Assembly: GCA_030683705.1 (NCBI GenBank)
Contig: JAUXPP010000070.1
Span: 1 to 64,000, forward strand
Source: Polaromonas sp.
GTDB lineage: Bacteria; Pseudomonadota; Gammaproteobacteria; Burkholderiales; Burkholderiaceae_C
Reading direction: 5' to 3'
DNA length: 64,000 nt
Below are positions 1-64,000 of the stretch, piece by piece; position 1 is the first letter of the stretch, and every line of letters begins with the position of its first letter. Under the pieces are notes generated by a model. That model worked only from the letters and a program-made list of their open reading frames with translations, made no database searches and had not been told where the DNA came from. The position numbers and the translations under genes were made by a program.

Positions 1-276
<276 letters not shown>

Positions 277-370
277 CCGTCAGGCCCACCCCTGACGCCC
301 CTGCGGTGGGCCCCGGCGCACCCGGGTCTGCTTTAATCAGAAGGTCTAATTCCCCACTCCCACCCCCCCG

Positions 371-402
371 CCCTTCCCTCGCCCCGCTGGGCGAGGGAAG
401 GG
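371..402. terminator. Perfect 14-bp inverted repeat downstream of katG
   Basis: A perfect inverted repeat has arms 371-384 and 389-402 (left arm cccttccctcgccc) and a 4-base loop cgct. It lies about 95 bases after the katG stop. There is no T-tract, so a factor-independent terminator is not certain; it may be a transcript-stabilising hairpin or part of the repeat-rich intergenic block that follows. Confidence 0.5.
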
Positions 403-511
403 CGCCTCATTTGGCCGCGTGCGCTGCGCTCGCGTGCAAACATGACCGTTCGTTGGGATTCCCGTCCTTGAAGCGCTTTGCGCTTCAAGGACTCCGAACG
501 GGGTCCGGTGT

Positions 512-830
512 TTGGATTTTCGTTTTCTTCCCCACCCTTCTGTATGCGCCGAGGAGCGCAGCCGAAAGTGGATCAGGGCGAGCGATTGTCTGAGCCGAAG
601 GCGAGTTCGAGCTCGACCCCGGCTGGACCGAGCACCGCAGGTTGCCCCTGAGCAAAGCGAAGGGGACGCAGACAGCAGGGTCGCCTTTTCTTTGGTGACT
701 TTCTTTTGGCGAAGCAAAAGAAAGTTACTTGCCGCCGGGCAACCCCCGGCCAACAGGCGTGGGCACGCATCAAGGCACGAGGAAACAAAGGGATGGCTCC
801 CGGATCCAGTCCGGGATGACCCTCCAGCAG
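512..830. repeat. Non-coding dispersed repeat block between katG and uppP
   Basis: The 556 bases between katG and uppP hold no convincing gene. From about 512 the sequence resembles dispersed intergenic repeats I recognise from Comamonadaceae and Xanthomonadaceae genomes. It contains the palindromic gcgagttcgagctcga stretch, a 'gggtcgccttttctttggtgac' type block, and a hairpin with arms ctttcttttg (699-708) and caaaagaaag (715-724). It ends in a 'ggatccagtccgggatgac' type tail. Open frames crossing it in several frames are arginine-rich and look spurious. The repeat assignment rests on memory of similar sequences, since only one copy is in this window. Confidence 0.6.
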
Positions 831-832
831 AG

Positions 833-1666
833 TCACCCCGCCCAGCGCACCCACCCCATCTGCGCCGTGACCAGCACCACGATACCGAACACGATGCGGT
901 ACCAGGCAAAGGGCACGAAGCTGTGGGTGGCGATGTAACGCAGCAGCCAGCGTATGCACAGCCAGGCGCTGATGAATGAAAACAGCAGGCCGACGCCGAA
1001 CATCGGCAGGTCCGCCACTGACAGCAGCGCGCGGTCCTTGTACAGGCTGTAGACCCCCGCGCCTATCAGCGTCGGGATCGCCAGGTAAAACGAAAAATCG
1101 GTGGCCGCCTTGCGCGACAGGCCCAGCAACATGCCGCCGATGATGGTCGCGCCGCTGCGGCTGGTGCCGGGAATCATGGCCAGGCATTGCACCAGGCCGA
1201 CCTTGATCGCGTCTTTCAGGGTCATGGCCTCGACCTCCTGGACACGCGCCATGGCCGGGTTGGCCTGCTGGCGCCGCTCGGCCCACAGGATGATGAAGCC
1301 GCCGATGATGAAAGTGGTCGCCACCACCACCGGCGTGAACAGGTTGGCCTTGATGGCCTTGCCGAACAGCAGGCCCAGCAGCACCGCCGGTACAAAAGCC
1401 ACGAACACGTTGAGCGCAAACTGCTGCGCCTGCTTTTCGGTGGGCAGCGCCACCAGCGTATCGCGGATCTTCTGCCAGTACACCAGGATCACGGCAAAAA
1501 TGGCGCCGGTCTGGATGGCGATGTCGAAGACCTTGGCCTTGGCGTCGTCAAAACCGAGCAGCGCCCCGGCGAGGATCAGGTGGCCGGTGGAGGAAATCGG
1601 CAAAAACTCGGTCAGCCCCTCGACGATGCCCATGATGGCCGCCTTGATCAGCAATGTGATGTCCAC
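833..1666 (-). CDS. uppP: Undecaprenyl-diphosphatase UppP (BacA)
   Basis: This integral membrane enzyme dephosphorylates undecaprenyl diphosphate so that the lipid carrier can be reused for peptidoglycan and other envelope polymers; overexpression gives bacitracin resistance. The protein of 277 residues shows both family signatures: [14 protein letters not shown] at residues 16-29 and [10 protein letters not shown] near residue 170, plus about eight hydrophobic segments. I chose the GTG start at 1666 because GGAG sits 6 bases upstream and the length matches the usual 265-280 residues; an open frame continues upstream to 1780 but adds a non-conserved arginine-rich tail. It stands alone, convergent with katG. 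Confidence 0.93.
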
Positions 1667-1854
1667 GCACGCTCCAGAAAGATAAGCGCTGATTATCGCC
1701 GCGGGCTCACGACGTCCTGCGCTTCGCCGCTCACGCCCCCGCCCTGCATTTCGCGCCGCGCCGCCGGCATTTCGTCGCAAGCCGCTGGCGCCGGTTGGCC
1801 AGGCTGGGCAAAGTCCGTCCCACAGACAAACCCGCCTTAACCCAGGAGATCACC

Positions 1855-2424
1855 ATGTTTATCCAGCTTGTCGCGCAGCACCCCGAGGCGCTGGGCGCCA
1901 TCCTCACCAGGACCCCGCCGTGGGTCGGCGGCCTGTTCGCCGTCCTGCTGGCGCTGGGCCTGAGCCAGACGCGCGATCGCCAGGTCAGCCAGTTGCGCAT
2001 GGCCGTCATGCCGCTAGCCATGACCGGCCTGTCACTGTGGGGCACCGTGTCCGCCTTCGGCAAGTCACCGCTGTTCGGCTACGTCGTGCTGGTCTGGCTT
2101 GCCGGCGCGCTGCTGCTGGGCGGCCTGGTCGCCATGACGTCGGCGCCTGCCGGCACACGTCATGACGCGGCCAGCCGCAGCTTCCGGGTCCCGGGCAGCT
2201 GGCTGCCGCTGGCGCTGATCCTCGGCATCTTCCTGACCAAATACATCGTCGGCGTGGATCTGGCCATGCAGCCCGGCCTGGCCCACGACAGCCAGTACCC
2301 CCTGGTGGTAGGCGCGCTCTACGGCATCTTCAGCGGCGCCTTCGCCGGACGCGCCGCCCGTCTCTGGCGCCTGGCCCTGCAGCCCGCAGCCGCCCCGTCT
2401 TCGTCCCCGCTCCTCCCCACCTGA
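1855..2424 (+). CDS. Predicted multi-pass inner-membrane protein (DUF6622-like)
   Basis: The protein has 189 residues with about five hydrophobic segments, for example residues 20-39, 48-64, 77-96 and 118-134, and no recognisable catalytic motif. The start ATG is preceded by caggagatcacc, a good ribosome-binding site. The N-terminal pattern (membrane entry after QHPEALGAILTRTPPWVGGLF) resembles proteins grouped as DUF6622, but I assign that only tentatively. It lies 11 bases upstream of a 2TM-domain gene, and a run of plus-strand genes follows to 7994, so these may be co-transcribed. The function is unknown. Confidence 0.7.
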   Translation: MFIQLVAQHPEALGAILTRTPPWVGGLFAVLLALGLSQTRDRQVSQLRMAVMPLAMTGLSLWGTVSAFGKSPLFGYVVLVWLAGALLLGGLVAMTSAPAGTRHDAASRSFRVPGSWLPLALILGIFLTKYIVGVDLAMQPGLAHDSQYPLVVGALYGIFSGAFAGRAARLWRLALQPAAAPSSSPLLPT

Positions 2425-2435
2425 AAGGAATCGCC

Positions 2436-2741
2436 ATGACCACCCCCCACACAAGCACGGCCCTGCCCGACACCCGCCTGGAACAACTGGCGCGCAAACG
2501 CGCCGGCGCCAAGCTGGGCTGGTACATCCACGCCACGGTCTACCTGCTGGTCAACCTGTTGCTGCTCGCCTTGTCGCTGTCCAGCGGGCGCCACTGGGCC
2601 GTCTTTCCGCTGTTGGGCTGGGGCCTCGGCCTGGCGGTCCACGGTGCCGTGGTGTTTCTGCTCACCGGTGGCGCCGGCCTGCACGAACGCCTGGTGCAGC
2701 AGGAGCGCGAACGCCTCACGCTGCAGCGCGACCCCTGGTGA
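2436..2741 (+). CDS. 2TM-domain membrane protein, copy 1
   Basis: This is a 101-residue protein with two transmembrane helices (about residues 34-52 and 61-79) flanked by a basic N-terminal motif LARKRAGAKLGWYIH and a charged C-terminal tail VQQERERL. The arrangement fits the 2TM domain (PF13239), which is found alone or fused to histidine kinases and LytTR regulators. A paralog with the same flanking motifs lies at 5784-6089, directly before a LytS-type kinase gene. The ATG follows a gaaaggaatcgcc ribosome-binding site. A membrane-anchoring or sensory accessory role is possible but is not shown by the sequence. Confidence 0.8.
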   Translation: MTTPHTSTALPDTRLEQLARKRAGAKLGWYIHATVYLLVNLLLLALSLSSGRHWAVFPLLGWGLGLAVHGAVVFLLTGGAGLHERLVQQERERLTLQRDPW

Positions 2742-2791
2742 ATTTTTCAATCCCTTCATCCGTTTCAACCCACTGTTCCAGCGAGGTTTCC

Positions 2792-3220
2792 ATGTCCACC
2801 CGAACCCTGTTTCCCCTCCTGTCCGCCTTGCCCGTCCTGCTGGCAGCGGCCAGCGTCCATGCGGGCGACCTCAGCATCGAAGTCAACATTCCCGGCCAGC
2901 GGCAAGGCGCCGTGCGCGCCGCGGTATTCGACAAGGCCGAGGGCTTCCCACGCGGCACGCCGCTGCGCACGGCCGTGGCCCAGGCGGTCGAGGGCAAGGC
3001 CTCGTTGCAGTTCGCCGGCCTGCCTGCCGGCGACTACGCGCTGACCGCCTACCTCGACGAAAACAGCAACAACCAGCTGGACAGCAACCTCTTCGGTTTG
3101 CCGACCGAGCCCTACGGCTTCAGCCGCAATGCGCGCGGCATGGCCGGCCCGCCGCCGTTTGCAGACGCCGCCTTTCGGGTGGAGGGCGGCGCATCGCAAC
3201 ACAGCTTCGACCTGAAATAA
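2792..3220 (+). CDS. Exported DUF2141 family protein
   Basis: The 142-residue product begins with a clear signal peptide (MSTRTLFPLLSALPVLLAAA, cleavage near VHA-GD at residue 24). A single beta-rich domain follows, with the DUF2141 pattern: GAVRAAVFD, the GLPAGDYAL turn and the acidic YLDENSNNQLD stretch, which looks like a calcium-type acidic loop. I chose the internal ATG at 2792 because a gcgagg ribosome-binding site precedes it and the signal peptide then sits at the N terminus; the frame is open back to 2738. It is 12 bases upstream of the carotenoid oxygenase gene. DUF2141 proteins often sit beside carotenoid genes; the molecular function is not known. Confidence 0.82.
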   Translation: MSTRTLFPLLSALPVLLAAASVHAGDLSIEVNIPGQRQGAVRAAVFDKAEGFPRGTPLRTAVAQAVEGKASLQFAGLPAGDYALTAYLDENSNNQLDSNLFGLPTEPYGFSRNARGMAGPPPFADAAFRVEGGASQHSFDLK

Positions 3221-3232
3221 GCGGAGCCCGCC

Positions 3233-4720
3233 ATGAACTTCAGCATCAACCGCCGCGCCGCGTTGGCCGCCCTGGGCACCGCTGCCGCCGGAGCCGCCGG
3301 CTGGGGCCGTGCGGCCACGCCACAGGACGCCTGGCGCAGCAGCTACGCCCCGCACAACGGGCCCCTGAAAGCACCGCTGGACAGCGGGCCCTTGCGCATA
3401 GCAGGCCGCTGGCCGGCTGCGCTGACCGGCACGCTGTACCGTGTGGGCCCGGCGCGGCGCGAACTCGGCGGCGTGTCCATGAACCACTGGTTCGACGGTG
3501 ACGGCATGTTGCAGGCCTTCCGCTTTGAAGGCGGCCGGGTATCGCACCGCGGCGTACTGCTGGCCACGCCCAAGCTGCAGGCCGAGGAGGCGGCAGGCCG
3601 GCTGTTGTACCCGGGCTTTGCACAAGCGCTGCCCGACGCGCGGCCCATGCTGGGGCCGGACAGCGTCAACCCGGCCAACATCAACCTGCTGTCGCTGCCG
3701 GCCAGCCGCGAATTGTTCGCCTTGTGGGAAGCCGGTTCGGCGCTGGCGGTAGACCCCGACAGCCTGCAGGCCAAAGGCTTCAAGGTGTGGTCGCCCGATA
3801 CCCAGGGTGCGCCCTTCTCGGCGCACCCGCGGGTGGCGCCCGACGGGACGGTGTGGAACTTCGGCTACATGCCCGGCACCGGCAGCCTGTTGCTGTACGA
3901 GATCAGCCCGGCCGGCACATTGCGGCGCCGGCATGTGCTGGCCGCGCCGCAAGCCGACATGGTGCATGACTTTGCCATCACCGAACGCCACCTGGTGTTC
4001 CTGCTGATGCCGCTGCTGTTTTCCGCAGCGTCCGGCACGGGCGACCGGCTCTCGCACTACCGCTGGGAAGAAAAATCGCCGCTGGTGGTGCTGCTGGTGG
4101 ACAAGGCCGACTTCAAGGTGCAGCGCTTCGAGCTGCCGGCCACCGGCGTCTTTCACCTGGCCAATGCCTGGGAACAGGGCGGCACGGTGCAGATTCGTTT
4201 TGTGGCCCAGCCCGACATCCTGGGCGCGATGCGGAAGATGCAGGTGGACCAGCCGCGGCAGGCCGGCTACGCGCACCAGCCGCGCTGGACGCAGATCACG
4301 CTGAACCCGGCCACCGGCCAGGCGCAGATGCAGGCGCTGGACGCCAGCGGTGTGGAGTTCCCGCGCATCCACCCGGCGCGCAACGGCCTGCCCACACGCT
4401 TCACCACCCTGGCAGCACGCAGCCGCGGCATGGACGCGCGGGTGGAAGGGTTCGACAGCGTCGCCACGCTGCACGGCGACCGGCAGCAGCGCCACGTTTA
4501 TGGCGCGGGCTGGATTGCGGAGGAGCATGTCTACGTGCCGGCCTCGCGCACCGCGCCCGAAGGCCAGGGCTGGGTGCTGGGCACGGCCTACCATTGGCCC
4601 AGCGAGCGCAGCGCGCTGTCGGTGTTCGATGCCGCTGCGGTCAACGCCGGCCCGGTCGCCCGTGTCACGCTGCCCTACGGCCTGCCACTGGGCCTGCACG
4701 GGCAGTTTGTCGCCGCCTGA
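3233..4720 (+). CDS. Carotenoid oxygenase (RPE65/lignostilbene dioxygenase family), exported
   Basis: This 495-residue protein belongs to the non-heme iron family that cleaves carotenoids, apocarotenoids or stilbenes at a double bond. The beta-propeller iron ligands are recognisable as four histidines in FSAHPRV, MVHDFAIT, VFHLANAWE and the C-terminal LHGQF, and the family block MNHWFDGDGM is intact. The N terminus MNFSINRRAALAALGTAAAG has twin arginines followed by a hydrophobic core, which suggests Tat export. No carotenoid biosynthesis gene is in the window, so the substrate cannot be inferred. It sits between the DUF2141 gene and an exported hydrolase, all on the same strand with short gaps. 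Confidence 0.9.
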   Translation: MNFSINRRAALAALGTAAAGAAGWGRAATPQDAWRSSYAPHNGPLKAPLDSGPLRIAGRWPAALTGTLYRVGPARRELGGVSMNHWFDGDGMLQAFRFEGGRVSHRGVLLATPKLQAEEAAGRLLYPGFAQALPDARPMLGPDSVNPANINLLSLPASRELFALWEAGSALAVDPDSLQAKGFKVWSPDTQGAPFSAHPRVAPDGTVWNFGYMPGTGSLLLYEISPAGTLRRRHVLAAPQADMVHDFAITERHLVFLLMPLLFSAASGTGDRLSHYRWEEKSPLVVLLVDKADFKVQRFELPATGVFHLANAWEQGGTVQIRFVAQPDILGAMRKMQVDQPRQAGYAHQPRWTQITLNPATGQAQMQALDASGVEFPRIHPARNGLPTRFTTLAARSRGMDARVEGFDSVATLHGDRQQRHVYGAGWIAEEHVYVPASRTAPEGQGWVLGTAYHWPSERSALSVFDAAAVNAGPVARVTLPYGLPLGLHGQFVAA

Positions 4721-4744
4721 TCATCGTTTGCCAGGGAGATTGCC

Positions 4745-5782
4745 ATGTCCATCAAGCACTTGCGTATCACCACCGCCGGCCTGTGCCTGGCGCTGGCCGG
4801 CCTGGCCCAGGCCGGCATGGGCTTCACCGAACTCGCCGGCCCGCAGGACGACGGCCCGGTCACGGTCTTTTACCCCAGCGCAGGCGACGGCCAGCGCGTC
4901 CAGATGGGCACGTATTCCCTTCAGCTCGACCGCCACGGCCCGCCGGTGCGCGGCAACGGCCGGCTGATTGTCATGTCGCACGGCTCCGGCGGTTCACCCT
5001 GGACCTACACCGACCTGGCACGCAGCCTGGTCGACGACGGCTTTGTGGTCGCGCTGCCGCGGCACCGCGGCGACAACTACACCGACCCGTCCAGCCCCGG
5101 GCCCGACAGCTGGCGGCAGCGGCCGGCCGAGGTCTCGCGCGCCATCGACGCGGTGGCGCGCGACCCGCGTTTTGCGCCGCTGCTGGCGCTGGACAAGGTC
5201 GGCATGTACGGCATGTCGGCCGGCGGCCATACGGCCCTGAGCCTGGCCGGCGGGCGCTGGTCGCCGGCGCAGCTCGCCCGGCATTGCGAAGCGCACATCG
5301 CCGAGGACTTCCATACCTGCGTCGGACTCACCACCCGGCTGACGGGCGGCATGTTCGACGGCCTGAAAAAAACCGTCTCGCTTTTCGTGATCCGCCAGAA
5401 ATTCAGCGATAGCACCTGGCAGGTTCATGCCGAACCACGGATACGCGCCGTGGTTGCCGCCGTACCGCTGGCCGCGGACTTCGACATGGCTTCGCTGGCG
5501 GCGCCCCGTGTGCCACTCGGCCTGGTGACCGCGCAGCAAGACCAATGGCTGATACCCCAGTTTCACAGCGCGCAGGTGCTGCAAGCCTGCAAGACCTGCG
5601 AACTGCTGGCCGACCTGCCAACCGGTGGCCATGGCGCTGTGCTGTCGCCCCCGCCGCCGCTTGAGAACCTGTCGCCCATCGCCAGAGACCTGTTGCTCGG
5701 GCCGCCCGGTTTTGATCGAGGCGAGTTGCCCGCGGTCTACCGCAAGATCACCGCCTTCATGCGCAGGCACCTGCTCCCCTAG
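4745..5782 (+). CDS. Exported alpha/beta hydrolase (dienelactone hydrolase/PAF-acetylhydrolase-like)
   Basis: The 345-residue protein has a signal peptide (MSIKHLRITTAGLCLALAG, cleavage after AQA) and an alpha/beta-hydrolase fold. The nucleophile elbow is GMYGMSAGGH, the oxyanion-side motif is VMSHGSGGS, and a late GGHGAV supplies the likely catalytic histidine. These residues place it in the predicted dienelactone hydrolase group related to bacterial PAF-acetylhydrolase-like lipases. A ribosome-binding site (gggagattgcc) precedes the ATG. It is 24 bases after the carotenoid oxygenase gene and one base before the next 2TM gene. The substrate is unknown; a lipid or ester in the periplasm is likely. 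Confidence 0.82.
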   Translation: MSIKHLRITTAGLCLALAGLAQAGMGFTELAGPQDDGPVTVFYPSAGDGQRVQMGTYSLQLDRHGPPVRGNGRLIVMSHGSGGSPWTYTDLARSLVDDGFVVALPRHRGDNYTDPSSPGPDSWRQRPAEVSRAIDAVARDPRFAPLLALDKVGMYGMSAGGHTALSLAGGRWSPAQLARHCEAHIAEDFHTCVGLTTRLTGGMFDGLKKTVSLFVIRQKFSDSTWQVHAEPRIRAVVAAVPLAADFDMASLAAPRVPLGLVTAQQDQWLIPQFHSAQVLQACKTCELLADLPTGGHGAVLSPPPPLENLSPIARDLLLGPPGFDRGELPAVYRKITAFMRRHLLP

Positions 5783-5783
5783 A

Positions 5784-6089
5784 ATGAGCCGCATGATCCC
5801 GCCCCGCAGCCCGGAAGCCCTCGAACGCCTGGCGCATAAACGCGCCGCTGCCAAGCTCGGCTGGTATGTGCACGCGTTTGTTTTCGTGATCATCAACCTG
5901 GTGATTCTTGCGCTGTCGCGTCACGGTTTCGGCCAGCGGCCCTGGTCGGTGTTCCCGTTTTTCGGCTGGGGTGTCGGCCTGACCTTGCACGGCGTGGCGG
6001 TGTTTGTGCTGGGCAACGGCAACGGCCTGCGCGAACATCTGGTGCAAAAGGAACGCGAGCGTCTGCAGCGCGGGCACGATGCGCCCTGA
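5784..6089 (+). CDS. 2TM-domain membrane protein, copy 2, upstream of LytS-type kinase
   Basis: This 101-residue paralog of the gene at 2436-2741 shares LAHKRAAAKLGWYVHAFVF, the WSVFPFFGWGVGL linker between the helices, and the tail LVQKERERL. It begins one base after the stop of the hydrolase gene and overlaps the start of the sensor kinase gene by 11 bases, which implies translational coupling. An ATG at 5793 is an alternative start. 2TM domains are often attached to LytS-type kinases or LytTR regulators, so as a separate small gene it may be a membrane partner of the following two-component system. This functional link is an inference from context. Confidence 0.82.
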   Translation: MSRMIPPRSPEALERLAHKRAAAKLGWYVHAFVFVIINLVILALSRHGFGQRPWSVFPFFGWGVGLTLHGVAVFVLGNGNGLREHLVQKERERLQRGHDAP

Positions 6090-7167
6090 ACCCGGCCCTA
6101 TCTCCGCAGCCCCGCCGGCTGTGAGGACCATCGACTGGCTGGCGAAGTTCAGGCACATGCTGCAGGTGATGGCGTTTGCCCTGGCGATCGCCACCCTGCA
6201 GTACGCCTTCGTGCCGGACAAGCCGTATGGCCCGCCGCTGGTGTATTCGCTGCTGATCGCCACCATCACCTGGGCCGTCATCGACCTGGGCCGCGAACTG
6301 TTTCCTTCCAGCGCCGAGACCGGCTGGCCCCAGGGCTGGTCCGCCCTGGCGCTGGTGCTGGGCGCGATTGTGCTGGGTTACGTGGGCGGCACCGGCATCG
6401 CCGATACCTTGTGCCAGTACTACGGCTGGTACCCGCCGGGCGCCGGCCACCAGGACCCGTCCCAGCTCCGCAGCTCCATCCTGATCACCGCGATCGCCGG
6501 CATCGTCGGCAGCTTCTACTTCTACGCGGTCAACAAAAGCGCCTATCTGCAGCGCAAGATGACCGAGGCGCGCCAGCACGCCAGCGAGGCGCGGCTCAAG
6601 CTGCTGGAAACCCAGCTCGAGCCGCACATGCTGTTCAACACCCTGGCCAACCTGCGCGCCCTCATCGGCAGCGACCCGCAACGCGCCCAGGTGATGCTGG
6701 ACCACATGATCGCCTACCTGCGCGCCACGCTGGGCGCCTCGCTGCAGGCCACCCACACCCTGCAGGCCGAGTTCGACCGGGTGCGCGACTACCTCGAGCT
6801 GATGGCGATCCGCATGGGCCCGCGCCTGAGCTACGCGCTGGACCTGCCCGAAGCGCTGGCGCAGCACCCGGTGCCCACGCTGCTGCTGCAGCCGCTGGTT
6901 GAAAACAGCATCAAGCACGGTCTGGAACCCAAGGTCGCCGGCGGCCACATCACCGTCAGCGCGCGCCGCGAGGGCCGGCACATCGTGCTGGACGTCATCG
7001 ACACCGGCGTCGGCCTGTCGGGAGCGGAAAGCCAACGCACCGGCTTCGGCATGGCGCAGGTGCGCGAGCGCCTGACCAGCAGCCACGGCGCCGAGAGCGC
7101 TATCGAATTGGTAGCTGTTCACGCAGGTGGAACAAGGGCTACAACCCGATTTCCCTATCAGGCATGA
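6079..7167 (+). CDS. LytS/YehU-type membrane sensor histidine kinase
   Basis: The 362-residue kinase has four predicted membrane helices (about residues 29-46, 55-70, 89-108, 133-151) and a short coiled linker. The His_kinase domain of the LytS family has its phospho-acceptor H183 in QLEPHMLFNTL. The ATPase N-box is LVENSIKHG (N276) and the G-boxes are DTGVGL and GFGMAQVRERL. Near the C terminus, residues 341-351 (AIELVAVHAGG) are encoded by a copy of the dispersed GCTAT repeat at 7099-7130. The stop overlaps the regulator start by 4 bases (ATGA), so the two genes form an AlgZ/AlgR or LytS/LytR-like pair. The signal is unknown. Confidence 0.9.
   Translation: MRPEPGPISAAPPAVRTIDWLAKFRHMLQVMAFALAIATLQYAFVPDKPYGPPLVYSLLIATITWAVIDLGRELFPSSAETGWPQGWSALALVLGAIVLGYVGGTGIADTLCQYYGWYPPGAGHQDPSQLRSSILITAIAGIVGSFYFYAVNKSAYLQRKMTEARQHASEARLKLLETQLEPHMLFNTLANLRALIGSDPQRAQVMLDHMIAYLRATLGASLQATHTLQAEFDRVRDYLELMAIRMGPRLSYALDLPEALAQHPVPTLLLQPLVENSIKHGLEPKVAGGHITVSARREGRHIVLDVIDTGVGLSGAESQRTGFGMAQVRERLTSSHGAESAIELVAVHAGGTRATTRFPYQA
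7099..7130 (+). repeat. Dispersed GCTAT/TAGCTG repeat inside the kinase gene
   Basis: This copy of the family begins gctatcgaattggtagctg and continues into ttcacgcaggtgg. It is read in frame as AIELVAVHAGG, almost the same peptide as the copy at 33676. It lies in the last 22 codons of the sensor kinase, after the ATPase core. Confidence 0.8.
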
Positions 7168-7994
7168 GCAGCCGCCAGCCCGCCACCGCCCTGATCGCCG
7201 AAGACGAGCCGCTGCTGGCTGAAGCGTTGCAGGCCGAGCTGGCGCAGGCCTGGCCGGCGCTGCGGGTGCTGGCGACCGTCGGCGACGGCGCTTCCGCGGT
7301 GGCGCAGGCGCTGGCGCTGCAGCCCGAGGTGTTGTTCTTCGACATCCGCATGCCCGGCTTGGGCGGGCTGGAGGCGGCGGCCGAGCTGGCCGACGCGTGG
7401 CCCGCGGACAAGGCCTTTCCCGCCCTGGTGTTTGTCACCGCCTACGACCAGTACGCGGTGCAGGCCTTCGAAGCCCAGGCGGTCGACTACCTGCTCAAGC
7501 CGGTGCAGCCGGCGCGGCTCGAAAAAACAGTCGCAAAAGTGCAGCTGGCCCTTGCCGGACGTGCGCAGGCAGCTATCAGTTCAGGAGCAGACATCAGCCC
7601 CGGCCTGGACCAGGCGCTGGGCCAGTTGCGGCAGCTGCTGGCCGCCGGGCAGGCGCCGGCGGGTGCCGCCCCGCTCAAGGTGATCCAGGCCAGCGTGGGC
7701 AGCAGCATCCGCATGGTGCCGGTGGCCGAGGTGTTGTATTTCGAGGCGGCCGACAAATACATCCGCGTGCTGACCGCCAGCCACGAGTATTTGATCCGCA
7801 CGCCGCTCAAGGAACTGCTGCCCCAGCTCGACGCGCAGGTCTTCTGGCAGATTCACCGCGGCACCGTGGTGCAGGCCGAGGCCATCGACAGCGTGCACCG
7901 CGACGAGAGCGGCAAGCTGTCGCTGAGCCTGCGCGGCCGGCCGGAAAAACTCGCCGTCAGCCGGCTGTACGCCCAGCAGTTCCGGGCGATGTAA
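7164..7994 (+). CDS. LytTR-family response regulator
   Basis: This is the 276-residue partner of the preceding kinase. Residues 8-130 form a receiver domain with acidic pocket EDE (13-15), phosphorylation site D60 in FFDIRMPGLGG, and KP after the conserved DYLLKPV. Residues about 170-272 form a LytTR DNA-binding domain, with the features VAEVLYFEAADKYIRVLT and FWQIHRGTVVQ. The linker between the two domains, around residues 133-143, is encoded by a copy of the dispersed repeat (7563-7590). The start overlaps the kinase stop (ATGA). LytTR regulators bind direct repeats in promoters; the targets cannot be deduced here. Confidence 0.92.
   Translation: MSSRQPATALIAEDEPLLAEALQAELAQAWPALRVLATVGDGASAVAQALALQPEVLFFDIRMPGLGGLEAAAELADAWPADKAFPALVFVTAYDQYAVQAFEAQAVDYLLKPVQPARLEKTVAKVQLALAGRAQAAISSGADISPGLDQALGQLRQLLAAGQAPAGAAPLKVIQASVGSSIRMVPVAEVLYFEAADKYIRVLTASHEYLIRTPLKELLPQLDAQVFWQIHRGTVVQAEAIDSVHRDESGKLSLSLRGRPEKLAVSRLYAQQFRAM
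7563..7590 (-). repeat. Dispersed GCTAT repeat (reverse orientation) in the LytTR regulator linker
   Basis: The stretch gcgcaggcagctatcagt plus the following bases matches the reverse complement of the family (ATAGCTGCCTGCGC). Translated on the plus strand it gives RAQAAISSGAD, matching the RAQAAINT peptide from the copy in waaA. It occupies the interdomain linker. Confidence 0.75.
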
Positions 7995-8012
7995 TCTTTT
8001 CTTCCTGACACC

Positions 8013-8624
8013 ATGACCGACGCCGCCAGCCCCGCCGCCATCCTCGACTTCTGGCTGGGCGAGGGCTTCGCCTCGGGCTGGCCCAGCCGCGATATGGGAA
8101 AACAGTGGTTCGGCGGCGGTGCCGAACTGGACCGGCAGATCGCCGACCGCTTCGGCGCGCGGGTGGCCGAGGCGCTGGCCGGCGGCCTGGCCGGGTGGGA
8201 GGCCGACCCGCTGGAGCGGCTGGCGCTGGTCATCCTGCTGGACCAGTTTCCGCGCAACATCCACCGCGGCAAGGCCCAGGCTTTTGCCGGCGATACCCGG
8301 GCCCAGCAACTGGTGCGGGACGCGCTGGCACAGGGCATGGACGGCAAGCTGCCCTGGGTCGGCCGGGTGTTTCTTTACATGCCGCTGATGCACGCGGAAG
8401 ACCTGGCGCTGCAGGAAGAAGGCGTGCGGCGCTTCCGCCAGCTGGCCGCCGAAGCCCCTGAAGAATTGCGCGCGACCTTGACCAGCAGCCTGCGTTTTGC
8501 CGAACAGCACCGTGACATCATCGCCCGCTTCGGGCGCTTTCCCTACCGCAACCATGTGCTGGACCGCAGCGGCACGGCGCTGGAACTCGACTTCCTGAGC
8601 ACCGGCCCGCGCTTCGGGCAGTAG
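8013..8624 (+). CDS. DUF924 family protein
   Basis: This 203-residue alpha-helical protein carries the characteristic DUF924 blocks: ILDFWLGEG at the N terminus, KQWFGGGAELDRQIADRFG, LALVILLDQFPRNIHRG, FLYMPLMHAED and the C-terminal RFGRFPYRNHVLDR. DUF924 proteins adopt a TPR-like helical fold and are widespread in proteobacteria and eukaryotes without an established reaction. It starts 18 bases after the LytTR regulator gene and could be in the same transcript. No signal peptide or membrane segment is seen, so it should be cytoplasmic. Confidence 0.88.
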   Translation: MTDAASPAAILDFWLGEGFASGWPSRDMGKQWFGGGAELDRQIADRFGARVAEALAGGLAGWEADPLERLALVILLDQFPRNIHRGKAQAFAGDTRAQQLVRDALAQGMDGKLPWVGRVFLYMPLMHAEDLALQEEGVRRFRQLAAEAPEELRATLTSSLRFAEQHRDIIARFGRFPYRNHVLDRSGTALELDFLSTGPRFGQ

Positions 8625-8780
8625 GCGCCAGAAGGCGCCGGGCAAGGCCGGCAAGGGGCAGCCGGCGGCACGCCGGCACGAAGCGCTGTTGCCTTGCAGC
8701 GCGCCGGTCAGGCGTCCTACACACGCTTACATCGTTCCCGGCTCTACTGGCATCTGGCAAAAACAAACCGGGGAAAAGCA

Positions 8781-9359
8781 ATGAGAAGCACCAACACACA
8801 CGTTCGCACCGCCGGCAAAAGCCTGCTGGGCACCACCCTGCTGGTCACCGGCACCGCGCTGATCATGGCGGCTTGCTCCAGCGCACCGCCGCTGCCCAAG
8901 GTCTACAGCCAGGACCGCCTGCCGCAGGCCGTGATGGTGCCTGCAGGCCACAGCGTGGCGCTGGAAACCCGCGCTACCGGCATCCTCAACTACGAATGCA
9001 AACCCACCGCAACCGGCCCTTACGGCTGGGTGCTGATGAGTCCGCAGGCCAACCTGCTGGACCGCACCGGCAAGGACGTGGTCGCCTATTCCGGCCCGCC
9101 CGCCACCTTCAAACACGTGGACGGTTCAAGTGTGGTCGCCACCCAGATCTCGGTAGCGCCCAACGGCGAATACACGATTCCGCTGCAGCTCTCGACCGCG
9201 CAGTCCACCGGCACCGGCGCCCTGCAGAACATCAGTTACGTCCAGCGCATCAACACCAAGGGCGGCGTTGAAAAAACCAAGCCCTGCGCAGCGCTCAATA
9301 ACGGCGAGAAGCTGACCCTGCCTTACCAGGCCGACTACATCTTCTGGCGCCAGGGCTGA
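8781..9359 (+). CDS. Envelope lipoprotein, DUF3455-like, copy 1
   Basis: The 192-residue product has a lipoprotein signal with the lipobox MAACSS (Cys31) after a hydrophobic core. The mature part matches DUF3455-type features: VPAGHSVALETRATGILNYECK, then TGPYGWVLMSPQANLLDRTGK, and a C-terminal NISYVQRINTKGG...YQADYIFWRQG. The related gene at 10155-10742 shares the same landmarks, and the N-terminal coding of the gene at 9503 also resembles it. The ATG follows ggggaaaagca. A strong hairpin terminator lies just downstream. The function is unknown; an outer-membrane or periplasmic location is likely from the lipobox. Confidence 0.8.
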   Translation: MRSTNTHVRTAGKSLLGTTLLVTGTALIMAACSSAPPLPKVYSQDRLPQAVMVPAGHSVALETRATGILNYECKPTATGPYGWVLMSPQANLLDRTGKDVVAYSGPPATFKHVDGSSVVATQISVAPNGEYTIPLQLSTAQSTGTGALQNISYVQRINTKGGVEKTKPCAALNNGEKLTLPYQADYIFWRQG

Positions 9360-9383
9360 AGTCCCCGGGGTTAACCCTTGAAG

Positions 9384-9417
9384 GCAGGCCGGGCCAGGAA
9401 GCCCGCCTGCTTTGTTT
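9384..9417 (+). terminator. Rho-independent terminator after lipoprotein copy 1
   Basis: A GC-rich hairpin has arms gcaggccgggc and gcccgcctgc (one bulged base) and a short loop, ending at 9410. It is followed at once by tttgttt. It lies 25 bases past the stop of the lipoprotein gene. Confidence 0.75.
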
Positions 9418-9502
9418 GTGGTCCGCCTCCTACACCGCCGGCGTGCGGTAAAGCGTTTACTGAAGTCACGAGAAGAGCAGAAATTGAAAAGGGGTGATTG
9501 CC

Positions 9503-9943
9503 ATGAGAAGCAGACACAACACAATTCGCGCATTCGCCATCGGCTTGGCCCTGACCCTGCTGGTCGTCACCGGCACCGCCGCCATGATGGCCGCCTTCTC
9601 CTCGACCCCTCCCGCCACCGACATCTACCGCCGCATTTCCTCAGCGCCCGAGCCCGCCTCCCTGATGGCCACCGGCCACGACAGCGTGTTGTATGAACGC
9701 GTCGTACTGGCCGATGGACGCGTGCAGTGGGTGCTGGTCGACGAGCCCGTGACCACGCTGGCACTCCGCAGTGACGCGCCCGTCACGGCGTCAAACAACA
9801 ACACTTCAGCGCTTTATGCCGGCACGGCTAAAACCGTCAGCTACACCCTGGTGGTCAAGCCTGCGGGCCTGAGCAAGCCGGTGACGCATTGCAGCCGTTC
9901 TGCCTACGGCGCCTACGACATTGCCTGCAACACGATGATTTGA
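9503..9943 (+). CDS. Short exported protein sharing its leader with the lipoprotein paralogs
   Basis: The 146-residue product starts MRSRHNTIRAFAIGLALTLLVVTG and has the same layout as the gene at 8781 (MRSTNTHVRTAGKSLLGTTLLVTG). At the lipobox position it has AAFSSTPP, so the lipidation cysteine is absent (MAAF in place of MAAC). The rest of the protein is shorter; it keeps the central VLADGRVQWVLVDEP stretch and two cysteines near the C terminus but lacks the DUF3455 core landmarks. It looks like a diverged paralog that lost lipidation. The ribosome-binding site is aaaaggggtgattgcc. A terminator lies downstream at 10043-10074. The function is unknown. Confidence 0.65.
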   Translation: MRSRHNTIRAFAIGLALTLLVVTGTAAMMAAFSSTPPATDIYRRISSAPEPASLMATGHDSVLYERVVLADGRVQWVLVDEPVTTLALRSDAPVTASNNNTSALYAGTAKTVSYTLVVKPAGLSKPVTHCSRSAYGAYDIACNTMI

Positions 9944-10042
9944 CTGAGCAGAAAGCAATCATTCGTCACTATCTTTCAGTTTCCGCCACACCGCTTGAAA
10001 CGGTGTGTCCGGCGTCAGGGCTGTTCAGCAGCACTGACAACC

Positions 10043-10074
10043 AGTCCGCAGGTTCAAGCCTGCGGACTTTCCTT
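10043..10074 (+). terminator. Rho-independent terminator
   Basis: A perfect 10-bp stem has arms agtccgcagg (10043-10052) and cctgcggact (10059-10068) and a 6-base loop ttcaag. It is followed by ttcctt. It closes the transcript of the short exported protein gene at 9503. Confidence 0.8.
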
Positions 10075-10154
10075 ATGGGCTTGCCTGTCCTGGCATCGAT
10101 CGTGAACCTCACGCCGGCGGGACAACAGGCCGGGCTTTTTCACCGGGAAATCTC

Positions 10155-10742
10155 TTGAACACACACACTGCCACGCGCTCCCCCGCCAGCCGCCTGCCCA
10201 CCCTGGTGCTGGCCGCCGGCGCACTCGTCCTGATGGCCGGCTGCTCGGCGCCCCGGCCGCTCACCGAGTACCTGACCCGGCAGCCCACCCTGCCCGCCGA
10301 CATCCGCGTGCCTGCCGGCCACCAGGCGGTGCTGGAAGCCCGCGGCGTCGGCCAGCTCCAGTACGAATGCCAGGCCACCAGCCGCTCGCCCTGGGAGTAC
10401 GCCTGGCTGCCGCGTGACCGCAGCATCGAGCTGCGCGACAGCTTCAACAACAGCATCGTGCTGGCCCGCAGCGCGCGCGCCTGGATACACCGCGACGGCT
10501 CGGAGCTGGCGGTGCGCGAGTTTGTCGAGGTGGACAACGGCCCGCCCAACCTGCCGCTGCAGCGCGCGCGCGTCGAGCCGGCCAGCCTGCCGGGCACACT
10601 GAACAACATCAGCTACATCCAGCGCATCCGCACCCTGGGCGGCCTGCCGTCCATACGCAACTGCAGTTCGGCCGAACTCGGCATGCGGGTCAGCGTGCCC
10701 TACGAGGCCGACTACGTGTTCTGGCGCCAGGCCAATTCCTGA
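10155..10742 (+). CDS. Envelope lipoprotein, DUF3455-like, copy 2
   Basis: The 195-residue lipoprotein has lipobox MAGCSA after a hydrophobic signal. It shares with copy 1 the blocks VPAGHQAVLEARGVGQLQYEC, LNNISYIQRIRTLGG and the C-terminal YEADYVFWRQ. The start is a TTG at 10155, with gggaaa 5 bases upstream. Several in-frame alternatives further in would remove the signal peptide, so the TTG is preferred. Two cysteines (one in QYECQ, one in RNCSS) match cysteines in copy 1 and could form a disulfide. It is the third of three related genes in a row, each separated by its own terminator rather than organised as an operon. Confidence 0.78.
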   Translation: MNTHTATRSPASRLPTLVLAAGALVLMAGCSAPRPLTEYLTRQPTLPADIRVPAGHQAVLEARGVGQLQYECQATSRSPWEYAWLPRDRSIELRDSFNNSIVLARSARAWIHRDGSELAVREFVEVDNGPPNLPLQRARVEPASLPGTLNNISYIQRIRTLGGLPSIRNCSSAELGMRVSVPYEADYVFWRQANS

Positions 10743-10757
10743 ACCGCGCAAGCCATG

Positions 10758-10794
10758 AAAAAAGCCCGCAGGCTTGCACCCTGCGGGCTTTTTT
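10758..10794. terminator. Bidirectional rho-independent terminator
   Basis: A 9-bp GC stem (gcccgcagg at 10764-10772, cctgcgggc at 10780-10788) is extended by six A on the left and six T on the right, giving a 15-bp symmetric hairpin. It lies between convergent genes, the lipoprotein gene ending at 10742 and the minus-strand gene ending at 10836, and can serve both. Confidence 0.88.
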
Positions 10795-10835
10795 GCGGGG
10801 CGATGGTCACCCCGCTGGAATCCGGCGAATCCGGG

Positions 10836-11258
10836 TCAGTGGCGATGACCGTGGCCGTGGCCGCGATGACCGCGGTCACGGTGACCGTGGTGGCGGTAGT
10901 GATGCCCGCCGCGGTAATACACGGGAGGCGGCGCCACATACACCGGCGCCTGCACATAAATCGGGCGCGGACGGTAGACCGGGCGTGGCTGCACGTACAC
11001 CGGCTGGGGCTGCACATAAACCGGCTGCTGCTGGTAACCGTAGACCGGCTGGCCATACACCGGCGTGGTGTAGACCGGGTAGGCGTTGCTGACGCCAATC
11101 ACCACGCCCGGGGTGGACACCCCGACCGAGAAATTGACGTCGCTGCGGGCATGGGCGCCTGTGGAAAAACCCATGGCAGCCACGGACAACACCGCAGCAG
11201 CGCCCGCCATCAGCAGGGCCCGGGTGGACGAAACGGAACGGGTGATGGATTGGATCAT
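10836..11258 (-). CDS. Exported low-complexity protein with PVYVQP repeats and His-rich tail
   Basis: This 140-residue protein has a signal peptide (cleavage near AHA-RSD, residue 37) and a short conserved-looking segment VNFSVGVSTPGVVIGVSN. It then runs through about ten Pro-Val-Tyr units (PVYVQP, PVYGQP, PIYVQA). The last 24 residues are mainly His, Gly and Arg (ending HRGHGHGHRH). Proteins of this style are common in Burkholderiales envelopes and are annotated as hypothetical or PXPV-repeat proteins. The His-rich tail could bind metal ions, but that is only an inference. It shares the bidirectional terminator at 10758-10794 with the convergent lipoprotein gene. The start follows a ccaggagaaag ribosome-binding site. 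Confidence 0.75.
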   Translation of the reverse strand: MIQSITRSVSSTRALLMAGAAAVLSVAAMGFSTGAHARSDVNFSVGVSTPGVVIGVSNAYPVYTTPVYGQPVYGYQQQPVYVQPQPVYVQPRPVYRPRPIYVQAPVYVAPPPVYYRGGHHYRHHGHRDRGHRGHGHGHRH

Positions 11259-11428
11259 CTTGGCTTTCTCCTGGTTATGGGCATGTGCCCTTGTGGCTAT
11301 TAAACGCGACGGGACGTCAAGCGCTTACCGGATGCTCTGTGAAGTCCGTAGCCAAACGTAACCCCGGGGACCCTCTGCCCGCATCCCACCTGAGCCCTGC
11401 GGGGACGCCCACCCCCTAGAATCAAGCC

Positions 11429-13210
11429 ATGACCTCCCCCGCCGACAAAGAAATCCACAAACCCAGCAATTTCCTGCGCCAGATCATCGAACACGACCTG
11501 GCCAAAGGCACGTATGCCGGCAGGCGATGGGGCGGCAGCCCGGGCGACGCCGCCCACCATGCCGCCGGCCAGCCCGACCCGGCCAAAGTCCGCCTGCGTT
11601 TTCCGCCCGAACCCAACGGTTATTTGCACGTCGGCCATGCCAAAAGCATCTGCCTGAACTTCGGCCTGGCGCGCGACTATGCGGGCGTTTGCCACCTGCG
11701 TTTCGACGACACCAACCCGGAAAAGGAAGACAGCGAATACGTCGACGCCATCAAGGACGCGGTCCAGTGGCTGGGCTTCGACTGGCACAACGGCGCTGAG
11801 ACCAACCTGTACCAGGCCAGCGACTACTTCGACTTCATGTACCGCGCCGCCGAGTATTTGATCGAATCCGGCAACGCCTATGTGGACGAACAAAGCGCCG
11901 AGGAGATGCGCATCCACCGCGGCGATTTTGTCAAACCCGGCGTGAACAGCCCTTTTCGCAGCCGAACGGTGGCCGAGAACATCGCGCGTTTCCGCGAAAT
12001 GCGCGATGGGAAGCTCGCCGACGGCGCCGCCGTGCTGCGCGCCAAGATCGACATGGCCTCGCCCAACATCAACATGCGCGACCCGGCGATTTACCGCATC
12101 CGCCGCGCCCACCACCACAACACCGGCGACAAATGGTGCATCTACCCGATGTACACCTATGCGCACCCGATCGAGGACGCGCTGGAGCAGATCACCCACA
12201 GCATCTGCACGCTGGAGTTCGAGGACCAGCGCCCCTTCTACGACTGGCTGCTCGACAAACTCGCCGAAGGCGGCCTGATTGCCAGCCCGCACCCGCGCCA
12301 GTACGAGTTTGCGCGCCTCAATTTGACCTATGTGCTGACCAGCAAACGCAAACTAGCCCAGCTTGTCAACGAGCAACGCGTCAGCGGCTGGGACGACCCG
12401 CGCATGCCCACCATCGTCGGCCTGCGCCGGCGCGGCTACACGCCCGAGGCAATTCATTTGTTTGCCGAACGCATAGGCGTGACCAAAAGCGACAGCTGGA
12501 TCGACTACAGCACGCTCGAAGGTGCACTGCGCGACACGCTGGACCCGATTGCCCCGCGCGCCATGGCCGTGCTGGACCCGGTGAAACTCGTCCTGACGAA
12601 CTGGGATGAGGTCATGGGCGCAGGAAAGCTCGACGACTGCAGCGCGCCGGTGCACCCGCACCACCCCGAGCAGGGCAAACGCGAATTCAAAATTGGAAAA
12701 GAAGTCTGGATTGAAAGCACCGACTACGAAGAAACACCGCCCAAAGGTTTCTTCCGTTTGTTCCCGGGCAACAAGGTGCGCCTGAAATACGGCCACGTCA
12801 TTGAATGCACAGGCGCGACCAAAGATGCAAACGGAAATGTCACCGAAGTCTTGGCGACGCTGATCCCCGACACCAAAAGCGGCACGCCGGGCTCCGACGC
12901 GGTCAAGGTCAAGGGCGTGATCACCTGGGTCGGCGTTTATGACGCGGTGCAGGCCGAAGTGCGCCTGTACGACCGCCTGTTCAGCGAGGCACACCCCGAG
13001 GCGGACGGTAAGGACTTTCTGGAAAACCTGAACCCGGCCAGCCTGTCGGTGGTGACGGCTTATGTCGAGCCTTCACTGGCCAAGGTCGAAGCCGGCCAGC
13101 GCTTCCAGTTCGAGCGGCATGGGTACTTTGTCACTGACTTGAAGGATCACGCTGCGAACAAAGTCGTGTTCAATCGGGTGACGGGGATGAAGGATTCCTG
13201 GGCCAAATAG
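11429..13210 (+). CDS. glnS: Glutaminyl-tRNA synthetase
   Basis: The 593-residue class I aminoacyl-tRNA synthetase charges tRNA-Gln. The HIGH-type motif is HVGHAKS, after RFPPEPNGYL. The FDDTNPEKE block confirms GlnRS, and the KMSKS equivalent is TSKRKL. The C-terminal anticodon-binding beta-barrels follow and end in ERHGYFVTDLKDHAANKVVF, which is normal for the family; the length is somewhat greater than the E. coli enzyme. The last 135 bases of this gene (13076-13210) are duplicated at 13858-13992, beyond a toxin-antitoxin pair. The gene itself is intact. Confidence 0.95.
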   Translation: MTSPADKEIHKPSNFLRQIIEHDLAKGTYAGRRWGGSPGDAAHHAAGQPDPAKVRLRFPPEPNGYLHVGHAKSICLNFGLARDYAGVCHLRFDDTNPEKEDSEYVDAIKDAVQWLGFDWHNGAETNLYQASDYFDFMYRAAEYLIESGNAYVDEQSAEEMRIHRGDFVKPGVNSPFRSRTVAENIARFREMRDGKLADGAAVLRAKIDMASPNINMRDPAIYRIRRAHHHNTGDKWCIYPMYTYAHPIEDALEQITHSICTLEFEDQRPFYDWLLDKLAEGGLIASPHPRQYEFARLNLTYVLTSKRKLAQLVNEQRVSGWDDPRMPTIVGLRRRGYTPEAIHLFAERIGVTKSDSWIDYSTLEGALRDTLDPIAPRAMAVLDPVKLVLTNWDEVMGAGKLDDCSAPVHPHHPEQGKREFKIGKEVWIESTDYEETPPKGFFRLFPGNKVRLKYGHVIECTGATKDANGNVTEVLATLIPDTKSGTPGSDAVKVKGVITWVGVYDAVQAEVRLYDRLFSEAHPEADGKDFLENLNPASLSVVTAYVEPSLAKVEAGQRFQFERHGYFVTDLKDHAANKVVFNRVTGMKDSWAK

Positions 13211-13292
13211 GACATCACGCCAACAAGCGACATGCAAACGGGGCGGCGTTATAGTGAGTCATGCCTTCTCTGAGATTGTCAAGGAGCGAACC

Positions 13293-13526
13293 ATGAGCCA
13301 AACCGCAGAAGCCCTGAGCGCGCAAGCATTGCAATTGCCCCCGGATGAACGTCTGGCACTGGTCGAGCATCTTCTTGACAGCCTTGACGTTCCTGACACA
13401 TCGGTGGAGGCGTTGTGGACAGCAGAGGCCAATGACCGCCTGGCGGCCTACAGGCGCGGCGAGATCCGCGCCATCCCCCTGTCCGATGTGCTGGCCAAAT
13501 ACCAGGTCGCCAACCGGTCGGCATGA
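13293..13526 (+). CDS. Addiction-module antitoxin (RHH-like small component)
   Basis: The 77-residue product MSQTAEALSAQALQLPPDER is followed by LALVEHLLDSLD and a C-terminal helix. It matches the 'putative addiction module component' family (TIGR02574 type), which pairs with RelE/ParE toxins. The start at 13293 is chosen because aaggagcgaacc precedes it; a GTG at 13254 in the same frame lacks a good site. The stop overlaps the toxin start (ATGA at 13523-13526), the usual arrangement for a two-gene toxin-antitoxin operon. The pair lies between the end of glnS and a duplicated glnS fragment. Confidence 0.85.
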   Translation: MSQTAEALSAQALQLPPDERLALVEHLLDSLDVPDTSVEALWTAEANDRLAAYRRGEIRAIPLSDVLAKYQVANRSA

Positions 13527-13822
13527 ACATCCGGCTTCTTGAGCCCGCACAGAACGAACTCGATGAGGCCATCGAATGGTATGCAAGCCAGGCGCCGGGT
13601 TTGGGCGAGGCATTTTTGCTGGAAACCCTGAAAGCCCTGAAGCTGATCAGCCAGTTCCCGAACGCGTGGCATCCCCTGTCGCCCACCCTTAGGCGCTGCC
13701 GGCTGAATCGTTTTCCCTACAGCATCATCTACAGTGCAGACGAGAGCGGCTTGCTGGTCATCGCGGTCGCCCATCAGCACCGCAAGCCACAGTATTGGCA
13801 AAACAGGGCACAAGCGCGATGA
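13523..13822 (+). CDS. RelE/ParE-family toxin
   Basis: The 99-residue protein has the ParE/RelE layout: N-terminal strand and helices (LLEPAQNELDEAIEWYASQAPGLGEAF), the RRCRLNRFPYSIIYSADESG strands in the middle, and the late AVAHQHRKPQYW segment that carries the usual histidine/arginine residues of this fold. The start overlaps the antitoxin stop by four bases. The family includes gyrase-targeting (ParE) and ribosome-dependent (RelE) toxins; FPYSIIY followed by VAHQHRKP is more typical of ParE-like members, but the target cannot be told from sequence alone. Confidence 0.88.
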   Translation: MNIRLLEPAQNELDEAIEWYASQAPGLGEAFLLETLKALKLISQFPNAWHPLSPTLRRCRLNRFPYSIIYSADESGLLVIAVAHQHRKPQYWQNRAQAR

Positions 13823-13857
13823 CCTGCAGGCAGACGGCGGACAAACAGAGTCCCGGA

Positions 13858-13992
13858 CTGGCCAGGGTCTATGCCGGCCAGCGCTTCCATTTCGAGCGGC
13901 CTGGGTACTTTGTCACTGACTTGAAGGATCAAGCTGCGGGGAAAGTTGTGTTCAATCGGGTGACGGGGATGAAGGATAGTTGGGGCAGGTAG
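13858..13992 (+). pseudogene. Duplicated 3'-terminal fragment of glnS
   Basis: These 135 bases correspond without gaps to the last 135 bases of glnS (13076-13210). I count 16 mismatches by eye, or about 88% identity. The encoded tail AGQRFHFERPGYFVTDLKDQ... ends in MKDSWGR and a TAG at the same position as in glnS. The frame extends back to an ATG-like start at 13795, but only the C-terminal 45 residues resemble GlnRS, so this is a fragment and not a gene. The two copies flank the toxin-antitoxin operon as direct repeats about 0.65 kb apart. Confidence 0.88.
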
Positions 13993-14214
13993 GGGATCCC
14001 TCTGGATTGAAGGAGAACTGCCTCTGAGTGCAGCTGAGGGCATTGTGCAAAACGGCATCAACGCGCCGTCGCAGTGCTAGCCGTTGAAATCCTTAGCGGA
14101 TTTCGAATCTCCTGAGCTTCCCTGGGCAAGCAAGAACCGGCCGCATGTATGCTGTACTGGCACGAAGACCTTGCAGAGACGAGGTAGCTGAGTAACAGAA
14201 CTAAGGGGGGGACT

Positions 14215-16050
14215 ATGCGCTTTTCGAAATTCGAGTTTAAGAATTTTCGCGGGATTAGTGGGGCGGTTTTAGATCTTTCTAGAACCCAGAAAGAGGCCGT
14301 CAATGTCTTGGTCGGTTTGAATGAATCCGGGAAGACCACTGTTCTGGAGGCGATAAATCATTTTCGTTCCAATCCTGATTTAAAACGTAAAGACCCGAAT
14401 CAGAACCCACGCGTTCAGTCGGACTACCAAGCAATGCTACCCATTGGCGAGCGCGCCCTATTCAACGGCGTAGTAAGCATAAAGTCGACGCTTTCATTTG
14501 AGCCGCAAGACATTGCTGAGTTCGATAAATTTTTGAAGTCCGAATTTCAATTCGTGGAATCCAAATATGCAAAGAGCTTCTACATAGATTTCAGAGTTAC
14601 GTTCGAGGACTCTCAGCTAAAAAAGCTAAATAACAGCTGGGGTCTTCAGTTTCATGGACGTAAAAGAAAAGGCCGAACCCCATTCAAGAAACTCGAAGGT
14701 GAAGACTGGATGAAGGCAGTCGGCTTTTTGGAAAAATTACTTCCTAAAGTCATGTACTTTCCGTCTTCCCTGCTGGAATTTCCCGATCGGATTCAGCTTG
14801 AAAACCCTTCCAACTCCAAGAATGCCCCCGCAACTCCAAATAAGACTAGCTTCTACTATCAAGTAATCGCGGACGTCCTTCACGCAATTGATCCGAAGTT
14901 AGATCTTGAGAAACATGTACTTGAGCGAGCCAGAAGTCGGGTCGACGCAGATACCCAAAATTTGGATGCTCTAGTCCAAAAAGTTGAAGTTCACTTGAAT
15001 CAAACCGTACTTGGGGAATGGCAGAGAACTTTGGGAGCCACTTTAGGAGGCAAGCGATTTAAGTTTTACGTAAAAAAGGACGAGAAGGGCTGTGTATACG
15101 CAGAAATCAAACTATTAGACGGAAATAATTTGTTCTCGTTAAATGAACGATCGGCCGGCTTTAGATGGTTTTTCGCGTTCATTATGCTCGTCAAGTACCG
15201 AGTTCATCGCAATGATCGAGTCTTGTTTTTGTTTGACGAACCAGCAGCTAACTTGCATCCACGCGCGCAGGCACTTCTACTAAACAGCTTTGCCTTGTTG
15301 TCTGAAAGTCATCAATTTGTTTTCTCCACTCACAGCCATTATCTGGTCAATCCACTTTGGCTAGAGTCAACATTTATTGTGAAAAACGAGGCGACCGAGG
15401 AAATAAATTTCGACACAGACCCGGCAACGTCGAATATTTCGATTACGCCGTATCGAACATTCGTCGGGAGTCATGCAGAGCAGTACTTCTATTACAAGCC
15501 TGTAATGGATGCCCTCGAGTACACGCCAGCAAAAATTAGTCCGGAAACTGCGTCCATTCTTATTGAAGGCAAGACCGATTTTTACTGTTTAGAGTACTTT
15601 AAAAGGGTGTACTTCAAGGATCAGTTTGAAGTGACTTTTTTTCCAGGTGGGGGCAGCGGAACTCTGGATCCTCTAATCTCACTCCTGTCCGGTTGGGCTG
15701 TAAACTTTTTAATCTTGTTGGACGGTGACGAAAGTGGAATTAAGGAGAAGGCGCGTTACGAGAATAAATTTGAATCTCTAGTTTCAGGAAGAATAAAGAC
15801 AATTTCTGAACTTCTTAAGACCGCAAAAAAAAGCCGAATCGAGGAGGTTTTTTTACCTGCAGACTTAGACCTCATCAGATTAAGCATCTTCCCTCAAGAA
15901 AAGAACTTGTCTAAAAAACTCTTGCATAAAGCCGTTCAAGAACTACTGGCAGGTAATCGTAAGCTGCCGTTTAGTCAAGAGACACTAAGCCAGTTCGAAC
16001 AGCTCCTGACCGGACTAGAGGCCGAGTATCAACTATTCAACTTGCTGTGA
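14215..16050 (+). CDS. OLD-family ATP-dependent endonuclease (AAA ATPase plus TOPRIM)
   Basis: This 611-residue protein combines an SMC/RecF-like ATPase with a C-terminal TOPRIM nuclease domain. Walker A is GLNESGKT (residues 34-41); the ABC-type Walker B, FLFDEPAANLHPRAQ, lies near residue 340, followed by the H-loop STHSH. TOPRIM motifs are ILIEGKTDFY (about 447-456) and LLDGDESG (about 500-507). This domain order fits class 1 OLD proteins, some of which act in phage defence. The gene is visibly A+T-rich with many AAA, TTT and ATT codons, unlike the GC-rich neighbours, which suggests recent transfer. No separate helicase (GajB-like) gene follows. Confidence 0.88.
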   Translation: MRFSKFEFKNFRGISGAVLDLSRTQKEAVNVLVGLNESGKTTVLEAINHFRSNPDLKRKDPNQNPRVQSDYQAMLPIGERALFNGVVSIKSTLSFEPQDIAEFDKFLKSEFQFVESKYAKSFYIDFRVTFEDSQLKKLNNSWGLQFHGRKRKGRTPFKKLEGEDWMKAVGFLEKLLPKVMYFPSSLLEFPDRIQLENPSNSKNAPATPNKTSFYYQVIADVLHAIDPKLDLEKHVLERARSRVDADTQNLDALVQKVEVHLNQTVLGEWQRTLGATLGGKRFKFYVKKDEKGCVYAEIKLLDGNNLFSLNERSAGFRWFFAFIMLVKYRVHRNDRVLFLFDEPAANLHPRAQALLLNSFALLSESHQFVFSTHSHYLVNPLWLESTFIVKNEATEEINFDTDPATSNISITPYRTFVGSHAEQYFYYKPVMDALEYTPAKISPETASILIEGKTDFYCLEYFKRVYFKDQFEVTFFPGGGSGTLDPLISLLSGWAVNFLILLDGDESGIKEKARYENKFESLVSGRIKTISELLKTAKKSRIEEVFLPADLDLIRLSIFPQEKNLSKKLLHKAVQELLAGNRKLPFSQETLSQFEQLLTGLEAEYQLFNLL

Positions 16051-16151
16051 TTCACACCATTTGATCGCATCGTCGCCCCAAGATTCGGCGTTCTAAATAT
16101 CTGCATAAACCGAAAAAAAATTCGGAATGTCCAGCTGTTGCACAATGCCAG

Positions 16152-17006
16152 ATGATTCATCTAAAGCCGTTCAATATGTCCCCATCGCCGCTGCTAATTG
16201 CTGCGATTGCTATCTGCTCGTTAATCACCACCCACGCCCAACCCCTCGAAGAAGTCCCCTTCATCACCTCCCCCGACAAGGTCACGCTCGAGATGCTCAG
16301 CAGCGCCGGCGTCAAACGCGGCGACCATGTGATTGACCTGGGTTCGGGTGACGGGCGCATCGTGATCCTGGCGGCCAAGAAGTTCGAGGCGACTGGCCTG
16401 GGCGTGGAGATCGACCCGACGCTGGTCGAGAAAAGCAAGGCCAACGCGCGCAACGCCGGTGTGGCGGACAAGGTCGAGTTTCGCGTCGAGGACTTGTTCA
16501 AGACCGACCTGGCACCGGCCACCGTGATCACCATGTATCTGCTGCCGGAATTTAATTTGCAGTTGCGCCCTGCCTTGCTCGCGCTGAAACCCGGCACCCG
16601 CATCGTTTCGCACGACTGGGACATGGGCGACTGGAAGCCGGACCGCACGACGGTGGTGGAGGTGCCCGACAAGGCGGTGGGCCTGCAGAAGTCGAGCAAG
16701 GTGCACCTGTGGACCGTGCCCGCCAAAGTCGATGGCCTGTGGTGCGCGGGCGGGCTGCTGCGCGGCGCCAGCATCACGCTGACGCAGAGCTACCAGACCT
16801 TCACCGGCACGCTGGGCTGGCGCCAGCGCACACGCGTACTGGCCGGCACCATCAGCGGCAGCGAGCTGCGCACGCCCGCGGGCAGCAGCGGCGAGCTGGT
16901 GCTGGAAGCAGAAGGCGATGCCTTGCGCATCAGCGCGGCGCAGGGCAACATGGCGCTGGCCCAGGGCGCCACCTTCCGGCGCAGCGCGGCTGCCAGCTGC
17001 GGATAA
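16152..17006 (+). CDS. Exported class I SAM-dependent methyltransferase-like protein
   Basis: The 284-residue protein begins with a signal-peptide-like segment (SPLLIAAIAICSLITTHAQ, cleavage near residue 30). A Rossmann methyltransferase core follows: VIDLGSGDGRI is motif I, LGVEIDP is the acidic loop, EDLFKTDLAPATVITMYLLP is the motif IV region, and RIVSHDWDMGDWKPD comes after it. The last 90 residues form a separate beta-rich region. A secreted methyltransferase is unusual because S-adenosylmethionine is cytoplasmic; such proteins recur in proteobacteria without assigned substrates. An ATG at 16176 is an alternative start but would remove the only lysine of the signal n-region. Confidence 0.75.
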   Translation: MIHLKPFNMSPSPLLIAAIAICSLITTHAQPLEEVPFITSPDKVTLEMLSSAGVKRGDHVIDLGSGDGRIVILAAKKFEATGLGVEIDPTLVEKSKANARNAGVADKVEFRVEDLFKTDLAPATVITMYLLPEFNLQLRPALLALKPGTRIVSHDWDMGDWKPDRTTVVEVPDKAVGLQKSSKVHLWTVPAKVDGLWCAGGLLRGASITLTQSYQTFTGTLGWRQRTRVLAGTISGSELRTPAGSSGELVLEAEGDALRISAAQGNMALAQGATFRRSAAASCG

Positions 17007-17112
17007 GAGCATCCCTGCTGGCGGTGTTGAAAAGCGCTGTTGGCTGACACGTGGCGGCACGCCTCTCAGGCTTAATGGCATGAAGATAACCGCAACCCTC
17101 AAGGAGACTTCC

Positions 17113-17331
17113 ATGCCCCAATTCGCAACCATCGTCGGCGAAGTGACCTTCACCCCCGGTGACGGCGCGCCCATCGTGATCCCGCCCGGGCGTGTGGAAG
17201 TGGCGCTGGAGCCGGACAGCGCGACCCTGAGCTGGGACGCCGGCGACGGCGTGGCCGGCGTGACGGCGATTCCCAAGACCCAGTTCGACGACTACATGCG
17301 CGACGGCAAAATCGTCTGGGAAAAGGCATAA
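17113..17331 (+). CDS. Small conserved hypothetical protein (72 aa)
   Basis: A 72-residue, acidic, beta-rich protein starts MPQFATIVGEVTFTPGDGAP and ends FDDYMRDGKIVWEKA. The ATG follows aaggagacttcc, a strong ribosome-binding site that decides this start over upstream in-frame codons. It lies 10 bases before the GTG start of the M23 peptidase gene, so the two are probably co-transcribed. There is no signal peptide, cysteine or known motif. I do not recognise the family. Confidence 0.72.
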   Translation: MPQFATIVGEVTFTPGDGAPIVIPPGRVEVALEPDSATLSWDAGDGVAGVTAIPKTQFDDYMRDGKIVWEKA

Positions 17332-17341
17332 ACCCCCGCCT

Positions 17342-18235
17342 GTGAGCGTGTCTTCTTCTGCAGCCCACCTGAACACCCGGCACCCGTCTGAGCTGTCGCG
17401 CCGCACGGCGCTGCTGGGCGCCCTGGGCCTGCTGGCACTGCCCGGCGCGGGCTTCGCCGCCACATCTTCCGATGCATCCGCTGTCTGGCCGCGCGCTTCA
17501 CAGGTGCCCGGCGGCGTGGCGCGCCTGCCGCTGGGCCCGTCGGCGCAGCGGCCGGTGGCGCACCAGGGCGAGTTGCCGCTGCTGGTGGTGGGCGACAAAA
17601 TCGCCTGGACGGCGATTGTCGGCATCCCGCTGGCGGCGGCGCCCGGCGAGGCCAGCATCAGCGTGCGCACGCCGGAAGACGGCCTGCGCCAGCTCAACTA
17701 CAGCATCGCGCCCAAACGCTACAGCGAACAACAACTGAAAGTCTCGCCGCGCACGGTGGACCTGTCGCCCGAGGACCTGGCGCGTTACGAACGCGAGCGT
17801 GCGCACCAGGAGACCGTGATCGCGGCCTTCAGCCAGCCACTTCCCCCATCCCTGCGCATGCGGGTGCCGGTGCCGGGGCGCAAGTCGAGTTCCTTCGGGC
17901 TGCGCCGCGTCTTCAACGGCCAGGCGCGCAATCCGCACAGCGGGATGGACATAGCCGCCGGCACGGGGACGCCGGTGCTGGCGCCGCTGCCGGGCCGGGT
18001 CATCGACGTGGGCGACTACTTTTTCAACGGCGGCACCGTCTGGCTGGACCACGGCGGCGGGCTGCTCAGCATGTACTGCCACCTGAGCGCCATGGACGCG
18101 CAGCCCGGCGAGGTCTTGCCCGCGGGCGCGCGCCTGGGCGCGGTGGGCGCGACCGGCCGCGTGACCGGCCCGCACCTGCACTGGGGCGTGATGCTTAACC
18201 GCACTATGGTGGACCCGGCGCTGTTTCTCGCCTGA
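17342..18235 (+). CDS. M23-family murein peptidase, exported (Tat-like signal)
   Basis: The 297-residue protein has a leader with twin arginine and hydrophobic core (LSRRTALLGALGLLALPGAG), then a linker domain, then a C-terminal LytM/M23 zinc peptidase domain. The zinc ligands are visible as NPHSGMDIAA (H and D) and GPHLHWGV (last H of the HxH motif). The surrounding SSFGLRRVFNGQ and VDPALFL blocks are typical of the family. These enzymes cut peptide cross-links in peptidoglycan, or act as activators when residues are missing; here the visible ligands are intact. The start is a GTG 10 bases after the preceding small gene. Location: periplasm. Confidence 0.88.
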   Translation: MSVSSSAAHLNTRHPSELSRRTALLGALGLLALPGAGFAATSSDASAVWPRASQVPGGVARLPLGPSAQRPVAHQGELPLLVVGDKIAWTAIVGIPLAAAPGEASISVRTPEDGLRQLNYSIAPKRYSEQQLKVSPRTVDLSPEDLARYERERAHQETVIAAFSQPLPPSLRMRVPVPGRKSSSFGLRRVFNGQARNPHSGMDIAAGTGTPVLAPLPGRVIDVGDYFFNGGTVWLDHGGGLLSMYCHLSAMDAQPGEVLPAGARLGAVGATGRVTGPHLHWGVMLNRTMVDPALFLA

Positions 18236-18272
18236 ACTTCAAGCCAAAGTACCTGTAACGCTTGATGGAAAA

Positions 18273-18298
18273 GCGTAAGCAGCTATCAAAATCAGAGC
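18273..18298 (-). repeat. Dispersed GCTAT repeat upstream of the 18.4-kb helical-protein gene
   Basis: A reverse-orientation copy (gcgtaagcagctatcaaa then atcagagc) lies in the intergenic space after the M23 peptidase gene. Together with the copy at 18994-19024, in the same orientation, it flanks the gene at 18425-18949. Confidence 0.7.
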
Positions 18299-18424
18299 GA
18301 ACAGCAGCCCGAAGGCCCTCCGGTTCTGGGCAGCCGCCCCTAAGAAAGCCCGCCCGGCTAGGTTGCAGCCACTAGTGGAAACCCTGATGATGGTGCATCT
18401 TCCAACCCACCCCAAGGAAACACC

Positions 18425-18949
18425 ATGACTGCCAAAAACCTGTCCACCGTGGCCACCGACCTGATCGAAGCCTACGGCAACACCGCCAAAAACATGATCG
18501 ATGCCTACCGCGCCGGCGGCGAGCGTGTGGTCAGCCTGCTGGAGCAGCGCTGGAACAAGGCCCTGCGCGAGTCGCGCCCTGAACTGACGTCCGAAACCGC
18601 CAAAAATGCCCGCGCCGCCCAGCTGGCCTTCAGCGTGGCCTACACCAAGGGCCTGAGCCTGACCAGCAACGGCGCCCAGCAGGTGGTGAACCAGCTCGTC
18701 AAGGTGATGGAAACCGGCGTCGAGCGCGCTTCCGCCAACGCTGCGCTGTTTGAGGAAAAAACCGGCGTCAACACCCTGTCCACGATTGCCCAGGTCACCG
18801 CCCCCGGCGCGCTGGCACTGAGCAAGCTGGCCGCGCAGATCGAGCAGAAAACCGCCGACCTGGCCGGCAAGATCGCTGGTGACGACGTCACCACGGTCAG
18901 CGCCAAACGCGCCTCGGCCTTCAGCCAGCGCCGCGCCAAAGCCGCCTGA
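18425..18949 (+). CDS. Alpha-helical phasin-like protein
   Basis: The 174-residue protein is almost wholly helical and rich in Ala, Lys, Glu and Thr, with no signal peptide. It starts MTAKNLSTVATDLIEAYGNT and ends in a basic tail (SAKRASAFSQRRAKAA). The composition and the long amphipathic helices resemble phasins (proteins that coat polyhydroxyalkanoate granules), and the basic Ala/Lys tail recalls histone-like tails, but no family signature is certain. It is a single gene flanked on both sides by copies of the dispersed repeat. The aaggaaacacc before the ATG is a good ribosome-binding site. The phasin suggestion is tentative. Confidence 0.6.
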   Translation: MTAKNLSTVATDLIEAYGNTAKNMIDAYRAGGERVVSLLEQRWNKALRESRPELTSETAKNARAAQLAFSVAYTKGLSLTSNGAQQVVNQLVKVMETGVERASANAALFEEKTGVNTLSTIAQVTAPGALALSKLAAQIEQKTADLAGKIAGDDVTTVSAKRASAFSQRRAKAA

Positions 18950-18993
18950 ACCAGTGGTTTCTGCAAGTAAAAAGTGGCGCCAGCCCATGCAGG

Positions 18994-19024
18994 GCAAGCG
19001 TCACCAGCTATCAAAGCGATAGCA
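18994..19024 (-). repeat. Dispersed GCTAT repeat downstream of the 18.4-kb gene
   Basis: A copy with a clear hairpin, ctatcaaagcgatag, follows gcaagcgtcaccag. It is non-coding and lies 45 bases after the stop of the helical-protein gene. Here the repeat could act as a transcript-end hairpin. Confidence 0.7.
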
Positions 19025-19224
19025 CCCGGAAAAGTGAGTGGCCGCTGACAGCGGCCGCCTCACTGGACCGCCCCCCCTTTCCAGCCTTCCAGACCTCCTG
19101 CGACCGACCGCCCGGGCATCCGCCCGGCAACGCCGTGGCGCCGCTTCAGGCATGATGCAAGCGCCCCGCGGGTCCCGCCGCCCGGCCACACCCCGCCCTT
19201 CCCGACGCTTCACCACCCCTGCCC

Positions 19225-20130
19225 ATGAGCCGTTTGCGACTGCTTGCCTGTGTCTGCCTGGCCATGCTGGCTTTTGCGGGCAACTCGCTGCTGTGCCGCC
19301 TGGCGCTCAAACACACGGCCATCGACGCCGCCAGCTTCACCGCGATCCGGCTGCTGTCGGGCGCCTGCATGTTGTGGCTGCTGGTGCGGCTGCGGCGCGG
19401 CAGCCCCGGCGTGCAGGGCCAGGGCGACTGGCTGTCCGCCGGCGCGCTGTTCGCCTATGCCGCCGGGTTTTCCTTCGCCTACATCAGCATGTCGGCCGCC
19501 ACCGGCGCCTTGCTGCTGTTCGGCGCGGTCCAGGCCACCATGATTCTTTATGGCATCGCCAGGGGGGAGCGGCTGCACGGGCGCCAGTGGCTGGGCCTGG
19601 CCGTGGCGCTGGCGGGGCTGGTGGCCCTGCTGCTGCCGGGGCTGGCCACGCCCAGCCTCGCCGGCGCCTTGTCCATGCTGGGCGCGGGCGTCGCCTGGGG
19701 CGTGTATTCGCTGCGCGGAAAACGCCAGCCGCCACAGGGCGCGGGCGACCCGACCGCGGTCACGGCCGGCAATTTCATGCGCACGGTGCCGATGGCGCTG
19801 GCGCTGGTGCTGCTGGTGTGGGGGCTGGACCGGCTGTCGCTGGACCGCAGCGGGCTGGTCCTGGCCGTGGCGTCGGGCGCACTGGCCTCGGGCATCGGCT
19901 ACGCGATCTGGTACCAGGCCCTGCCCGCCCTGCAAGCCACCCATGCCGCGACGCTGCAGTTGAGCGTTCCGGTGATCGCGGCACTGGGCGGCGTGTTGTT
20001 TCTGGGCGAAGCGCTGACCCTGGCGCTGCTGCTGTCGTCCTGCGCCATCCTGGGCGGCATGGCCTTGCTGATGCTGGACCGGTCCGGCCAGCGCCGGGCC
20101 ACGCCCGCGCCGCCACCGTCGGGTTCATGA
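19225..20130 (+). CDS. EamA/DMT-superfamily transporter
   Basis: The 301-residue inner-membrane protein has ten predicted helices in two EamA repeats, an N-terminal positively charged start (MSRLRLLACVCLAMLAFAGNS) and the typical TAIRLLSGA, YAIWYQALP and FLGEALT motifs. DMT transporters export small metabolites or amino acids; the substrate cannot be read from sequence. The end overlaps the 3' end of the convergent histidine kinase gene by six bases. A second EamA gene from the same superfamily lies at 35143-36048. Confidence 0.88.
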   Translation: MSRLRLLACVCLAMLAFAGNSLLCRLALKHTAIDAASFTAIRLLSGACMLWLLVRLRRGSPGVQGQGDWLSAGALFAYAAGFSFAYISMSAATGALLLFGAVQATMILYGIARGERLHGRQWLGLAVALAGLVALLLPGLATPSLAGALSMLGAGVAWGVYSLRGKRQPPQGAGDPTAVTAGNFMRTVPMALALVLLVWGLDRLSLDRSGLVLAVASGALASGIGYAIWYQALPALQATHAATLQLSVPVIAALGGVLFLGEALTLALLLSSCAILGGMALLMLDRSGQRRATPAPPPSGS

Positions 20131-23100
20131 CCCGGCGGTTTCAGCGCCCGGCCGCTGCGGCTGCTTCAAAGTGAAATAAAAGGTCGCGCCCTCGTTGGTC
20201 TTGCCTTCGGCCCAGATGCGGCCGCCGTGGCGCTCGATCACGCGCTTGACGGTGGCCAGGCCAATGCCGGTGCCCGGAAAGTCGCCGGGGGAGTGCAGCC
20301 GCTCGAAGATGCCGAACAGCTTGTGGGCAAACGCCATGTCGAAGCCGGCGCCGTTGTCGCGCACAAAAAACACGTCTTCGCCGCCGCTGCTATGCTGCCG
20401 CGCCAGCGCGATATGCGCCACCGGCTGGTGCGCGCTGAACTTCCAGGCATTGCCGAGCAGGTTTTGCAGCACCGCGGTCAGCAGCCGCGGATCGCCGTGG
20501 GTGCACAGACCCTCGTCGATATCGAACACCACCTGGCGCTGCGGCTCGCGCTCGCGCTGCAGCTGCTCGATCGCGCGCGCCAGCGCCGACAGGTCCACCA
20601 GCTCGGATCGCATTTCCTCGCGTGACAGGTGGGCCAGAGTCAGCAGGCCCTCGATCAGATCGCCCATCTGCTTGACGCCGGCGCGTATGCGCTCGAGGTA
20701 ATGTTTGCCCTTGTCGCTGACCCGGTCCGCATCGCTCTTGAGCAGCAACTGGCTGAAGCCGTCCACCGTGTTCAGCGGCGAGCGCAGGTCGTGCGACACC
20801 GAATAGGCAAAGGACTCCAGCTCCCGGTTGACTTCGGCGAGCTGGCCGGTGCGCAGCAGCACGCGTTCTTCCAGCTCGCTGTTGAGGCCGAGGATTTGTT
20901 GTTGCTGCTGCCTGCGCTCGCTGACGTCGCGCCCGACCGCCACCCAGTGCCTGAACTTGCCGGACTCGCTGGCAATCGGTGCAATGTCGAGTTCCAGCCA
21001 GAGCGGGGCGCCGCTTTTGCTGCGCACGGAAATCTCGGTGCGCACCGCATGTTTGCGGTCCATCGCGCCGCGTATGCGCTGCAGCTCGGCCTGCTGGTGC
21101 GTGGTGCCCCAGAGCATCATCACGCTCTGGCCCATGGCCTCGCCGCGGCTGTAGCCGGTCAGGCGCTCGAAAGCGTCGTTCACAAACACCACGCGCGGGC
21201 TGCCCGCGTCACGGCTGCGCACTTCGGTGATGACCACCATGTCGTTCAGGCGCGAGACGGCGGTCTCCAGCAGGTGCAACTGGGCCTGTTGCTGGCGCCG
21301 CTCGGTGATGTCCTGGAAATACACCGCGGTGCCGGCCTGCGTCGGATAGACGTGGAACACGAACCAGGTCCGCAGCGGCCGGTAAAAGGCCTCGAAGCGT
21401 GCGGTGCGCTGCTCGGCCACGGCGGCGCGGTAGCCGCGATCGACCGGCGTGCCGAGGATGTCGGGAAACTCCTGCCACAGGTTTTTGCCGAGCAACTGGC
21501 CGGCCGGGCGCTGCAGCATGTTCTCGGCCTGGCGGTTGAGGAAGGTGAAGCGCCAGTTGGCGTCCATCAGGGTAAAGCCGTCGGTGATGCTTTCCAGCGT
21601 GGAGATCATGCGCGCCTCCAGCGCCAGCGTGCGCGCCTCCGCGGCCTTCTGCTCGGTGATGTCCTGGAAGGCCCCCTGCAGCCGGATGATCCTGCCCTCG
21701 GCGTCACGCACCGCCTCGCCCAGCGAACGCACCCAGATGCGCCGCCCCCTGGCGGTCATCTTGGGCAGGATGAATTCATACGGCGTGCCGTGTTCGGCGC
21801 AGGCCTCGACCAGCCGGATCACCTTGAGCCGGTCTTCCGGCAGGAAGTAGCCAATGCCTTCGTCCAGCGTCGGCACATAACCCGGCGGCACATCATGGAT
21901 GGCGCAGTTCTCGTCCGACCAGGTGAGCTTGCGTTCCGGCAGGTCGATGGTCCAGCTGCCCAGACGCGCCATGCGGCCGGCGATGCGGTTCATGAACATG
22001 TTTTTTTCAAGCAGCTCGGTGGCGCGCTTGAGGTCGTCGATGTCCGTCAGCGTGCCCAGCCATTGCACCCGCTGGCCGGCGTCATCGAGCTGTGGCAGCG
22101 CGCGGCCCAGCATCCAGCGGTACACACCGTCGGCACGCCGCAGGCGGTGTTCGATCTCGCAGGGCTCGCCCCGTGCCAGCGCAGCAGACCAGAGGCTGTG
22201 GGTGCGTTCGGCGTCGTCGGGATGCAGCAACACGCTCCAGCCCTCCAGCAGGCTCGCCTCCATGCTCAGGCCGGTGTAGTCCAGCCAGGTCTGGTTGAAC
22301 CATTTGTGCCGGCCGTCCGCATGCATGGTCCAGACGATGTGCGGCATCGCGTCGGTCAGGCGGCGGAACTGCGCCTCGCTGGCCGTGAGGGCATCCCGGG
22401 CGAGTTTGCGGTCGGTGATGTCCTGCACCGTTCCCGACAGTGTGACCGGCCGGCCCTGTGCATCCAGCACCGCCTCGCCCAGCGCATGCACCCAGCGCAG
22501 CTCGCCGTCGGCCCGGAGGGTGCGATACTCGATGTCGAGCGGGCCCTGGCCGGCGAAGAAAAGTTTCTGGGCGGCGGTGTAGCTTTCGCGGTCGTCGGGG
22601 AAAACGTGAGACAGGCTGCCCTCGTAGTTGCTGCCCGAGGGGGCCGGAGCGCCGGGCGTCAGCCCATAAATGGCAGAGGTCTCCTCCGACCACCAGACCC
22701 GGTTGCCGGCGATGTCGAAGTCCCAGTTGCCGATGCGGCCTATGCGCTGTGCAGTGCGCAGCCGGCCGCGCGCCGTTTGCAGCGCATCTTCGGTGCTGGC
22801 CAACTCCTGGTCGCGCGCCGCGAGCAGATCGGACAGTTGCGCCAGGCTGCGGGACAGGCCGGCCAGCTCGCACCCCGTTTCACCCGCGGGCGATGGCGCG
22901 CCCTGCAGGCGGGCAGCCTGTTGCTGCAGGCGGCGCAAGGGCGCCAGCACCAGCCGGTCGGCCGCCCAGGCGGCCAGCACCATGCCGAGGGCCGCCAGTG
23001 CAAACACCAGTCCGGCCGGCACCGCGCTGCCGGCTTCCCGGCCATGCGAGCGCAGCAGCGCGGGATAAAACACGGCCACGAACAGCGGCAGCAGGCCCAG

Positions 23101-23244
23101 CAGCGCCACCAGAAGCAGCCGGATGCGCAAACCAGTCAACAACAATCTCCAGCCAGGGGCGTCATGAAGGCTCTTTCGTGGGGGCCCGTGCGTCCGGGCA
23201 AGCAGTAAAAGCGCCAAACCAGTGTAGCGCCTGCGGGCAGGCAT
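20125..23244 (-). CDS. Membrane-anchored multi-PAS sensor histidine kinase
   Basis: A large kinase of about 1039 residues from this start. Order: two N-terminal membrane helices around a short periplasmic part, a coiled region, then five PAS domains with the PAC-type endings VQDITDRK, LTDIDDLK, FQDITEQK, FQDITERR and GRDVSERR. A HisKA domain (AYSVSHDLRSPLNTVDGFSQLL) and a HATPase domain (NLLGNAWKFS, NGAGFDM, GTGIGLATVKRVIERHGG) follow. The start is uncertain: I give ATG 23244; TTG 23145 has a GGAG site and would start directly at the first helix. The divergent rluE gene begins 132 bases away. No response regulator is adjacent, so the partner is unknown. Confidence 0.88.
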   Translation of the reverse strand: MPARRRYTGLALLLLARTHGPPRKSLHDAPGWRLLLTGLRIRLLLVALLGLLPLFVAVFYPALLRSHGREAGSAVPAGLVFALAALGMVLAAWAADRLVLAPLRRLQQQAARLQGAPSPAGETGCELAGLSRSLAQLSDLLAARDQELASTEDALQTARGRLRTAQRIGRIGNWDFDIAGNRVWWSEETSAIYGLTPGAPAPSGSNYEGSLSHVFPDDRESYTAAQKLFFAGQGPLDIEYRTLRADGELRWVHALGEAVLDAQGRPVTLSGTVQDITDRKLARDALTASEAQFRRLTDAMPHIVWTMHADGRHKWFNQTWLDYTGLSMEASLLEGWSVLLHPDDAERTHSLWSAALARGEPCEIEHRLRRADGVYRWMLGRALPQLDDAGQRVQWLGTLTDIDDLKRATELLEKNMFMNRIAGRMARLGSWTIDLPERKLTWSDENCAIHDVPPGYVPTLDEGIGYFLPEDRLKVIRLVEACAEHGTPYEFILPKMTARGRRIWVRSLGEAVRDAEGRIIRLQGAFQDITEQKAAEARTLALEARMISTLESITDGFTLMDANWRFTFLNRQAENMLQRPAGQLLGKNLWQEFPDILGTPVDRGYRAAVAEQRTARFEAFYRPLRTWFVFHVYPTQAGTAVYFQDITERRQQQAQLHLLETAVSRLNDMVVITEVRSRDAGSPRVVFVNDAFERLTGYSRGEAMGQSVMMLWGTTHQQAELQRIRGAMDRKHAVRTEISVRSKSGAPLWLELDIAPIASESGKFRHWVAVGRDVSERRQQQQQILGLNSELEERVLLRTGQLAEVNRELESFAYSVSHDLRSPLNTVDGFSQLLLKSDADRVSDKGKHYLERIRAGVKQMGDLIEGLLTLAHLSREEMRSELVDLSALARAIEQLQREREPQRQVVFDIDEGLCTHGDPRLLTAVLQNLLGNAWKFSAHQPVAHIALARQHSSGGEDVFFVRDNGAGFDMAFAHKLFGIFERLHSPGDFPGTGIGLATVKRVIERHGGRIWAEGKTNEGATFYFTLKQPQRPGAETAGS

Positions 23245-23375
23245 TCCGCGGCCCGCGGCATCAGGGTTGACACTGTGGCGCCTGCGCATAATGCAGGGAT
23301 GACCCCAAGCCCCCTGCCCTGGCGTGTCCGGCACCCCAAGGACTTTCTGGTGCTGGCCGGCCAGCCGGGCCGCTG

Positions 23376-23939
23376 ATGCCGGCTGCACCACCGCCTCGCC
23401 TGATGGTTTTCAACAAGCCGTATGGCGTGCTGAGCCAGTTCACGCCCGAGGGGCGCTGGCGCGGACTCAAGGACTTCATCAACGTGCCGCAGGTGTATGT
23501 GGCCGGGCGGCTCGACGCCGACAGCGAAGGCCTGTTGCTGCTGACCGGCGACGGCAAGCTGCAGGCGCGCATCAGCGACCCGCGCTTCAAGATGGAAAAA
23601 ACCTACTGGGTGCAGGTCGAGGGTGAGCCGGATGAAGCCGCGCTGCAGGCGCTGCGCGAAGGCGTGATGCTCAATGACGGCATCACGCGCCCGGCCCGGG
23701 CCGCCCTGATGGAAGCACCACCAGCCTTGTGGCCGCGCGACCCGCCGGTGCGTGTGCGCCAGGCCATTCCCACCGCCTGGGTGGAACTGGTCATCCGCGA
23801 AGGGCGCAACCGGCAGGTGCGGCGCATGACGGCCGCCGCCGGTTTCCCGACGCTACGGCTGATACGCGCTGCCGTCGGGCCCTGGCAGCTGGACGGCCTC
23901 GCGCCAGGCAGCTGGCGCGAGGCCGTTGCCGACGCTTAA
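23376..23939 (+). CDS. rluE: 23S rRNA pseudouridine synthase RluE-like
   Basis: This 187-residue protein belongs to the RsuA/RluB/E/F family but lacks the N-terminal S4 domain, as RluE does. The catalytic aspartate lies in [15 protein letters not shown] (motif II). Other signatures are [11 protein letters not shown] at the N terminus, KTYWVQVEG, and the C-terminal [27 protein letters not shown]. RluE isomerises U2457 of 23S rRNA in E. coli. The gene is divergent from the PAS kinase, and its stop overlaps the stop of the convergent gene at 23936. The call as RluE rather than another non-S4 member rests on length and motif spacing. Confidence 0.87.
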
Positions 23940-24559
23940 CTGCGGCCGTAACCGTTGCCGTTGCCGTTGCCGCGGCCGTTGCGCATGGCACGGTCGACAT
24001 CGGCACGCAAGGCCTTGAGTTCAGTGCGCAGCTGGCGGCGCTCCTGCGGCGTCACCACACCGTCGGCCTTGAAACTGGCCTCGTGCTGCGCGATCACGCG
24101 TTCACGGCTGTGCAGGCGGCGCGCCTCGCGCTGCGTGATCCGGCCGTCGCGCACACCTTCATCGATGCGCTGGCTGATGCGGTATTCCTGCTGGTCCAGC
24201 CCGGGCGTGCCGACGTCCCGCGGTGCGTTGTAGACATTGTTGGCCATCATGCGTTCGACATCGGCGCCCAGGGCATCGAGGTCTGCGCGCAGTTGCTGGC
24301 GCTCCTGCGGCGTGGCCTGGCCGTTGGACTTGAAGAAGGCCTCTTTCGCCGCGATGTCGCGGTCGCGGGCGTACAGCGCCTGGGCTTCCGACGGCGTGAT
24401 GTGGCCGGAGTTCAGGCCCTGCTGGATGCGGGCACCGATCGCCTGCTGCGCGCGGTCCACATTGGGGGTGCTGGTGTTTTGCGCCATGACCGGGGACATG
24501 CCCAGGCCGGCGAACAAGGCGGATGCCAACAAGGAAGTGGTCAACAGTTTCGATTTCAT
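23936..24559 (-). CDS. Exported protein with two tandem approx. 70-residue repeats
   Basis: The 207-residue protein has a signal peptide ([20 protein letters not shown], cleavage at VMA-QN). Two copies of a helical module follow: [20 protein letters not shown]...[23 protein letters not shown] and [20 protein letters not shown]...[23 protein letters not shown]. Each module pairs an ITxxEA helix-turn with a TPQERxxLRxxL helix, reminiscent of EF-hand-like or CsgH-type repeats without clear acidic loops. A basic, Gly-Asn-rich tail ([15 protein letters not shown]) ends it. The ATG at 24559 follows a caggagaaccgc ribosome-binding site. The function is unknown; periplasmic. Confidence 0.78.
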
Positions 24560-24780
24560 GCGGTTCTCCTGCTTTCGGACAAAGGGCCAGCAAGCCCCTC
24601 GGCCTGCTACCGGATCGCTGCTTTTCAAAGGCGGGGTGGATCCGATGCGCCCATGGTGGGCCGGCTGTGTGAAGCAGGCGTCAACGCCGCGTGTCGCCGC
24701 GTGTATTTACCCGCTATTTACCTCATGGATGCAGTGGTATCCGGATGCGTGCGGCGCGTGGTGGCCGCGGTCGGATCGGT

Positions 24781-25353
24781 TCAGCGCGCCGGCGCCAGGC
24801 TGTTGGCCAGGTCGGCGCTGTCGTCCATCACCAGGTAGCGCTTGACCAGGTCGAAGAAGCGGTCGTAAAACGCGTCGGCGGTGATGGTCTGGCTGCCGAC
24901 CTTGACCAGCGCGTCGTTGCTCGAGCTGAAGGGCAGCGACACCGAGCCGATCGCGCCCACGCCCAGGCTGGCGGAGTTGTTGCTTTTCTTGAGGGTGTAG
25001 CTGTCCTGCAGCGCGGTGACAAAGCCCAGGCTGACCGTTTTGTCGCCGATCTCGGGCGCGCACACCACCCGGATCGACATCTGAAGGTGCGCCTCGGGCT
25101 CGGGCTGGAAACTTTTCTGGCCGTCCACCAGGTCTTCACGCGCGGTGTTGATGATGTAGCCCTGGCTCAGCAACGCGCGGCGCGCGGCCTCGCAGGTCTG
25201 CGCGGCGGTGGCGTCGAACAGGCGCGAATAGGTGGCGGTGGAGCCAAATTGCTCCTGCAGCGGAAACTGCTTGATCGGCGCCGCGCAGGCGGCCAGCAGC
25301 AGGCCCACACCCAGGCCGGCCAGGGTGTTTGCAGCAAGGCGGGTTAGCTTCAA
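24781..25353 (-). CDS. DUF2242-family lipoprotein
   Basis: The 190-residue lipoprotein has signal MKLTRLAANTLAGLGVGLLL and lipobox LAACAA. The mature region contains FPLQEQFGSTATYSRLFDATAAQTCEAARRALLSQGYIIN, VDGQKSFQPEPEAHLQMSIRVVC and DAFYDRFFDLVKRYL. This is the pattern I associate with DUF2242, a family of about 190-200 residues in betaproteobacteria. Two cysteines (TCEAA and VVCAP) may pair. It is a single gene, divergent from the GDSL esterase gene. The function is unknown; outer-membrane anchoring is likely from the lipobox. Confidence 0.8.
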   Translation of the reverse strand: MKLTRLAANTLAGLGVGLLLAACAAPIKQFPLQEQFGSTATYSRLFDATAAQTCEAARRALLSQGYIINTAREDLVDGQKSFQPEPEAHLQMSIRVVCAPEIGDKTVSLGFVTALQDSYTLKKSNNSASLGVGAIGSVSLPFSSSNDALVKVGSQTITADAFYDRFFDLVKRYLVMDDSADLANSLAPAR

Positions 25354-25511
25354 GACCAGTCACTCCTCGGCAAAAAATCGGTGGTCAGGGGGACTCATGG
25401 GGTTTGCACAGGGTCGCTTTCAGCCTACCACAGCCGTGCTGCGCCATTGCGGCGCCGAACAATTTCACACACCTGCCCGGGGCAGATGCGGGGCTGGTTT
25501 ATCCTTGGTGC

Positions 25512-26165
25512 ATGTCCCCCCACCCTTGCCCTGAACGACGCCGGCTGCTGCTGGCCGGCCTGGGCGCCGCCCTGCTGGCATCCGGCTGCTCCAGGCCGGG
25601 CAAGCCCAAGGCGAAGACCCTGCCGAAGGAAGCGACCCTGCTGTGCCTCGGCGACTCGCTGACTTTCGGTTATGGCGCCGCCGCCGGCACGGCCTACCCC
25701 GCGCAGCTCGAGGCACTGACCGGCTACACCGTCCAGAACGCCGGGATCAATGGCGACACCAGCGAGGGCGCGCTGGGCCGCCTGCCCGCGCTGCTGGCCG
25801 GCAATGCGCCGGGGCTGGTGCTGCTGTCCATAGGCGGCAACGACTTCCTGCGCAAATGGCCGGAGGAGCGCACCCGTGCGGCGCTCACGCAGCTGGTGCA
25901 GACCGCTGCCGCGAGCACGCAGGTCGTGCTGATCGCCCAGCCGCGGCCCGAGCTGATGGCCGCCGCCCTGGGCTCGCTAAACGATCACCCGCTATATGCC
26001 ACTGTGGCCGAAGCGACCGGCGTGCCGCTGTTCGAGGGCGGCTGGTCGCATGTGTTGTCGCGCGCCGAGCTGCGCTCGGACCAGATCCATGCCAACAGCG
26101 AAGGCTACAAGGTGTTTGCCGAACGCCTGGCCGGCTGGCTGCGCAAGCAGAAGTACATCGCCTGA
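25512..26165 (+). CDS. GDSL/SGNH-family arylesterase/lysophospholipase, lipoprotein
   Basis: The 217-residue TesA-like hydrolase shows all four SGNH blocks: GDSLTFGYG (catalytic Ser), AGINGDTSEG (Gly), LLSIGGNDFL (Asn) and DQIHANSEGY (Asp and His). The N terminus MSPHPCPERRRLLLAGLGAALLASGCSRPG is a lipoprotein signal with lipobox ASGC, which is unusual because TesA itself has a cleavable signal. TesA-type enzymes hydrolyse acyl-CoA, esters or lysophospholipids. The ATG at 25512 is the one that places the signal at the N terminus; the frame is open further upstream. It is a single gene. Confidence 0.9.
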   Translation: MSPHPCPERRRLLLAGLGAALLASGCSRPGKPKAKTLPKEATLLCLGDSLTFGYGAAAGTAYPAQLEALTGYTVQNAGINGDTSEGALGRLPALLAGNAPGLVLLSIGGNDFLRKWPEERTRAALTQLVQTAAASTQVVLIAQPRPELMAAALGSLNDHPLYATVAEATGVPLFEGGWSHVLSRAELRSDQIHANSEGYKVFAERLAGWLRKQKYIA

Positions 26166-26243
26166 TTCGCCGGATGCCGCGCTCGGGCCTTGATCAGCTC
26201 GGATGCTCCCAGCCGCGCCTGAGCGCTGAGCAGCACATCACCG

Positions 26244-26648
26244 TCAGGGGCCAACCGGTTCCGGGATCTTCGCGGTCACCTTGATCTCGAAGTCGAACCC
26301 CGCCAGCCAGTTGACGCCCACCGCCGTCCAGCTCGGATAAGGCGCTTCCGGGAAGATTTCATCTTTAACGCTCAGGACCGTGCCGAACTGTTTTTCAGGA
26401 TCGGTGTGAAGAGTCATCACGTCGACGATATCGTCAAGCCCGCATCCACCGGCTTTCAGCGTCGCCTGCAGATTGGCGAATGCCAGGCGAACCTGCGCCT
26501 CAAAGTCCGGCTCGGGTGAGCCGTCTTCACGGCTGCCCACCTGCCCAGAGACGAACAGAAAGCCGTTGGACCTGACGGCTGGCGAATAGCGGTGGTGTTC
26601 ATAAAGGGCCTGCCGCCCGGCCGGAAAAACCACGTCACGTTTGTTCAT
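26244..26648 (-). CDS. RidA/YjgF/Rid-family protein
   Basis: The 134-residue protein shows the Rid fold landmarks: YSPAVRSNGFLFVSGQVG near the N terminus, QVRLAFANLQATLKAGGCGLDDIV in the middle, and the C-terminal PYPSWTAVGVNWLAGFDFEIKVTAKIP. Canonical RidA has an arginine in the IPxxxPARxxxxV motif that binds 2-imino acids; here the position reads PYPSWTAV, so the key arginine is missing. It is therefore likely one of the Rid subfamilies without classic enamine deaminase activity. It is divergent from a LysR-type gene, which may regulate it. Confidence 0.85.
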   Translation of the reverse strand: MNKRDVVFPAGRQALYEHHRYSPAVRSNGFLFVSGQVGSREDGSPEPDFEAQVRLAFANLQATLKAGGCGLDDIVDVMTLHTDPEKQFGTVLSVKDEIFPEAPYPSWTAVGVNWLAGFDFEIKVTAKIPEPVGP

Positions 26649-26790
26649 GTCTGTGCTCCATCAGTGGGGCCACGCGACCCCGGGGGTTAAAGATGAAGTC
26701 ACTGTAGGCCGCAAGGTCTGGCGGATAAACAGGCAAGCCCACGCATCACTATTCGTAAAATCCAAACAATCATCAACGCCGGGAGTTCCC

Positions 26791-27714
26791 ATGGACCGCT
26801 TCGATGCCATGCAGGCCTTTGCCCGCGTTGTGGAAACCGGCAGCTTCACCAAAGCGGCCGACACCCTGCACATGAGCAGGACCAGCGTGACGCAACTGGT
26901 GCAGCAACTGGAGGCGCGGCTGCGCGTCAGGCTGCTCAACCGCACCACCCGCAAGGTCAACGTGACGGCCGACGGCGCCGCCTACTACGAGCGTGTGCTG
27001 CGGGTGCTGGCCGACGTGGACGACGCCGAGACCAGCCTGTCCGGCGCCTCGGCCTCGCCGCGCGGCCGGCTGCGGGTGGACGTGCCCAGTCCGCTGGCGC
27101 GCATGATCCTCATCCCCGCCCTGCCGGCGTTTTATGCGCGCTATCCGGACATCCAGCTCGACATGGGCGTCAGCGACCGCATGGTGGACATCATTGGCGA
27201 AAACGTGGACTGCGTGGTGCGCGGTGGCGAACTGACCGACCTGTCGCTGATGGCCCGCCACATCGGCGATCTGCAGCTCGGTGTGTATGCCGCACCCGCC
27301 TACCTGAAGCTGGCTGGCCTGCCCGCGCACCCGCGCGAACTGGAGGACACGCACCACCGCATCGTCGGTTTTCTGTGGGCACGCACCGGCAAGGCCGTGC
27401 CCTATGCGATGCACTCAGGTGACGAGAGCCTCAAGGTGCAGGGCCGCCACGCCCTTGCTGTCGACGACGGCAACGCCTACCTCGCCGCCGGCCTGGCCGG
27501 CCTGGGCATTCTCTGGCTGCCCGATTACATGGCCAGGCCGCACCGCGCCAGTGGTGAGCTGGTGCCGCTGTTCGAAGACTGGCGTCTCGATGCCATGCCG
27601 CTGTACATTGCGTTTCCGCCGAACCGGCATGTGAGTGCAAAGTTGCGGGTGTTTATCGAGTGGGTGGCGGGCTTGATGGCGGAGCATGCCAACGCCGACA
27701 AGTCGCCCGCCTGA
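26791..27714 (+). CDS. LysR-family transcriptional regulator
   Basis: The 307-residue LysR-type regulator starts MDRFDAMQAFARVVETGSFT and has a winged helix-turn-helix at residues 1-60 (KAADTLHMSRTSVTQLVQQLEARL, then LLNRTTRKVNVT). A linker helix and a periplasmic-binding-protein-like effector domain follow, with the RGRLRVDVPSPLARMILIPALPAF start typical of this subgroup. The start at 26791 is supported by gggagttccc and by alignment to the family N terminus. It is transcribed away from the Rid-family gene 142 bases away. LysR proteins usually control the divergent neighbour, so the RidA-like gene is the most probable target; this is an inference. Confidence 0.9.
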   Translation: MDRFDAMQAFARVVETGSFTKAADTLHMSRTSVTQLVQQLEARLRVRLLNRTTRKVNVTADGAAYYERVLRVLADVDDAETSLSGASASPRGRLRVDVPSPLARMILIPALPAFYARYPDIQLDMGVSDRMVDIIGENVDCVVRGGELTDLSLMARHIGDLQLGVYAAPAYLKLAGLPAHPRELEDTHHRIVGFLWARTGKAVPYAMHSGDESLKVQGRHALAVDDGNAYLAAGLAGLGILWLPDYMARPHRASGELVPLFEDWRLDAMPLYIAFPPNRHVSAKLRVFIEWVAGLMAEHANADKSPA

Positions 27715-27769
27715 TTGATACACGCATCCCCCGGTTTTTCAGGAGAAGGCTTGCCTCTCGAAGCAGTCT

Positions 27770-28885
27770 CTATCCATCCACCAACTCAAACACCCCCAGC
27801 GCCTGCGGCTGGCCGTTGAGCAGCACATCGACGCGGTGTTTACCGGCGTGGTGCTTGCGGGTCGTCATCTCGGCAGTGGACACCGTCTTGCTCAAGCGCG
27901 CGGTGTCCCTGGGCGCCAGGTCCAGCACCTTGAGCTTGAACACCTTGGCGCTGGTCTTGCCGCTGGCCTTGACGTAGTGGATGCAGAAGTCCACCAGCAG
28001 GCGTTGCGCCTTGTGGCTGGTGTTGGTGATGTCGAAAGCGATAGTCACCTTCTCACCCATCACCACCCGCTTGGGAGTGATGCGCGCGTTCGCCACTTCG
28101 ACCTCTGCACTTTTGCCGAAACCCAGCGCCGACAGCGCACCGGCTTCGCCGCGTTTGACGGCGGAACGCAGCGCGTGCTGCACGATCCAACGGCGTTCGT
28201 CACTCGCGCCCTTGAGCCACTGCTTCGCCGTCTGCGCCAGCAGCTCCGGGTGGTCCTTGCCGATGTCGTTGAGGTTGTTGGCGACCGAGCGGCGCACATA
28301 CAGCGCCGGGTCGTCCCTGAGCAGCTCCAGCAGTTCGAGCACCGGCGCCGGATTTTTCTGGAAGGCCGGCAGGCGGCTGGCCCAGGGCAGGCGCGGGCGA
28401 CTGCCTTCGGACACCAGGCGCCGCACATGTTCGCTGGTGTCGCCGGTCCACTGCCTGAAACGCGCCAGCGTGGCCGCCTCGTGGTGCTGCAAAAAGGCGC
28501 GGATGCTGAACTCGGCGGTGAAACGCTGCGTCAGCGCATGTTGCGCGCGCATGGATTCCTCGAAGTGGCCAAGCCCGAACTGCGCGACAAACAGCGTGTG
28601 CGGCAAATACAAAAAGGAGCCCAGGCTCAGGCCCGGGTCGCGGCCGTGCGGCTGGTCCAGCGAGGCCAGCAGGATGGCGATGGCCTTCGGGTAATCGGCC
28701 GGCAAATGCCGCTGCAGCGCCTGCGCGATGTGTTTGCCACGCGGCATCAGGGCCAGGGCCTCATACCCCTCGAGTGCATCGTTCACAAACTTGCGCGACG
28801 CAAAGGCCGGAAACACCGCCGAGATCATGCGGGCAATCGCCTTGGGCACGTCGGCGCCGTACTGATTGACGAGGGGTTCTGCCAT
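27770..28885 (-). CDS. DNA alkylation repair (AlkD-like HEAT-repeat) protein
   Basis: The 371-residue protein has N-terminal MAEPLVNQYGADVPKAIARM followed by HEAT-like helical pairs. The part FSIRAFLQHHEAATLARFRQWTGDTSEHVRRLVSEGSRPRLPWA and LYVRRSVANNLNDIGKDHP are typical of the alkylation-repair HEAT family (PF08713). The C-terminal quarter (VVMGEKVTIAFDITNTSHKAQRLLVDF) is a beta-sandwich not found in AlkD itself. AlkD glycosylases remove N3- and N7-alkylpurines, but many family members are not proven enzymes. It ends 56 bases from the LysR gene and starts 4 bases before waaA. Two more alkylation-repair genes lie at 32.9-35.1 kb. Confidence 0.82.
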   Translation of the reverse strand: MAEPLVNQYGADVPKAIARMISAVFPAFASRKFVNDALEGYEALALMPRGKHIAQALQRHLPADYPKAIAILLASLDQPHGRDPGLSLGSFLYLPHTLFVAQFGLGHFEESMRAQHALTQRFTAEFSIRAFLQHHEAATLARFRQWTGDTSEHVRRLVSEGSRPRLPWASRLPAFQKNPAPVLELLELLRDDPALYVRRSVANNLNDIGKDHPELLAQTAKQWLKGASDERRWIVQHALRSAVKRGEAGALSALGFGKSAEVEVANARITPKRVVMGEKVTIAFDITNTSHKAQRLLVDFCIHYVKASGKTSAKVFKLKVLDLAPRDTARLSKTVSTAEMTTRKHHAGKHRVDVLLNGQPQALGVFELVDG

Positions 28886-28889
28886 CGAC

Positions 28890-30194
28890 TCAGCGTTCCA
28901 GAAAATGCGCCAGCGCCTGCACCGTGTTGGCGGCCGCGCCGCGGTGCTGCGCCGCAAAGCCCAGGCTGGCCTGCGCCGCATGCTGCTGGGTGGACGGGCG
29001 GGCCAGCATGGCGCAGGCGCTGCGCACGGCTTCGTCCATGCCGGCCACGCGGCGCGCCGCGCCGGCCGCCTCCGCCAGTTCGGACACCTCGGCAAAGTTG
29101 AAGGTGTGCGGGCCCATGATGACGGGGCAGCCGCAGGCGGCGGCCTCGATCAGGTTCTGTCCGCCCAATGGCTCGACGCTGCCACCCAGCAGGGCCACGT
29201 CGCTCATCGCGTACTACAGCGCCATCTCGCCGATGGAGTCGCCGAGCCAGACATCGGCGGCCTGCGGCGCGCCGTTCCAGGCCGAACGCCGCGCGACCGA
29301 CAGTCCGTGTTTTTCGGCCAGCGCCTGGACCTCGTCAAAGCGCTGCGGATGGCGCGGCACGATGAGCATCTGCGGCTCCTGGTTTGCTACGGTATTGATA
29401 GCTGCCTGCGCACGTCTGGATTGGGCCAGGGCCGTTATTTGTTTGAAAAATACGTCCTCCTCGCCTTCGCGCGAGCTGGCCAGCATCAGCACCGGCCGGC
29501 CCAGCGCCAGGCGCCAGGCGCGGCCCTGGGCCTGCTGCGCCTCGTCCGGCGTGGCGTCGAACTTGAGGTTGCCGAACACGCCCTGTACCGTGGCGCCGAG
29601 CTCGCGCAGGCGCTGCGCGTCGCTGTCGCTCTGCGCATACACCGCCGCCAGGCCGGCATAGGCAGGCCGTGACAACGGCGCCATGCGCGCCGCCCGCTGC
29701 AGCGACTTGTCGGACAGGCGCGCGTTCACCAGGACCAGCGGCACGCCGCGCGCCTGCGCGCAGGCCACGCTGTTGGGCCAGACCTCGGTTTCCAGCAGCA
29801 GGCCCAGGCGCGGCTGGAAGTGCGCAAAAAAACGCGCCACGGCGGCCTGGCTGTCCCAGGGCTGCCAGACCTGCACATCCCCTTCGCGCAGCAGGCCGGC
29901 GCCCTCGGCGCGCCCGGTGGCCGTGCCATGCGTCAGCAACACACGCAGGCCGGGCCAGCGCTCGCGCAAGGCCGCCAGCAGAATGCCGGCGGTACGGGTT
30001 TCACCGAGCGACACCGCATGCACCCAGACCAGCTCGGAGCGCAGCTCCGCAGGGTGGGTGTAAAAACCAAAACGCTCATCCACCGCTTCGAGGTAACCGG
30101 CCTCGGCCTGGCCGCGGCGCCGCAGCTTGCGCCGCAGAAAGGGCTGGGCCGCCCACATCAGCAGCGAATACAGCGTGCGCAGCATGGCTTCCAT
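28890..30194 (-). pseudogene. waaA: 3-deoxy-D-manno-octulosonic acid transferase WaaA, interrupted by an in-frame amber codon
   Basis: Read straight through, the frame 30194-28890 encodes about 433 residues with the WaaA layout: N-terminal MLRTLYSLLMWAAQPFLRRKL anchor, LVWVHAVSLGETRTA, GRPVLMLASSREGEED, VPRHPQRFDEV, and GDSIGEMAL then YAMSDVALLGGSVEPLGGQN. A TAG at 29216-29214 lies between GEMAL and YAMSD, where relatives have a tyrosine, so a single TAC to TAG change is enough. The codon removes the last 108 residues, with the Kdo-binding GGS...GG loop. WaaA transfers Kdo from CMP-Kdo to lipid A and is usually essential. The start overlaps the waaC stop (TGATG). Confidence 0.88.
29386..29414 (+). 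repeat. Dispersed GCTAC/ATAGCTG repeat inside waaA
   Basis: The copy gctacggtattgatagctg then cctgcgcacg lies in waaA in the orientation opposite to the gene. It is read in frame as RRAQAAINTVAN. It lies between the donor-binding core (EEDVFFKQITAL) and the VPRHPQRF motif. Confidence 0.8.
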
Positions 30195-31219
30195 CAGGCG
30201 GCACCTTGTGCTGTTTCCGGCGGCCGGCAGGCCAGCCAGGCCTGCCAGACCTGCGCCACCGTGGGGCACGGTTGTGCGAACACGCTGCGCTGGCGCGCGC
30301 TCGCCTCATCCGGCAGCGGCCCGGTGCGCCAGGCCGTGTCGAAGTTGTAAATCTGCACATGCGGCAGGTCCAGCGCCACCGCGATGTGGCTGAGGCCGCT
30401 GTCCACGCCGATGACACCGGCGCACTGCGCGAGTTGCGCTGTGAGTTCGTCCAGCGCCATCCGCGGCAACACGACAGCTTTGTTTTCGCTGGTGTTCAAG
30501 CCCTCGGCAATCGCCTGGCTGATGGCCAGCTCCGCGTCGCTGCCATGCGGCAGCGCGATCAGGTAGCCCGGGGCATTCAGTTGACGGCCCAGCGCCACCC
30601 AGTTCTCGACCGGCCAGAGCTTGTCGGCACGCGAGCTGCCGTGCACAAACGCTATCATTTCAGGAGCTGCTTGCGCAGTTCCGGTGCGGTCCGCAACGCG
30701 ATTCAAGCCATAGTCCGGGCGGGGAGCCGGGGTGTAGCCGAGCGCGCGCCCCGCCAGCGCGCGGCCGCGCAGCACGGCATGGCTGTGCGGCGGCAAGTCG
30801 ATCGCCACATCGGCCACCCAGCGTGTCGGCGCCTCGTAGCCCGAACCCTCGGTCTGGTTGGCCATGGCGTAACGCCGGCCACCGGGCGCCAGCCGCGCCA
30901 GCCAGGCCACCAGCGCCGACTTGGCGAGGCCCTGCAGGTCGATCACGGCATCGTAGGACTGGCTTTGCAGCTCGCGCCGGAAGGCGCGCCAGGCAGTGCG
31001 CGTGGCCGCGCTGAAAGGCGCCTTGCGCCAGCGCCGCAGCTCGCAGGGAATGACACGCTGCAGGCCGCGGCCCAGCAGCGGGCTCAGCAGCGGCGCAAAG
31101 GCTTTTTCCACCACCCAGTCGATTTGTGCGCCCGGATGCGCGGCCAGGATGTCCCGCACCACGGGCAGCGTGTGCACCACGTCGCCCAGTGACGAGAGTT
31201 TGACGATCAAAACCTTCAT
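30194..31219 (-). CDS. waaC: ADP-heptose:LPS heptosyltransferase I
   Basis: The 341-residue glycosyltransferase 9 family protein adds the first heptose to the Kdo of the LPS inner core. The start MKVLIVKLSSLGDVVHTLPVV is the conserved N terminus; I chose 31219, since the frame continues upstream without conserved residues. Other blocks are DLQGLAKSALVAWL, FVHGSSRADKLWPVENWVALG and VIGVDSGLSHIAVALDLPHVQIY. Before FVHGSSR the stretch GTAQAAPEMIA is encoded by the dispersed repeat at 30651-30684. The gene lies 28 bases after pgm and overlaps waaA by TGATG, so they form one LPS operon. Confidence 0.92.
   Translation of the reverse strand: MKVLIVKLSSLGDVVHTLPVVRDILAAHPGAQIDWVVEKAFAPLLSPLLGRGLQRVIPCELRRWRKAPFSAATRTAWRAFRRELQSQSYDAVIDLQGLAKSALVAWLARLAPGGRRYAMANQTEGSGYEAPTRWVADVAIDLPPHSHAVLRGRALAGRALGYTPAPRPDYGLNRVADRTGTAQAAPEMIAFVHGSSRADKLWPVENWVALGRQLNAPGYLIALPHGSDAELAISQAIAEGLNTSENKAVVLPRMALDELTAQLAQCAGVIGVDSGLSHIAVALDLPHVQIYNFDTAWRTGPLPDEASARQRSVFAQPCPTVAQVWQAWLACRPPETAQGAA
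30651..30684 (+). repeat. Dispersed GCTAT repeat inside waaC
   Basis: A copy (gctatcatttcaggagctgc then ttgcgcagttccgg) lies opposite to the gene direction and is read in frame as GTAQAAPEMIA. It sits in a surface linker before the donor-site motif HGSSRADKLW. Confidence 0.8.
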
Positions 31220-31247
31220 GCGGTCGATTGTCGCGTCGCAGGTTTGA

Positions 31248-32633
31248 CTAGTGCGCCGAAGCGGCAAAACTCGCGTCCGGCTTGACGCTGTGCAGCAGGC
31301 TCAGCATGTCGCTCTGGATGCGCTGGAGCGCGGCCTCGGTGTGGCCTTCAAAACGCAGCACCAGCACCGGCGTGGTGTTGGACGCGCGGATCAGGCCGAA
31401 GCCGTCCGGCCAGTCGACCCGCACGCCGTCGATGGTGCTGATCTTGGCGGGGGCCGCAAACGATGCGGTCTTGATGAGCTGCTCGACGACCGTGTGCGGC
31501 TCGCCTTCCTTGCAGGCGACGTTGAGCTCGGGCGTGCTGAAACTGGTCGGCAGGCCGTTGAGCAGCGCGCCGACGTCGGCCACCCGGCTCAGGATCTCCA
31601 GCAGGCGCGCGCCGGCATAGGTGCCGTCGTCGAAACCGAACCAGCGCTCCTTGAAAAAGATGTGGCCGCTCATCTCGCCGCCCAGCGGGGAATCGACTTC
31701 CTTCATCTTCGCCTTGATCAGCGAATGGCCGGTCCTGTACATCATGGGCACGCCGCCGGCCGCAGTGATCTCGGGCGCCAGCCGCTGCGAACATTTCACG
31801 TCGTAAACAATGGTGCCGCCCGGCACGCGCGACAGCACATCGCGGGCAAACAGCATCATCTGGCGGTCGGGGTAGATGTTCTGGCCGTCCCGCGTGACGA
31901 TGCCCAGGCGGTCGCCGTCGCCGTCGAACGCCAGGCCGATTTCGGCGTCGCCGGCCTGCAGCGCGGCGATCAGATCTTTCAGGTTCTCGGGTTTGCTCGG
32001 GTCCGGGTGGTGGTTGGGGAAGTCACCGTCGACCTCGCTGAACAGTTCGGTCACCTCACAACCGAGTGCGCGGAAGATGCCCGGGGCCGAAGCGCCGGCA
32101 ATGCCGTTGCCGGAATCGATCACCACCTTCATGGGCCGCGCCAGCTTGATGTCGGACACGATGCGGTCGCGGTAAGGCGCGAGCACGTTGACGTGGGTGA
32201 TTTTCCCGCTGCGGGCCGGCGCGGGGCTGTCGCCCGCTTCCATGCGCTGGCGCAAGCCCTGGATCTCGTCGCCGTAAATCGCGCGGCCGGCCATCACCAT
32301 CTTGAAGCCGTTGTAGTCCTTGGGATTGTGGCTGCCGGTGATCTGGATGCCGGAGTTCGCCAGCGTACAGGCGGCGAAATACAACATGGGCGTGGTGACC
32401 ATGCCGACATCGACCACATCGACGCCGCTGGCAACCAGGCCGCGGATCAGGGCCGCCGAGAGCGCCGGCCCGCTGACCCGGCCGTCGCGACCCACGGCGA
32501 CCACGGTCTCGCCCAGTGCCAGCGCACGGGTGCCGAACGCCAGCCCCAGGGCTTCGGCCACGGACTCGTTGACGGTGGACGGCACGACACCGCGGATGTC
32601 GTAAGCCTTGAAAATCGAGGGGTTCACCTGCAT
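31248..32633 (-). CDS. Phosphomannomutase/phosphoglucomutase (AlgC type)
   Basis: The 461-residue alpha-D-phosphohexomutase interconverts 1- and 6-phosphates of mannose or glucose for LPS and exopolysaccharide precursors. The active-site phosphoserine loop is GIQITGSHNPKDYNGFK, the magnesium loop is AFDGDGDRLGIV, the sugar-binding loop is GGEMSGHIFF, and the phosphate-binding loop is RASNTTPVLVLRFEG. The N terminus MQVNPSIFKAYDIRG is typical. The start at 32633 is supported by this conservation. The product is directly relevant to the following waaC-waaA genes, and the three form one minus-strand operon. I leave the symbol empty because algC, manB and pgm names are used interchangeably. Confidence 0.92.
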   Translation of the reverse strand: MQVNPSIFKAYDIRGVVPSTVNESVAEALGLAFGTRALALGETVVAVGRDGRVSGPALSAALIRGLVASGVDVVDVGMVTTPMLYFAACTLANSGIQITGSHNPKDYNGFKMVMAGRAIYGDEIQGLRQRMEAGDSPAPARSGKITHVNVLAPYRDRIVSDIKLARPMKVVIDSGNGIAGASAPGIFRALGCEVTELFSEVDGDFPNHHPDPSKPENLKDLIAALQAGDAEIGLAFDGDGDRLGIVTRDGQNIYPDRQMMLFARDVLSRVPGGTIVYDVKCSQRLAPEITAAGGVPMMYRTGHSLIKAKMKEVDSPLGGEMSGHIFFKERWFGFDDGTYAGARLLEILSRVADVGALLNGLPTSFSTPELNVACKEGEPHTVVEQLIKTASFAAPAKISTIDGVRVDWPDGFGLIRASNTTPVLVLRFEGHTEAALQRIQSDMLSLLHSVKPDASFAASAH

Positions 32634-32889
32634 GGGTCGGGTCTCCAGAGTTGCTGGCAGTACTGCAACCCGGGAGTAGCGGAACAAAATGAAAGGGATG
32701 GCTTTGTGCCCAGGGCAAGGCGCCAGCCGCAGCGAAGGCCGACCGCCTTCACAAGGATGGCAACGCCGCCATGGGTGCAAAGACGCGCTTTCATGTTTCG
32801 ATACTTCCGGGTCGCAGTACAAGGATTGTAGGCGCGGGGTGGGCGGGGAAGATGTCCGAAAACGGCTAGCGGATGTAGGCCCCAGCCGT

Positions 32890-34554
32890 ATGATTCAGCC
32901 CATGAGCACCGACAACACCCTGCTGGCCGACGATGCCTGTTACCTCGCGCTGAAAACGCGGGACGCACGTTTCGACGGCAGCTTTTTCACCGGCGTGACC
33001 TCTACCGGCATTTATTGCCGGCCGGTCTGCAGCGTGAAGACGCCCAGGCGCGAGAACTGCCGCTTTTTCGGCCATGCGGCGCAGGCGGAAGACGCGGGTT
33101 TCCGGCCCTGCCTGCGCTGCCGGCCCGAGCTGGCGCCGCATTCGGTGGTCTGGTCCATCCAGGACGCCTCGTATATTTTGGCGCACCAGGCGGCCAGGTT
33201 GCTCGACGAACCCGAGGCTTGGGCCCCCACGCTCGGCACTGGCGTGTCCTCGCTGCCCCCCGAGGGGGCTGTGCTTGCTCGGGGCGGCCCTTCGCGGCGC
33301 ACGCCCGTGACATCCGAACCCACGGTGGCAGGTTTGGCGGCCAAACTCGGCGTCAGCGACCGCCATGTCCGGCGCATTTTCGAGGCGCAATTCGGCGTCT
33401 CGCCCATGCAGTACCTGCAGACCCGCCGTTTGCTGACGGCCAAGCAGTTGCTGGCCGACACGGCGCTGCCCATCACGCAGGTGGCGCTGATCAGCGGTTA
33501 TGCCAGCGTGCGCCGCTTCAATGCCGCTTTTGTCGGGCATTACGGCCTGAACCCGACGCAGTTGCGGCGCCAGGGCGGCACGCCGACCGAGCAGGGCATC
33601 ACCGTGAAGCTGGGTTACCGGCCGCCGTATGACGTGGCCGCGATGACCGCCTTCTTCAAGAAGCGCCAGATCAACGCTATCGAATTTGTAGCTGACGACG
33701 CAGGTGGGGCGAGGCTGGGACGCACTTTTCGTGTGGAAGCCGGCGGCAAGGTGCATGCCGGCTGGCTGCTGGCCAGCTTCGACGAAAGCCGTTGCCATGT
33801 GGCGCTGCGCATCAGTGACTCGCTGCGCGAGGTGCTGCCGCTGGTGATACGCCGGGTGCGCGCCATGCTGGACCTGGACGCCGACCCGCAGGCCATCAAT
33901 GCGGTGCTGGGGGGCAGCTTTCCCGGCGCCGACGGCCTGCGCGTGCCCGGCGCCATGGACGGCTACGAGCTGGCGGTGCGCGCCGTGCTGGGCCAGCAGA
34001 TCACGGTGGCGGCGGCGCGCACGCTGGCGCAACGTCTGGTCGACAAACTCGGCGAGACGATAGAAACGCCCTGGCCTGGGCTGACGCGCCTGTTCCCGTC
34101 GGCCACGGTGCTGGCGCAGGCCGGTGGCGATGCGCTCGGCCAGCTGGGCATCGTGCGCCAGCGCCAGGCGGCAATTGTCGGCATCGCCCAGGCCGTCGCC
34201 GAAAAACGCGTGCAGTTGCACGGCGGCGCCGACGTCAACGCGACGATTGCAGCGCTGAAGGAATTGCCCGGCATCGGCGACTGGACCGCGCAATACATCG
34301 CGATGCGTGCGTTGCGCTGGCCCGATGCCTTTCCGGCCGGCGACGTGGCGCTGCACAAGGCGCTGGGCGTGTCGGGCCTGAAGCACCCGGCGAAGGAAGC
34401 CGAGCAGGCCTCGCTGGCCTGGAAACCCTGGCGCAGCTACGCGGTGATACGCGCCTGGAGCGGTGCGATGGATCCACCGCCTGAAGTCCCGGATGCTACT
34501 GAATTGATAGCTGTTCACGCTCGTCCACAAAGGGCTGAACCCCCGAAACCTTGA
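32890..34554 (+). CDS. Ada-type zinc domain/AraC HTH fused to AlkA-type DNA glycosylase
   Basis: This 554-residue fusion has three parts. Residues 1-85 form an Ada N-terminal zinc domain with four cysteines (IYCRPVC and CLRC); C43 or its neighbour could accept a methyl group and switch on DNA binding. Residues about 140-235 form an AraC-type helix-turn-helix (GVSDRHVRRIFEAQFGVSP). Residues about 240-530 form an AlkA glycosylase with a HhH motif (LKELPGIGDWTAQYIAMRA) and catalytic Asp after DAFPAGDVALH. It removes 3-methyladenine and similar bases and probably senses alkylation. Residues around 113-137 come from a repeat (33243-33300). ATG 32902 is an alternative start. The ogt gene follows. 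Confidence 0.92.
   Translation: MIQPMSTDNTLLADDACYLALKTRDARFDGSFFTGVTSTGIYCRPVCSVKTPRRENCRFFGHAAQAEDAGFRPCLRCRPELAPHSVVWSIQDASYILAHQAARLLDEPEAWAPTLGTGVSSLPPEGAVLARGGPSRRTPVTSEPTVAGLAAKLGVSDRHVRRIFEAQFGVSPMQYLQTRRLLTAKQLLADTALPITQVALISGYASVRRFNAAFVGHYGLNPTQLRRQGGTPTEQGITVKLGYRPPYDVAAMTAFFKKRQINAIEFVADDAGGARLGRTFRVEAGGKVHAGWLLASFDESRCHVALRISDSLREVLPLVIRRVRAMLDLDADPQAINAVLGGSFPGADGLRVPGAMDGYELAVRAVLGQQITVAAARTLAQRLVDKLGETIETPWPGLTRLFPSATVLAQAGGDALGQLGIVRQRQAAIVGIAQAVAEKRVQLHGGADVNATIAALKELPGIGDWTAQYIAMRALRWPDAFPAGDVALHKALGVSGLKHPAKEAEQASLAWKPWRSYAVIRAWSGAMDPPPEVPDATELIAVHARPQRAEPPKP
33243..33300. repeat. GC-rich hairpin repeat within the Ada/AlkA interdomain linker
   Basis: A stretch with the palindrome gcccc-ccgag-ggggc followed by gtgcttgctcggggcggccc matches a type of intergenic repeat I recall from Comamonadaceae. 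Here it is read through in frame as GVSSLPPEGAVLARGGPSRRT, between the zinc domain and the helix-turn-helix. Family membership is from memory. Confidence 0.55.
33676..33707 (+). repeat. Dispersed GCTAT/TAGCTG repeat in the AlkA N-terminal subdomain
   Basis: The copy gctatcgaatttgtagctg then acgacgcaggtgg is read as AIEFVADDAGG, nearly the same peptide as in the sensor kinase copy at 7099 (AIELVAVHAGG). It lies between the conserved YDVAAMTAFFKKRQIN and RTFRVEAGGKV segments of the glycosylase. Confidence 0.8.
34495..34523 (+). repeat. Dispersed GCTACT/ATAGCTG repeat at the Ada/AlkA C terminus
   Basis: The copy gctactgaattgatagctg then ttcacgctcg is read as ATELIAVHA, forming the last 20 residues with the stop 28 bases later. 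The glycosylase domain is already complete at this point, so the tail is probably a late addition. Confidence 0.8.
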
Positions 34555-34624
34555 AAACCTGCGGAACGCCGCAGTGCTGCCGCCAGACCTTCCCCCGAAT
34601 GAGAGACACTCCCAGGAGATCATC

Positions 34625-35146
34625 ATGAAATTCACGACACCCATCGTCCAGACACGCTACGCCAGCCCGCTGGGCGCCATCATCATCGCTGCCACCGACA
34701 AGGGCCTGGCCGGGCTCTGGTTTGACGGCCAAAAGCACCTCCCCGCGGAGTTGACCGGACCCGCTGTCTGGCCCACCGACCCGGCGCATCCGGTACTGCG
34801 GGAAGTTGTCAGGCAGCTCAGCGACTACTTCTGCGGCGACCGCACCGAGTTCGATGTGCCGCTGGACCTGAGCTACGGCACGGCTTTCCAGCAATCGGTC
34901 TGGCAGGCCTTGCTGAAGATCCCCCAGGGCGGCACGGCCAGTTATGGCGAAGTCAGCCAGCGTATTGGTAAACCGGCTGCGGTGCGCGCCGTGGGCGCAG
35001 CCGTCGGCCGGAATCCGGTCAGCATCATCGTGCCCTGCCACCGCGTGATGGGGGCGGGCGGCGCGCTGACCGGGTATGCCGGCGGCCTGGAACGCAAAAG
35101 TGCGCTGCTCAGGCTGGAGGGCGTGGACCTCGAGGGGGCCCGGTGA
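34625..35146 (+). CDS. ogt: Methylated-DNA-protein-cysteine S-methyltransferase
   Basis: The 173-residue suicide enzyme removes methyl groups from O6-methylguanine. The active-site motif is IIVPCHRV (acceptor cysteine), preceded by the helix-turn-helix SYGEVSQRIGKPAAVRAVGAAVGRNP, and the Asn/Arg finger residues are present. The N-terminal domain is short, as in Ogt. The start at 34625 is supported by cccaggagatcatc. The gene follows the Ada/AlkA fusion by 70 bases, so both alkylation functions are probably expressed together, and overlaps the next transporter gene by 4 bases (GTGA). With the AlkD-like gene at 27.8 kb this region holds three alkylation-repair genes. Confidence 0.94.
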   Translation: MKFTTPIVQTRYASPLGAIIIAATDKGLAGLWFDGQKHLPAELTGPAVWPTDPAHPVLREVVRQLSDYFCGDRTEFDVPLDLSYGTAFQQSVWQALLKIPQGGTASYGEVSQRIGKPAAVRAVGAAVGRNPVSIIVPCHRVMGAGGALTGYAGGLERKSALLRLEGVDLEGAR

Positions 35147-36048
35147 CGGCCGCAGCAGCTTCCCTGAAAAGCCGAAGCTGGCTGGTCGACTTCATGTTGC
35201 TGGCCGCCATCTGGGGCTCGTCCTTTCTGTTCACGCGTTTTGCGGTGCTGGATTTCGGTCCGCTGCCCACCGCCGCGGTGCGCGTGGCGATTGCCGCAGC
35301 CTTCCTGCTGCCGCTGGTGCTGCTGCGCGGCCACGGCCCGGCGCTGAAAAAGAACTGGCGCCGCGTGTTCCTGGTGGGCCTGTTCAACTCGGGCATCCCG
35401 TTTGCGTGTTTTGCGTTCGCGTTGCTGTCCATCACCACCGGGCTGTCGGCCATCCTGAACGCCACCGTGCCGATGTTCGGCGCCATCGTCGCCTGGTTCT
35501 GGCTGAAAGACCGGCCCACCGGCTCACGCGTGCTGGGCCTGTTGATCGGTTTTGCCGGTGTGGCCATGCTGGCCTGGGACAAGGCGACCTTCAAGCCCGA
35601 CGCCTCGGGTGTGGCGCCGGGCTGGGCGGTGATGGCCTGCCTGTTCGCCTGCGTTTGTTACGCGCTGTCGGCCAGTTATGCCAAGCGCCACCTGACCGGC
35701 CTGCCGCCGCTGGTCACCGCCGCCGGCAGCCAGATCGGCGCGACCCTGGGTTTGGCCCTGCCGGCCGCCTGGCTGTGGCCGGCGCAGGCGCCGGGCAGCC
35801 GGGCCTGGCTGTCGCTGGGGGTGGTCGGTGTGCTCTGCACCGGCATTGCCTACGTGCTGTACTTCCGGCTGATCGAAAGCGCCGGCCCGGCCCGCGCGCT
35901 GGCCGTGACCTTTGTGGTGCCGGTGTTTGCGGTGCTCTACGGCGTGATGTTTCTCGGCGAGGCGGTCACGCTGTGGATGCTGCTGTGCGCCGTGGTGATC
36001 ATCTGCGGCACGGCCTTGTCCACTGGATTGCTTAAAATCGGGCGATGA
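35143..36048 (+). CDS. EamA/DMT-superfamily transporter
   Basis: This 301-residue protein has ten membrane helices in two EamA halves. The first begins FMLLAAIWGSSFLFTRFAV, the typical entry motif, and the second has ALAVTFVVPVFAVLYGVMFLGEAVT. The start is a GTG at 35143, overlapping the ogt stop (GTGA), so translation is coupled. The family exports amino acids, sugars or drugs; linkage to alkylation repair genes does not reveal the substrate. The stop overlaps the start of a small basic protein gene (ATGA at 36045-36048). Confidence 0.9.
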   Translation: MTAAAASLKSRSWLVDFMLLAAIWGSSFLFTRFAVLDFGPLPTAAVRVAIAAAFLLPLVLLRGHGPALKKNWRRVFLVGLFNSGIPFACFAFALLSITTGLSAILNATVPMFGAIVAWFWLKDRPTGSRVLGLLIGFAGVAMLAWDKATFKPDASGVAPGWAVMACLFACVCYALSASYAKRHLTGLPPLVTAAGSQIGATLGLALPAAWLWPAQAPGSRAWLSLGVVGVLCTGIAYVLYFRLIESAGPARALAVTFVVPVFAVLYGVMFLGEAVTLWMLLCAVVIICGTALSTGLLKIGR

Positions 36049-36209
36049 GCGCCGTCCGCAAAACAAAGTTCAAGCTGCCGGCGCCCAAGCCGCGCAACCC
36101 GCTGGTTGCGCCGGCGCTGCAGCGCAAGGCCGGCTCGCACCGCAAACCGCAGGCCGCCACGCGGCGCGCCGAGAAGATGGCGCTGAAAAAACAGATCGAC
36201 GAGGGCTGA
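36045..36209 (+). CDS. Small highly basic protein (54 aa)
   Basis: The frame begins ATGAGCGCCGTC, overlapping the stop of the transporter gene (ATGA). It gives 54 residues starting MSAVRKTKFKLPAPKPRNPL and ending KMALKKQIDEG. It has about 17 Arg/Lys residues with few acidic ones until the end. Codon use and GC bias match the neighbours. Small Arg/Lys-rich proteins of this kind are common in Burkholderiales and some bind nucleic acid or ribosomes, but nothing here proves a role. The tight coupling to the preceding gene is the main support. Confidence 0.65.
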   Translation: MSAVRKTKFKLPAPKPRNPLVAPALQRKAGSHRKPQAATRRAEKMALKKQIDEG

Positions 36210-36322
36210 CAAGTCAGGCCGAGCCGACCTCCCAACGCCCCGCCACCGGCAGTTGCCTACAATGGCAGCTCACCAGGCCGCAAGGCGGCACCCTCCCAGG
36301 GCGCTCATCACCACCGGATTAC

Positions 36323-36568
36323 ATGGCTGAATTTTTCAAAACATCCGTCATCTGGGTCGTGGACTTTCACTACGAAGGTCGTGCGCGCCGCTGGTTCAAG
36401 GCCTTCGGCCCCAACGACGATCCGCTCCAGAAAATGACGGACACCCTGAAAGACCTGTACGGCGACCGCGCCACGCTGGCGACGGTGCGCAAGGCGACCG
36501 ACGAAGAGGAACGGCAGTACCTGCGCGGTGAAGAACCGAAAAACAGCTATTGCCCGACCGGGCGCTGA
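36323..36568 (+). CDS. Conserved hypothetical protein (81 aa)
   Basis: The 81-residue protein starts MAEFFKTSVIWVVDFHYEGR, with aromatic- and basic-rich N-terminal half (RARRWFKAFGPNDDP) and an acidic, charged end (KATDEEERQYLRGEEPKNSY). There is no signal peptide or membrane segment. Many Comamonadaceae carry a protein of this length and N-terminal style, annotated as hypothetical. It is the last chromosomal gene before the tRNA-Asp element, 98 bases from the terminator at 36666. The function is unknown. Confidence 0.7.
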   Translation: MAEFFKTSVIWVVDFHYEGRARRWFKAFGPNDDPLQKMTDTLKDLYGDRATLATVRKATDEEERQYLRGEEPKNSYCPTGR

Positions 36569-36665
36569 CCGCAAGACCATGCGCAAGCACGCGTGTGGGC
36601 ACCCTTGCGCGGCGCACAGCAGGACAGGCGGGGCCTCCGCGCGAATGCCGGAGCCGGAAAGAAAA

Positions 36666-36701
36666 AAGGGTTTGCTTCTATTTTCATAGCAGCAAACCCT
36701 T
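36666..36701 (-). terminator. Displaced terminator of the gltX-tRNA operon at the left element junction
   Basis: A perfect 11-bp stem has arms aagggtttgct (36666-36676) and agcaaaccctt (36691-36701) and a 14-base loop. Read on the minus strand it is followed by TTTTCTTTC, so it terminates leftward transcription. It lies 6 bases outside the left attachment repeat. In the ancestral chromosome it would have been just downstream of the tRNA-Asp gene. The loop also contains a member of the dispersed GCTAT repeat (36673-36694). Confidence 0.8.
36673..36694 (-). repeat. Dispersed GCTAT repeat within the terminator loop
   Basis: On the minus strand it reads tgctgctatgaaaatagaag, matching the GCTATNAAA half of the family but with a weaker second half. 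It makes up the loop of the terminator hairpin at 36666-36701. Confidence 0.55.
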
Positions 36702-36706
36702 GTATC

Positions 36707-36753
36707 TGGCGGAGTGGACGGGACTCGAACCCGCGACCCCCGGCGTGACAGGC
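36707..36753 (-). repeat. attL: 47-bp copy of the tRNA-Asp 3' end
   Basis: The sequence from tggcggagtggacgggactc through gacaggc (36707-36753) is identical over 47 bases to 56568-56614, the 3' part of the intact tRNA-Asp gene including CCA. At the left copy the match stops after the anticodon-stem region and the sequence becomes unrelated (tcaaaatg). This is the classical footprint of integration into a tRNA 3' end. Confidence 0.95.
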
Positions 36754-36827
36754 TCAAAATGCTACCATCCCAATAGCTAGCGCCCATGCGGCTTACAGCT
36801 GACAATGATGCTAATTATTTCTCCTTT

Positions 36828-36851
36828 GGGGACGTTTTGGGGACGGTAAGG
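36828..36851 (+). repeat. Left-end element motif (ggggacgttttggggac plus ggggacggta)
   Basis: The 17 bases ggggacgttttggggac at 36828-36844 recur at 56470-56486, and the overlapping ggggacggta at 36839-36848 recurs near 56426. They sit just inside each end and just upstream of the integrase start. They are good candidates for arm-type sites bound by the integrase or an excision factor. Confidence 0.7.
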
Positions 36852-36858
36852 AATATTT

Positions 36859-38064
36859 ATGGCTCGGATCACGCAGCGCGACAACGGCAAGTGGCAGGCA
36901 AAGATTGAACGGGTCGGTTGGCCAGGCCAAAGCAAAACCTTTCGGTTGAAAAAAGACGCCGATGCGTGGGCGACAGCCGTCGAGCGTGAGATGGATAGAG
37001 GCGCCTTCATCAATCGTGATGACGCTGAACGCACTACGTTTGAAGCGGCAGCTGGTCGCTATGCAGCGGAAGTGTTGCCGTCAAAGCGAGGCGTCGCTCA
37101 AGACACGATGCGTGTAAAGCGGCTGGTCGAGAAATTTGGCAAATACTCGCTGGCTTCGATCAGTTCGGCCATGGTAGCGGCATACCGTGATGAAAGGCTA
37201 AAAGTCGTATCGCCACAAACAGTGGTTCATGAGTTGGGCATGATCTCAAGGATTTTCAAGGCCTGTGCCATGGACTGGGGCATCGCACTTCCACATGGCA
37301 ACCCAGCCATCTTGGTACGAAAACCTGCAGTTGCCAATGAACGCACTCGTCGCCTCCAAGCATACGAAGAGACGCTACTGCTAACCGCCCTGCTCGATTG
37401 CAAGTCTCCTTGGCCCCATGCTGCCGTCTGTTTGGCACTCGAAACAGCAGGCCGTCAATCGGAGCTGTTGTCCATGAAATGGAAAGAAATTGACTTGGTA
37501 AAACGCACTGCACGACTGCGCGGCATCGACGGACGAATCACTAAAAGCGGCGATGAATACAGGGATGTGCCGCTATCTACTCGGGCGGTGAACCTGCTTG
37601 ACAGCCTGCCCCGGACCAGAAAAGCCAATCTTGTACCGATAAATAAGAAACAACCATCCGCGCCTATTGCAGGACGGGTGCTACCGATCACTCAAAGTGC
37701 GCTCCAGCTGAGTTTTGAGCGCGGTGTTGCACGCGGCAGGCAAAGTCATATCCACGGACTTCTACGCAAAGCCTTATCCGAGGCCGGCTTGAGTGAAGCG
37801 GCCGTGTCGGCTGAAATACGGGCCTTGATCTACAAAAAGAAAGCCCCGCTGCAGCTAACTCTCGAGCTTCTGTCTGGCTTAGAAAATGAGGACAAGACAC
37901 TTCTTGATCTCCACTTTCATGACCTTCGGCATGAGGCCACGTCGCGCTTAGCCGACAAACTTCAAATGCATGAGCTAATGAAGGTAACTGGGCATAAGAC
38001 CTCACGCATGATATCGAGGTACTACCACCCGCGGGCTGAAGATCTGGCAAAGAAGCTTGGGTAA
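36859..38064 (+). CDS. Tyrosine-type site-specific integrase
   Basis: This 401-residue recombinase is adjacent to the left attachment site. An N-terminal arm-binding/core-binding region (residues 1-160, starting MARITQRDNGKWQAKIERVG) is followed by the catalytic domain. Visible catalytic residues are R199 (ETAGRQSELL), K229 (ITKSGDEYRDVPL), H354 and R357 (HFHDLRHEA), H379 (TGHKT) and the nucleophile Y388 or Y389 (SRYYHPR). A segment of about 60 residues (286-350) between the K and HxxR blocks is longer than usual and helical. The start follows aaggaatattt. It should catalyse integration and excision at tRNA-Asp. Confidence 0.93.
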   Translation: MARITQRDNGKWQAKIERVGWPGQSKTFRLKKDADAWATAVEREMDRGAFINRDDAERTTFEAAAGRYAAEVLPSKRGVAQDTMRVKRLVEKFGKYSLASISSAMVAAYRDERLKVVSPQTVVHELGMISRIFKACAMDWGIALPHGNPAILVRKPAVANERTRRLQAYEETLLLTALLDCKSPWPHAAVCLALETAGRQSELLSMKWKEIDLVKRTARLRGIDGRITKSGDEYRDVPLSTRAVNLLDSLPRTRKANLVPINKKQPSAPIAGRVLPITQSALQLSFERGVARGRQSHIHGLLRKALSEAGLSEAAVSAEIRALIYKKKAPLQLTLELLSGLENEDKTLLDLHFHDLRHEATSRLADKLQMHELMKVTGHKTSRMISRYYHPRAEDLAKKLG

Positions 38065-38088
38065 TCGGCCGAACTTTGAGTGCAAACG

Positions 38089-39162
38089 TTAAAGACTTTC
38101 AATAGCTCTGTCCTTATTGAATGCGTGTTTTAGCAGCACTTTTAGGCGGAATTTAACTGCGTAAGAGTCATTCGGCGATTGCGAGTATCGATCAAACTCA
38201 ATAAGGTCGTAGTCAGCTTTTGCGATGTCGACCTCTGCGACTTCCCTGTTTTTCTCACGCAACTTATCGAAGCTCAAAAGCTTTTGCCTTGTGACTTTGC
38301 TGGTCCAGCCTTCGTCAAGGGCAATTCGAAACAGGTAGAAGTACAGCATGACCATGCCGATTGAGCGCAATAAAACGTCCCCGTCCGTGAATACTTTACT
38401 CATTGCCGCAACCGTGGCTTTTGCCTTTGGCGTGACTGTCAGCTTTTTCGTTTTGGGCTGATCTTCCTTATCTTTGACAAACCTGTCGAGGTAAGCTTTC
38501 TTGGTATCCACCACCGCACCGTGTTCCTGAGCAACAAGGAACTTCAAAGCGAGGTCGAAATGCCGATACCTTTTATTCAAGAAAGGAAGCTTTTTCTTGA
38601 AAAACGACGTGGCGGACAGCTCCCGTACTGCACCAGGGACGGGACCTGCCCATGCGTTTCTTCTTTCAGCTGCGGTAAGTGGGACTGCCTCATTCAACCT
38701 GGAGAACATTTCCTCGATCAGATCGGTATCATCCGTCTCGATGGTAATGACATTCAGCTGAAAATTGTCGAGATCAGTTTTTAGATCAGGGTAGTCCGTC
38801 GCAAGCTCTTGATAAGTCATGCTCCGAGCGTCAACGCCCGTGTCGTGGAAATACTCAAACTCGTCAGACAGAGCAATTTTCCCCTCAATGAAGCTCCACA
38901 TCGTTTCGAGGCGCTGCCGGCCATCAACGATGGCGTAGTCATATTTGGCACCAGCCAAAATTTTTGGTTTAGCGAACTTGTGCAGATAAATTTTCGGGAT
39001 ATCGAACTTATTGATGAGCGTGTCGATTAGCAGCTGGCGCTTATCCATAGTCCACACTTCACCCTGTCGCTGATATTCCGGATTAACCTGGATCTTCTTG
39101 CTCATGCGATACAAAGTCCACACGCTGGCCCCATGAATGGATCCGACTTCAAATTTGATCAT
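38089..39162 (-). CDS. DUF262-domain protein (ParB/Srx-like nuclease fold)
   Basis: The 357-residue protein has an N-terminal DUF262 domain: NPEYQRQGEVWT (27-38), DTLINKFDIPKIYL and the signature IVDGRQRLETMWSF with D80-G-R-Q-R84. This is followed by NEAVPLTAAERRNA, typical of the fold. DUF262 domains occur in GmrSD-type enzymes and other defence proteins as nucleotide-dependent nucleases or regulators. This protein lacks the C-terminal DUF1524 HNH half of GmrSD; its C-terminal half is a helical region of unknown type. The start overlaps the stop of the FRG gene (ATGA), so they form one operon and perhaps a functional pair. Confidence 0.85.
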   Translation of the reverse strand: MIKFEVGSIHGASVWTLYRMSKKIQVNPEYQRQGEVWTMDKRQLLIDTLINKFDIPKIYLHKFAKPKILAGAKYDYAIVDGRQRLETMWSFIEGKIALSDEFEYFHDTGVDARSMTYQELATDYPDLKTDLDNFQLNVITIETDDTDLIEEMFSRLNEAVPLTAAERRNAWAGPVPGAVRELSATSFFKKKLPFLNKRYRHFDLALKFLVAQEHGAVVDTKKAYLDRFVKDKEDQPKTKKLTVTPKAKATVAAMSKVFTDGDVLLRSIGMVMLYFYLFRIALDEGWTSKVTRQKLLSFDKLREKNREVAEVDIAKADYDLIEFDRYSQSPNDSYAVKFRLKVLLKHAFNKDRAIESL

Positions 39163-39905
39163 TTGAGATATTCTTTCTTAATCAATTCGGCCACCTCGTC
39201 AATGTCAGGAAAGAGAGTCAGAGTGGAATATCCAAGGTGCTGAAGCTCCGCCCGAATCCTCGCCTTTTTATCCTTAGGGATGATGTATTTCCATACGTGC
39301 TTGGTATCGTACAAAGCTTCGATCGGTTCATGCACGGAGTGATTCACTGTGAACGTCCCCATCTGTGCAGCCATCCTCTTGGTTGGGCGCGGGCCTATCG
39401 CGGCAACAGGATTCATCGGACTTTTGGGATCAACGCGGCTCGGCAAGTAGTTTTCCAGCGCCCTATCTCTAAACGAAGGAAGTTCTAGCTCATATGCGAA
39501 GCTCACATTCGCCTTGGTGTTCAAAGCAATAGGATCAAGGCACCAAAAGGCGGCGTCGTCCCGATCTTTACTGGAGTCAAAAGTTGCAAAGAAAAGTGCG
39601 ACCAATGGCCCCTCGCTCCAATCCAGCAAACGTGTAGGAGCTCGATGATGCTGCATCACGAATAACCAGTCCCACTCATCGGTAGGAGCTTGGGTCATTA
39701 GCTGCGTGGCATTTTGAACAAATCTTTTATAGATTGCGCCCTCTTTGGCAAGATGCTTACCTGCGTCCCGCGCAAGTGAAGGAACTAGGCCCCACCGGCT
39801 GTCCGATTGCCCTCGAAACCAAACCACATCAGCTGGCGTCACATGCTTCTTGAGCAGCCTCAGTAAGTCGGACACGCCTTGGATCTTCGCCTCTCGATGA
39901 CGCAT
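39159..39905 (-). CDS. FRG-domain protein
   Basis: The 248-residue protein contains an FRG domain: VVWFRGQSDSRWGLVPSLAR at residues 27-46, and the hallmark WLFVMQHHRAPTRLLDWSEGPLVALFFA in the middle. The domain is named for the Phe-Arg-Gly motif and is often found in mobile elements and defence islands; its biochemical activity is unproven, though relations to ADP-ribosyl transferase-like folds have been suggested. The gene is A+T-rich compared with the flanks. It is the first gene of a two-gene operon with the DUF262 gene and starts after agggggcaattc. Confidence 0.87.
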   Translation of the reverse strand: MRHREAKIQGVSDLLRLLKKHVTPADVVWFRGQSDSRWGLVPSLARDAGKHLAKEGAIYKRFVQNATQLMTQAPTDEWDWLFVMQHHRAPTRLLDWSEGPLVALFFATFDSSKDRDDAAFWCLDPIALNTKANVSFAYELELPSFRDRALENYLPSRVDPKSPMNPVAAIGPRPTKRMAAQMGTFTVNHSVHEPIEALYDTKHVWKYIIPKDKKARIRAELQHLGYSTLTLFPDIDEVAELIKKEYLK

Positions 39906-40072
39906 GAATTGCCCCCTGTTGTTGTTCGCCAGAAATTCTTATCAGACAGGCTTGCTTCCCAACGGCACCCGCCTCAACAAATTTTTCCAGCGTCAATCTT
40001 AACCAGTTGTAACCAATCCAAGGTTACATGGAGCCTTTAACGCCTCACAAAAAGCGCATTACTCAGACTGGC

Positions 40073-40735
40073 CTAGCCGGGTTGGCTCGGATTCGGACGT
40101 ATCAACGTCTGGTCATCAGTGAATGTCGCAGTCCTCAGATATGTCTTCACATCACGCTGGACCTCCGCAGCGGTCTCAGGGCGTACGGCACATCTTTCAG
40201 CCCATGATCGCCCTGGGTGTAATACATCCCACCGCGGGCGCATACCGAGAAAGCGCCCGCTTCCTGGGTTGTGGTTTCCAAAACCGTCGATCAACGAATT
40301 CCACACCGGGGTAAATTTGCTAATCAACAAAGATTCGCCCAGGGGAATCCAGATTTCGTCCACAACCAAAAACCGACAATGAAAATCCGCCAACTTCAAG
40401 TTCGACGTTTGATTAATGCTTTCGGCGTGCTCCGCCAGACGTCGCGCGAGAACTCGGCTGAGGGAAACCGGCGCCAGTGACCCACCCTTGCGGGATCCCG
40501 CCGGCACTGCCTTGCCAATATAAATTGGCGCAAGAAATTGATTTTTGCGATTGTGCTCGGAAAGTTTTTCGTACGCGGGGAAGTTGCCGGTGTAGTAGAT
40601 GGCATAGAGTCCGGCGCCAGTGAAAGCTCCGATGTCACCAAGCGGAACGACAGGACGCCCAAGCATTGCTTCGGCGACGCTCGCTCCTAGATTCTTTTTG
40701 TCGAGCGGATTGAAAGGGATGACGTTGCCGCTCAC
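40073..40735 (-). CDS. Eco29kI-like GIY-YIG type II restriction endonuclease
   Basis: The 220-residue protein shows a GIY-YIG nuclease core: GLYAIYYTG (42-50) and APIYIGK (69-75), then an arginine helix (LSRVLARRLAEH) and a glutamate in IPLGESLLISKFTPVWN. This arrangement is typical of Eco29kI and relatives, which cut CCGCGG. The start is a GTG overlapping the stop of the methyltransferase gene (GTGA), so the two are co-translated with the methyltransferase first, which favours methylation before cutting. The CCGCGG specificity is inferred from family resemblance only. CCGCGG occurs in the window, for example near 1698 and 42946. Confidence 0.85.
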   Translation of the reverse strand: MSGNVIPFNPLDKKNLGASVAEAMLGRPVVPLGDIGAFTGAGLYAIYYTGNFPAYEKLSEHNRKNQFLAPIYIGKAVPAGSRKGGSLAPVSLSRVLARRLAEHAESINQTSNLKLADFHCRFLVVDEIWIPLGESLLISKFTPVWNSLIDGFGNHNPGSGRFLGMRPRWDVLHPGRSWAERCAVRPETAAEVQRDVKTYLRTATFTDDQTLIRPNPSQPG

Positions 40736-41949
40736 GCCGCTCTCCAGCGCCGCGAGTTAGCACTCGCCAGTTCTGACAACTTTGCCTCAATAAGGCACTG
40801 AGCAACGCTACAGGTAACAGCTTGAGCAAGCAACACCGGCACGGCATTTCCCAGCTGTCGCATCGTTTCTGTCCAAGATCCATGGAAACGATAACCATCA
40901 GGAAAGGTTTGGATTCTTGCTGACTCGCGAATTGTGAAGTAGCGGACCTCTCCATCCGGCTTTACAAGCATATTCTCGCCACCAGGAACGCCATGATCCC
41001 CCGCTTTGAGTGTTTTCGCCGGCAAGTCCAGTGGACTCCCGGTATGCCCCTTGTACGCACGCGCACCTGGTTGAAAACGGTGGTCAGGAAAACTGGCCGC
41101 AGCGCGTGATTCGGGATCGGGCAATCCTACGAGCGCGTCACGCACTGTGCGCCACGGCTGCCCATCGGACTGGAGCTCACCAGCAACACGTTGTGCCCGC
41201 GCCTGGAGCGCCGGAGAAACCTCGGGGCGAGCCTTCTTTGCTACCTTATGTCGATCCCAGTACTGCCCAGTGACCCATTGATCCACCATTAGAGAGGTAT
41301 GTGAATGCGTCGGCGTCGGGAAGGACCACTTCACGTTCAAGTCATGTCGGAAGCCAACCATGAAGACCCGCTCTCGCTTCTGCGGAACTCCGTAGTCAGC
41401 GGCATTCACGAGGGTGGGCACAACGTTATATGTGAGGCCTTTGCCATGAAGCGCCCCAGACGCGCGCTCCTTCTGTAATCGCATCAAGTGGTCGTACCAA
41501 GCTTCATTTCGACGCCTTACGACCTCAGGGAACTCCAGCTGCAGCAAGATGTACTGATAGTAGTTCGCGAAGCTCGAGCGAGTCAGGCCTTTAACATTCT
41601 CCACAATAAATGCCTTCGGCCGCAATTGCCGAACAATAGCAACAGTAGCCGGAAACATGTCGCGACTGTCGTCATGCGCCTTGTGCTTTCCTCCCATGGA
41701 AAACGGCTGACACGGTGGGCCACCAGCAAGAAGCTCGATGTCCTGAGGAATCGTGGACCAATCAAACTCACGAACGTCCCCTTCATGCAAGGGCCAGCCG
41801 GCGACCAGTGGATATTCGCGCGCGCGATTTTCCCGAATCGTGTCGCAGGCCCATTTATCCCATTCCACGACGGCCAAAGGCTTAAAACCCGCCAAGCTCG
41901 CCCCGAGCGCAAGCCCTCCAGCACCAGCATAAAGCTCAACAGCATTCAT
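40732..41949 (-). CDS. DNA cytosine-5 methyltransferase (Eco29kI-type)
   Basis: The 405-residue C5-methyltransferase protects DNA against its partner nuclease. Motif I is ELYAGAGGLALG near the N terminus, motif IV with the catalytic cysteine is GGPPCQPFSMGGKHK (C80), motif VI is IVENVKGL, motif VIII is QKRERVFMVG, and the target-recognition region is followed by motif X QLGNAVPVLLAQAV. The start MNAVELYAG at 41949 is the family-typical N terminus; eight more codons are open upstream. It is the first gene of the restriction-modification pair, in the middle of an element that also carries a possible second defence pair. Confidence 0.93.
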   Translation of the reverse strand: MNAVELYAGAGGLALGASLAGFKPLAVVEWDKWACDTIRENRAREYPLVAGWPLHEGDVREFDWSTIPQDIELLAGGPPCQPFSMGGKHKAHDDSRDMFPATVAIVRQLRPKAFIVENVKGLTRSSFANYYQYILLQLEFPEVVRRRNEAWYDHLMRLQKERASGALHGKGLTYNVVPTLVNAADYGVPQKRERVFMVGFRHDLNVKWSFPTPTHSHTSLMVDQWVTGQYWDRHKVAKKARPEVSPALQARAQRVAGELQSDGQPWRTVRDALVGLPDPESRAAASFPDHRFQPGARAYKGHTGSPLDLPAKTLKAGDHGVPGGENMLVKPDGEVRYFTIRESARIQTFPDGYRFHGSWTETMRQLGNAVPVLLAQAVTCSVAQCLIEAKLSELASANSRRWRAA

Positions 41950-42094
41950 CGATCGCGCCCCCCAGAAAATCAATCATCGTTGTGACCATTAAAACTGTGT
42001 CTTTATACAGCATCTGATCCTTCGCGGTCAGGCGAAATATTGACCCTTTGCTATTAAATTCACTCCTCAACAGAGAACAGCGACTCCCCTTGAC

Positions 42095-42335
42095 CGCCGC
42101 TTGGGCTTCGCCACATGCCGCCGCCTGCGGCGCCGGCATCTTTTATCTTCAGATGGGCGCGAAAGACGTAAGCGGCTTCGCCGCCTGTCTATCAGGATGA
42201 GGGGCCGTGCGGCCGCCTGGAAGGACCTACGGTCAATGGCCTTCAGAGCCTGCGGCTCTGGTAGCGCTGCGCGCGCGGCGTTGGCGGCGACGCCGCGTGG
42301 ACGGCTGCGGTGCTAGACGCTACGTCTGCACCGTG
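42095..42335. other. Hairpin-dense non-coding segment
   Basis: The 386 bases between the methyltransferase start (41949) and the next gene hold no convincing coding sequence. From about 42095 the DNA is a chain of short, perfect or nearly perfect hairpins with tetraloops: ggcttcgcc, gcggcttcgccgc, gccgtgcggc, gagcctgcggctc and ggcggcgacgccgc. The loops are often TTCG or TGCG, which are unusually stable in RNA. It may be a structured transcript end, a cluster of protein-binding sites, or a recombination scar between modules. Confidence 0.65.
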
Positions 42336-42845
42336 CTAGAACGCGCTGCTGTGTGACTTAAACACCTCACGAGCAGCAATTGCCGGATCCATGTGCCCAC
42401 GTTGGGCGTATGCGCCCCAGGATACGTAAGACAGCACTTCGTACCCCAACTTTTCTTCCGTGAGTGCCTTGTACTCGTCATAGAACACCAACACCCAAGC
42501 CTGTTTTTCTGGCGGAGTGAACGTTGGCAGATTGTGCAAAGATTTGAAATGAGTCGCCTGCCCAACGTCCTTGACCTCCAGCGTCTCCCTGCCATGCCGG
42601 TTGACTATCTCTAACGGGAATAAATCGCTGCACCCATCAAATCGTGCGAAAAAATTGGCGCCTTTCTTGATGTCCTCCACGATTCCCGACGCCGCAGCTT
42701 CGTAGTTCTGCTCCATGAACCCCACGGCTTCAAGTTCAGGGGTCAATGGATCAATGCAATAAATCACCAGCTCTTCAAGGAAGCCGTTTTCAAAGCGAGC
42801 AGATCCCGTCAGGTAGTTGGACGCTTCGCGTGCCTCTTCAGTCAT
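42336..42845 (-). CDS. Hypothetical protein coupled to the SRAP gene
   Basis: A 169-residue acidic protein starts MTEEAREASNYLTGSARFEN and contains FGWGAYAQRG-like aromatic patches (LSYVSWGAYAQRGHMDP). It has no signal peptide, and three cysteines. I do not recognise a domain. The start overlaps the stop of the SRAP gene by four bases (ATGA), which strongly suggests co-translation and an SOS-controlled transcript. The downstream hairpin-rich segment could end this transcript. A role linked to DNA damage is likely by context only. Confidence 0.65.
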   Translation of the reverse strand: MTEEAREASNYLTGSARFENGFLEELVIYCIDPLTPELEAVGFMEQNYEAAASGIVEDIKKGANFFARFDGCSDLFPLEIVNRHGRETLEVKDVGQATHFKSLHNLPTFTPPEKQAWVLVFYDEYKALTEEKLGYEVLSYVSWGAYAQRGHMDPAIAAREVFKSHSSAF

Positions 42846-43552
42846 AACAGTTCTTTCTGTTCATTTGTCTTGGGCGGCTTAGGCGGCACCGGCGTCGCCA
42901 AGAGTTTGTCGGCCGGGAAATGCCGGATGAAGTCCATGTTTTCAGCCGCGGGGGCGTTGAGCCAGTCAGCATACTGGCTCTGGGGCAGGATCACGATGAT
43001 CCTCTTCTCATCCTCGGGCCGATGGTAGTTTTTCAACAGTTCGTGCTCCGTCGCATTCATCGTCAGCATGGTGAAACTCAGCAGCGGCGGCTTGCCCGGC
43101 TCCGTCCAGACGTCCCACAGGCCGGCAATACCGATGGGCTGGCCGTCCGCCCTGGTGAACCTGGTGGCCACTGCTCTGCCCGTGCGCCAGTCAGGCTCAT
43201 AAAAAGCGTCTGCCGGCACGATGCAGCGCTGCCCGCGTTGCCAGGCGGGCCCGAAGGTGAAGTTCTTATCAATTCCCTCAACGCGGGCGTTGAAGGTTGA
43301 TCGCGCCATTGCCTTCTTGATGTTTTCTGGATCTGCCTTCAGGCGCCAGGGCACAAGGCCCCACCGGCCAAGCACCGCCTCCCGTAGCGGCACCGCCTCG
43401 TCGTGCGGGTCGGTCTCCGGCGGCTTGCGGACGAACGTGCCGGTGTAGCGCGGCCACATGTCCAGCTTGCCCTGCGGTGGTGTTGGCTGCAGAACGTCGA
43501 AGTACTTTTTGTAGTCCTCATACGCTCTCAGCGCTTCGAAATGGCTGCACAT
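42842..43552 (-). CDS. SOS response-associated peptidase (SRAP/HMCES-YedK family)
   Basis: The 236-residue SRAP protein crosslinks to abasic sites in single-stranded DNA. The start at 43552 puts the catalytic cysteine at position 2 (MCSHFEAL), as required after removal of Met1; the frame is open upstream but that would bury the cysteine. Other landmarks are RWGLVPW, STFNARVEG, CIVPADAFYEPDW and FTMLTMNATEHELLKNYHRPE (catalytic histidine region). It is divergent from umuD, with 36 bases between the starts that hold the LexA box. Presence next to umuDC suggests the pair is induced by DNA damage. Confidence 0.9.
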   Translation of the reverse strand: MCSHFEALRAYEDYKKYFDVLQPTPPQGKLDMWPRYTGTFVRKPPETDPHDEAVPLREAVLGRWGLVPWRLKADPENIKKAMARSTFNARVEGIDKNFTFGPAWQRGQRCIVPADAFYEPDWRTGRAVATRFTRADGQPIGIAGLWDVWTEPGKPPLLSFTMLTMNATEHELLKNYHRPEDEKRIIVILPQSQYADWLNAPAAENMDFIRHFPADKLLATPVPPKPPKTNEQKELL

Positions 43553-43554
43553 TC

Positions 43555-43598
43555 TTGAAACTTTACGCTTACTCAATATACTGTACGTATGCACAGTA
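43555..43598 (+). promoter_or_regulatory. umuD promoter with LexA (SOS) box overlapping -10 and start codon
   Basis: On the plus strand a -35 TTGAAA (43555-43560) and a -10 TATACT (43577-43582) are spaced 16 bases apart. The LexA box TACTGTACGTATGCACAGTA (43579-43598) matches CTGT-N8-ACAG and is nearly palindromic. It overlaps the -10 and contains the umuD ATG (43589-43591). Transcription would begin at about the ATG, suggesting a leaderless mRNA. The same box lies upstream of the divergent SRAP gene, so both sides are probably LexA-controlled. Confidence 0.85.
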
Positions 43599-44026
43599 TA
43601 AATCCTCCCGACGCGATTGCCTTTTTATCTGGTGCACGGGTGCCGGTCGCGTGGGTGGAAGGCACTGTGCCGGCGGGGTTTCCTTCCCCGGCCGCCGACT
43701 TTGCGGTCAAGCGCCACGATTTGAACGAGCTGCTAATCACCCACCCTGCGGCCACCTTCATGTGGCAGGCCCGCGGCTTGTCCATGATCGACTTGGGCAT
43801 TGCCGACGGGGATATCCTGGTGGTGAACCGGGCGTTGAATCCCAAACACGGGGATATTGTGGTGGCCGAGATTGACGGGGACTTCACCGTCAAGCAGTTC
43901 TGGCGCCGTAGTGGGATAGTGCAGCTACGCGCTGGGAACGCCACATTCCCGCCGATCCTGTTCAAGGACGGCCAGACAATGACAATTTGCGGTGTGGTCA
44001 CCGCCACGATCAAGCGCTTCAAGTGA
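43589..44026 (+). CDS. umuD: UmuD-like translesion polymerase subunit (S24 self-cleaving)
   Basis: The 145-residue protein is the accessory subunit of DNA polymerase V. The self-cleavage site is A29-G30 in [11 protein letters not shown], which matches the UmuD consensus. The catalytic serine is S65 ([10 protein letters not shown]; most UmuD proteins have GDSM here), and the catalytic lysine is K102 (GDFTVKQF). The [11 protein letters not shown] block is typical of the family. The start codon lies inside the LexA box; there is no later ATG or GTG before the conserved region. It overlaps no gene and is followed 4 bases later by umuC. Confidence 0.9.
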
Positions 44027-44030
44027 TGCC

Positions 44031-45326
44031 ATGTTTGCGCTGGTGGATGGGAACAATTTTTACGTAAGCTGCGAGCGCGCTTTTCGCCCGTCGCTCAAGA
44101 ACCGCCCGGTCGTGGTGCTCAGCAACAACGATGGCTGCGCGATTGCCCGAAGCAACGAGGCCAAGGCTCTGGGCATCCGTATGGGCGCGCCCTGGTTCGA
44201 ATGCCGGCAACTGGCTGAGGAGCACGGGGTGGTGGCTCTGTCCGCTAACTTTGTGCTTTACGGCGACATGAGCGACCGGATGATGTCCGTGGCAGCCGGT
44301 CTCGGCCCGGGCCAGGAGATCTACAGCATTGACGAATCGTTCATCGACTTGGCCGGCGTGCCAGGCGACCTGACGGATCGAGCCAGGCGCGTGCGCGAGC
44401 GAGTCTTGCAGTGGACTGGAATCCCCACCGGCATCGGCATTGCCCCCACCAAGACGCTGGCCAAACTGGCCAACCACATCGCCAAAAGCGCGGACCGCAA
44501 GCCTGGTAGCTACCCCGCTGAGCTGGCCCGGGTCTGCAACCTGGCCAGGCTGCCGGCCGCAGACCTTGAGGCTGTGCTGCAGGCCACGGCTGTGGGTGAG
44601 GTATGGGGCGTCGGCCGAAGGATCGCCGACCAATTGAATGAAGAGGGCGTGCTGACCGTGCTCGACCTAGTTCGGCTGGATCCCGCTACCGTACGCCGAC
44701 GCTGGAGCGTGGTGCTTGAGCGCACTGTGCGCGAGTTACAGGGCCAGCAATGCATCAGCCTGGAGGACCAACCGTCCCCTAAAAAAGAAATTGCGTTTAC
44801 CCGCAGCTTTGGCGGCGCGGTCACTGAGCTGGAAGACCTCGTGGCCGCCGTGACGCGCTTTGCCAGCGGCGCGGCTGCGAAGCTACGTACCCAAGGCAGC
44901 AAAGCCGGGCAGATTCAGGTGTTTGCACACACCAGCGCATTCAGGCCAGGGCCAAAATACAGCCGAAGCTTGGTGCTGCCCCTTCGCCGGCCCACGGACG
45001 ACAGTGTGGTGCTGGTCAACGCGGCCGTGCGCGGCATCCAGGCGATCTACCGACCAGGCTTTAACTTCGCCAAGGCTGGCGTGATGTTGCTCGACCTGCA
45101 GGATGGCGGCATCAAGCAGGGCGAACTGGACTTGGAGCCTGAACCGGAGGCACGCGGACACCTGATGGGCGCCCTGGATAAGCTCAACGATCGCTATGGG
45201 CGCGGCACCGTGACGCTGGCCAGCGCCGGGGTCAAAGGACCGCAGCGAGATTTTGAGATGAAGCAAAACCTGCTGACGCCGCAGTACACGACATGCTGGG
45301 CTGATCTGCCTGTGGCGAAAGCATAG
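44031..45326 (+). CDS. umuC: Y-family DNA polymerase UmuC
   Basis: The 431-residue polymerase V catalytic subunit starts [20 protein letters not shown], the conserved N terminus; the start at 44031 lies 4 bases after umuD. It has the Y-family residues: D6 region (VDGNNF), SIDESFIDL with the catalytic acidic residues, and [19 protein letters not shown] helix-hairpin-helix ([21 protein letters not shown]) and a little-finger/DUF4113-like end follow. Copies of umuDC on mobile elements are known and raise mutation in hosts. The two genes are on one transcript from the LexA-controlled promoter. Confidence 0.95.
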
Positions 45327-45379
45327 CGTGCTGCTGGCCGCCATGAGGGCGACATAGTCAAGTTTCGGAAGCCGCAAAT

Positions 45380-46003
45380 ATGACATCATTCGGGATGCTT
45401 CGTGCGCCACAACTCTGGCCGTCACTCTCCACGCCGGAAAACGAGGTCGTGGCCGTAAGAGACCTATATGCGCACCTGACGGGTCTGTCATACAGCGTGG
45501 AAGCATGGGAAGCCGCCCTCCTGCTGTACGTTACCGCAAAGAAACCTCCTGCAGCAATTCCAAGCGATGTGGCGCGACGGTGGCAATTTATCGCTTGCCA
45601 TGAGTGCGTATTGGAGCTCTTCCACTTGCGATCACGTCTTGAGAAGATTCAGTCCGTCAAACTGCGCAACTGCCCGTCCATTCGATGCTCAGTAGATCTG
45701 ACACGAATCAAAAAAACACGGAAAAAGTTCGATGAGTATTTCCCGGACACTGAAGCGCTGCGTCATGCGATCGCCCACAAAGGCCAGAACGAATCGCATT
45801 CCGACGTACATGCACCTGATGGGGTTTTCGCCCTATTCGGGTTCCGGACACCGGATCAGTTCAGCGCACCCTACGAGGGGAAATTGCGTTACCTCGACAT
45901 CACGCATGAGTCTTTGAGGCGGATCAAAGAAGTGGTGACGGAGTACTTCACAGCCTTCGAAGGGGCGGCGCGAGAGTTGGAAGCCCAAGGACACCTCGAC
46001 TGA
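45380..46003 (+). CDS. Hypothetical helical protein, possible HEPN-like
   Basis: The 207-residue protein starts MTSFGMLRAPQLWPSLSTPE. It appears mostly helical, with SVEAWEAALLLYVTAKK and a C-terminal ESLRRIKEVVTEYFTAFEGAARELEAQG. In the middle LRHAIAHKGQNE contains an R-x4-H motif (R-HAIA-H) of the kind in HEPN RNase domains and in 'LRxxIAHxG' helical proteins. This is suggestive but not diagnostic. The start follows ggaagccgcaaat. It lies 54 bases after umuC on the same strand, then a convergent gene. The function is unknown. Confidence 0.65.
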   Translation: MTSFGMLRAPQLWPSLSTPENEVVAVRDLYAHLTGLSYSVEAWEAALLLYVTAKKPPAAIPSDVARRWQFIACHECVLELFHLRSRLEKIQSVKLRNCPSIRCSVDLTRIKKTRKKFDEYFPDTEALRHAIAHKGQNESHSDVHAPDGVFALFGFRTPDQFSAPYEGKLRYLDITHESLRRIKEVVTEYFTAFEGAARELEAQGHLD

Positions 46004-46017
46004 CGCGCCCTGATGCT

Positions 46018-48267
46018 CTAGCTTTTTTGCACGGAAGTCGGCGACACCTTCTGGTCCTCACCCGCTAGTTTTTTTACCGCTGCACCAGCCTGGCCAGCGC
46101 TGCCCGAACCGAAGCGGCCTCCGGCCATAAACACCGAGTGGATCTTGCCCTCGGTATCACGCCCGATGTTTTGCCTGCCAATCCCACCAACCCAGCCAAT
46201 CACGTCATCGGCCAGCTCCATCACCAAGTGAAACAGGCCCTGGATGATGGTGTTCATGATCACGAAAAAGAGGAAAACGTAGCCTATGGCTGAGAAGATT
46301 CCCGTGATGCTGTTGCCTTGGGCCGCCGCCATTGCCGGCATGAACATCTGGAACACCAAAGACCCGAGCAAGATCACCAGAGCCGACGCCGCGAAGAAGG
46401 CAACGACCATCAGGATCGGCCTGAACAACAGGTTCAGGATATACAGGTAGCCTCGCTCGGTCCGCTGGCCCATGCCCTCTCCCTCGGCCTGCAGGTGGGC
46501 AAATGCCCACAACGGGGCGGCAGCAAGGGCCTCGACCACGATGCAGCAGTACTGTACTAAGCCGGCAACCCAGTTGATGAACGGCACCATGGGGATGTAG
46601 ATCGCGCACAGAGCGCCCACGGCAAAAAGGAGGCCGCCGACGTACGGTGCCATGCCCCCAACGGCCTTGACCAGGTCTGCTGTGAGCGCCGCGCCGATGC
46701 CGGCGGCCGGGGCCACTGCGGTGACCACGGGCGCTGCAGCGGACACTGCCGACGCGGCTGCGCCCAGCGTGCCGCTGAACCAGGTGGCTGCAAGGATCGT
46801 TTCACCAAGTACCATCATGTAATCGCCGATGTTCTTCATGGCGATGATCGGGTCCACAACGGTGGCAGAGCCGCCGGCTCCCGCCGTGCCAGCCTCCAGC
46901 ATTTTCCCGGTCAGAGTCTGACCAAGCGAACAGTTGCCGGTGGCGTTTAAGCCACCAAGGCAAAAGCGGCCAGGCTGGGTCTGGCCGAGGCCGTTGCTTC
47001 CCGTGTTCTCGCCACTCCCGGATTCGACATACACCCGGTCGAAGTCGTTGCTTGTGAGGGCTCCAGATCCTTGGTTATCGGGAGGACCGACAATCACAAA
47101 CTCGGTGGCATCGGCCGCCTGGATGACGGCTGCATTGACTTCGGCGTGGGTTGAGTAGAACGAACCGGCGCTGAACCAGCCATGTTTTGCCATATTGGCC
47201 AGCGCATCTTCTTTGATGGTCTGATCGTTGATATCGGCGATCTTCGTGGCTCCGCCATACCAGACCCCGGCAGCCCGAATTTGGTCGTTCGGATACGGAA
47301 CACCTATGGCGCTGGTGCGCCGGTCGCCTGCGTACGTGTCGGCGATGGAGTGAATCCGAGACACGAACTGGGGAAAATTGGACGAGTAGCCCGACCAGGC
47401 CTGTTCATTGATCGCTTCGTAATCGACGGCGCCCGACCGAAAGCCGACAGCCGAGGAACCCCATCGGCCCTCTTGATCAACCAGGCCGCCCAGGTACGTT
47501 TTACGTTTGACGCCCACGGCATAGCACAGGGTGGGCTCGCTCTCCGTGCCCACTGCGCGGCCAATGACCGTTCCGGTCCGCTCGATCTGGCTGAACGGTA
47601 CCTCCTGCAGTCGGTTAGCTGCGGGCATCGAAACGGGCGGATCTGAAGCTTGGTATGCCTGGAGCTTGTCCTGGTGGGCCAGCTCGCATAAACGCTGCCT
47701 GAACAGGGCCAGCGCCATAGCGCTGGCGTCTCTGTTAGGGTCAATACGACTGAATCCAGCATTCACCAGGGTCGAACCCTGCGCGGCCAGCTGCAGGGCC
47801 TGGTTATACGCATAGTTCCCGAACGAGATCCCCCAGGAGGCAGCCACGATCATGATGATCTGGGACAGCGAGAAACCGCCGAAGGCCGGGATCAGCCCGC
47901 CGATACCGGTGACCATGCGCACCGGCATCCAGACCGCGCTCATGCGCTTGCCCAGCACCACGCCCTCGTGGGCCGTCTGGACAATGCCGGAGATGACGCC
48001 GTAGCTGGCGAATACGGTGCCGACAGCAAAAACGACGATGTTGAACACCAGGAAGATCGCGCCGAAAAGCGTGTTGGTCGTGAGGCCCGCGGTGAACGGG
48101 GACGTGAAGCTCTCACCCAGCAGGCCTTCCATCAACCTGGTGGCCATGTCCTCGGGCGGCTTGAAGTCGCGGTATGGCGAAAGCACGTCCTGCGCACCGG
48201 CCGCGCTGGCCAGGCACAGCAGCAGGGCCGCCATCAGGGCTGCAAGAAATGGACGGTGGGTCGTCAT
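46018..48267 (-). CDS. DotA/TraY-family membrane protein
   Basis: The 749-residue protein has a signal peptide (MTTHRPFLAALMAALLLCLASAAGAQD), then hydrophobic segments (about 70-95, 120-145), a long periplasmic-type region of about 300 residues, and four or five C-terminal helices (LYILNLLFRPILMVVAFFAASALVILLGSL and others). The blocks GIGGLIPAFGGFSLSQIIMIVAASWGISFGNYAYN and FRPILMV match the DotA/TraY family, inner-membrane parts of type IVB/IncI conjugation systems. It is the last gene of a four-gene minus-strand operon joined by four-base overlaps. No partner DotB/IcmE-like gene is found, so it may be a remnant or entry-exclusion-like. Confidence 0.85.
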   Translation of the reverse strand: MTTHRPFLAALMAALLLCLASAAGAQDVLSPYRDFKPPEDMATRLMEGLLGESFTSPFTAGLTTNTLFGAIFLVFNIVVFAVGTVFASYGVISGIVQTAHEGVVLGKRMSAVWMPVRMVTGIGGLIPAFGGFSLSQIIMIVAASWGISFGNYAYNQALQLAAQGSTLVNAGFSRIDPNRDASAMALALFRQRLCELAHQDKLQAYQASDPPVSMPAANRLQEVPFSQIERTGTVIGRAVGTESEPTLCYAVGVKRKTYLGGLVDQEGRWGSSAVGFRSGAVDYEAINEQAWSGYSSNFPQFVSRIHSIADTYAGDRRTSAIGVPYPNDQIRAAGVWYGGATKIADINDQTIKEDALANMAKHGWFSAGSFYSTHAEVNAAVIQAADATEFVIVGPPDNQGSGALTSNDFDRVYVESGSGENTGSNGLGQTQPGRFCLGGLNATGNCSLGQTLTGKMLEAGTAGAGGSATVVDPIIAMKNIGDYMMVLGETILAATWFSGTLGAAASAVSAAAPVVTAVAPAAGIGAALTADLVKAVGGMAPYVGGLLFAVGALCAIYIPMVPFINWVAGLVQYCCIVVEALAAAPLWAFAHLQAEGEGMGQRTERGYLYILNLLFRPILMVVAFFAASALVILLGSLVFQMFMPAMAAAQGNSITGIFSAIGYVFLFFVIMNTIIQGLFHLVMELADDVIGWVGGIGRQNIGRDTEGKIHSVFMAGGRFGSGSAGQAGAAVKKLAGEDQKVSPTSVQKS

Positions 48268-48479
48268 GGGCGCTCCGTGGTATCGGTGTTCGGTTTCGGC
48301 CTGATGCCGGCCAGGCGGCGGATCGTGGGCATGTCCATCGTGGCCACCTGGACCACCGGACTTGCTGCGTGGGCAGCATCGATGAGCTGGTCGAGGGACT
48401 CGTGTGCTTGGGCGAGGCCTTGGTCCTTGGCCATCATCCCTACCCAGGCCCAAAAACAAGCCTCGTAGTGGGCGGTCAT
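48264..48479 (-). CDS. Small hypothetical protein (71 aa) in the DotA/TraY operon
   Basis: A 71-residue protein starts MTAHYEACFWAWVGMMAKDQ and ends IRPKPNTDTTERP. It is probably helical, acidic-neutral, with no signal peptide. Both ends overlap the neighbouring genes by four bases (ATGA at 48476-48479 and at 48264-48267), which is strong support that it is translated as part of the operon. I do not recognise a family. Confidence 0.7.
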   Translation of the reverse strand: MTAHYEACFWAWVGMMAKDQGLAQAHESLDQLIDAAHAASPVVQVATMDMPTIRRLAGIRPKPNTDTTERP

Positions 48480-49102
48480 TTACGGATCCAGAGTGGATCA
48501 GTCAAGCGCCCGAAGACTCGCTTCCAGATGGGATGAGCCAGCTTCATGGCGATGCCGCCGAAAAACATGGCCAACAAGCTCCGAACCGCGGCTTCGATGT
48601 ATCCGGCCATAGTGGGTGACCGGTTCACCGTTTGGAAGGTCCTGGTCTGCTCTTTTCTGACATCGGTCACCGCGTGCCTGACCGACTTGAACTCGCGCTC
48701 CCTCACCTGTGCGAAAAACCTCGATTCGATGGCCGCGAAGTTGTCGAGCTTGTCACAGGCCACATCGGCCAGACGGAAAGACTTGCTGCTCCAGCTCTTG
48801 AGGTTTGGAAGCAAAGGCGGGGAGGACTGGATGCGAATGTCCATCATGCAAACGGGAGAAGTACCGTTGATCACTGACTCGTCGAACCACGGCGAAAAGA
48901 ACATGTAGACCATGAAAAACAGGATCAAGCCGATGGTGTTGGCCCAGATCGCCATGCGCATGATCGCGCTACCGGTCCCAAGGTTCTCGGATCGTCGGCC
49001 CTTGCGTGCACCGCAGCCGCTACAGACGGTTGCATACGCGGGCACGGATGTGGAGCAAAACGGGCAGGTGGGGCCGTAGTGGTCGATTTCCGGTGTGTTC
49101 AT
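48476..49102 (-). CDS. Zinc-ribbon membrane protein
   Basis: The 208-residue protein starts MNTPEIDHYGPTCPFCSTSV and has an N-terminal zinc ribbon with CPFC and CSGC (4 cysteines). A transmembrane helix follows (MAIWANTIGLILFFMVYMFF), then a long soluble part with two cysteines, and a second hydrophobic stretch (AAVRSLLAMFFGGIAMKLAHP). The topology suggests a cytoplasmic ribbon. The start at 49102 overlaps the stop of the upstream coiled-coil gene (ATGA at 49099-49102). The function is unknown, but operon context points to conjugation or surface exclusion. Confidence 0.75.
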   Translation of the reverse strand: MNTPEIDHYGPTCPFCSTSVPAYATVCSGCGARKGRRSENLGTGSAIMRMAIWANTIGLILFFMVYMFFSPWFDESVINGTSPVCMMDIRIQSSPPLLPNLKSWSSKSFRLADVACDKLDNFAAIESRFFAQVREREFKSVRHAVTDVRKEQTRTFQTVNRSPTMAGYIEAAVRSLLAMFFGGIAMKLAHPIWKRVFGRLTDPLWIRK

Positions 49103-49647
49103 TTCGCCCCCCCTACTCGGGCGCGCGCCTGGCGCAGCAAATACTCGGCTTCTTGGCATTCGCGTTCAGCCCTGCGAAGCAGATCTCTGGTTACCTGCAG
49201 GCGCGCCTCGACACCCTGGACAGCTTCGTCGAGCTGGGCCTGAAGTTCGAATGCGTCACCAAGCTCCGCTTCGAGCAGACGCAGCTCTGTTCCCGATGAA
49301 CCAGCCTGCTCCGCAGCTGTGCGCCGCTCCTGAACTTGTCGGACGATCCCACGATGGCTATCCAGCTGGGCCCGCGCCTCGACATAGGCTGCTTCAAGGG
49401 GAAGCAGTTCGGCCTCGTGAGCACAGACGACCTCACCCGCCACCCTGACCCTTTTCTCAAGGACTTCTACCTCATTTACGGGGGCGGGCAACGGATCCGA
49501 TACGGACCAAACAGACTCCGGTTTCATCTCGAGAGGCCCGCCGGCAGGAGGCCAGTCCACATAGGTCCCGGTGGCGTCTTTGGCGACAAGGAAGCATGGG
49601 ATCCGCTGCATCGCGGTTTGAATTTGCGTTTCAAGTTTTCGATTCAT
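49099..49647 (-). CDS. Coiled-coil protein, first gene of the DotA/TraY operon
   Basis: The 182-residue protein has an N-terminal 70 residues with WPPAGGPLEMKPESVW, then a long heptad-rich helix (VNEVEVLEKRVRVAGEVV ... AAYVEARAQLDSHRGIVRQVQERR ... LLRRAERECQEAEYLLRQA). It starts at 49647 after agaaggaagacga; an alternative ATG at 49668 lacks a ribosome-binding site. It is the first of four genes linked by four-base overlaps. No family is recognised; the coiled coil suggests oligomerisation or a structural part of the transfer apparatus. Confidence 0.72.
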   Translation of the reverse strand: MNRKLETQIQTAMQRIPCFLVAKDATGTYVDWPPAGGPLEMKPESVWSVSDPLPAPVNEVEVLEKRVRVAGEVVCAHEAELLPLEAAYVEARAQLDSHRGIVRQVQERRTAAEQAGSSGTELRLLEAELGDAFELQAQLDEAVQGVEARLQVTRDLLRRAERECQEAEYLLRQARARVGGAK

Positions 49648-50284
49648 TCGTCTTCCTTCTTGCGCCATCGGCGCGTTGACTTCGTCTTAAAAGTTCACCG
49701 GATTTGAAAGATTTCGGCCCTTCGATGATTTTTTTCACCGGCGGGATTAACCTTTTTTGTTCTCCGTGTTTTGATGAGTTCCAGGCCCGGAAGATGGCGG
49801 CCCCGGGGATGGGCAGAATGAACGGGGAAGCTTTGTAAAAACGAGAAGACATGGACGCGTAGACACGCAGTGCGAGCGGCCGTACGAGCGGTTTTATGAA
49901 CACCCCGTGCAGTCGGCACAGCACCGGGGCAGACTTCTGTAGGAATAGCCAGGAACTCATAAAAAAACGTGGACGAGGTCACGTCACCGCCGAGGAAAAA
50001 GCCGCGCGGCGAGCGCCCATTCGGCCGCAGGCCGACAAATAAAAGGCGGCGCAGCCGTTGCCGCAGGGCGGCGGTATGCGGTCCCCACTCCCGCCTGCCG
50101 GGCGTGGCGCGTGGCGCCTCGCCCTCCCCAGGTGCGCCCAGCGGCAGGAGGGCGTCGCCGTCCTGGGAGCGACGGCACAGGGATCGTTACCCGAATGGGA
50201 CGGGGCGCAGACCCGGTCCCGCGCAGCGGGATAGAGCGCGGTCCGCGCAGCGGAGTGCCCCAGACACTGCCAGCCGTTTTAGTT
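49648..50284. other. Non-coding spacer between the DotA/TraY operon and the relaxase gene
   Basis: These 637 bases hold open frames in all directions, but the translations are Arg/Pro-rich or lack ribosome-binding sites, so I see no gene. The left 300 bases are A+T-richer. The right part has the hairpins gccgtc-n8-gacggc (50157-50176), tcccgc-gca-gcggga (50217-50231) and tccgc-gca-gcgga (50242-50254). The two GCA-loop hairpins are 10 bases apart. The promoter of the minus-strand operon starting at 49647 should lie at the left; the hairpins may end the relaxase transcript or mark an origin-like site. Confidence 0.55.
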
Positions 50285-52456
50285 TTAACCACGGGGAACA
50301 TCAAAACCATCCTTCAGCGGCGAATCAGGATCCAGCCAATCCATATCGACTCGGCCTGTCCCGCCGCCCCCCTCATCGCCACCATCCTCAACTGGTGCGA
50401 CCGGCATCGGGTACCGCCGCTCTGTCTCCTCGAATTTCTCGATAGCGTTCAAAAACGGGGTTGCCGCAGCAAAATACTTATCTTTCGATTCGGGGTGCGA
50501 AATAAACAGTTGGATACCATCGCGTAAGCCGCCCAACGAGGTTTCCAAGGCCTTGGCCGCCTCCCGCAGCGGAGCGTGCAACGCAACTTCGCTGCGCCGA
50601 CTTTCCACCGCCTTGCGGATCAGCGTGTACTGGACCAACAAGCGCTGCTGGGCCTCTTGGTGCTCTTTTTGAAGCAATGGCGTGACCCCAGCGCCGGCAG
50701 CAGCGACTCGGCTTGCAAAGAATTTTTTTCGATACGCGCCCGCCCTGAGCTCCAAAACCATCAGTGCGGCCTTTAGGTCGCTCGTTGCCGAACCAGCGGC
50801 AACTGGTGCTGATGCTGATGCCACGGGCGCCGCAGACCTGCCCTCAGCGTCAAGCAAGCGGGCAAGTTGCGGCTCGTTCGCAGCCTCGCGCGGCAGCGCC
50901 GCCGCTGACCTGAGCTTGACGGCTGCGGTCACCTGCTCGACCACGTCTGCGACGCCGTCGATGCTCGACATCGGCACCGGTCCTGGCAGCGCCTCGGCCT
51001 TGACCGGCTCGAACGTCAACGCGCCAGCGATTGGATGACGATATGTCTGCAGCTGCGCCGGGCGCAGCGCAAGGCCTAGGCGGGCAAGAAGGGCTTTCAG
51101 GAATGCGATCACGGACTCGGCGAGGGCGGCGCTGATCTCTACCAACGCCGCACCCAGGGCAAGCAGCGCGCTCGACAGCCGCGACAATTCCCGACCGTGA
51201 GCCTCTTCGGCTTCCTGTCTCCCAAAAACTTGATTCTTGCGAGACTCATTTGAACTCTGCGGAACACTATTCGGCAGAACACGCACCAGCATGGTGGGTA
51301 CACGGCTGGCCGGAGGCTGCAGGGCCGTCATCGGTGTTGGCAGGGCGGGATTCTCTTGCGCCTGGTCGGCATCGGCGACGAAGCGGTGTGCGATTTTTGG
51401 CCAGGAGAGGTCCTTGCCGAGGGTGCTGGCCTTTGACCAAGTGTCGGTGCCAATAACGCGGACCTTCCAGCCATAAATTTCTTGGCCGGCACCTCGGCGT
51501 TGGAACTCGGTTTCGTGGCCGGCCTGGGCGAGCAGACGCTGGAATTCTTCGAGGTCCTTGGCCTCGGCCAGCAGCTCTCGGATTCGCTTGGCATCGGGCA
51601 GCTTGGAATCGGGCATTGACTGGTTCATTCGCTCGGTGCGGCGGGAAGCACTCTGGGCAGCCTCGCGGTCACCAGGGGCATCGGGGGAGGACGGGGGCAG
51701 TGGGTTCAAGTTCAGCTCTCTTTCTATTTTTCGACTTGCAGAACGGTTTTTTTGATACGACTGGGAGTCGCTAACGACCTCACCATTGGTGAGGACGCGC
51801 GAGAAGAAACAATGCAAATGCGGTAGGTCGGTGTCGTCATGGAGCCAGGCCGCGTGCGGCGCGTCGGCAGCACCGTGCGCGGCCAGCGCAATAGAAAGTG
51901 CTGTCTTCCATTCATCAAGCGATAGCGGGCGGTCGCCGGGGTCGGGTGACAGGATGAGGTGGCCGACGGCTTTACCGAGGCCAGGGCGCAGGCGCCGCAG
52001 CGCGCCGAACTCGGCCGCGATCGCGCGCGGGGTTTGGCCCGCGAAGGTGGAAAACGTGGGGGGCGCATGCTGTTTCAGTCCTCGCTCGCGCCCGCCTGCA
52101 GCTGGGCGAGCGAGATTGCCTGGCCGTCGCATGCCGACGGGATCGGCGGCTGCTCCTCGGTCCAGGTCATGGAGTGCGTCCGCATGCAATAACACTTCAC
52201 CGTGACTTTCTCTGGTTCGCCGTCCGTGGTCGGCTCGGGGGTGGTGAACCACATTGAGGAAGGACAGGTGCGGCAGGCTGCTGAGACCGGTGGCGGGTTG
52301 ACCTCTTCGGCGCGAAGACTGATCAGAGTCGGAGAAACGTAATGCATAGTTTTTTGGGTCTAGAGGTTGTGGGTGGTGGACGGGGGCCTTGAAAAGTTGG
52401 GAGATGTAGTTCAGCAGGCCACGGCCGCCTTTGCCGAGCCGAATTTTGAGGATCAT
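50285..52456 (-). CDS. MobA/VirD2-like relaxase
   Basis: The 723-residue relaxase starts MILKIRLGKGGRGLLNYISQLFK. I chose the ATG at 52456, which overlaps the mobC stop (ATGA). The conserved three-histidine/HxH region is AAWLHDDTDLPHLHCFFSRV, preceded by AVGHLILSPDPGDRPLSLDEWKTAL and followed by VVSDSQSYQKNRSASRKIERELNL. The C-terminal half is helical, Ala/Leu-rich and lacks a clear helicase or primase. Residues about 37-127 are arginine/histidine-rich and low in hydrophobics; in the +1 frame the same DNA encodes a Cys-rich 90-residue protein. The gene nicks oriT and leads the transferred strand. Confidence 0.85.
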   Translation of the reverse strand: MILKIRLGKGGRGLLNYISQLFKAPVHHPQPLDPKNYALRFSDSDQSSRRRGQPATGLSSLPHLSFLNVVHHPRADHGRRTRESHGEVLLHADALHDLDRGAAADPVGMRRPGNLARPAAGGRERGLKQHAPPTFSTFAGQTPRAIAAEFGALRRLRPGLGKAVGHLILSPDPGDRPLSLDEWKTALSIALAAHGAADAPHAAWLHDDTDLPHLHCFFSRVLTNGEVVSDSQSYQKNRSASRKIERELNLNPLPPSSPDAPGDREAAQSASRRTERMNQSMPDSKLPDAKRIRELLAEAKDLEEFQRLLAQAGHETEFQRRGAGQEIYGWKVRVIGTDTWSKASTLGKDLSWPKIAHRFVADADQAQENPALPTPMTALQPPASRVPTMLVRVLPNSVPQSSNESRKNQVFGRQEAEEAHGRELSRLSSALLALGAALVEISAALAESVIAFLKALLARLGLALRPAQLQTYRHPIAGALTFEPVKAEALPGPVPMSSIDGVADVVEQVTAAVKLRSAAALPREAANEPQLARLLDAEGRSAAPVASASAPVAAGSATSDLKAALMVLELRAGAYRKKFFASRVAAAGAGVTPLLQKEHQEAQQRLLVQYTLIRKAVESRRSEVALHAPLREAAKALETSLGGLRDGIQLFISHPESKDKYFAAATPFLNAIEKFEETERRYPMPVAPVEDGGDEGGGGTGRVDMDWLDPDSPLKDGFDVPRG
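52075..52347 (-). CDS. Nested Cys-rich small protein (90 aa) in an alternative frame of the relaxase
   Basis: Entirely within the relaxase gene and in the +1 frame relative to it, this ATG-started frame gives MHYVSPTLISLRAEEVNPPP followed by ACRTCPSSMWF, VKCYCMRTHSMTW and SACDGQ. The Cys spacing (CxxC, CxC, C) and the hydrophobic pattern look protein-like. In contrast, the relaxase frame of the same DNA is Arg/His/Gly-rich without hydrophobic pattern. This suggests that the small protein is the older, real gene and that the relaxase frame was extended across it. It could be a zinc-binding transfer protein; no name is certain. Confidence 0.6.
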   Translation of the reverse strand: MHYVSPTLISLRAEEVNPPPVSAACRTCPSSMWFTTPEPTTDGEPEKVTVKCYCMRTHSMTWTEEQPPIPSACDGQAISLAQLQAGASED

Positions 52457-52845
52457 CTTTTTGATGCGCCGATTAGGTCGGCGCGCAATCCCCCGACCTG
52501 GTCGATCGTTTTTTCCAAAAGCGCGCGGACCTGTGCCAGGTCGATGACCTGGGCCTGACCAGCGACTTGGACTTGGTTCAGGTGATGTGCCAGCTGGTTC
52601 AAATTCCCGGCGGTACGGGCCAGCTCGGCATAAGCCGCGCGGTTCAGTTCCGGCGCTGCCGCGACAGGGGCGCGCTGGCCGAGCGAGCGCTGGCGGATCA
52701 GCTTGCTGATACTCACGCCAGCCTGGCGGGCATGCGCGGCGAGTTCGGCACCTTCTAGGGCCGTCATCCGCACTGTGTGATAACAAAATCTTCCACCAGG
52801 AAGATCAGGATCATCACAATGAATTTTTGATTTGTGCATTTGCAT
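52453..52845 (-). CDS. mobC: MobC-like relaxosome accessory protein
   Basis: The 130-residue protein has a ribbon-helix-helix-like N-terminal part (CYHTVRMTALEGAELAAHARQAGVSISKLIRQRSLGQR) and a C-terminal helix (LARTAGNLNQLAHHLNQVQ ... ALLEKTIDQVGGLRADL). This is typical of MobC/plasmid mobilization relaxosome proteins. It binds oriT and assists strand opening by the relaxase. The stop overlaps the relaxase start. The ATG at 52845 or the ATG at 52839 can be used. An inverted repeat 48 bases upstream (52893-52924) is a candidate oriT element. Confidence 0.82.
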   Translation of the reverse strand: MQMHKSKIHCDDPDLPGGRFCYHTVRMTALEGAELAAHARQAGVSISKLIRQRSLGQRAPVAAAPELNRAAYAELARTAGNLNQLAHHLNQVQVAGQAQVIDLAQVRALLEKTIDQVGGLRADLIGASKR

Positions 52846-52892
52846 CCGTTCAAATTTTTTGGCGACCGAAGGGAGTAAAAAAAATCAAGCGA

Positions 52893-52924
52893 CCACCACC
52901 CAAAAACGCAGTGTTGGGTGGTGG
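52893..52924. other. Perfect inverted repeat upstream of mobC: candidate oriT or terminator
   Basis: Arms ccaccaccca (52893-52902) and tgggtggtgg (52915-52924) pair perfectly around a 12-base loop. It lies in the 215-base gap between mobC and the gene ending at 53061. On the minus strand an eight-T tract (52884-52877) follows after 8 bases, so a terminator of the upstream operon is possible. The position just before mobC and the relaxase also fits an oriT inverted repeat. The rest of the gap holds no gene that I can support. Confidence 0.55.
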
Positions 52925-53060
52925 ACATGGCTTGCTCCCCGCCTGACCTATTCGGCCTATGATCCGACTGCCGCTGTTTTTATGTGCCACCAAAAGTACA
53001 CAGCAAGTGCACTCTGATTCGAGCAGCACACCTGCCAGGGCGTGCCTGCCCAGCCTTGCG

Positions 53061-53936
53061 CTACGGTGCTGGCGGCGATTTTTCGCCGCCTGACCTGATG
53101 GCCGCCAACTGAGCAAGGGCGGCTTGGCGGCCCGCCAGTTGACGCGGGCTGCGCACCGGCACAATCCCCTCCCGCGTCGCCGGTGGCGGTGTGGACATGG
53201 CGATTTCCGACCGAGCCGCAGCCGCCGCTTTGGCGGCGCGGGCCTGAGCGATGGCCGGCGCAAGTTCAAGAAGCGCACCCGTTGCCAGCTCCCGCGCGGC
53301 TAGCCCACGCAGCCAGCCCGCAGGGTTGGCAATGCGACGGCGCTCCATGGCACCAGCCAGCTCGTCTGCAAGCGCCTGACGGCGCTCCGGCTTGGTCAAC
53401 CTCAGCGCCTCGCTGCAGGCCTGTTTTTGGACTTCTTGCAGGCCGGCAGGCCATTCGATTTCATCAACCACCACCACTTTTTCAAACGCCGTCTGTGGTG
53501 GTGGTGTTAATACTGTTGTTAATACTGTTGTTGGTAAGGGCTCTGGTTTGCCGTGCTCGGACGAACCGGGCGCGGATTCACCGTGCTCGGTAAACCACTG
53601 CGCGGTAACGGGCTCGGGATCCGGCAAAAACTCCAAGTCCGCGGCCGTAAAGCGGCCACCTTGTCTTGCTTTGTGCTCGACCAAATAGCCAAGCTGCAAC
53701 AATTGCTTCCGCGACCGCCACCACGCGTCCAGTCCGATGCCCAGGACGCTCAAAAGATGGTCTCGCCGCACTACCCAACCCGGCGGACGAATACAAAGCC
53801 ATACGCCAACGAGCCGCGCAGTCGGGCCCAGCCTGACATCGATCACAAGTGCTTCCGGCACCGCACCCCATGGCCTTTTTTTGTTTATTTTTATGCGCTC
53901 GCCACCGTCTTTTTTTTCACGCTCGACGCTGCTCAT
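53061..53936 (-). CDS. Putative winged-helix replication/regulatory protein
   Basis: The 291-residue protein starts MSSVEREKKDGGERIKINKK. Residues 22-95 read WGAVPEALVIDVRLGPTARL, GVWLCIRPPGWVVRRDHLLSVLGIGLDAWWRSRKQLLQLGYL, the pattern of a winged helix of the type found at the N terminus of plasmid replication initiators and DnaD/DnaT-like proteins. The middle is a proline/threonine linker (LPTTVLTTVLTPPPQ, encoded by a near-tandem repeat). The C-terminal part is Ala-rich helical. The start overlaps the stop of the upstream gene (ATGA at 53933-53936). A replication or relaxosome role is inferred from the fold and position. Confidence 0.65.
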   Translation of the reverse strand: MSSVEREKKDGGERIKINKKRPWGAVPEALVIDVRLGPTARLVGVWLCIRPPGWVVRRDHLLSVLGIGLDAWWRSRKQLLQLGYLVEHKARQGGRFTAADLEFLPDPEPVTAQWFTEHGESAPGSSEHGKPEPLPTTVLTTVLTPPPQTAFEKVVVVDEIEWPAGLQEVQKQACSEALRLTKPERRQALADELAGAMERRRIANPAGWLRGLAARELATGALLELAPAIAQARAAKAAAAARSEIAMSTPPPATREGIVPVRSPRQLAGRQAALAQLAAIRSGGEKSPPAP

Positions 53937-54325
53937 TTCGCAGACCCATCAAAAATGGTGTGGTTCGCGTGCAGTCGCTGTGCAACGAGTTCAGCCAGCT
54001 TGTTTATCATTTCATTCTGAGTGCCTGCCAGAGCATCAAGACGGTCTCCCGCTGGAGCCCAGCCGGGATTCCGTCTTTTTTTCTCTTCGAGAAGGCCCGT
54101 TGATAGAAGTTTTTTGCCGCGTTGGTCCAGCCATTGATCACACTCTTTGACATTCACCCAAAGGCCCCCCAGCCTCCTTCTTTCCAAAAAGTCTGGGTAG
54201 CGTGTTTTCCAGTTCGACTGAACGTTTTTTTGGTCAAGTGGCAAGAGATGAGCGCAAGCACCCAACTGCACGAATTTCGGAAGATCACCCAGATCTACCG
54301 GGTGCAAATTTTCGATAAAAATCAT
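53933..54325 (-). CDS. Hypothetical protein (130 aa)
   Basis: The 130-residue protein starts MIFIENLHPVDLGDLPKFVQ and has a C-terminal helix (DALAGTQNEMINKLAELVAQRLHANH). It has a middle basic stretch (LLEEKKRRNPGW). No signal peptide or motif is seen. It overlaps both neighbours by four bases (ATGA at 54322-54325 and 53933-53936), so it is part of a tight three-gene operon with the winged-helix protein and the excisionase-like regulator. A DNA-binding or partner role is possible; the function is unknown. Confidence 0.68.
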   Translation of the reverse strand: MIFIENLHPVDLGDLPKFVQLGACAHLLPLDQKNVQSNWKTRYPDFLERRRLGGLWVNVKECDQWLDQRGKKLLSTGLLEEKKRRNPGWAPAGDRLDALAGTQNEMINKLAELVAQRLHANHTIFDGSAK

Positions 54326-54615
54326 GCGGCACCTCCGGCCGACTTCCGCGGTCGGCCGGGACCGCGTTTGACTTCAATGCGCGTTGCTTGTTGATCCGCT
54401 GCTTGAGACGGCGAAATCGTCATGCGTCCACTGATGTTGTCAATGAAATCGCGAACATCATCTGCTCGAAAGCGCCAACGTCCGCCCAGTTTAAAAGCAG
54501 GCGGTAGCTGAAGCTTTATTTGACCGTTTAAGGCGCGGTTGACTGTGTGTGGATGAAGCGCGAGTTGTTCAGCGACTTCGTCAACTTTGAGAAGCATAGA
54601 CATAGATATGTGCAT
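54322..54615 (-). CDS. Excisionase/MerR-like helix-turn-helix DNA-binding protein
   Basis: The 97-residue protein contains a helix-turn-helix of the excisionase/MerR type: KVDEVAEQLALHPHTVNRALNGQI, then FKLGGRWRFRADDVRDFIDNI (wing and second helix). It ends with an AT-hook-like basic motif (KRGPGRPRKS). Proteins of this class act as recombination directionality factors or regulators in integrative elements. Several Met codons are near the N terminus (54615, 54603, 54597); 54615 is given for lack of a decisive ribosome-binding site. It is the first clear gene of the minus-strand operon leading to mobC. Confidence 0.8.
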   Translation of the reverse strand: MHISMSMLLKVDEVAEQLALHPHTVNRALNGQIKLQLPPAFKLGGRWRFRADDVRDFIDNISGRMTISPSQAADQQATRIEVKRGPGRPRKSAGGAA

Positions 54616-54974
54616 CCCATTGCGTTAGCAATGAATGAATGCACTACGCCTATAGCTGAGTGATGGGACTTAGCGTGGACATACGTCCAGGTGCCCGTCA
54701 GCCTTGCGTTTCAGCCCACGATTTACATCGCTTAAAACCCGGATGACTAGATCCACGTCATGCAGTCGTGGTCCGTTGCGTTCCTTGGCATGGCCGACCT
54801 CCAAATTACTTTGAAGGCGCGCTGGAATTATGCGCATACCGCGTTGTCCTCGTCAATAAATATCGCGCCAAGCTCATAAATGTCGCGTATTGTGCTGTCG
54901 AGCCTAGAATGAATTACCCGAGCAACGCCTGCTACCGTCTGCTTATCCGAGCCTGGATCTAACTCATCCAAAAT
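54616..54974. other. Divergent intergenic region of the element, with a possible small minus-strand gene
   Basis: This 359-base gap lies between the excisionase-like gene (minus) and the AAA ATPase gene (plus) and should hold both promoters. It is not clearly empty: a minus-strand frame at 54670-54837 is reported separately. A longer antisense frame, 54828-55127, runs into the ATPase gene and its product near the gap (LDELDPGSDKQTVAGVARVI) also looks protein-like, but lacks a ribosome-binding site and overlaps the ATPase N terminus, so I do not call it. Confidence 0.5.
54670..54837 (-). CDS. Possible small protein (55 aa) upstream of the excisionase-like gene
   Basis: An ATG at 54837 opens a 55-codon frame starting MRIIPARLQSNLEVGHAKER and ending KADGHLDVCPR. 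The composition is balanced and the codons look used, unlike most chance frames here. The start overlaps the stop of a second minus-strand frame (ATGCGCATAA). It is transcribed toward the excisionase-like gene, 54 bases away. No family is recognised and no strong ribosome-binding site is visible, so it may be spurious or part of a decayed gene. Confidence 0.35.
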   Translation of the reverse strand: MRIIPARLQSNLEVGHAKERNGPRLHDVDLVIRVLSDVNRGLKRKADGHLDVCPR

Positions 54975-56408
54975 ATGTTTCCAACTCCAATTGAGCGATT
55001 CGAATTCGGTGAACGGCTTAACACCCTGCTTTCGCCAGCCCGCCCTATTCAGAGCATTGAATATCTTCAGGGGAGAGCAAGGGAGCTGGACAAAATTGAA
55101 AAAAGCCTGTTTGCCCGGGGCCGTCACATCTTCATCTATGGCGATCGCGGGGTCGGGAAATCTTCATTGGCAGCAGCTGCAGCTAACCAATGTCAGAGCG
55201 CAGACTCCTCCTACATTGACGTGTCATGCGGACCCGACTCAACACTAAAGAGCATCGTGGCCAACATCGCTTACCAGGCGATGAATTCAAGTAGGATTCG
55301 AAAAACCAAGCTCACGACCAACGCCGCTATTGAGTACAGGTTCCTGAAACTCGGTGGGTCCAAGGAAGTGACGCACAACGATCTGTACAGCGAGATCCAC
55401 ACGCTACTAGATGCGGTAGCAGTTTTGCAGGAAGTTGCCTCTATTCATTCTGAGCGGCCGATTGTGGTTCTGGATGAATTCGATCGACTGGAGAATAAGG
55501 CTGAGGCTCACCTTTTCGCGGATCTCGTCAAGCAGCTCGGCGACAAGAAGGTCAACATAACATTTTTCTTTACAGGCGTTGGCAAGACGCTAGAAGAATT
55601 GCTTGGTGCGCATCCCTCGGCAATTCGGCAATTTGAAACGATAGAGCTGTTGAAGCTCAGTTGGGATGCCCGATGGGATATCGCCAAAAGAGCCGCTAAT
55701 GCATTCGGGGTGGAGATAGACGAACAGGTTTGTGTTCGCATCGCTGCGGTCAGCGATGGGTACCCGTACTACGTTCACCTAATCACTGAGAAGCTACTTT
55801 GGCGCGTTTGGGAGGATCCGGCGTTGATCACCGAAATAGGGCGTGAGCACTATCAACTGGCTCTGCGAGATGCGATAGAGAGCATTAACCCGGAACTGAA
55901 GCGCCCATATGGCATGGCCGTGAATCAACGCACAGAAGACTTCGAAAAGGTGCTTTGGGCTACTGCTGACTCTGATTACCTAGATAGGAGCCTGAAGCAA
56001 ATGTATTCTTCATACGAATACATCATTAGTCAGCAACGCTCCGGCAATCGAGTGGCAATAACTTACGAGGCATTCACTGCGATAGTGAGGCGGCTAAAGA
56101 GTCCGAACTGCGGATCGGTTTTGATCACGACGCTTTATAACCAGGCTAGTAAAAAGGGCTGGGTCTCCTACAGAGAACCTTTGCTTCGTGGCTTCGTGAG
56201 AATGCAGGCTGAAGCTCACGGTCTTGAGCTGCTTGGTGAACGCCCTGAAGCGCCTCGACAAGTAATGCACGCCCCCTCCAGCGCAATGCGTGGCTATCGG
56301 GCCTCGGCGGTCCCCAAGGGAGTTCATTTCGGTCGTAAGCGAGAGATAGGCGATGAAGATGACCCGGTTTTGGAAAACGAACCGGAAGCGCCTCCGCCTA
56401 AACCGTAA
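54975..56408 (+). CDS. AAA/STAND-like P-loop ATPase at the right end of the element
   Basis: The 477-residue protein has an N-terminal YLQGRARELDKIEKSL segment and Walker A FIYGDRGVGKSS (about 54-64). Walker B with catalytic Glu is IVVLDEFDR (163-171); sensor-1-like NITFFFTGVGKT and a helical lid (LSWDARWDIAKRAANAFGVEIDEQVCVRIAAVSDGYPYYVHLIT) follow. This matches the 'ATP-binding protein' AAA ATPases often encoded near att sites or in defence islands. The C terminus is acidic and proline-rich (DEDDPVLENEPEAPPPKP). No partner effector gene is beside it, so the role, whether defence, replication or maintenance, is open. Confidence 0.82.
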   Translation: MFPTPIERFEFGERLNTLLSPARPIQSIEYLQGRARELDKIEKSLFARGRHIFIYGDRGVGKSSLAAAAANQCQSADSSYIDVSCGPDSTLKSIVANIAYQAMNSSRIRKTKLTTNAAIEYRFLKLGGSKEVTHNDLYSEIHTLLDAVAVLQEVASIHSERPIVVLDEFDRLENKAEAHLFADLVKQLGDKKVNITFFFTGVGKTLEELLGAHPSAIRQFETIELLKLSWDARWDIAKRAANAFGVEIDEQVCVRIAAVSDGYPYYVHLITEKLLWRVWEDPALITEIGREHYQLALRDAIESINPELKRPYGMAVNQRTEDFEKVLWATADSDYLDRSLKQMYSSYEYIISQQRSGNRVAITYEAFTAIVRRLKSPNCGSVLITTLYNQASKKGWVSYREPLLRGFVRMQAEAHGLELLGERPEAPRQVMHAPSSAMRGYRASAVPKGVHFGRKREIGDEDDPVLENEPEAPPPKP

Positions 56409-56439
56409 TGCAACTGGGCCGATATGGGGACGGTAGTGC

Positions 56440-56486
56440 CGTCATGTTTCGTCATGCTTCGTCATGTCTGGGGACGTTTTGGGGAC
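56440..56486 (+). repeat. Right-end element motifs: three cgtcatg units and ggggacgttttggggac
   Basis: Three direct repeats cgtcatgttt, cgtcatgctt, cgtcatgtct start at 56440, 56450 and 56460, i.e. exactly 10 bases apart (one helix turn). They are followed by the 17-base ggggacgttttggggac (56470-56486), which is also at 36828-36844. Their place between the last gene and the attachment site suggests arm sites for the integrase or excisionase. Confidence 0.7.
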
Positions 56487-56506
56487 ACCCAGACCTAAAA
56501 GCGGAC

Positions 56507-56536
56507 AAAAAAAAGCCCCGCAAATTAGCAGGGCTT
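56507..56536 (-). terminator. Element-supplied terminator downstream of tRNA-Asp
   Basis: On the minus strand arms agccctgc and gcggggct (one G-T pair) enclose a 6-base loop taattt, followed by eight T (56514-56507). It ends leftward transcription coming through gltX and the three tRNAs 32 bases beyond the tRNA-Asp CCA. It lies inside the element, so it replaces the native terminator left at 36666-36701. Confidence 0.85.
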
Positions 56537-56567
56537 AATTCTAAGTCATTGATTTAAATGACAAATT

Positions 56568-56644
56568 TGGCGGAGTGGACGGGACTCGAACCCGCGACCC
56601 CCGGCGTGACAGGCCGGTATTCTAACCAACTGAACTACCACTCC
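56568..56644 (-). tRNA. tRNA-Asp (GTC), with encoded CCA; element attachment site
   Basis: Minus-strand 77-base cloverleaf: acceptor arms GGAGTGG and CCACTCC with discriminator G and encoded CCA. The anticodon loop has GTC (CCTGTCACG), and the T-arm is GTTCGAGTCCC. The 3'-terminal 47 bases (56568-56614) are duplicated at 36707-36753, showing integration of the element into this gene while keeping it intact. It is the last tRNA of the Ala-Glu-Asp cluster. Confidence 0.97.
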
Positions 56645-56741
56645 TGGTAGTGACAACTTTCGCTCTTGCGAGCCAAGTCGCCTGCTTGCGCGGGCTTGTT
56701 GTCAACTTGCGCCTTGGGCCTCACATCGCTGTGAAGAATTC

Positions 56742-56817
56742 TGGCGACCCCACGGGGATTCGAACCCCGGTACCTACCGTGAAAGGGTAGTGTCCTAGGC
56801 CTCTAGACGATGGGGTC
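56742..56817 (-). tRNA. tRNA-Glu (TTC), with encoded CCA
   Basis: Minus-strand 76 bases: acceptor GACCCCA/TGGGGTC-type stem with encoded CCA (GCCA end), D-arm with GTCTAGAGGCC, and anticodon TTC in CCCTTTCACGG. The T-arm is CGGGGTTCGAATCCCCG. It lies 98 bases upstream of tRNA-Asp and shares a cluster with gltX, whose product charges it. Confidence 0.97.
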
Positions 56818-56901
56818 TTAACCTTGGAACTTCCGGCGGCAGGTTTTTGTCTTGCAACAAGGACCTGCCGAAAAAATCTGAAAACTTATCGACTGTTGAA
56901 T

Positions 56902-56977
<76 letters not shown>

Positions 56978-57032
56978 TATCAACCGAGCAGGTTTCCCTG
57001 CAATCGTCGAGCCTTGAATTATAGCCCGAATT

Positions 57033-58436
57033 TCAGGCGGTTTTCAATCGCCCCAAACGCGAAATCACATTGCTGCGGTCCATCAGCGACAAAAGTGCAT
57101 CCAGCGACGGGGTTTGCGGGCGCCCAGCCACCAGCACACGCACCGGCATCGCCAGTTGCGGCATCTTCAGGCCGGTCTCGCCCAGCACCTGCTTGATGAC
57201 CGCGGCAATCGCCGGCTTGCTCCACTCGGCCTCACCCAGCAACTCGGCGAGTCGGGCCACCGCAGGGTGGACCTCGGCAGGCACATGGGCCTGGATCTCT
57301 TCCGCGCTGACCGGTGTTTCGCTGACCAGCACGTCCATCCACTCGGCCAGCTCCACCAGTGTGCTGCAGCGGTCTTTCAGCAGCGCACAGGCGGCGACGC
57401 GGCGCGGCGCATCGAAGGCGGACAGCGCGTGGGCGTCCAGGAAGGGCAGCACCAGCTCTGCCAGCGTGACCTCGGGCGTGGCCTTGATGTGCTGGGCGTT
57501 GACCCAGCGCAGCTTGGCCTCGTCGAACTGCGCGGCGCTTTTGCCAAGGTGGTCGAGGTTGAACCACCCGATGAATTGTTCGCGGCTGAAAATTTCGTCG
57601 TCGCCGTGGCTCCAGCCCAGGCGCGCCAGGTAGTTGACCATGGCGTCGGGCAGGTAGCCTTCTTTCGCATACTGGGTGACGGCCTTGGCGCCGTTGCGCT
57701 TGCTCATCTTCTCGCCCTGCTCGTTGAGCACGGTCGGCAGGTGCGCATACACCGGCACGTCCTGGCCCAACGCGCGGAAGATGTTGATCTGGCGCGGTGT
57801 GTTGTTGACATGGTCGTCGCCGCGGATCACATGCGTGATGCCCATGTCCATGTCGTCGACCACCACGCAGAAGTTGTAGGTCGGCGTACCGTCGGGCCGC
57901 GCGATCACCAGGTCGTCGAGCTCGTCGTTGCTGATCTCGATGCGGCCCTTGACCTTGTCGTCCCAGACCACGGCGCCGCCCTGCGGGTTTTTGAAACGCA
58001 GCACCGGCAACACGCCTTCGGGCACGGGCGGCAGTATCTTGCCGGGCTCGGGCCGCCAGGTGCCGTCGTAACGCGGCTTTTGCTTGTCGGCCATCTGCTG
58101 CTCGCGCAGGGCATCGAGCTCGGCCACGCTCATGTAGCAGGGATAGACCAGGCCGTCGGCCACCATCTGCGCCAGCACCGCCTTGTAGCGGTCCATGCGC
58201 TGCATCTGGTAGACCGGGCCTTCGTCGTAGTCCAGGCCCAGCCAGCGCATGCCTTCGATGATCACATCGACGGCTTCCTGCGAGGAGCGCTCAAGGTCGG
58301 TGTCCTCGATGCGCAGGATGAAGTCACCACCGGTGGAGCGCGCAAACGCCCACGGATACAGCGCCGAGCGGATGTTGCCGAGGTGGATGAAGCCGGTGGG
58401 GGAAGGCGCGAAACGGGTACGTGTCTTGAGGGTCAT
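57033..58436 (-). CDS. gltX: Glutamyl-tRNA synthetase
   Basis: The 467-residue class I enzyme charges tRNA-Glu. The HIGH motif is [17 protein letters not shown] at the N terminus, and the KMSKS motif is [14 protein letters not shown]. Other marks are DTDLERSS and the [22 protein letters not shown] block. The length is normal for a discriminating bacterial GltX. The start overlaps the metZ stop (ATGA at 58433-58436). Its cognate tRNA-Glu lies 216 bases downstream on the same strand, so both may share a transcript. Confidence 0.96.
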
Positions 58437-59647
58437 GCCAGGGTACTCAGGCCGCGCGAGAGGTCGGCCTTGATGTCGTCGATGTGGTCCAGCCCGACCG
58501 CCAGCCGGATCAGGCCCTGGCTGATGCCGGCGGCCTGGCGCTGCTCTTCGGTCAGGCGCCCATGCGAGGTGGTGCCGGGGTGGCTGATGATGGTTTTGGT
58601 GTCGCCCAGGTTGGTGGCGATGCTGACGACCTGCGTGCTGTCGATCACATGGAAGGCGTTCTTGCGTGCGGCCTGCACGTCGTCGCCGCGCAAGTCGAAA
58701 GACAAGACCGCGCCGCCCAGGCCGGACTGCTGGCGCATCGCCAGCTCATGCTGCGGGTGCGATGCCAGGCCGGGGTAATAAACGCGCGCCACCTGCGGCT
58801 GCTGCTCCAGCCACTTCGCCACGGCCAGCGCATTGGCCGACTGCGCCTGCATGCGTATGCCCAGGGTCTCCAGGCCCTTGAGCACCACCCAGGCGTTAAA
58901 CGGCGCGAGCGTCATGCCGGCGGTGCGCACCACCGGGCCGAAGACATCGACGATGAGCTTTTTGGGGCCGCACAACGCGCCAGCCATCACCCTGCCCTGG
59001 CCGTCCAGGTATTTGGTGCCCGAATGCATGACCAGGTCGGCGCCGAACTCGGTGGGCCGCTGCAGCGCCGGCGAACAGAAACAGTTGTCCACGGCGAGCA
59101 GCGCACCCACACTGTGCGCCAGGTCCGCCAGCGCGGCGATGTCACAGACCTCGGTCAGCGGATTGGTCGGCGTCTCGGCAAACAGCAGCTTGGTGGTCGG
59201 CCGGAGTGCGGCCTTCCATTCGGCCACGTCGGTCTGCGACACAAAGCTGGTTTCGACGCCGAACTTGCCGAACTCGCGGCCGATCAGCGCAATCGTCGAG
59301 CCGAACATGGATCGCGAGCAAATCACGTGGTCGCCGGCCTTGAGCAGGCCCATACACATCATCAGGATCGCGCCCATGCCGGTGGAAGCACCTATCGCGG
59401 CCTCGGTGCCTTCCATCGCGGCCAGGCGGCGCTCGAAACTCGTGACCGTGGGGTTGGAGGTGCGGCCATAGGTGTAGCCCTCTTCGGTGCCGGCAAAACG
59501 CCGCGCCGAGGTCTCGGCATCGGGCTGCACAAAACCGCTGCTCAGGTACAAGGCCTCGGAGTTTTCGCCATGCTGGCTGCGCTCCTGCGCCACGCGCACG
59601 GCCAGCGTGTCACGGTGCAAATGATCGGGAAGTTTTCGCTCGTTCAC
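58433..59647 (-). CDS. metZ: O-succinylhomoserine sulfhydrylase
   Basis: The 404-residue PLP enzyme makes homocysteine from O-succinylhomoserine and sulfide. The Cys/Met-metabolism PLP fold is shown by [23 protein letters not shown], the lysine motif [20 protein letters not shown], and [22 protein letters not shown] near the C terminus. The start is a GTG at 59647 with caggaggcataagc upstream, placed inside the last codons of purF. The gene follows purF with almost no gap, as is common in betaproteobacteria, so they form one operon with gltX downstream. Confidence 0.93.
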
Positions 59648-59649
59648 GC

Positions 59650-61167
<1,518 letters not shown>

Positions 61168-61300
61168 AGAGTTCCATTCATAAAATCGATCCACACAAAG
61201 TGCGCCGCGCAGGGCCGCCCCAAGCAAGCGCAGCCCCAATACCCGGCGCCAGGGGCAGCGCACCGCCGAAGGCTCACGAAGTGACAAGCGTGGGGGCCTG

Positions 61301-61786
61301 TCAATCGAGATACTTGCCGAACTGCTCCGGCAGCACCGGCTTCAAACCCTTGAGCGCCGCGCTCATCACCTCGGCGCCGCGCGACTCCTGCCACCAGACG
61401 GCGTCTTTGAAGGCCGTCATGTTGATCACCACCGTCACCGCCAGCAGCAGTATCACGCCGCGCACCAGGCCGAAGGCCGCGCCCAGTGTGCGGTCCACCG
61501 GCCTGAGGCCGATGGCCTCGACCAGCTTCTTGATCAGCACCGCCAGCAGCCCCGCCGCAAAGACCGACAGGATAAAAATCAGCACAAACGCCGCGGCATA
61601 ACGCACCGGCTCCGATGCGCTCTGCAGGGGCAGCATCAGCGCCACGTCCGGCGCCAACCACTGCGCCAGGTAAAACGACGCGGCCCAGCCCAGCACCGAC
61701 AACACCTCGTACACCAGGCCGCGCCAGGCGCCGATCAGCAGCGACAGCGCCAGCACGCCCAGAAAAGCCAGATCGACAACCGCCAC
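61301..61786 (-). CDS. cvpA: CvpA-family membrane protein
   Basis: The 161-residue protein has four membrane helices, and the CvpA pattern: DLAFLGVLALSLLIGAWRGLVYEVLSVLGW and RPVDRTLGAAFGLVRGVILL. CvpA is needed for colicin V export in E. coli and for envelope stress or bile resistance elsewhere; the mechanism is unclear. The start is a GTG at 61786. It lies 16 bases downstream of the SPOR-domain gene and 134 bases upstream of purF, in the usual cvpA-purF order. Confidence 0.92.
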   Translation of the reverse strand: MAVVDLAFLGVLALSLLIGAWRGLVYEVLSVLGWAASFYLAQWLAPDVALMLPLQSASEPVRYAAAFVLIFILSVFAAGLLAVLIKKLVEAIGLRPVDRTLGAAFGLVRGVILLLAVTVVINMTAFKDAVWWQESRGAEVMSAALKGLKPVLPEQFGKYLD

Positions 61787-61802
61787 GCCGCGCCACTGCC
61801 TT

Positions 61803-62561
61803 TTACAAGGTCAGGATGGCCGCAGGCAAATCAAGCCCCTTGATCTTGCTGGCCGCCTTGTCTGCGTCGGCCTTGGTGGCAAACGGCCCGACGCGGACGC
61901 GTATACGTTTGCCGTCCTTGGTGTCCGCCACCTGGGTGTAGGTTTTCAGCCCGGCCCGCTCGAGCTTCTGGCGCACTTCTCGCGCCTTGGCTTCATCGGC
62001 AAACGCGCCCACCTGCACCACCAGCCGGCCTTCCACATCAGTGCTGGCCACCTTGGCGGGGGCCGTCGCCACCGGCTTGCCTTCGAGCAGGGCCTTGGCG
62101 CGCGCCGCCTCGTCACTCGACGCGGGCGCTTTGGCGACCACCTTGGGCTCTGGCTTCACTTCAGTTTTGATAGCAGATGGCGCAGGTGTGGCGGGCGCTG
62201 CAGGCTTGTCGGCAATGATTTCTTCACGCGGCGTCAGGCTGGAAGGCGCGGCCACCTTGTCGACTGCTGCGGCGGCCGGTGCGCTGGCAGCCACTTTGGG
62301 CGCGGTGGCTGTTGCAGGCGCCGGCATCACCAGCGGTTTCACGGTGTTTTTGCCGGGAATTTCAATCGGGATGTCCACTGCGACGGGGCGCGGCTGGGTG
62401 TCGAACAGCAGCGGAAAACCGATCACGCCGATCAGCACCAGCACCACGGCGCCGATCAGCCGGTGTTTGGCGCGCTTGCGCATGGCTTCCACACTCTCGG
62501 CAGGGCCGGCCGCCCCGGCAGCGGTGGTGGAGGAGCCCCGGCGAAAGTTGAAAAACGGCAT
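61803..62561 (-). CDS. SPOR-domain protein (DedD-like)
   Basis: The 252-residue protein has a short cytoplasmic N terminus, one membrane helix (LIGAVVLVLIGVIGFPLLF), a long Ala/Pro/Lys-rich periplasmic linker, and a C-terminal SPOR domain (LVVQVGAFADEAKAREVRQKLERAG ... KRIRVRVGPFATKADADKAASKIKGL). SPOR domains bind denuded peptidoglycan at the septum, so it is a DedD-like cell-division protein. The linker includes APSAIKTEV, encoded by a repeat copy at 62161-62190. It lies 17 bases after folC. Confidence 0.9.
   Translation of the reverse strand: MPFFNFRRGSSTTAAGAAGPAESVEAMRKRAKHRLIGAVVLVLIGVIGFPLLFDTQPRPVAVDIPIEIPGKNTVKPLVMPAPATATAPKVAASAPAAAAVDKVAAPSSLTPREEIIADKPAAPATPAPSAIKTEVKPEPKVVAKAPASSDEAARAKALLEGKPVATAPAKVASTDVEGRLVVQVGAFADEAKAREVRQKLERAGLKTYTQVADTKDGKRIRVRVGPFATKADADKAASKIKGLDLPAAILTL
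62161..62190 (+). repeat. Dispersed GCTAT repeat in the SPOR-protein linker
   Basis: The copy tcagttttgatagcagatgg then cgcaggtgtg lies opposite to the gene. It is translated as TPAPSAIKTE in the linker between the membrane helix and the SPOR domain. Confidence 0.7.
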
Positions 62562-62578
62562 GGTGGTGGCGGTGTCCG

Positions 62579-63901
62579 TTAGAGGGATGAGGGAGCGGGA
62601 CGCCCTGGCATGGCGTGCGGGGCGAAAAGACGGGGCAGGCCCTCTTTCAACACAGCCCCCACCGTGTAGAACGATCCGAACACCACAATTCTATCAGCGG
62701 GGTCTGCGGCAGCCACGGCCGCCTGCAGGGCCTGCACCGGGCTGGCGAAGACCTGCCCGGTCACGTCCGGACGCTGCTTGCCGGCCTGCCAGCGCGCCAT
62801 CAAACCGGCGCCGCTGGCCGCGCGCGGGGTCGGCAAATCGGTGAAGTACCAGCGGTCCACCATGGGACCGACGCGCTGCAGCATGGCCGCCAGATCCTTG
62901 TCGGCCATGGCGCCGAACACCGCATGGGTGCAGGGGTAAAAACCCATGGCGTCGAGGTTTTCGGCCAGCGCCGCCACCGAATGCGGGTTGTGCGCGACGT
63001 CCAGCACCAGCGTCGGCTGGCCGGAGATGATCTGGAAGCGCCCCGGCAACTCGACCATGGCCAGACCGTTGCGCACCGCCTGCGCCGTCACCGGCAGCCG
63101 GTCGCGCAAAGCCGTCAGCGCCGCCAGCACGCCCGAGGCGTTGACCAGCTGGTTGGCGCCGCGCAGCGCCGGGTAAGCCAGCCCTGCGTATCGGCGACCG
63201 CGGCCCGCCCAGGCCCATTGCAGCTTGTCGCCGGAAAAGTTGAAGTCGCGGCCCAGGCGCCACAGGTCAGCGCCCACTTCGGCCGCATGATCCAGCACGC
63301 TTTGCGGCGGCACCGGGTCGCCCACCACCACCGGTTTTCCGGGACGCATGATGCCGGCCTTCTCGAAACCGATGGCTTCGCGGTCGGCGCCCAATAACTC
63401 GGTGTGATCGATGTCGATGCTGGTGATCAGCGCGCAGTCGGCGTCGATGATGTTGACGGAGTCCAGCCGGCCGCCGACGCCGACCTCGAGAATCACCACG
63501 TCCAGCTTGGCCTCGGCCAGCAGGCTGAAAATCGCCAGCATGGTGAACTCGAAGTAAGTCAGCGAGGTGTCGCCGCGCGATGCCTCGACACGCTCGAAAT
63601 GCGGCAGCAGCGCCGCGCCCTGCACCATCTCGCCGCGCATCCGGCAGCGTTCCTCGAAGTGCACCAGGTGCGGCGAGGTGTAGACCCCGGTGCGGTAGCC
63701 GGCCTGGCCCAGGATGGCTTCCAGCATCGCGCAGCTCGAACCCTTGCCGTTGGTGCCGGCGACGGTGATCACCGGGCAGTCAAAGGCCAGGTTCATGGTG
63801 CGGGCCACGCTGCGGACCCGGTCCAGGCCGAGCGCAATCGCGGTGGGGTGCAGGCGTTCGCAGTAGGCGAGCCAGTCGTCCAGGGTGTTCAGCTTGTCCA
63901 T
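62579..63901 (-). CDS. folC: Folylpolyglutamate synthase/dihydrofolate synthase FolC
   Basis: The 440-residue Mur-ligase-like enzyme adds glutamate to folates. P-loop motif is VAGTNGKGSSCAMLEAIL, followed by GVYTSPHLVHFEERCRM, and ITSIDIDHTELLG with the Mur-type ATP site; the C-terminal VLDVAHNPHSVAALAENL is the folate-binding end. The start at 63901 (MDKLNTLDDWLAYCERLHP) is the family N terminus. The frame is open to 63994, where the extra residues begin with a repeat-derived segment (MDLIANGPPAT); that start is possible. It lies just upstream of the SPOR gene. Confidence 0.93.
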   Translation of the reverse strand: MDKLNTLDDWLAYCERLHPTAIALGLDRVRSVARTMNLAFDCPVITVAGTNGKGSSCAMLEAILGQAGYRTGVYTSPHLVHFEERCRMRGEMVQGAALLPHFERVEASRGDTSLTYFEFTMLAIFSLLAEAKLDVVILEVGVGGRLDSVNIIDADCALITSIDIDHTELLGADREAIGFEKAGIMRPGKPVVVGDPVPPQSVLDHAAEVGADLWRLGRDFNFSGDKLQWAWAGRGRRYAGLAYPALRGANQLVNASGVLAALTALRDRLPVTAQAVRNGLAMVELPGRFQIISGQPTLVLDVAHNPHSVAALAENLDAMGFYPCTHAVFGAMADKDLAAMLQRVGPMVDRWYFTDLPTPRAASGAGLMARWQAGKQRPDVTGQVFASPVQALQAAVAAADPADRIVVFGSFYTVGAVLKEGLPRLFAPHAMPGRPAPSSL

Positions 63902-63980
63902 AGAGGGCGCTATTGTCGCCGCTGGCGGCTGGCCGCCGGCCAAGGGCTGGCCGGTGACCCGCGTGGCAGGAGGTCCATTC

Positions 63981-64000
63981 GCTATTAAATCCATAGCTGC
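63981..64000 (+). repeat. Dispersed GCTAT/ATAGC repeat at the right edge
   Basis: The last 20 bases, gctattaaatccatagctgc, form the clearest example of the family: GCTAT and ATAGC arms around an AT-rich centre. It lies at the upstream edge of folC, and the possible ATG at 63994 is within it. The copy continues past the window. Confidence 0.8.

Follow-up and report, generated by a model that had tools for sequence, protein, structure and literature searches.

The in-frame TAG that interrupts waaA in this draft genome of Polaromonas is very probably a local consensus error in a mixed, metagenome-assembled bin, and the organism's real waaA would most likely be an ordinary, uninterrupted Kdo transferase. 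On this reading the stop would belong to one of a number of read-length patches of incorrect bases spread through the bin, and low-coverage read ends or strain mixing would be their likely sources. The original prediction had listed five possibilities (a split enzyme made by reinitiation, stop-codon readthrough, a second waaA copy, loss of Kdo addition, or a sequencing error) and had presented the stop as a notable split of a normally essential gene. A sequencing error is the best supported of the five; the split-gene framing is not supported, and the same bin has stops in lon, a trpG-like gene, ftsK, ileS, recA and others.

The waaA reading frame and its in-frame stop

In the window, by which we mean the whole 64,000-nucleotide stretch of DNA that was analysed, the waaA frame lies on the minus strand (30194-28890) and runs from an ATG at 30194 to a TGA at 28892-28890, open except for one TAG. 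This TAG, at 29216-29214, is codon 327 of 434. The assembled sequence confirms the prediction of a single TAG in an otherwise open frame, as well as that of an ATG only six bases past it, which begins an ORF of 105 residues (28890-29207, minus strand). As assembled, then, waaA does not form one uninterrupted frame. The part before the stop (29217-30194) encodes 326 residues and matches PF04413, the N-terminal kdotransferase domain, with an E value of 2.7e-57 (193.7 bits, against a cut-off of 23.9); its nearest matches are Polaromonas genomes, the best being 87% identical. The part after the stop (28890-29213) encodes 107 residues followed by the natural TGA and can be aligned to the solved transferases 4BFC and 2XCI. 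In NF004386, the NCBIfam model for the lipid IVA Kdo transferase, the first part occupies profile positions 1-320 and the 105-residue ORF positions 326-427. Judged by these matches and alignments, both sides of the stop are of one family.

The neighbouring genes are on the same strand. Immediately upstream is waaC (30194-31267), encoding heptosyltransferase I, which is unbroken, matches TIGR02193 over its cut-off and also PF01075, and is collinear with relatives. It is preceded by pgm (31248-32633), encoding a phosphoglucomutase/phosphomannomutase with four PGM_PMM domains, and waaA is followed by a gene at 27770-28885 with a weak HEAT-repeat match below the cut-off; both of these are unbroken and both end in TAG. 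The order of pgm, waaC and the downstream gene is collinear with that in P. eurypsychrophila. The expectation of an intact pgm-waaC-waaA operon therefore holds for pgm and waaC, which are unbroken and collinear, and fails for waaA. WaaC uses the product of WaaA as its substrate, and kdsB and lpxK, elsewhere in the bin, are unbroken. Since waaC, kdsB and lpxK are all unbroken, the pathway looks maintained.

Two other regions of the window have a different character. The stretch at 36859-56408, beside a cluster of tRNA-Asp, tRNA-Glu and tRNA-Ala genes, has mostly low coding scores and carries genes for an integrase, a GmrSD N-terminal domain, an FRG domain, a C5 cytosine methylase and SRAP, along with an ImpB/MucB/SamB-family gene, a MobA/VirD2-type relaxase and an AAA/STAND-like ATPase; it is probably a mobile island with defence genes. 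The gene at 14215-16050 encodes a large ATPase (AAA_15/AAA_21) that also matches an OLD-like TOPRIM weakly; its coding score is low, and it may be a defence gene of foreign origin.

The stop site in relatives

We examined the position of the stop in 109 loci of relatives; L111, which has a break at another place, was excluded before counting. The remaining 108 loci, readable in frame across the site, all encode tyrosine there (57 TAT and 51 TAC), which bears out the residue originally proposed, though they represent fewer than 108 independent genomes, some being apparently duplicated between two collections. In a separate sample of 150 genomes from the same family, the Polaromonas bin included, 147 gave a waaA match, and among the matches listed two had a stop inside waaA, namely the Polaromonas bin and genome G193. 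The stop in G193 was rejected as an interruption, being the natural end of that gene, and all the stops flagged in relatives (L030, L069, G193 and G040) proved to be natural gene ends or a stop just before the gene. A search of viral contigs for a copy of the waaA stop site found none.

The part of waaA behind the stop shows no sign of decay. Against seven relatives its dN/dS is 0.12-0.30, close to the 0.18-0.27 of the part before the stop, and both parts are thus under the same constraint. Where 97% or more of the relatives agree in a column, the bin departs from them in none of 108 columns before the stop and in one of 33 behind it; this one lies 13 codons from the stop.

Other interrupted genes in the same bin

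Searching for in-frame stops with same-frame coding sequence on both sides revealed eight further conserved genes that are interrupted in about 1.4 Mb of the bin, one of them less surely than the rest. The scan covered stretches of 542,630, 356,800, 305,369 and 221,471 bases, so that the figure of about 1.4 Mb includes some overlap, which was not removed, and some unreadable bases. The scan required at least 30 open codons on each side and so overlooks breaks close to the ends of genes; its score threshold varied slightly between scripts. It returned 203 candidates (55, 63, 62 and 23, some of them twice), which we sorted by visual inspection, in part on known protein motifs. Nine candidate pairs were then checked in Pfam, and in lon (L142), the trpG-like gene (L160) and a D-amino-acid transaminase gene (L218) one Pfam family was found on both sides of the stop; the other six pairs gave no such shared family. 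Family matches also flank the stops in ftsK (L241), a short-chain dehydrogenase gene (L239) and recA (L263), and in ileS (L240) both parts fall in one model, giving matches on both sides in seven of the eight. In the eighth, the gene for a DHH protein (L281), only the second part has a family match, the first part having given none, and this gene is probably interrupted. Judged by where the two parts fall in the model, about one residue fits between them in ileS, in recA and in the transaminase gene. For lon and the trpG-like gene, the two that were searched, no second copy of full similarity was seen in the bin.

Including that of waaA there are nine stops: a TAA in recA and a TAG in each of the other eight genes. 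The amino acids that relatives carry at these sites differ between genes, where the residues in ileS, recA, the transaminase, the dehydrogenase and the DHH protein, like the name trpG, are ones that we presume. With two kinds of stop at different amino acids, no single reassignment explains them. From the codon usage, 2.8% of random coding substitutions create a stop and 52% of these stops are TAG, and nine stops would thus correspond to some 320 substitutions, or roughly one per 4 to 5 kb. The genes ileS, ftsK and recA are ones whose joint loss in a single living lineage is hard to believe, and we consider it unlikely that one viable lineage carries all these interruptions.

The interruptions are thinly spread. 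We set about 520 kb of the bin against ORFs taken from two relatives as references, in 97 comparisons that include some genes twice; among the genes covered no other true interruption appeared, so the patches would be sparse. Two genes in this synteny comparison that looked frame-broken were rejected, because the breaks precede what we read as the true starts, and other flags, lying within roughly ten aligned residues of either end, were taken as differences in start or end.

Composition of the bin

The source of the sequence is a draft bin of 4.11 Mb in 172 contigs, 91.8% complete and 5.0% contaminated; the window lies on its contig C51. It has two copies of prfA and two of prfB (L258-L261, on bin contigs C169, C56, C51 and C15), which diverge by 18-20% at the DNA level, and hence more than one organism is present in the bin. 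Such mixing of organisms is a possible source of wrong bases.

Two further features of the bin were noted in passing. One contig of 19.7 kb (C17, L271) has 37% G+C, compared with about 65% in the rest of the bin, and is probably foreign. Another (C109, L148) carries at 868-2328 a DUF2523 gene and, next after it, a Zot-family gene (a family name only); this pair is usual in filamentous phages, and the region is probably a filamentous prophage.

Private changes around the stops

Another way to view the stops is in relation to other changes that the bin does not share with its relatives. In ftsK, an alignment with eight relatives gave 453 invariant amino-acid columns in 503 codons, of which five are violated in the bin, and all five violations fall inside 96 nucleotides, the stop included. 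Four of them arise by one type of base change and one by another. We made the same kind of alignment for lon (five relatives), the trpG-like gene (seven) and waaA (twelve). In codons, the distance from the stop to the nearest private replacement is 2 for lon, 3 for the trpG-like gene, 6 for waaA and 7 for ftsK, with proximity p values of 0.02, 0.03, 0.15 and 0.06 respectively, and a combined value of 0.0023. At the nucleotide level, the private changes that fall no more than 20 codons from the stop number 5 of 15 in waaA, the stop included (1.4 expected), all 4 in the trpG-like gene (0.8 expected) and 4 of 44 in lon (2.2 expected).

Taken by itself, waaA gives weak evidence for an error patch (p 0.15). 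The suspected patch spans codons 321-345 (29160-29234, minus strand), with several private changes including the stop, and one change beside the stop gives a residue that is also found in other relatives. Over five coding stretches at waaA, the bin shows no excess of private replacements: it has 12, and its three nearest relatives have 17, 5 and 4. Across the genes tested, the clustering of private changes is observed, as are the waaA stop, its absence from relatives and the interruption of other genes in the bin. We infer that the clusters are errors rather than mutations, and likewise infer their origin; they would fit wrong bases in single reads or a poorly supported consensus. The sequencing-error motifs described in the consulted part of PMC4787001 end in GG, with preferential incorporation of G, and GG is absent before the waaA stop, so that there is no clear fit to the motifs given in that part.

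Alternative explanations for the stop

The first alternative is that the stop is a real and recent nonsense mutation, so that the cells, or one strain among them, have no WaaA and make a lipid A without Kdo, which they tolerate in the cold. Polaromonas is a cold-living genus, and the nearest relatives of the sequence are Polaromonas. The undecayed part behind the stop is what a recent event would leave. The essentiality of waaA, moreover, is less strict than had been claimed, E. coli deletions without suppressors having been obtained at 21 degrees according to the consulted part of PMC8151780. Against this, a mutation in waaA leaves the stops in ileS, ftsK, recA, lon and the trpG-like gene unexplained, and the pathway looks maintained in the unbroken waaC, kdsB and lpxK. 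We regard a real mutation as unlikely.

Natural suppression, in which a suppressor tRNA reads UAG, and perhaps UAA, as sense and stops are tolerated in many genes, would explain all nine interrupted genes, eight of them by TAG, at once. However, TAG would make up 52% of random stops from codon usage anyway, and private replacements beside the stops are not predicted by suppression. The suppressor tRNA that the original prediction suggested looking for did not appear: none of the 38 tRNAs of the bin (found with Rfam and typed with ARAGORN) has a CTA or TTA anticodon, this being an incomplete set in which no tRNA for Trp or Ile and no Leu-CAA was found, and a further tRNA search of the bin again gave neither anticodon. 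TAG-only recoding was rejected, since the recA stop is TAA. Loss of release factor 1 was likewise rejected, given a full-length prfA over the cut-off on contig C169; the second prfA is cut by the contig end on C56, and with two copies the full-length one may not belong to the organism of the waaA contig. Nor is TAG avoided as a terminator, for it ends 50 of 292 genes sampled in the bin, compared with 45 of 221 in P. eurypsychrophila. Suppression is accordingly rated very improbable, and no greater credence attaches to the version in which an undetected suppressor tRNA lies in the missing part of the genome and stops have drifted harmlessly into waaA, lon, the trpG-like gene, ftsK, ileS, recA and others.

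Another reading is that translation restarts at the ATG that follows the TAG by six bases, and that the two resulting parts of WaaA assemble into an active enzyme. The in-frame position of that ATG and the conservation of both parts would suit such a split. We looked for a ribosome-binding signal above background at the restart ATG and found none: anti-SD pairing there amounts to -2.0 kcal/mol, a value that 68% of random sites equal or surpass. A methionine also occurs at this position in several relatives with an unbroken waaA, which argues that the ATG is not an adaptation to the stop. Reinitiation would, in addition, explain none of the other stops, and we hold a split enzyme to be highly doubtful.

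That the waaA described here is a dead copy, with a working second waaA in genomic sequence that the bin lacks, is hardly credible: the bin is indeed mixed and 91.8% complete, but PF04413, both parts of the gene and a relative's full-length protein each find one place in it, so that the second copy originally suggested was not found there, most relatives have a single waaA match, and the gene lies in its conserved place beside waaC under normal constraint.

Thus, of the readings considered, we prefer a consensus error. As biology, the waaA stop probably does not matter. Its value is one of method: when a draft bin shows a striking stop in an essential gene, other important genes of that bin and the private changes around their stops should be checked, and here the wider look turned an apparent exception into a problem of quality. 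Should the stops be real after all, they would make this organism a possible case of natural nonsense suppression that deserves detailed study.

Comparison with known systems

Compared with the WaaA Kdo transferases of known structure (2XCI and 4BFC), the Polaromonas gene has the same family parts in the same order, with only the stop between them, and differs from the loci of its relatives in carrying an in-frame TAG where all 108 that are readable have tyrosine. Known cases of natural nonsense suppression or stop reassignment likewise show stops within otherwise conserved genes, but the bin differs from them in that no suppressor tRNA was found, prfA is present at full length and TAG is an ordinary terminator. 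Patches of consensus error in draft metagenome-assembled genomes are a known kind of artefact. Those proposed here are deduced from the assembled sequence, and they resemble that artefact: a single bin has stops in several important genes, and private changes gather close to them.
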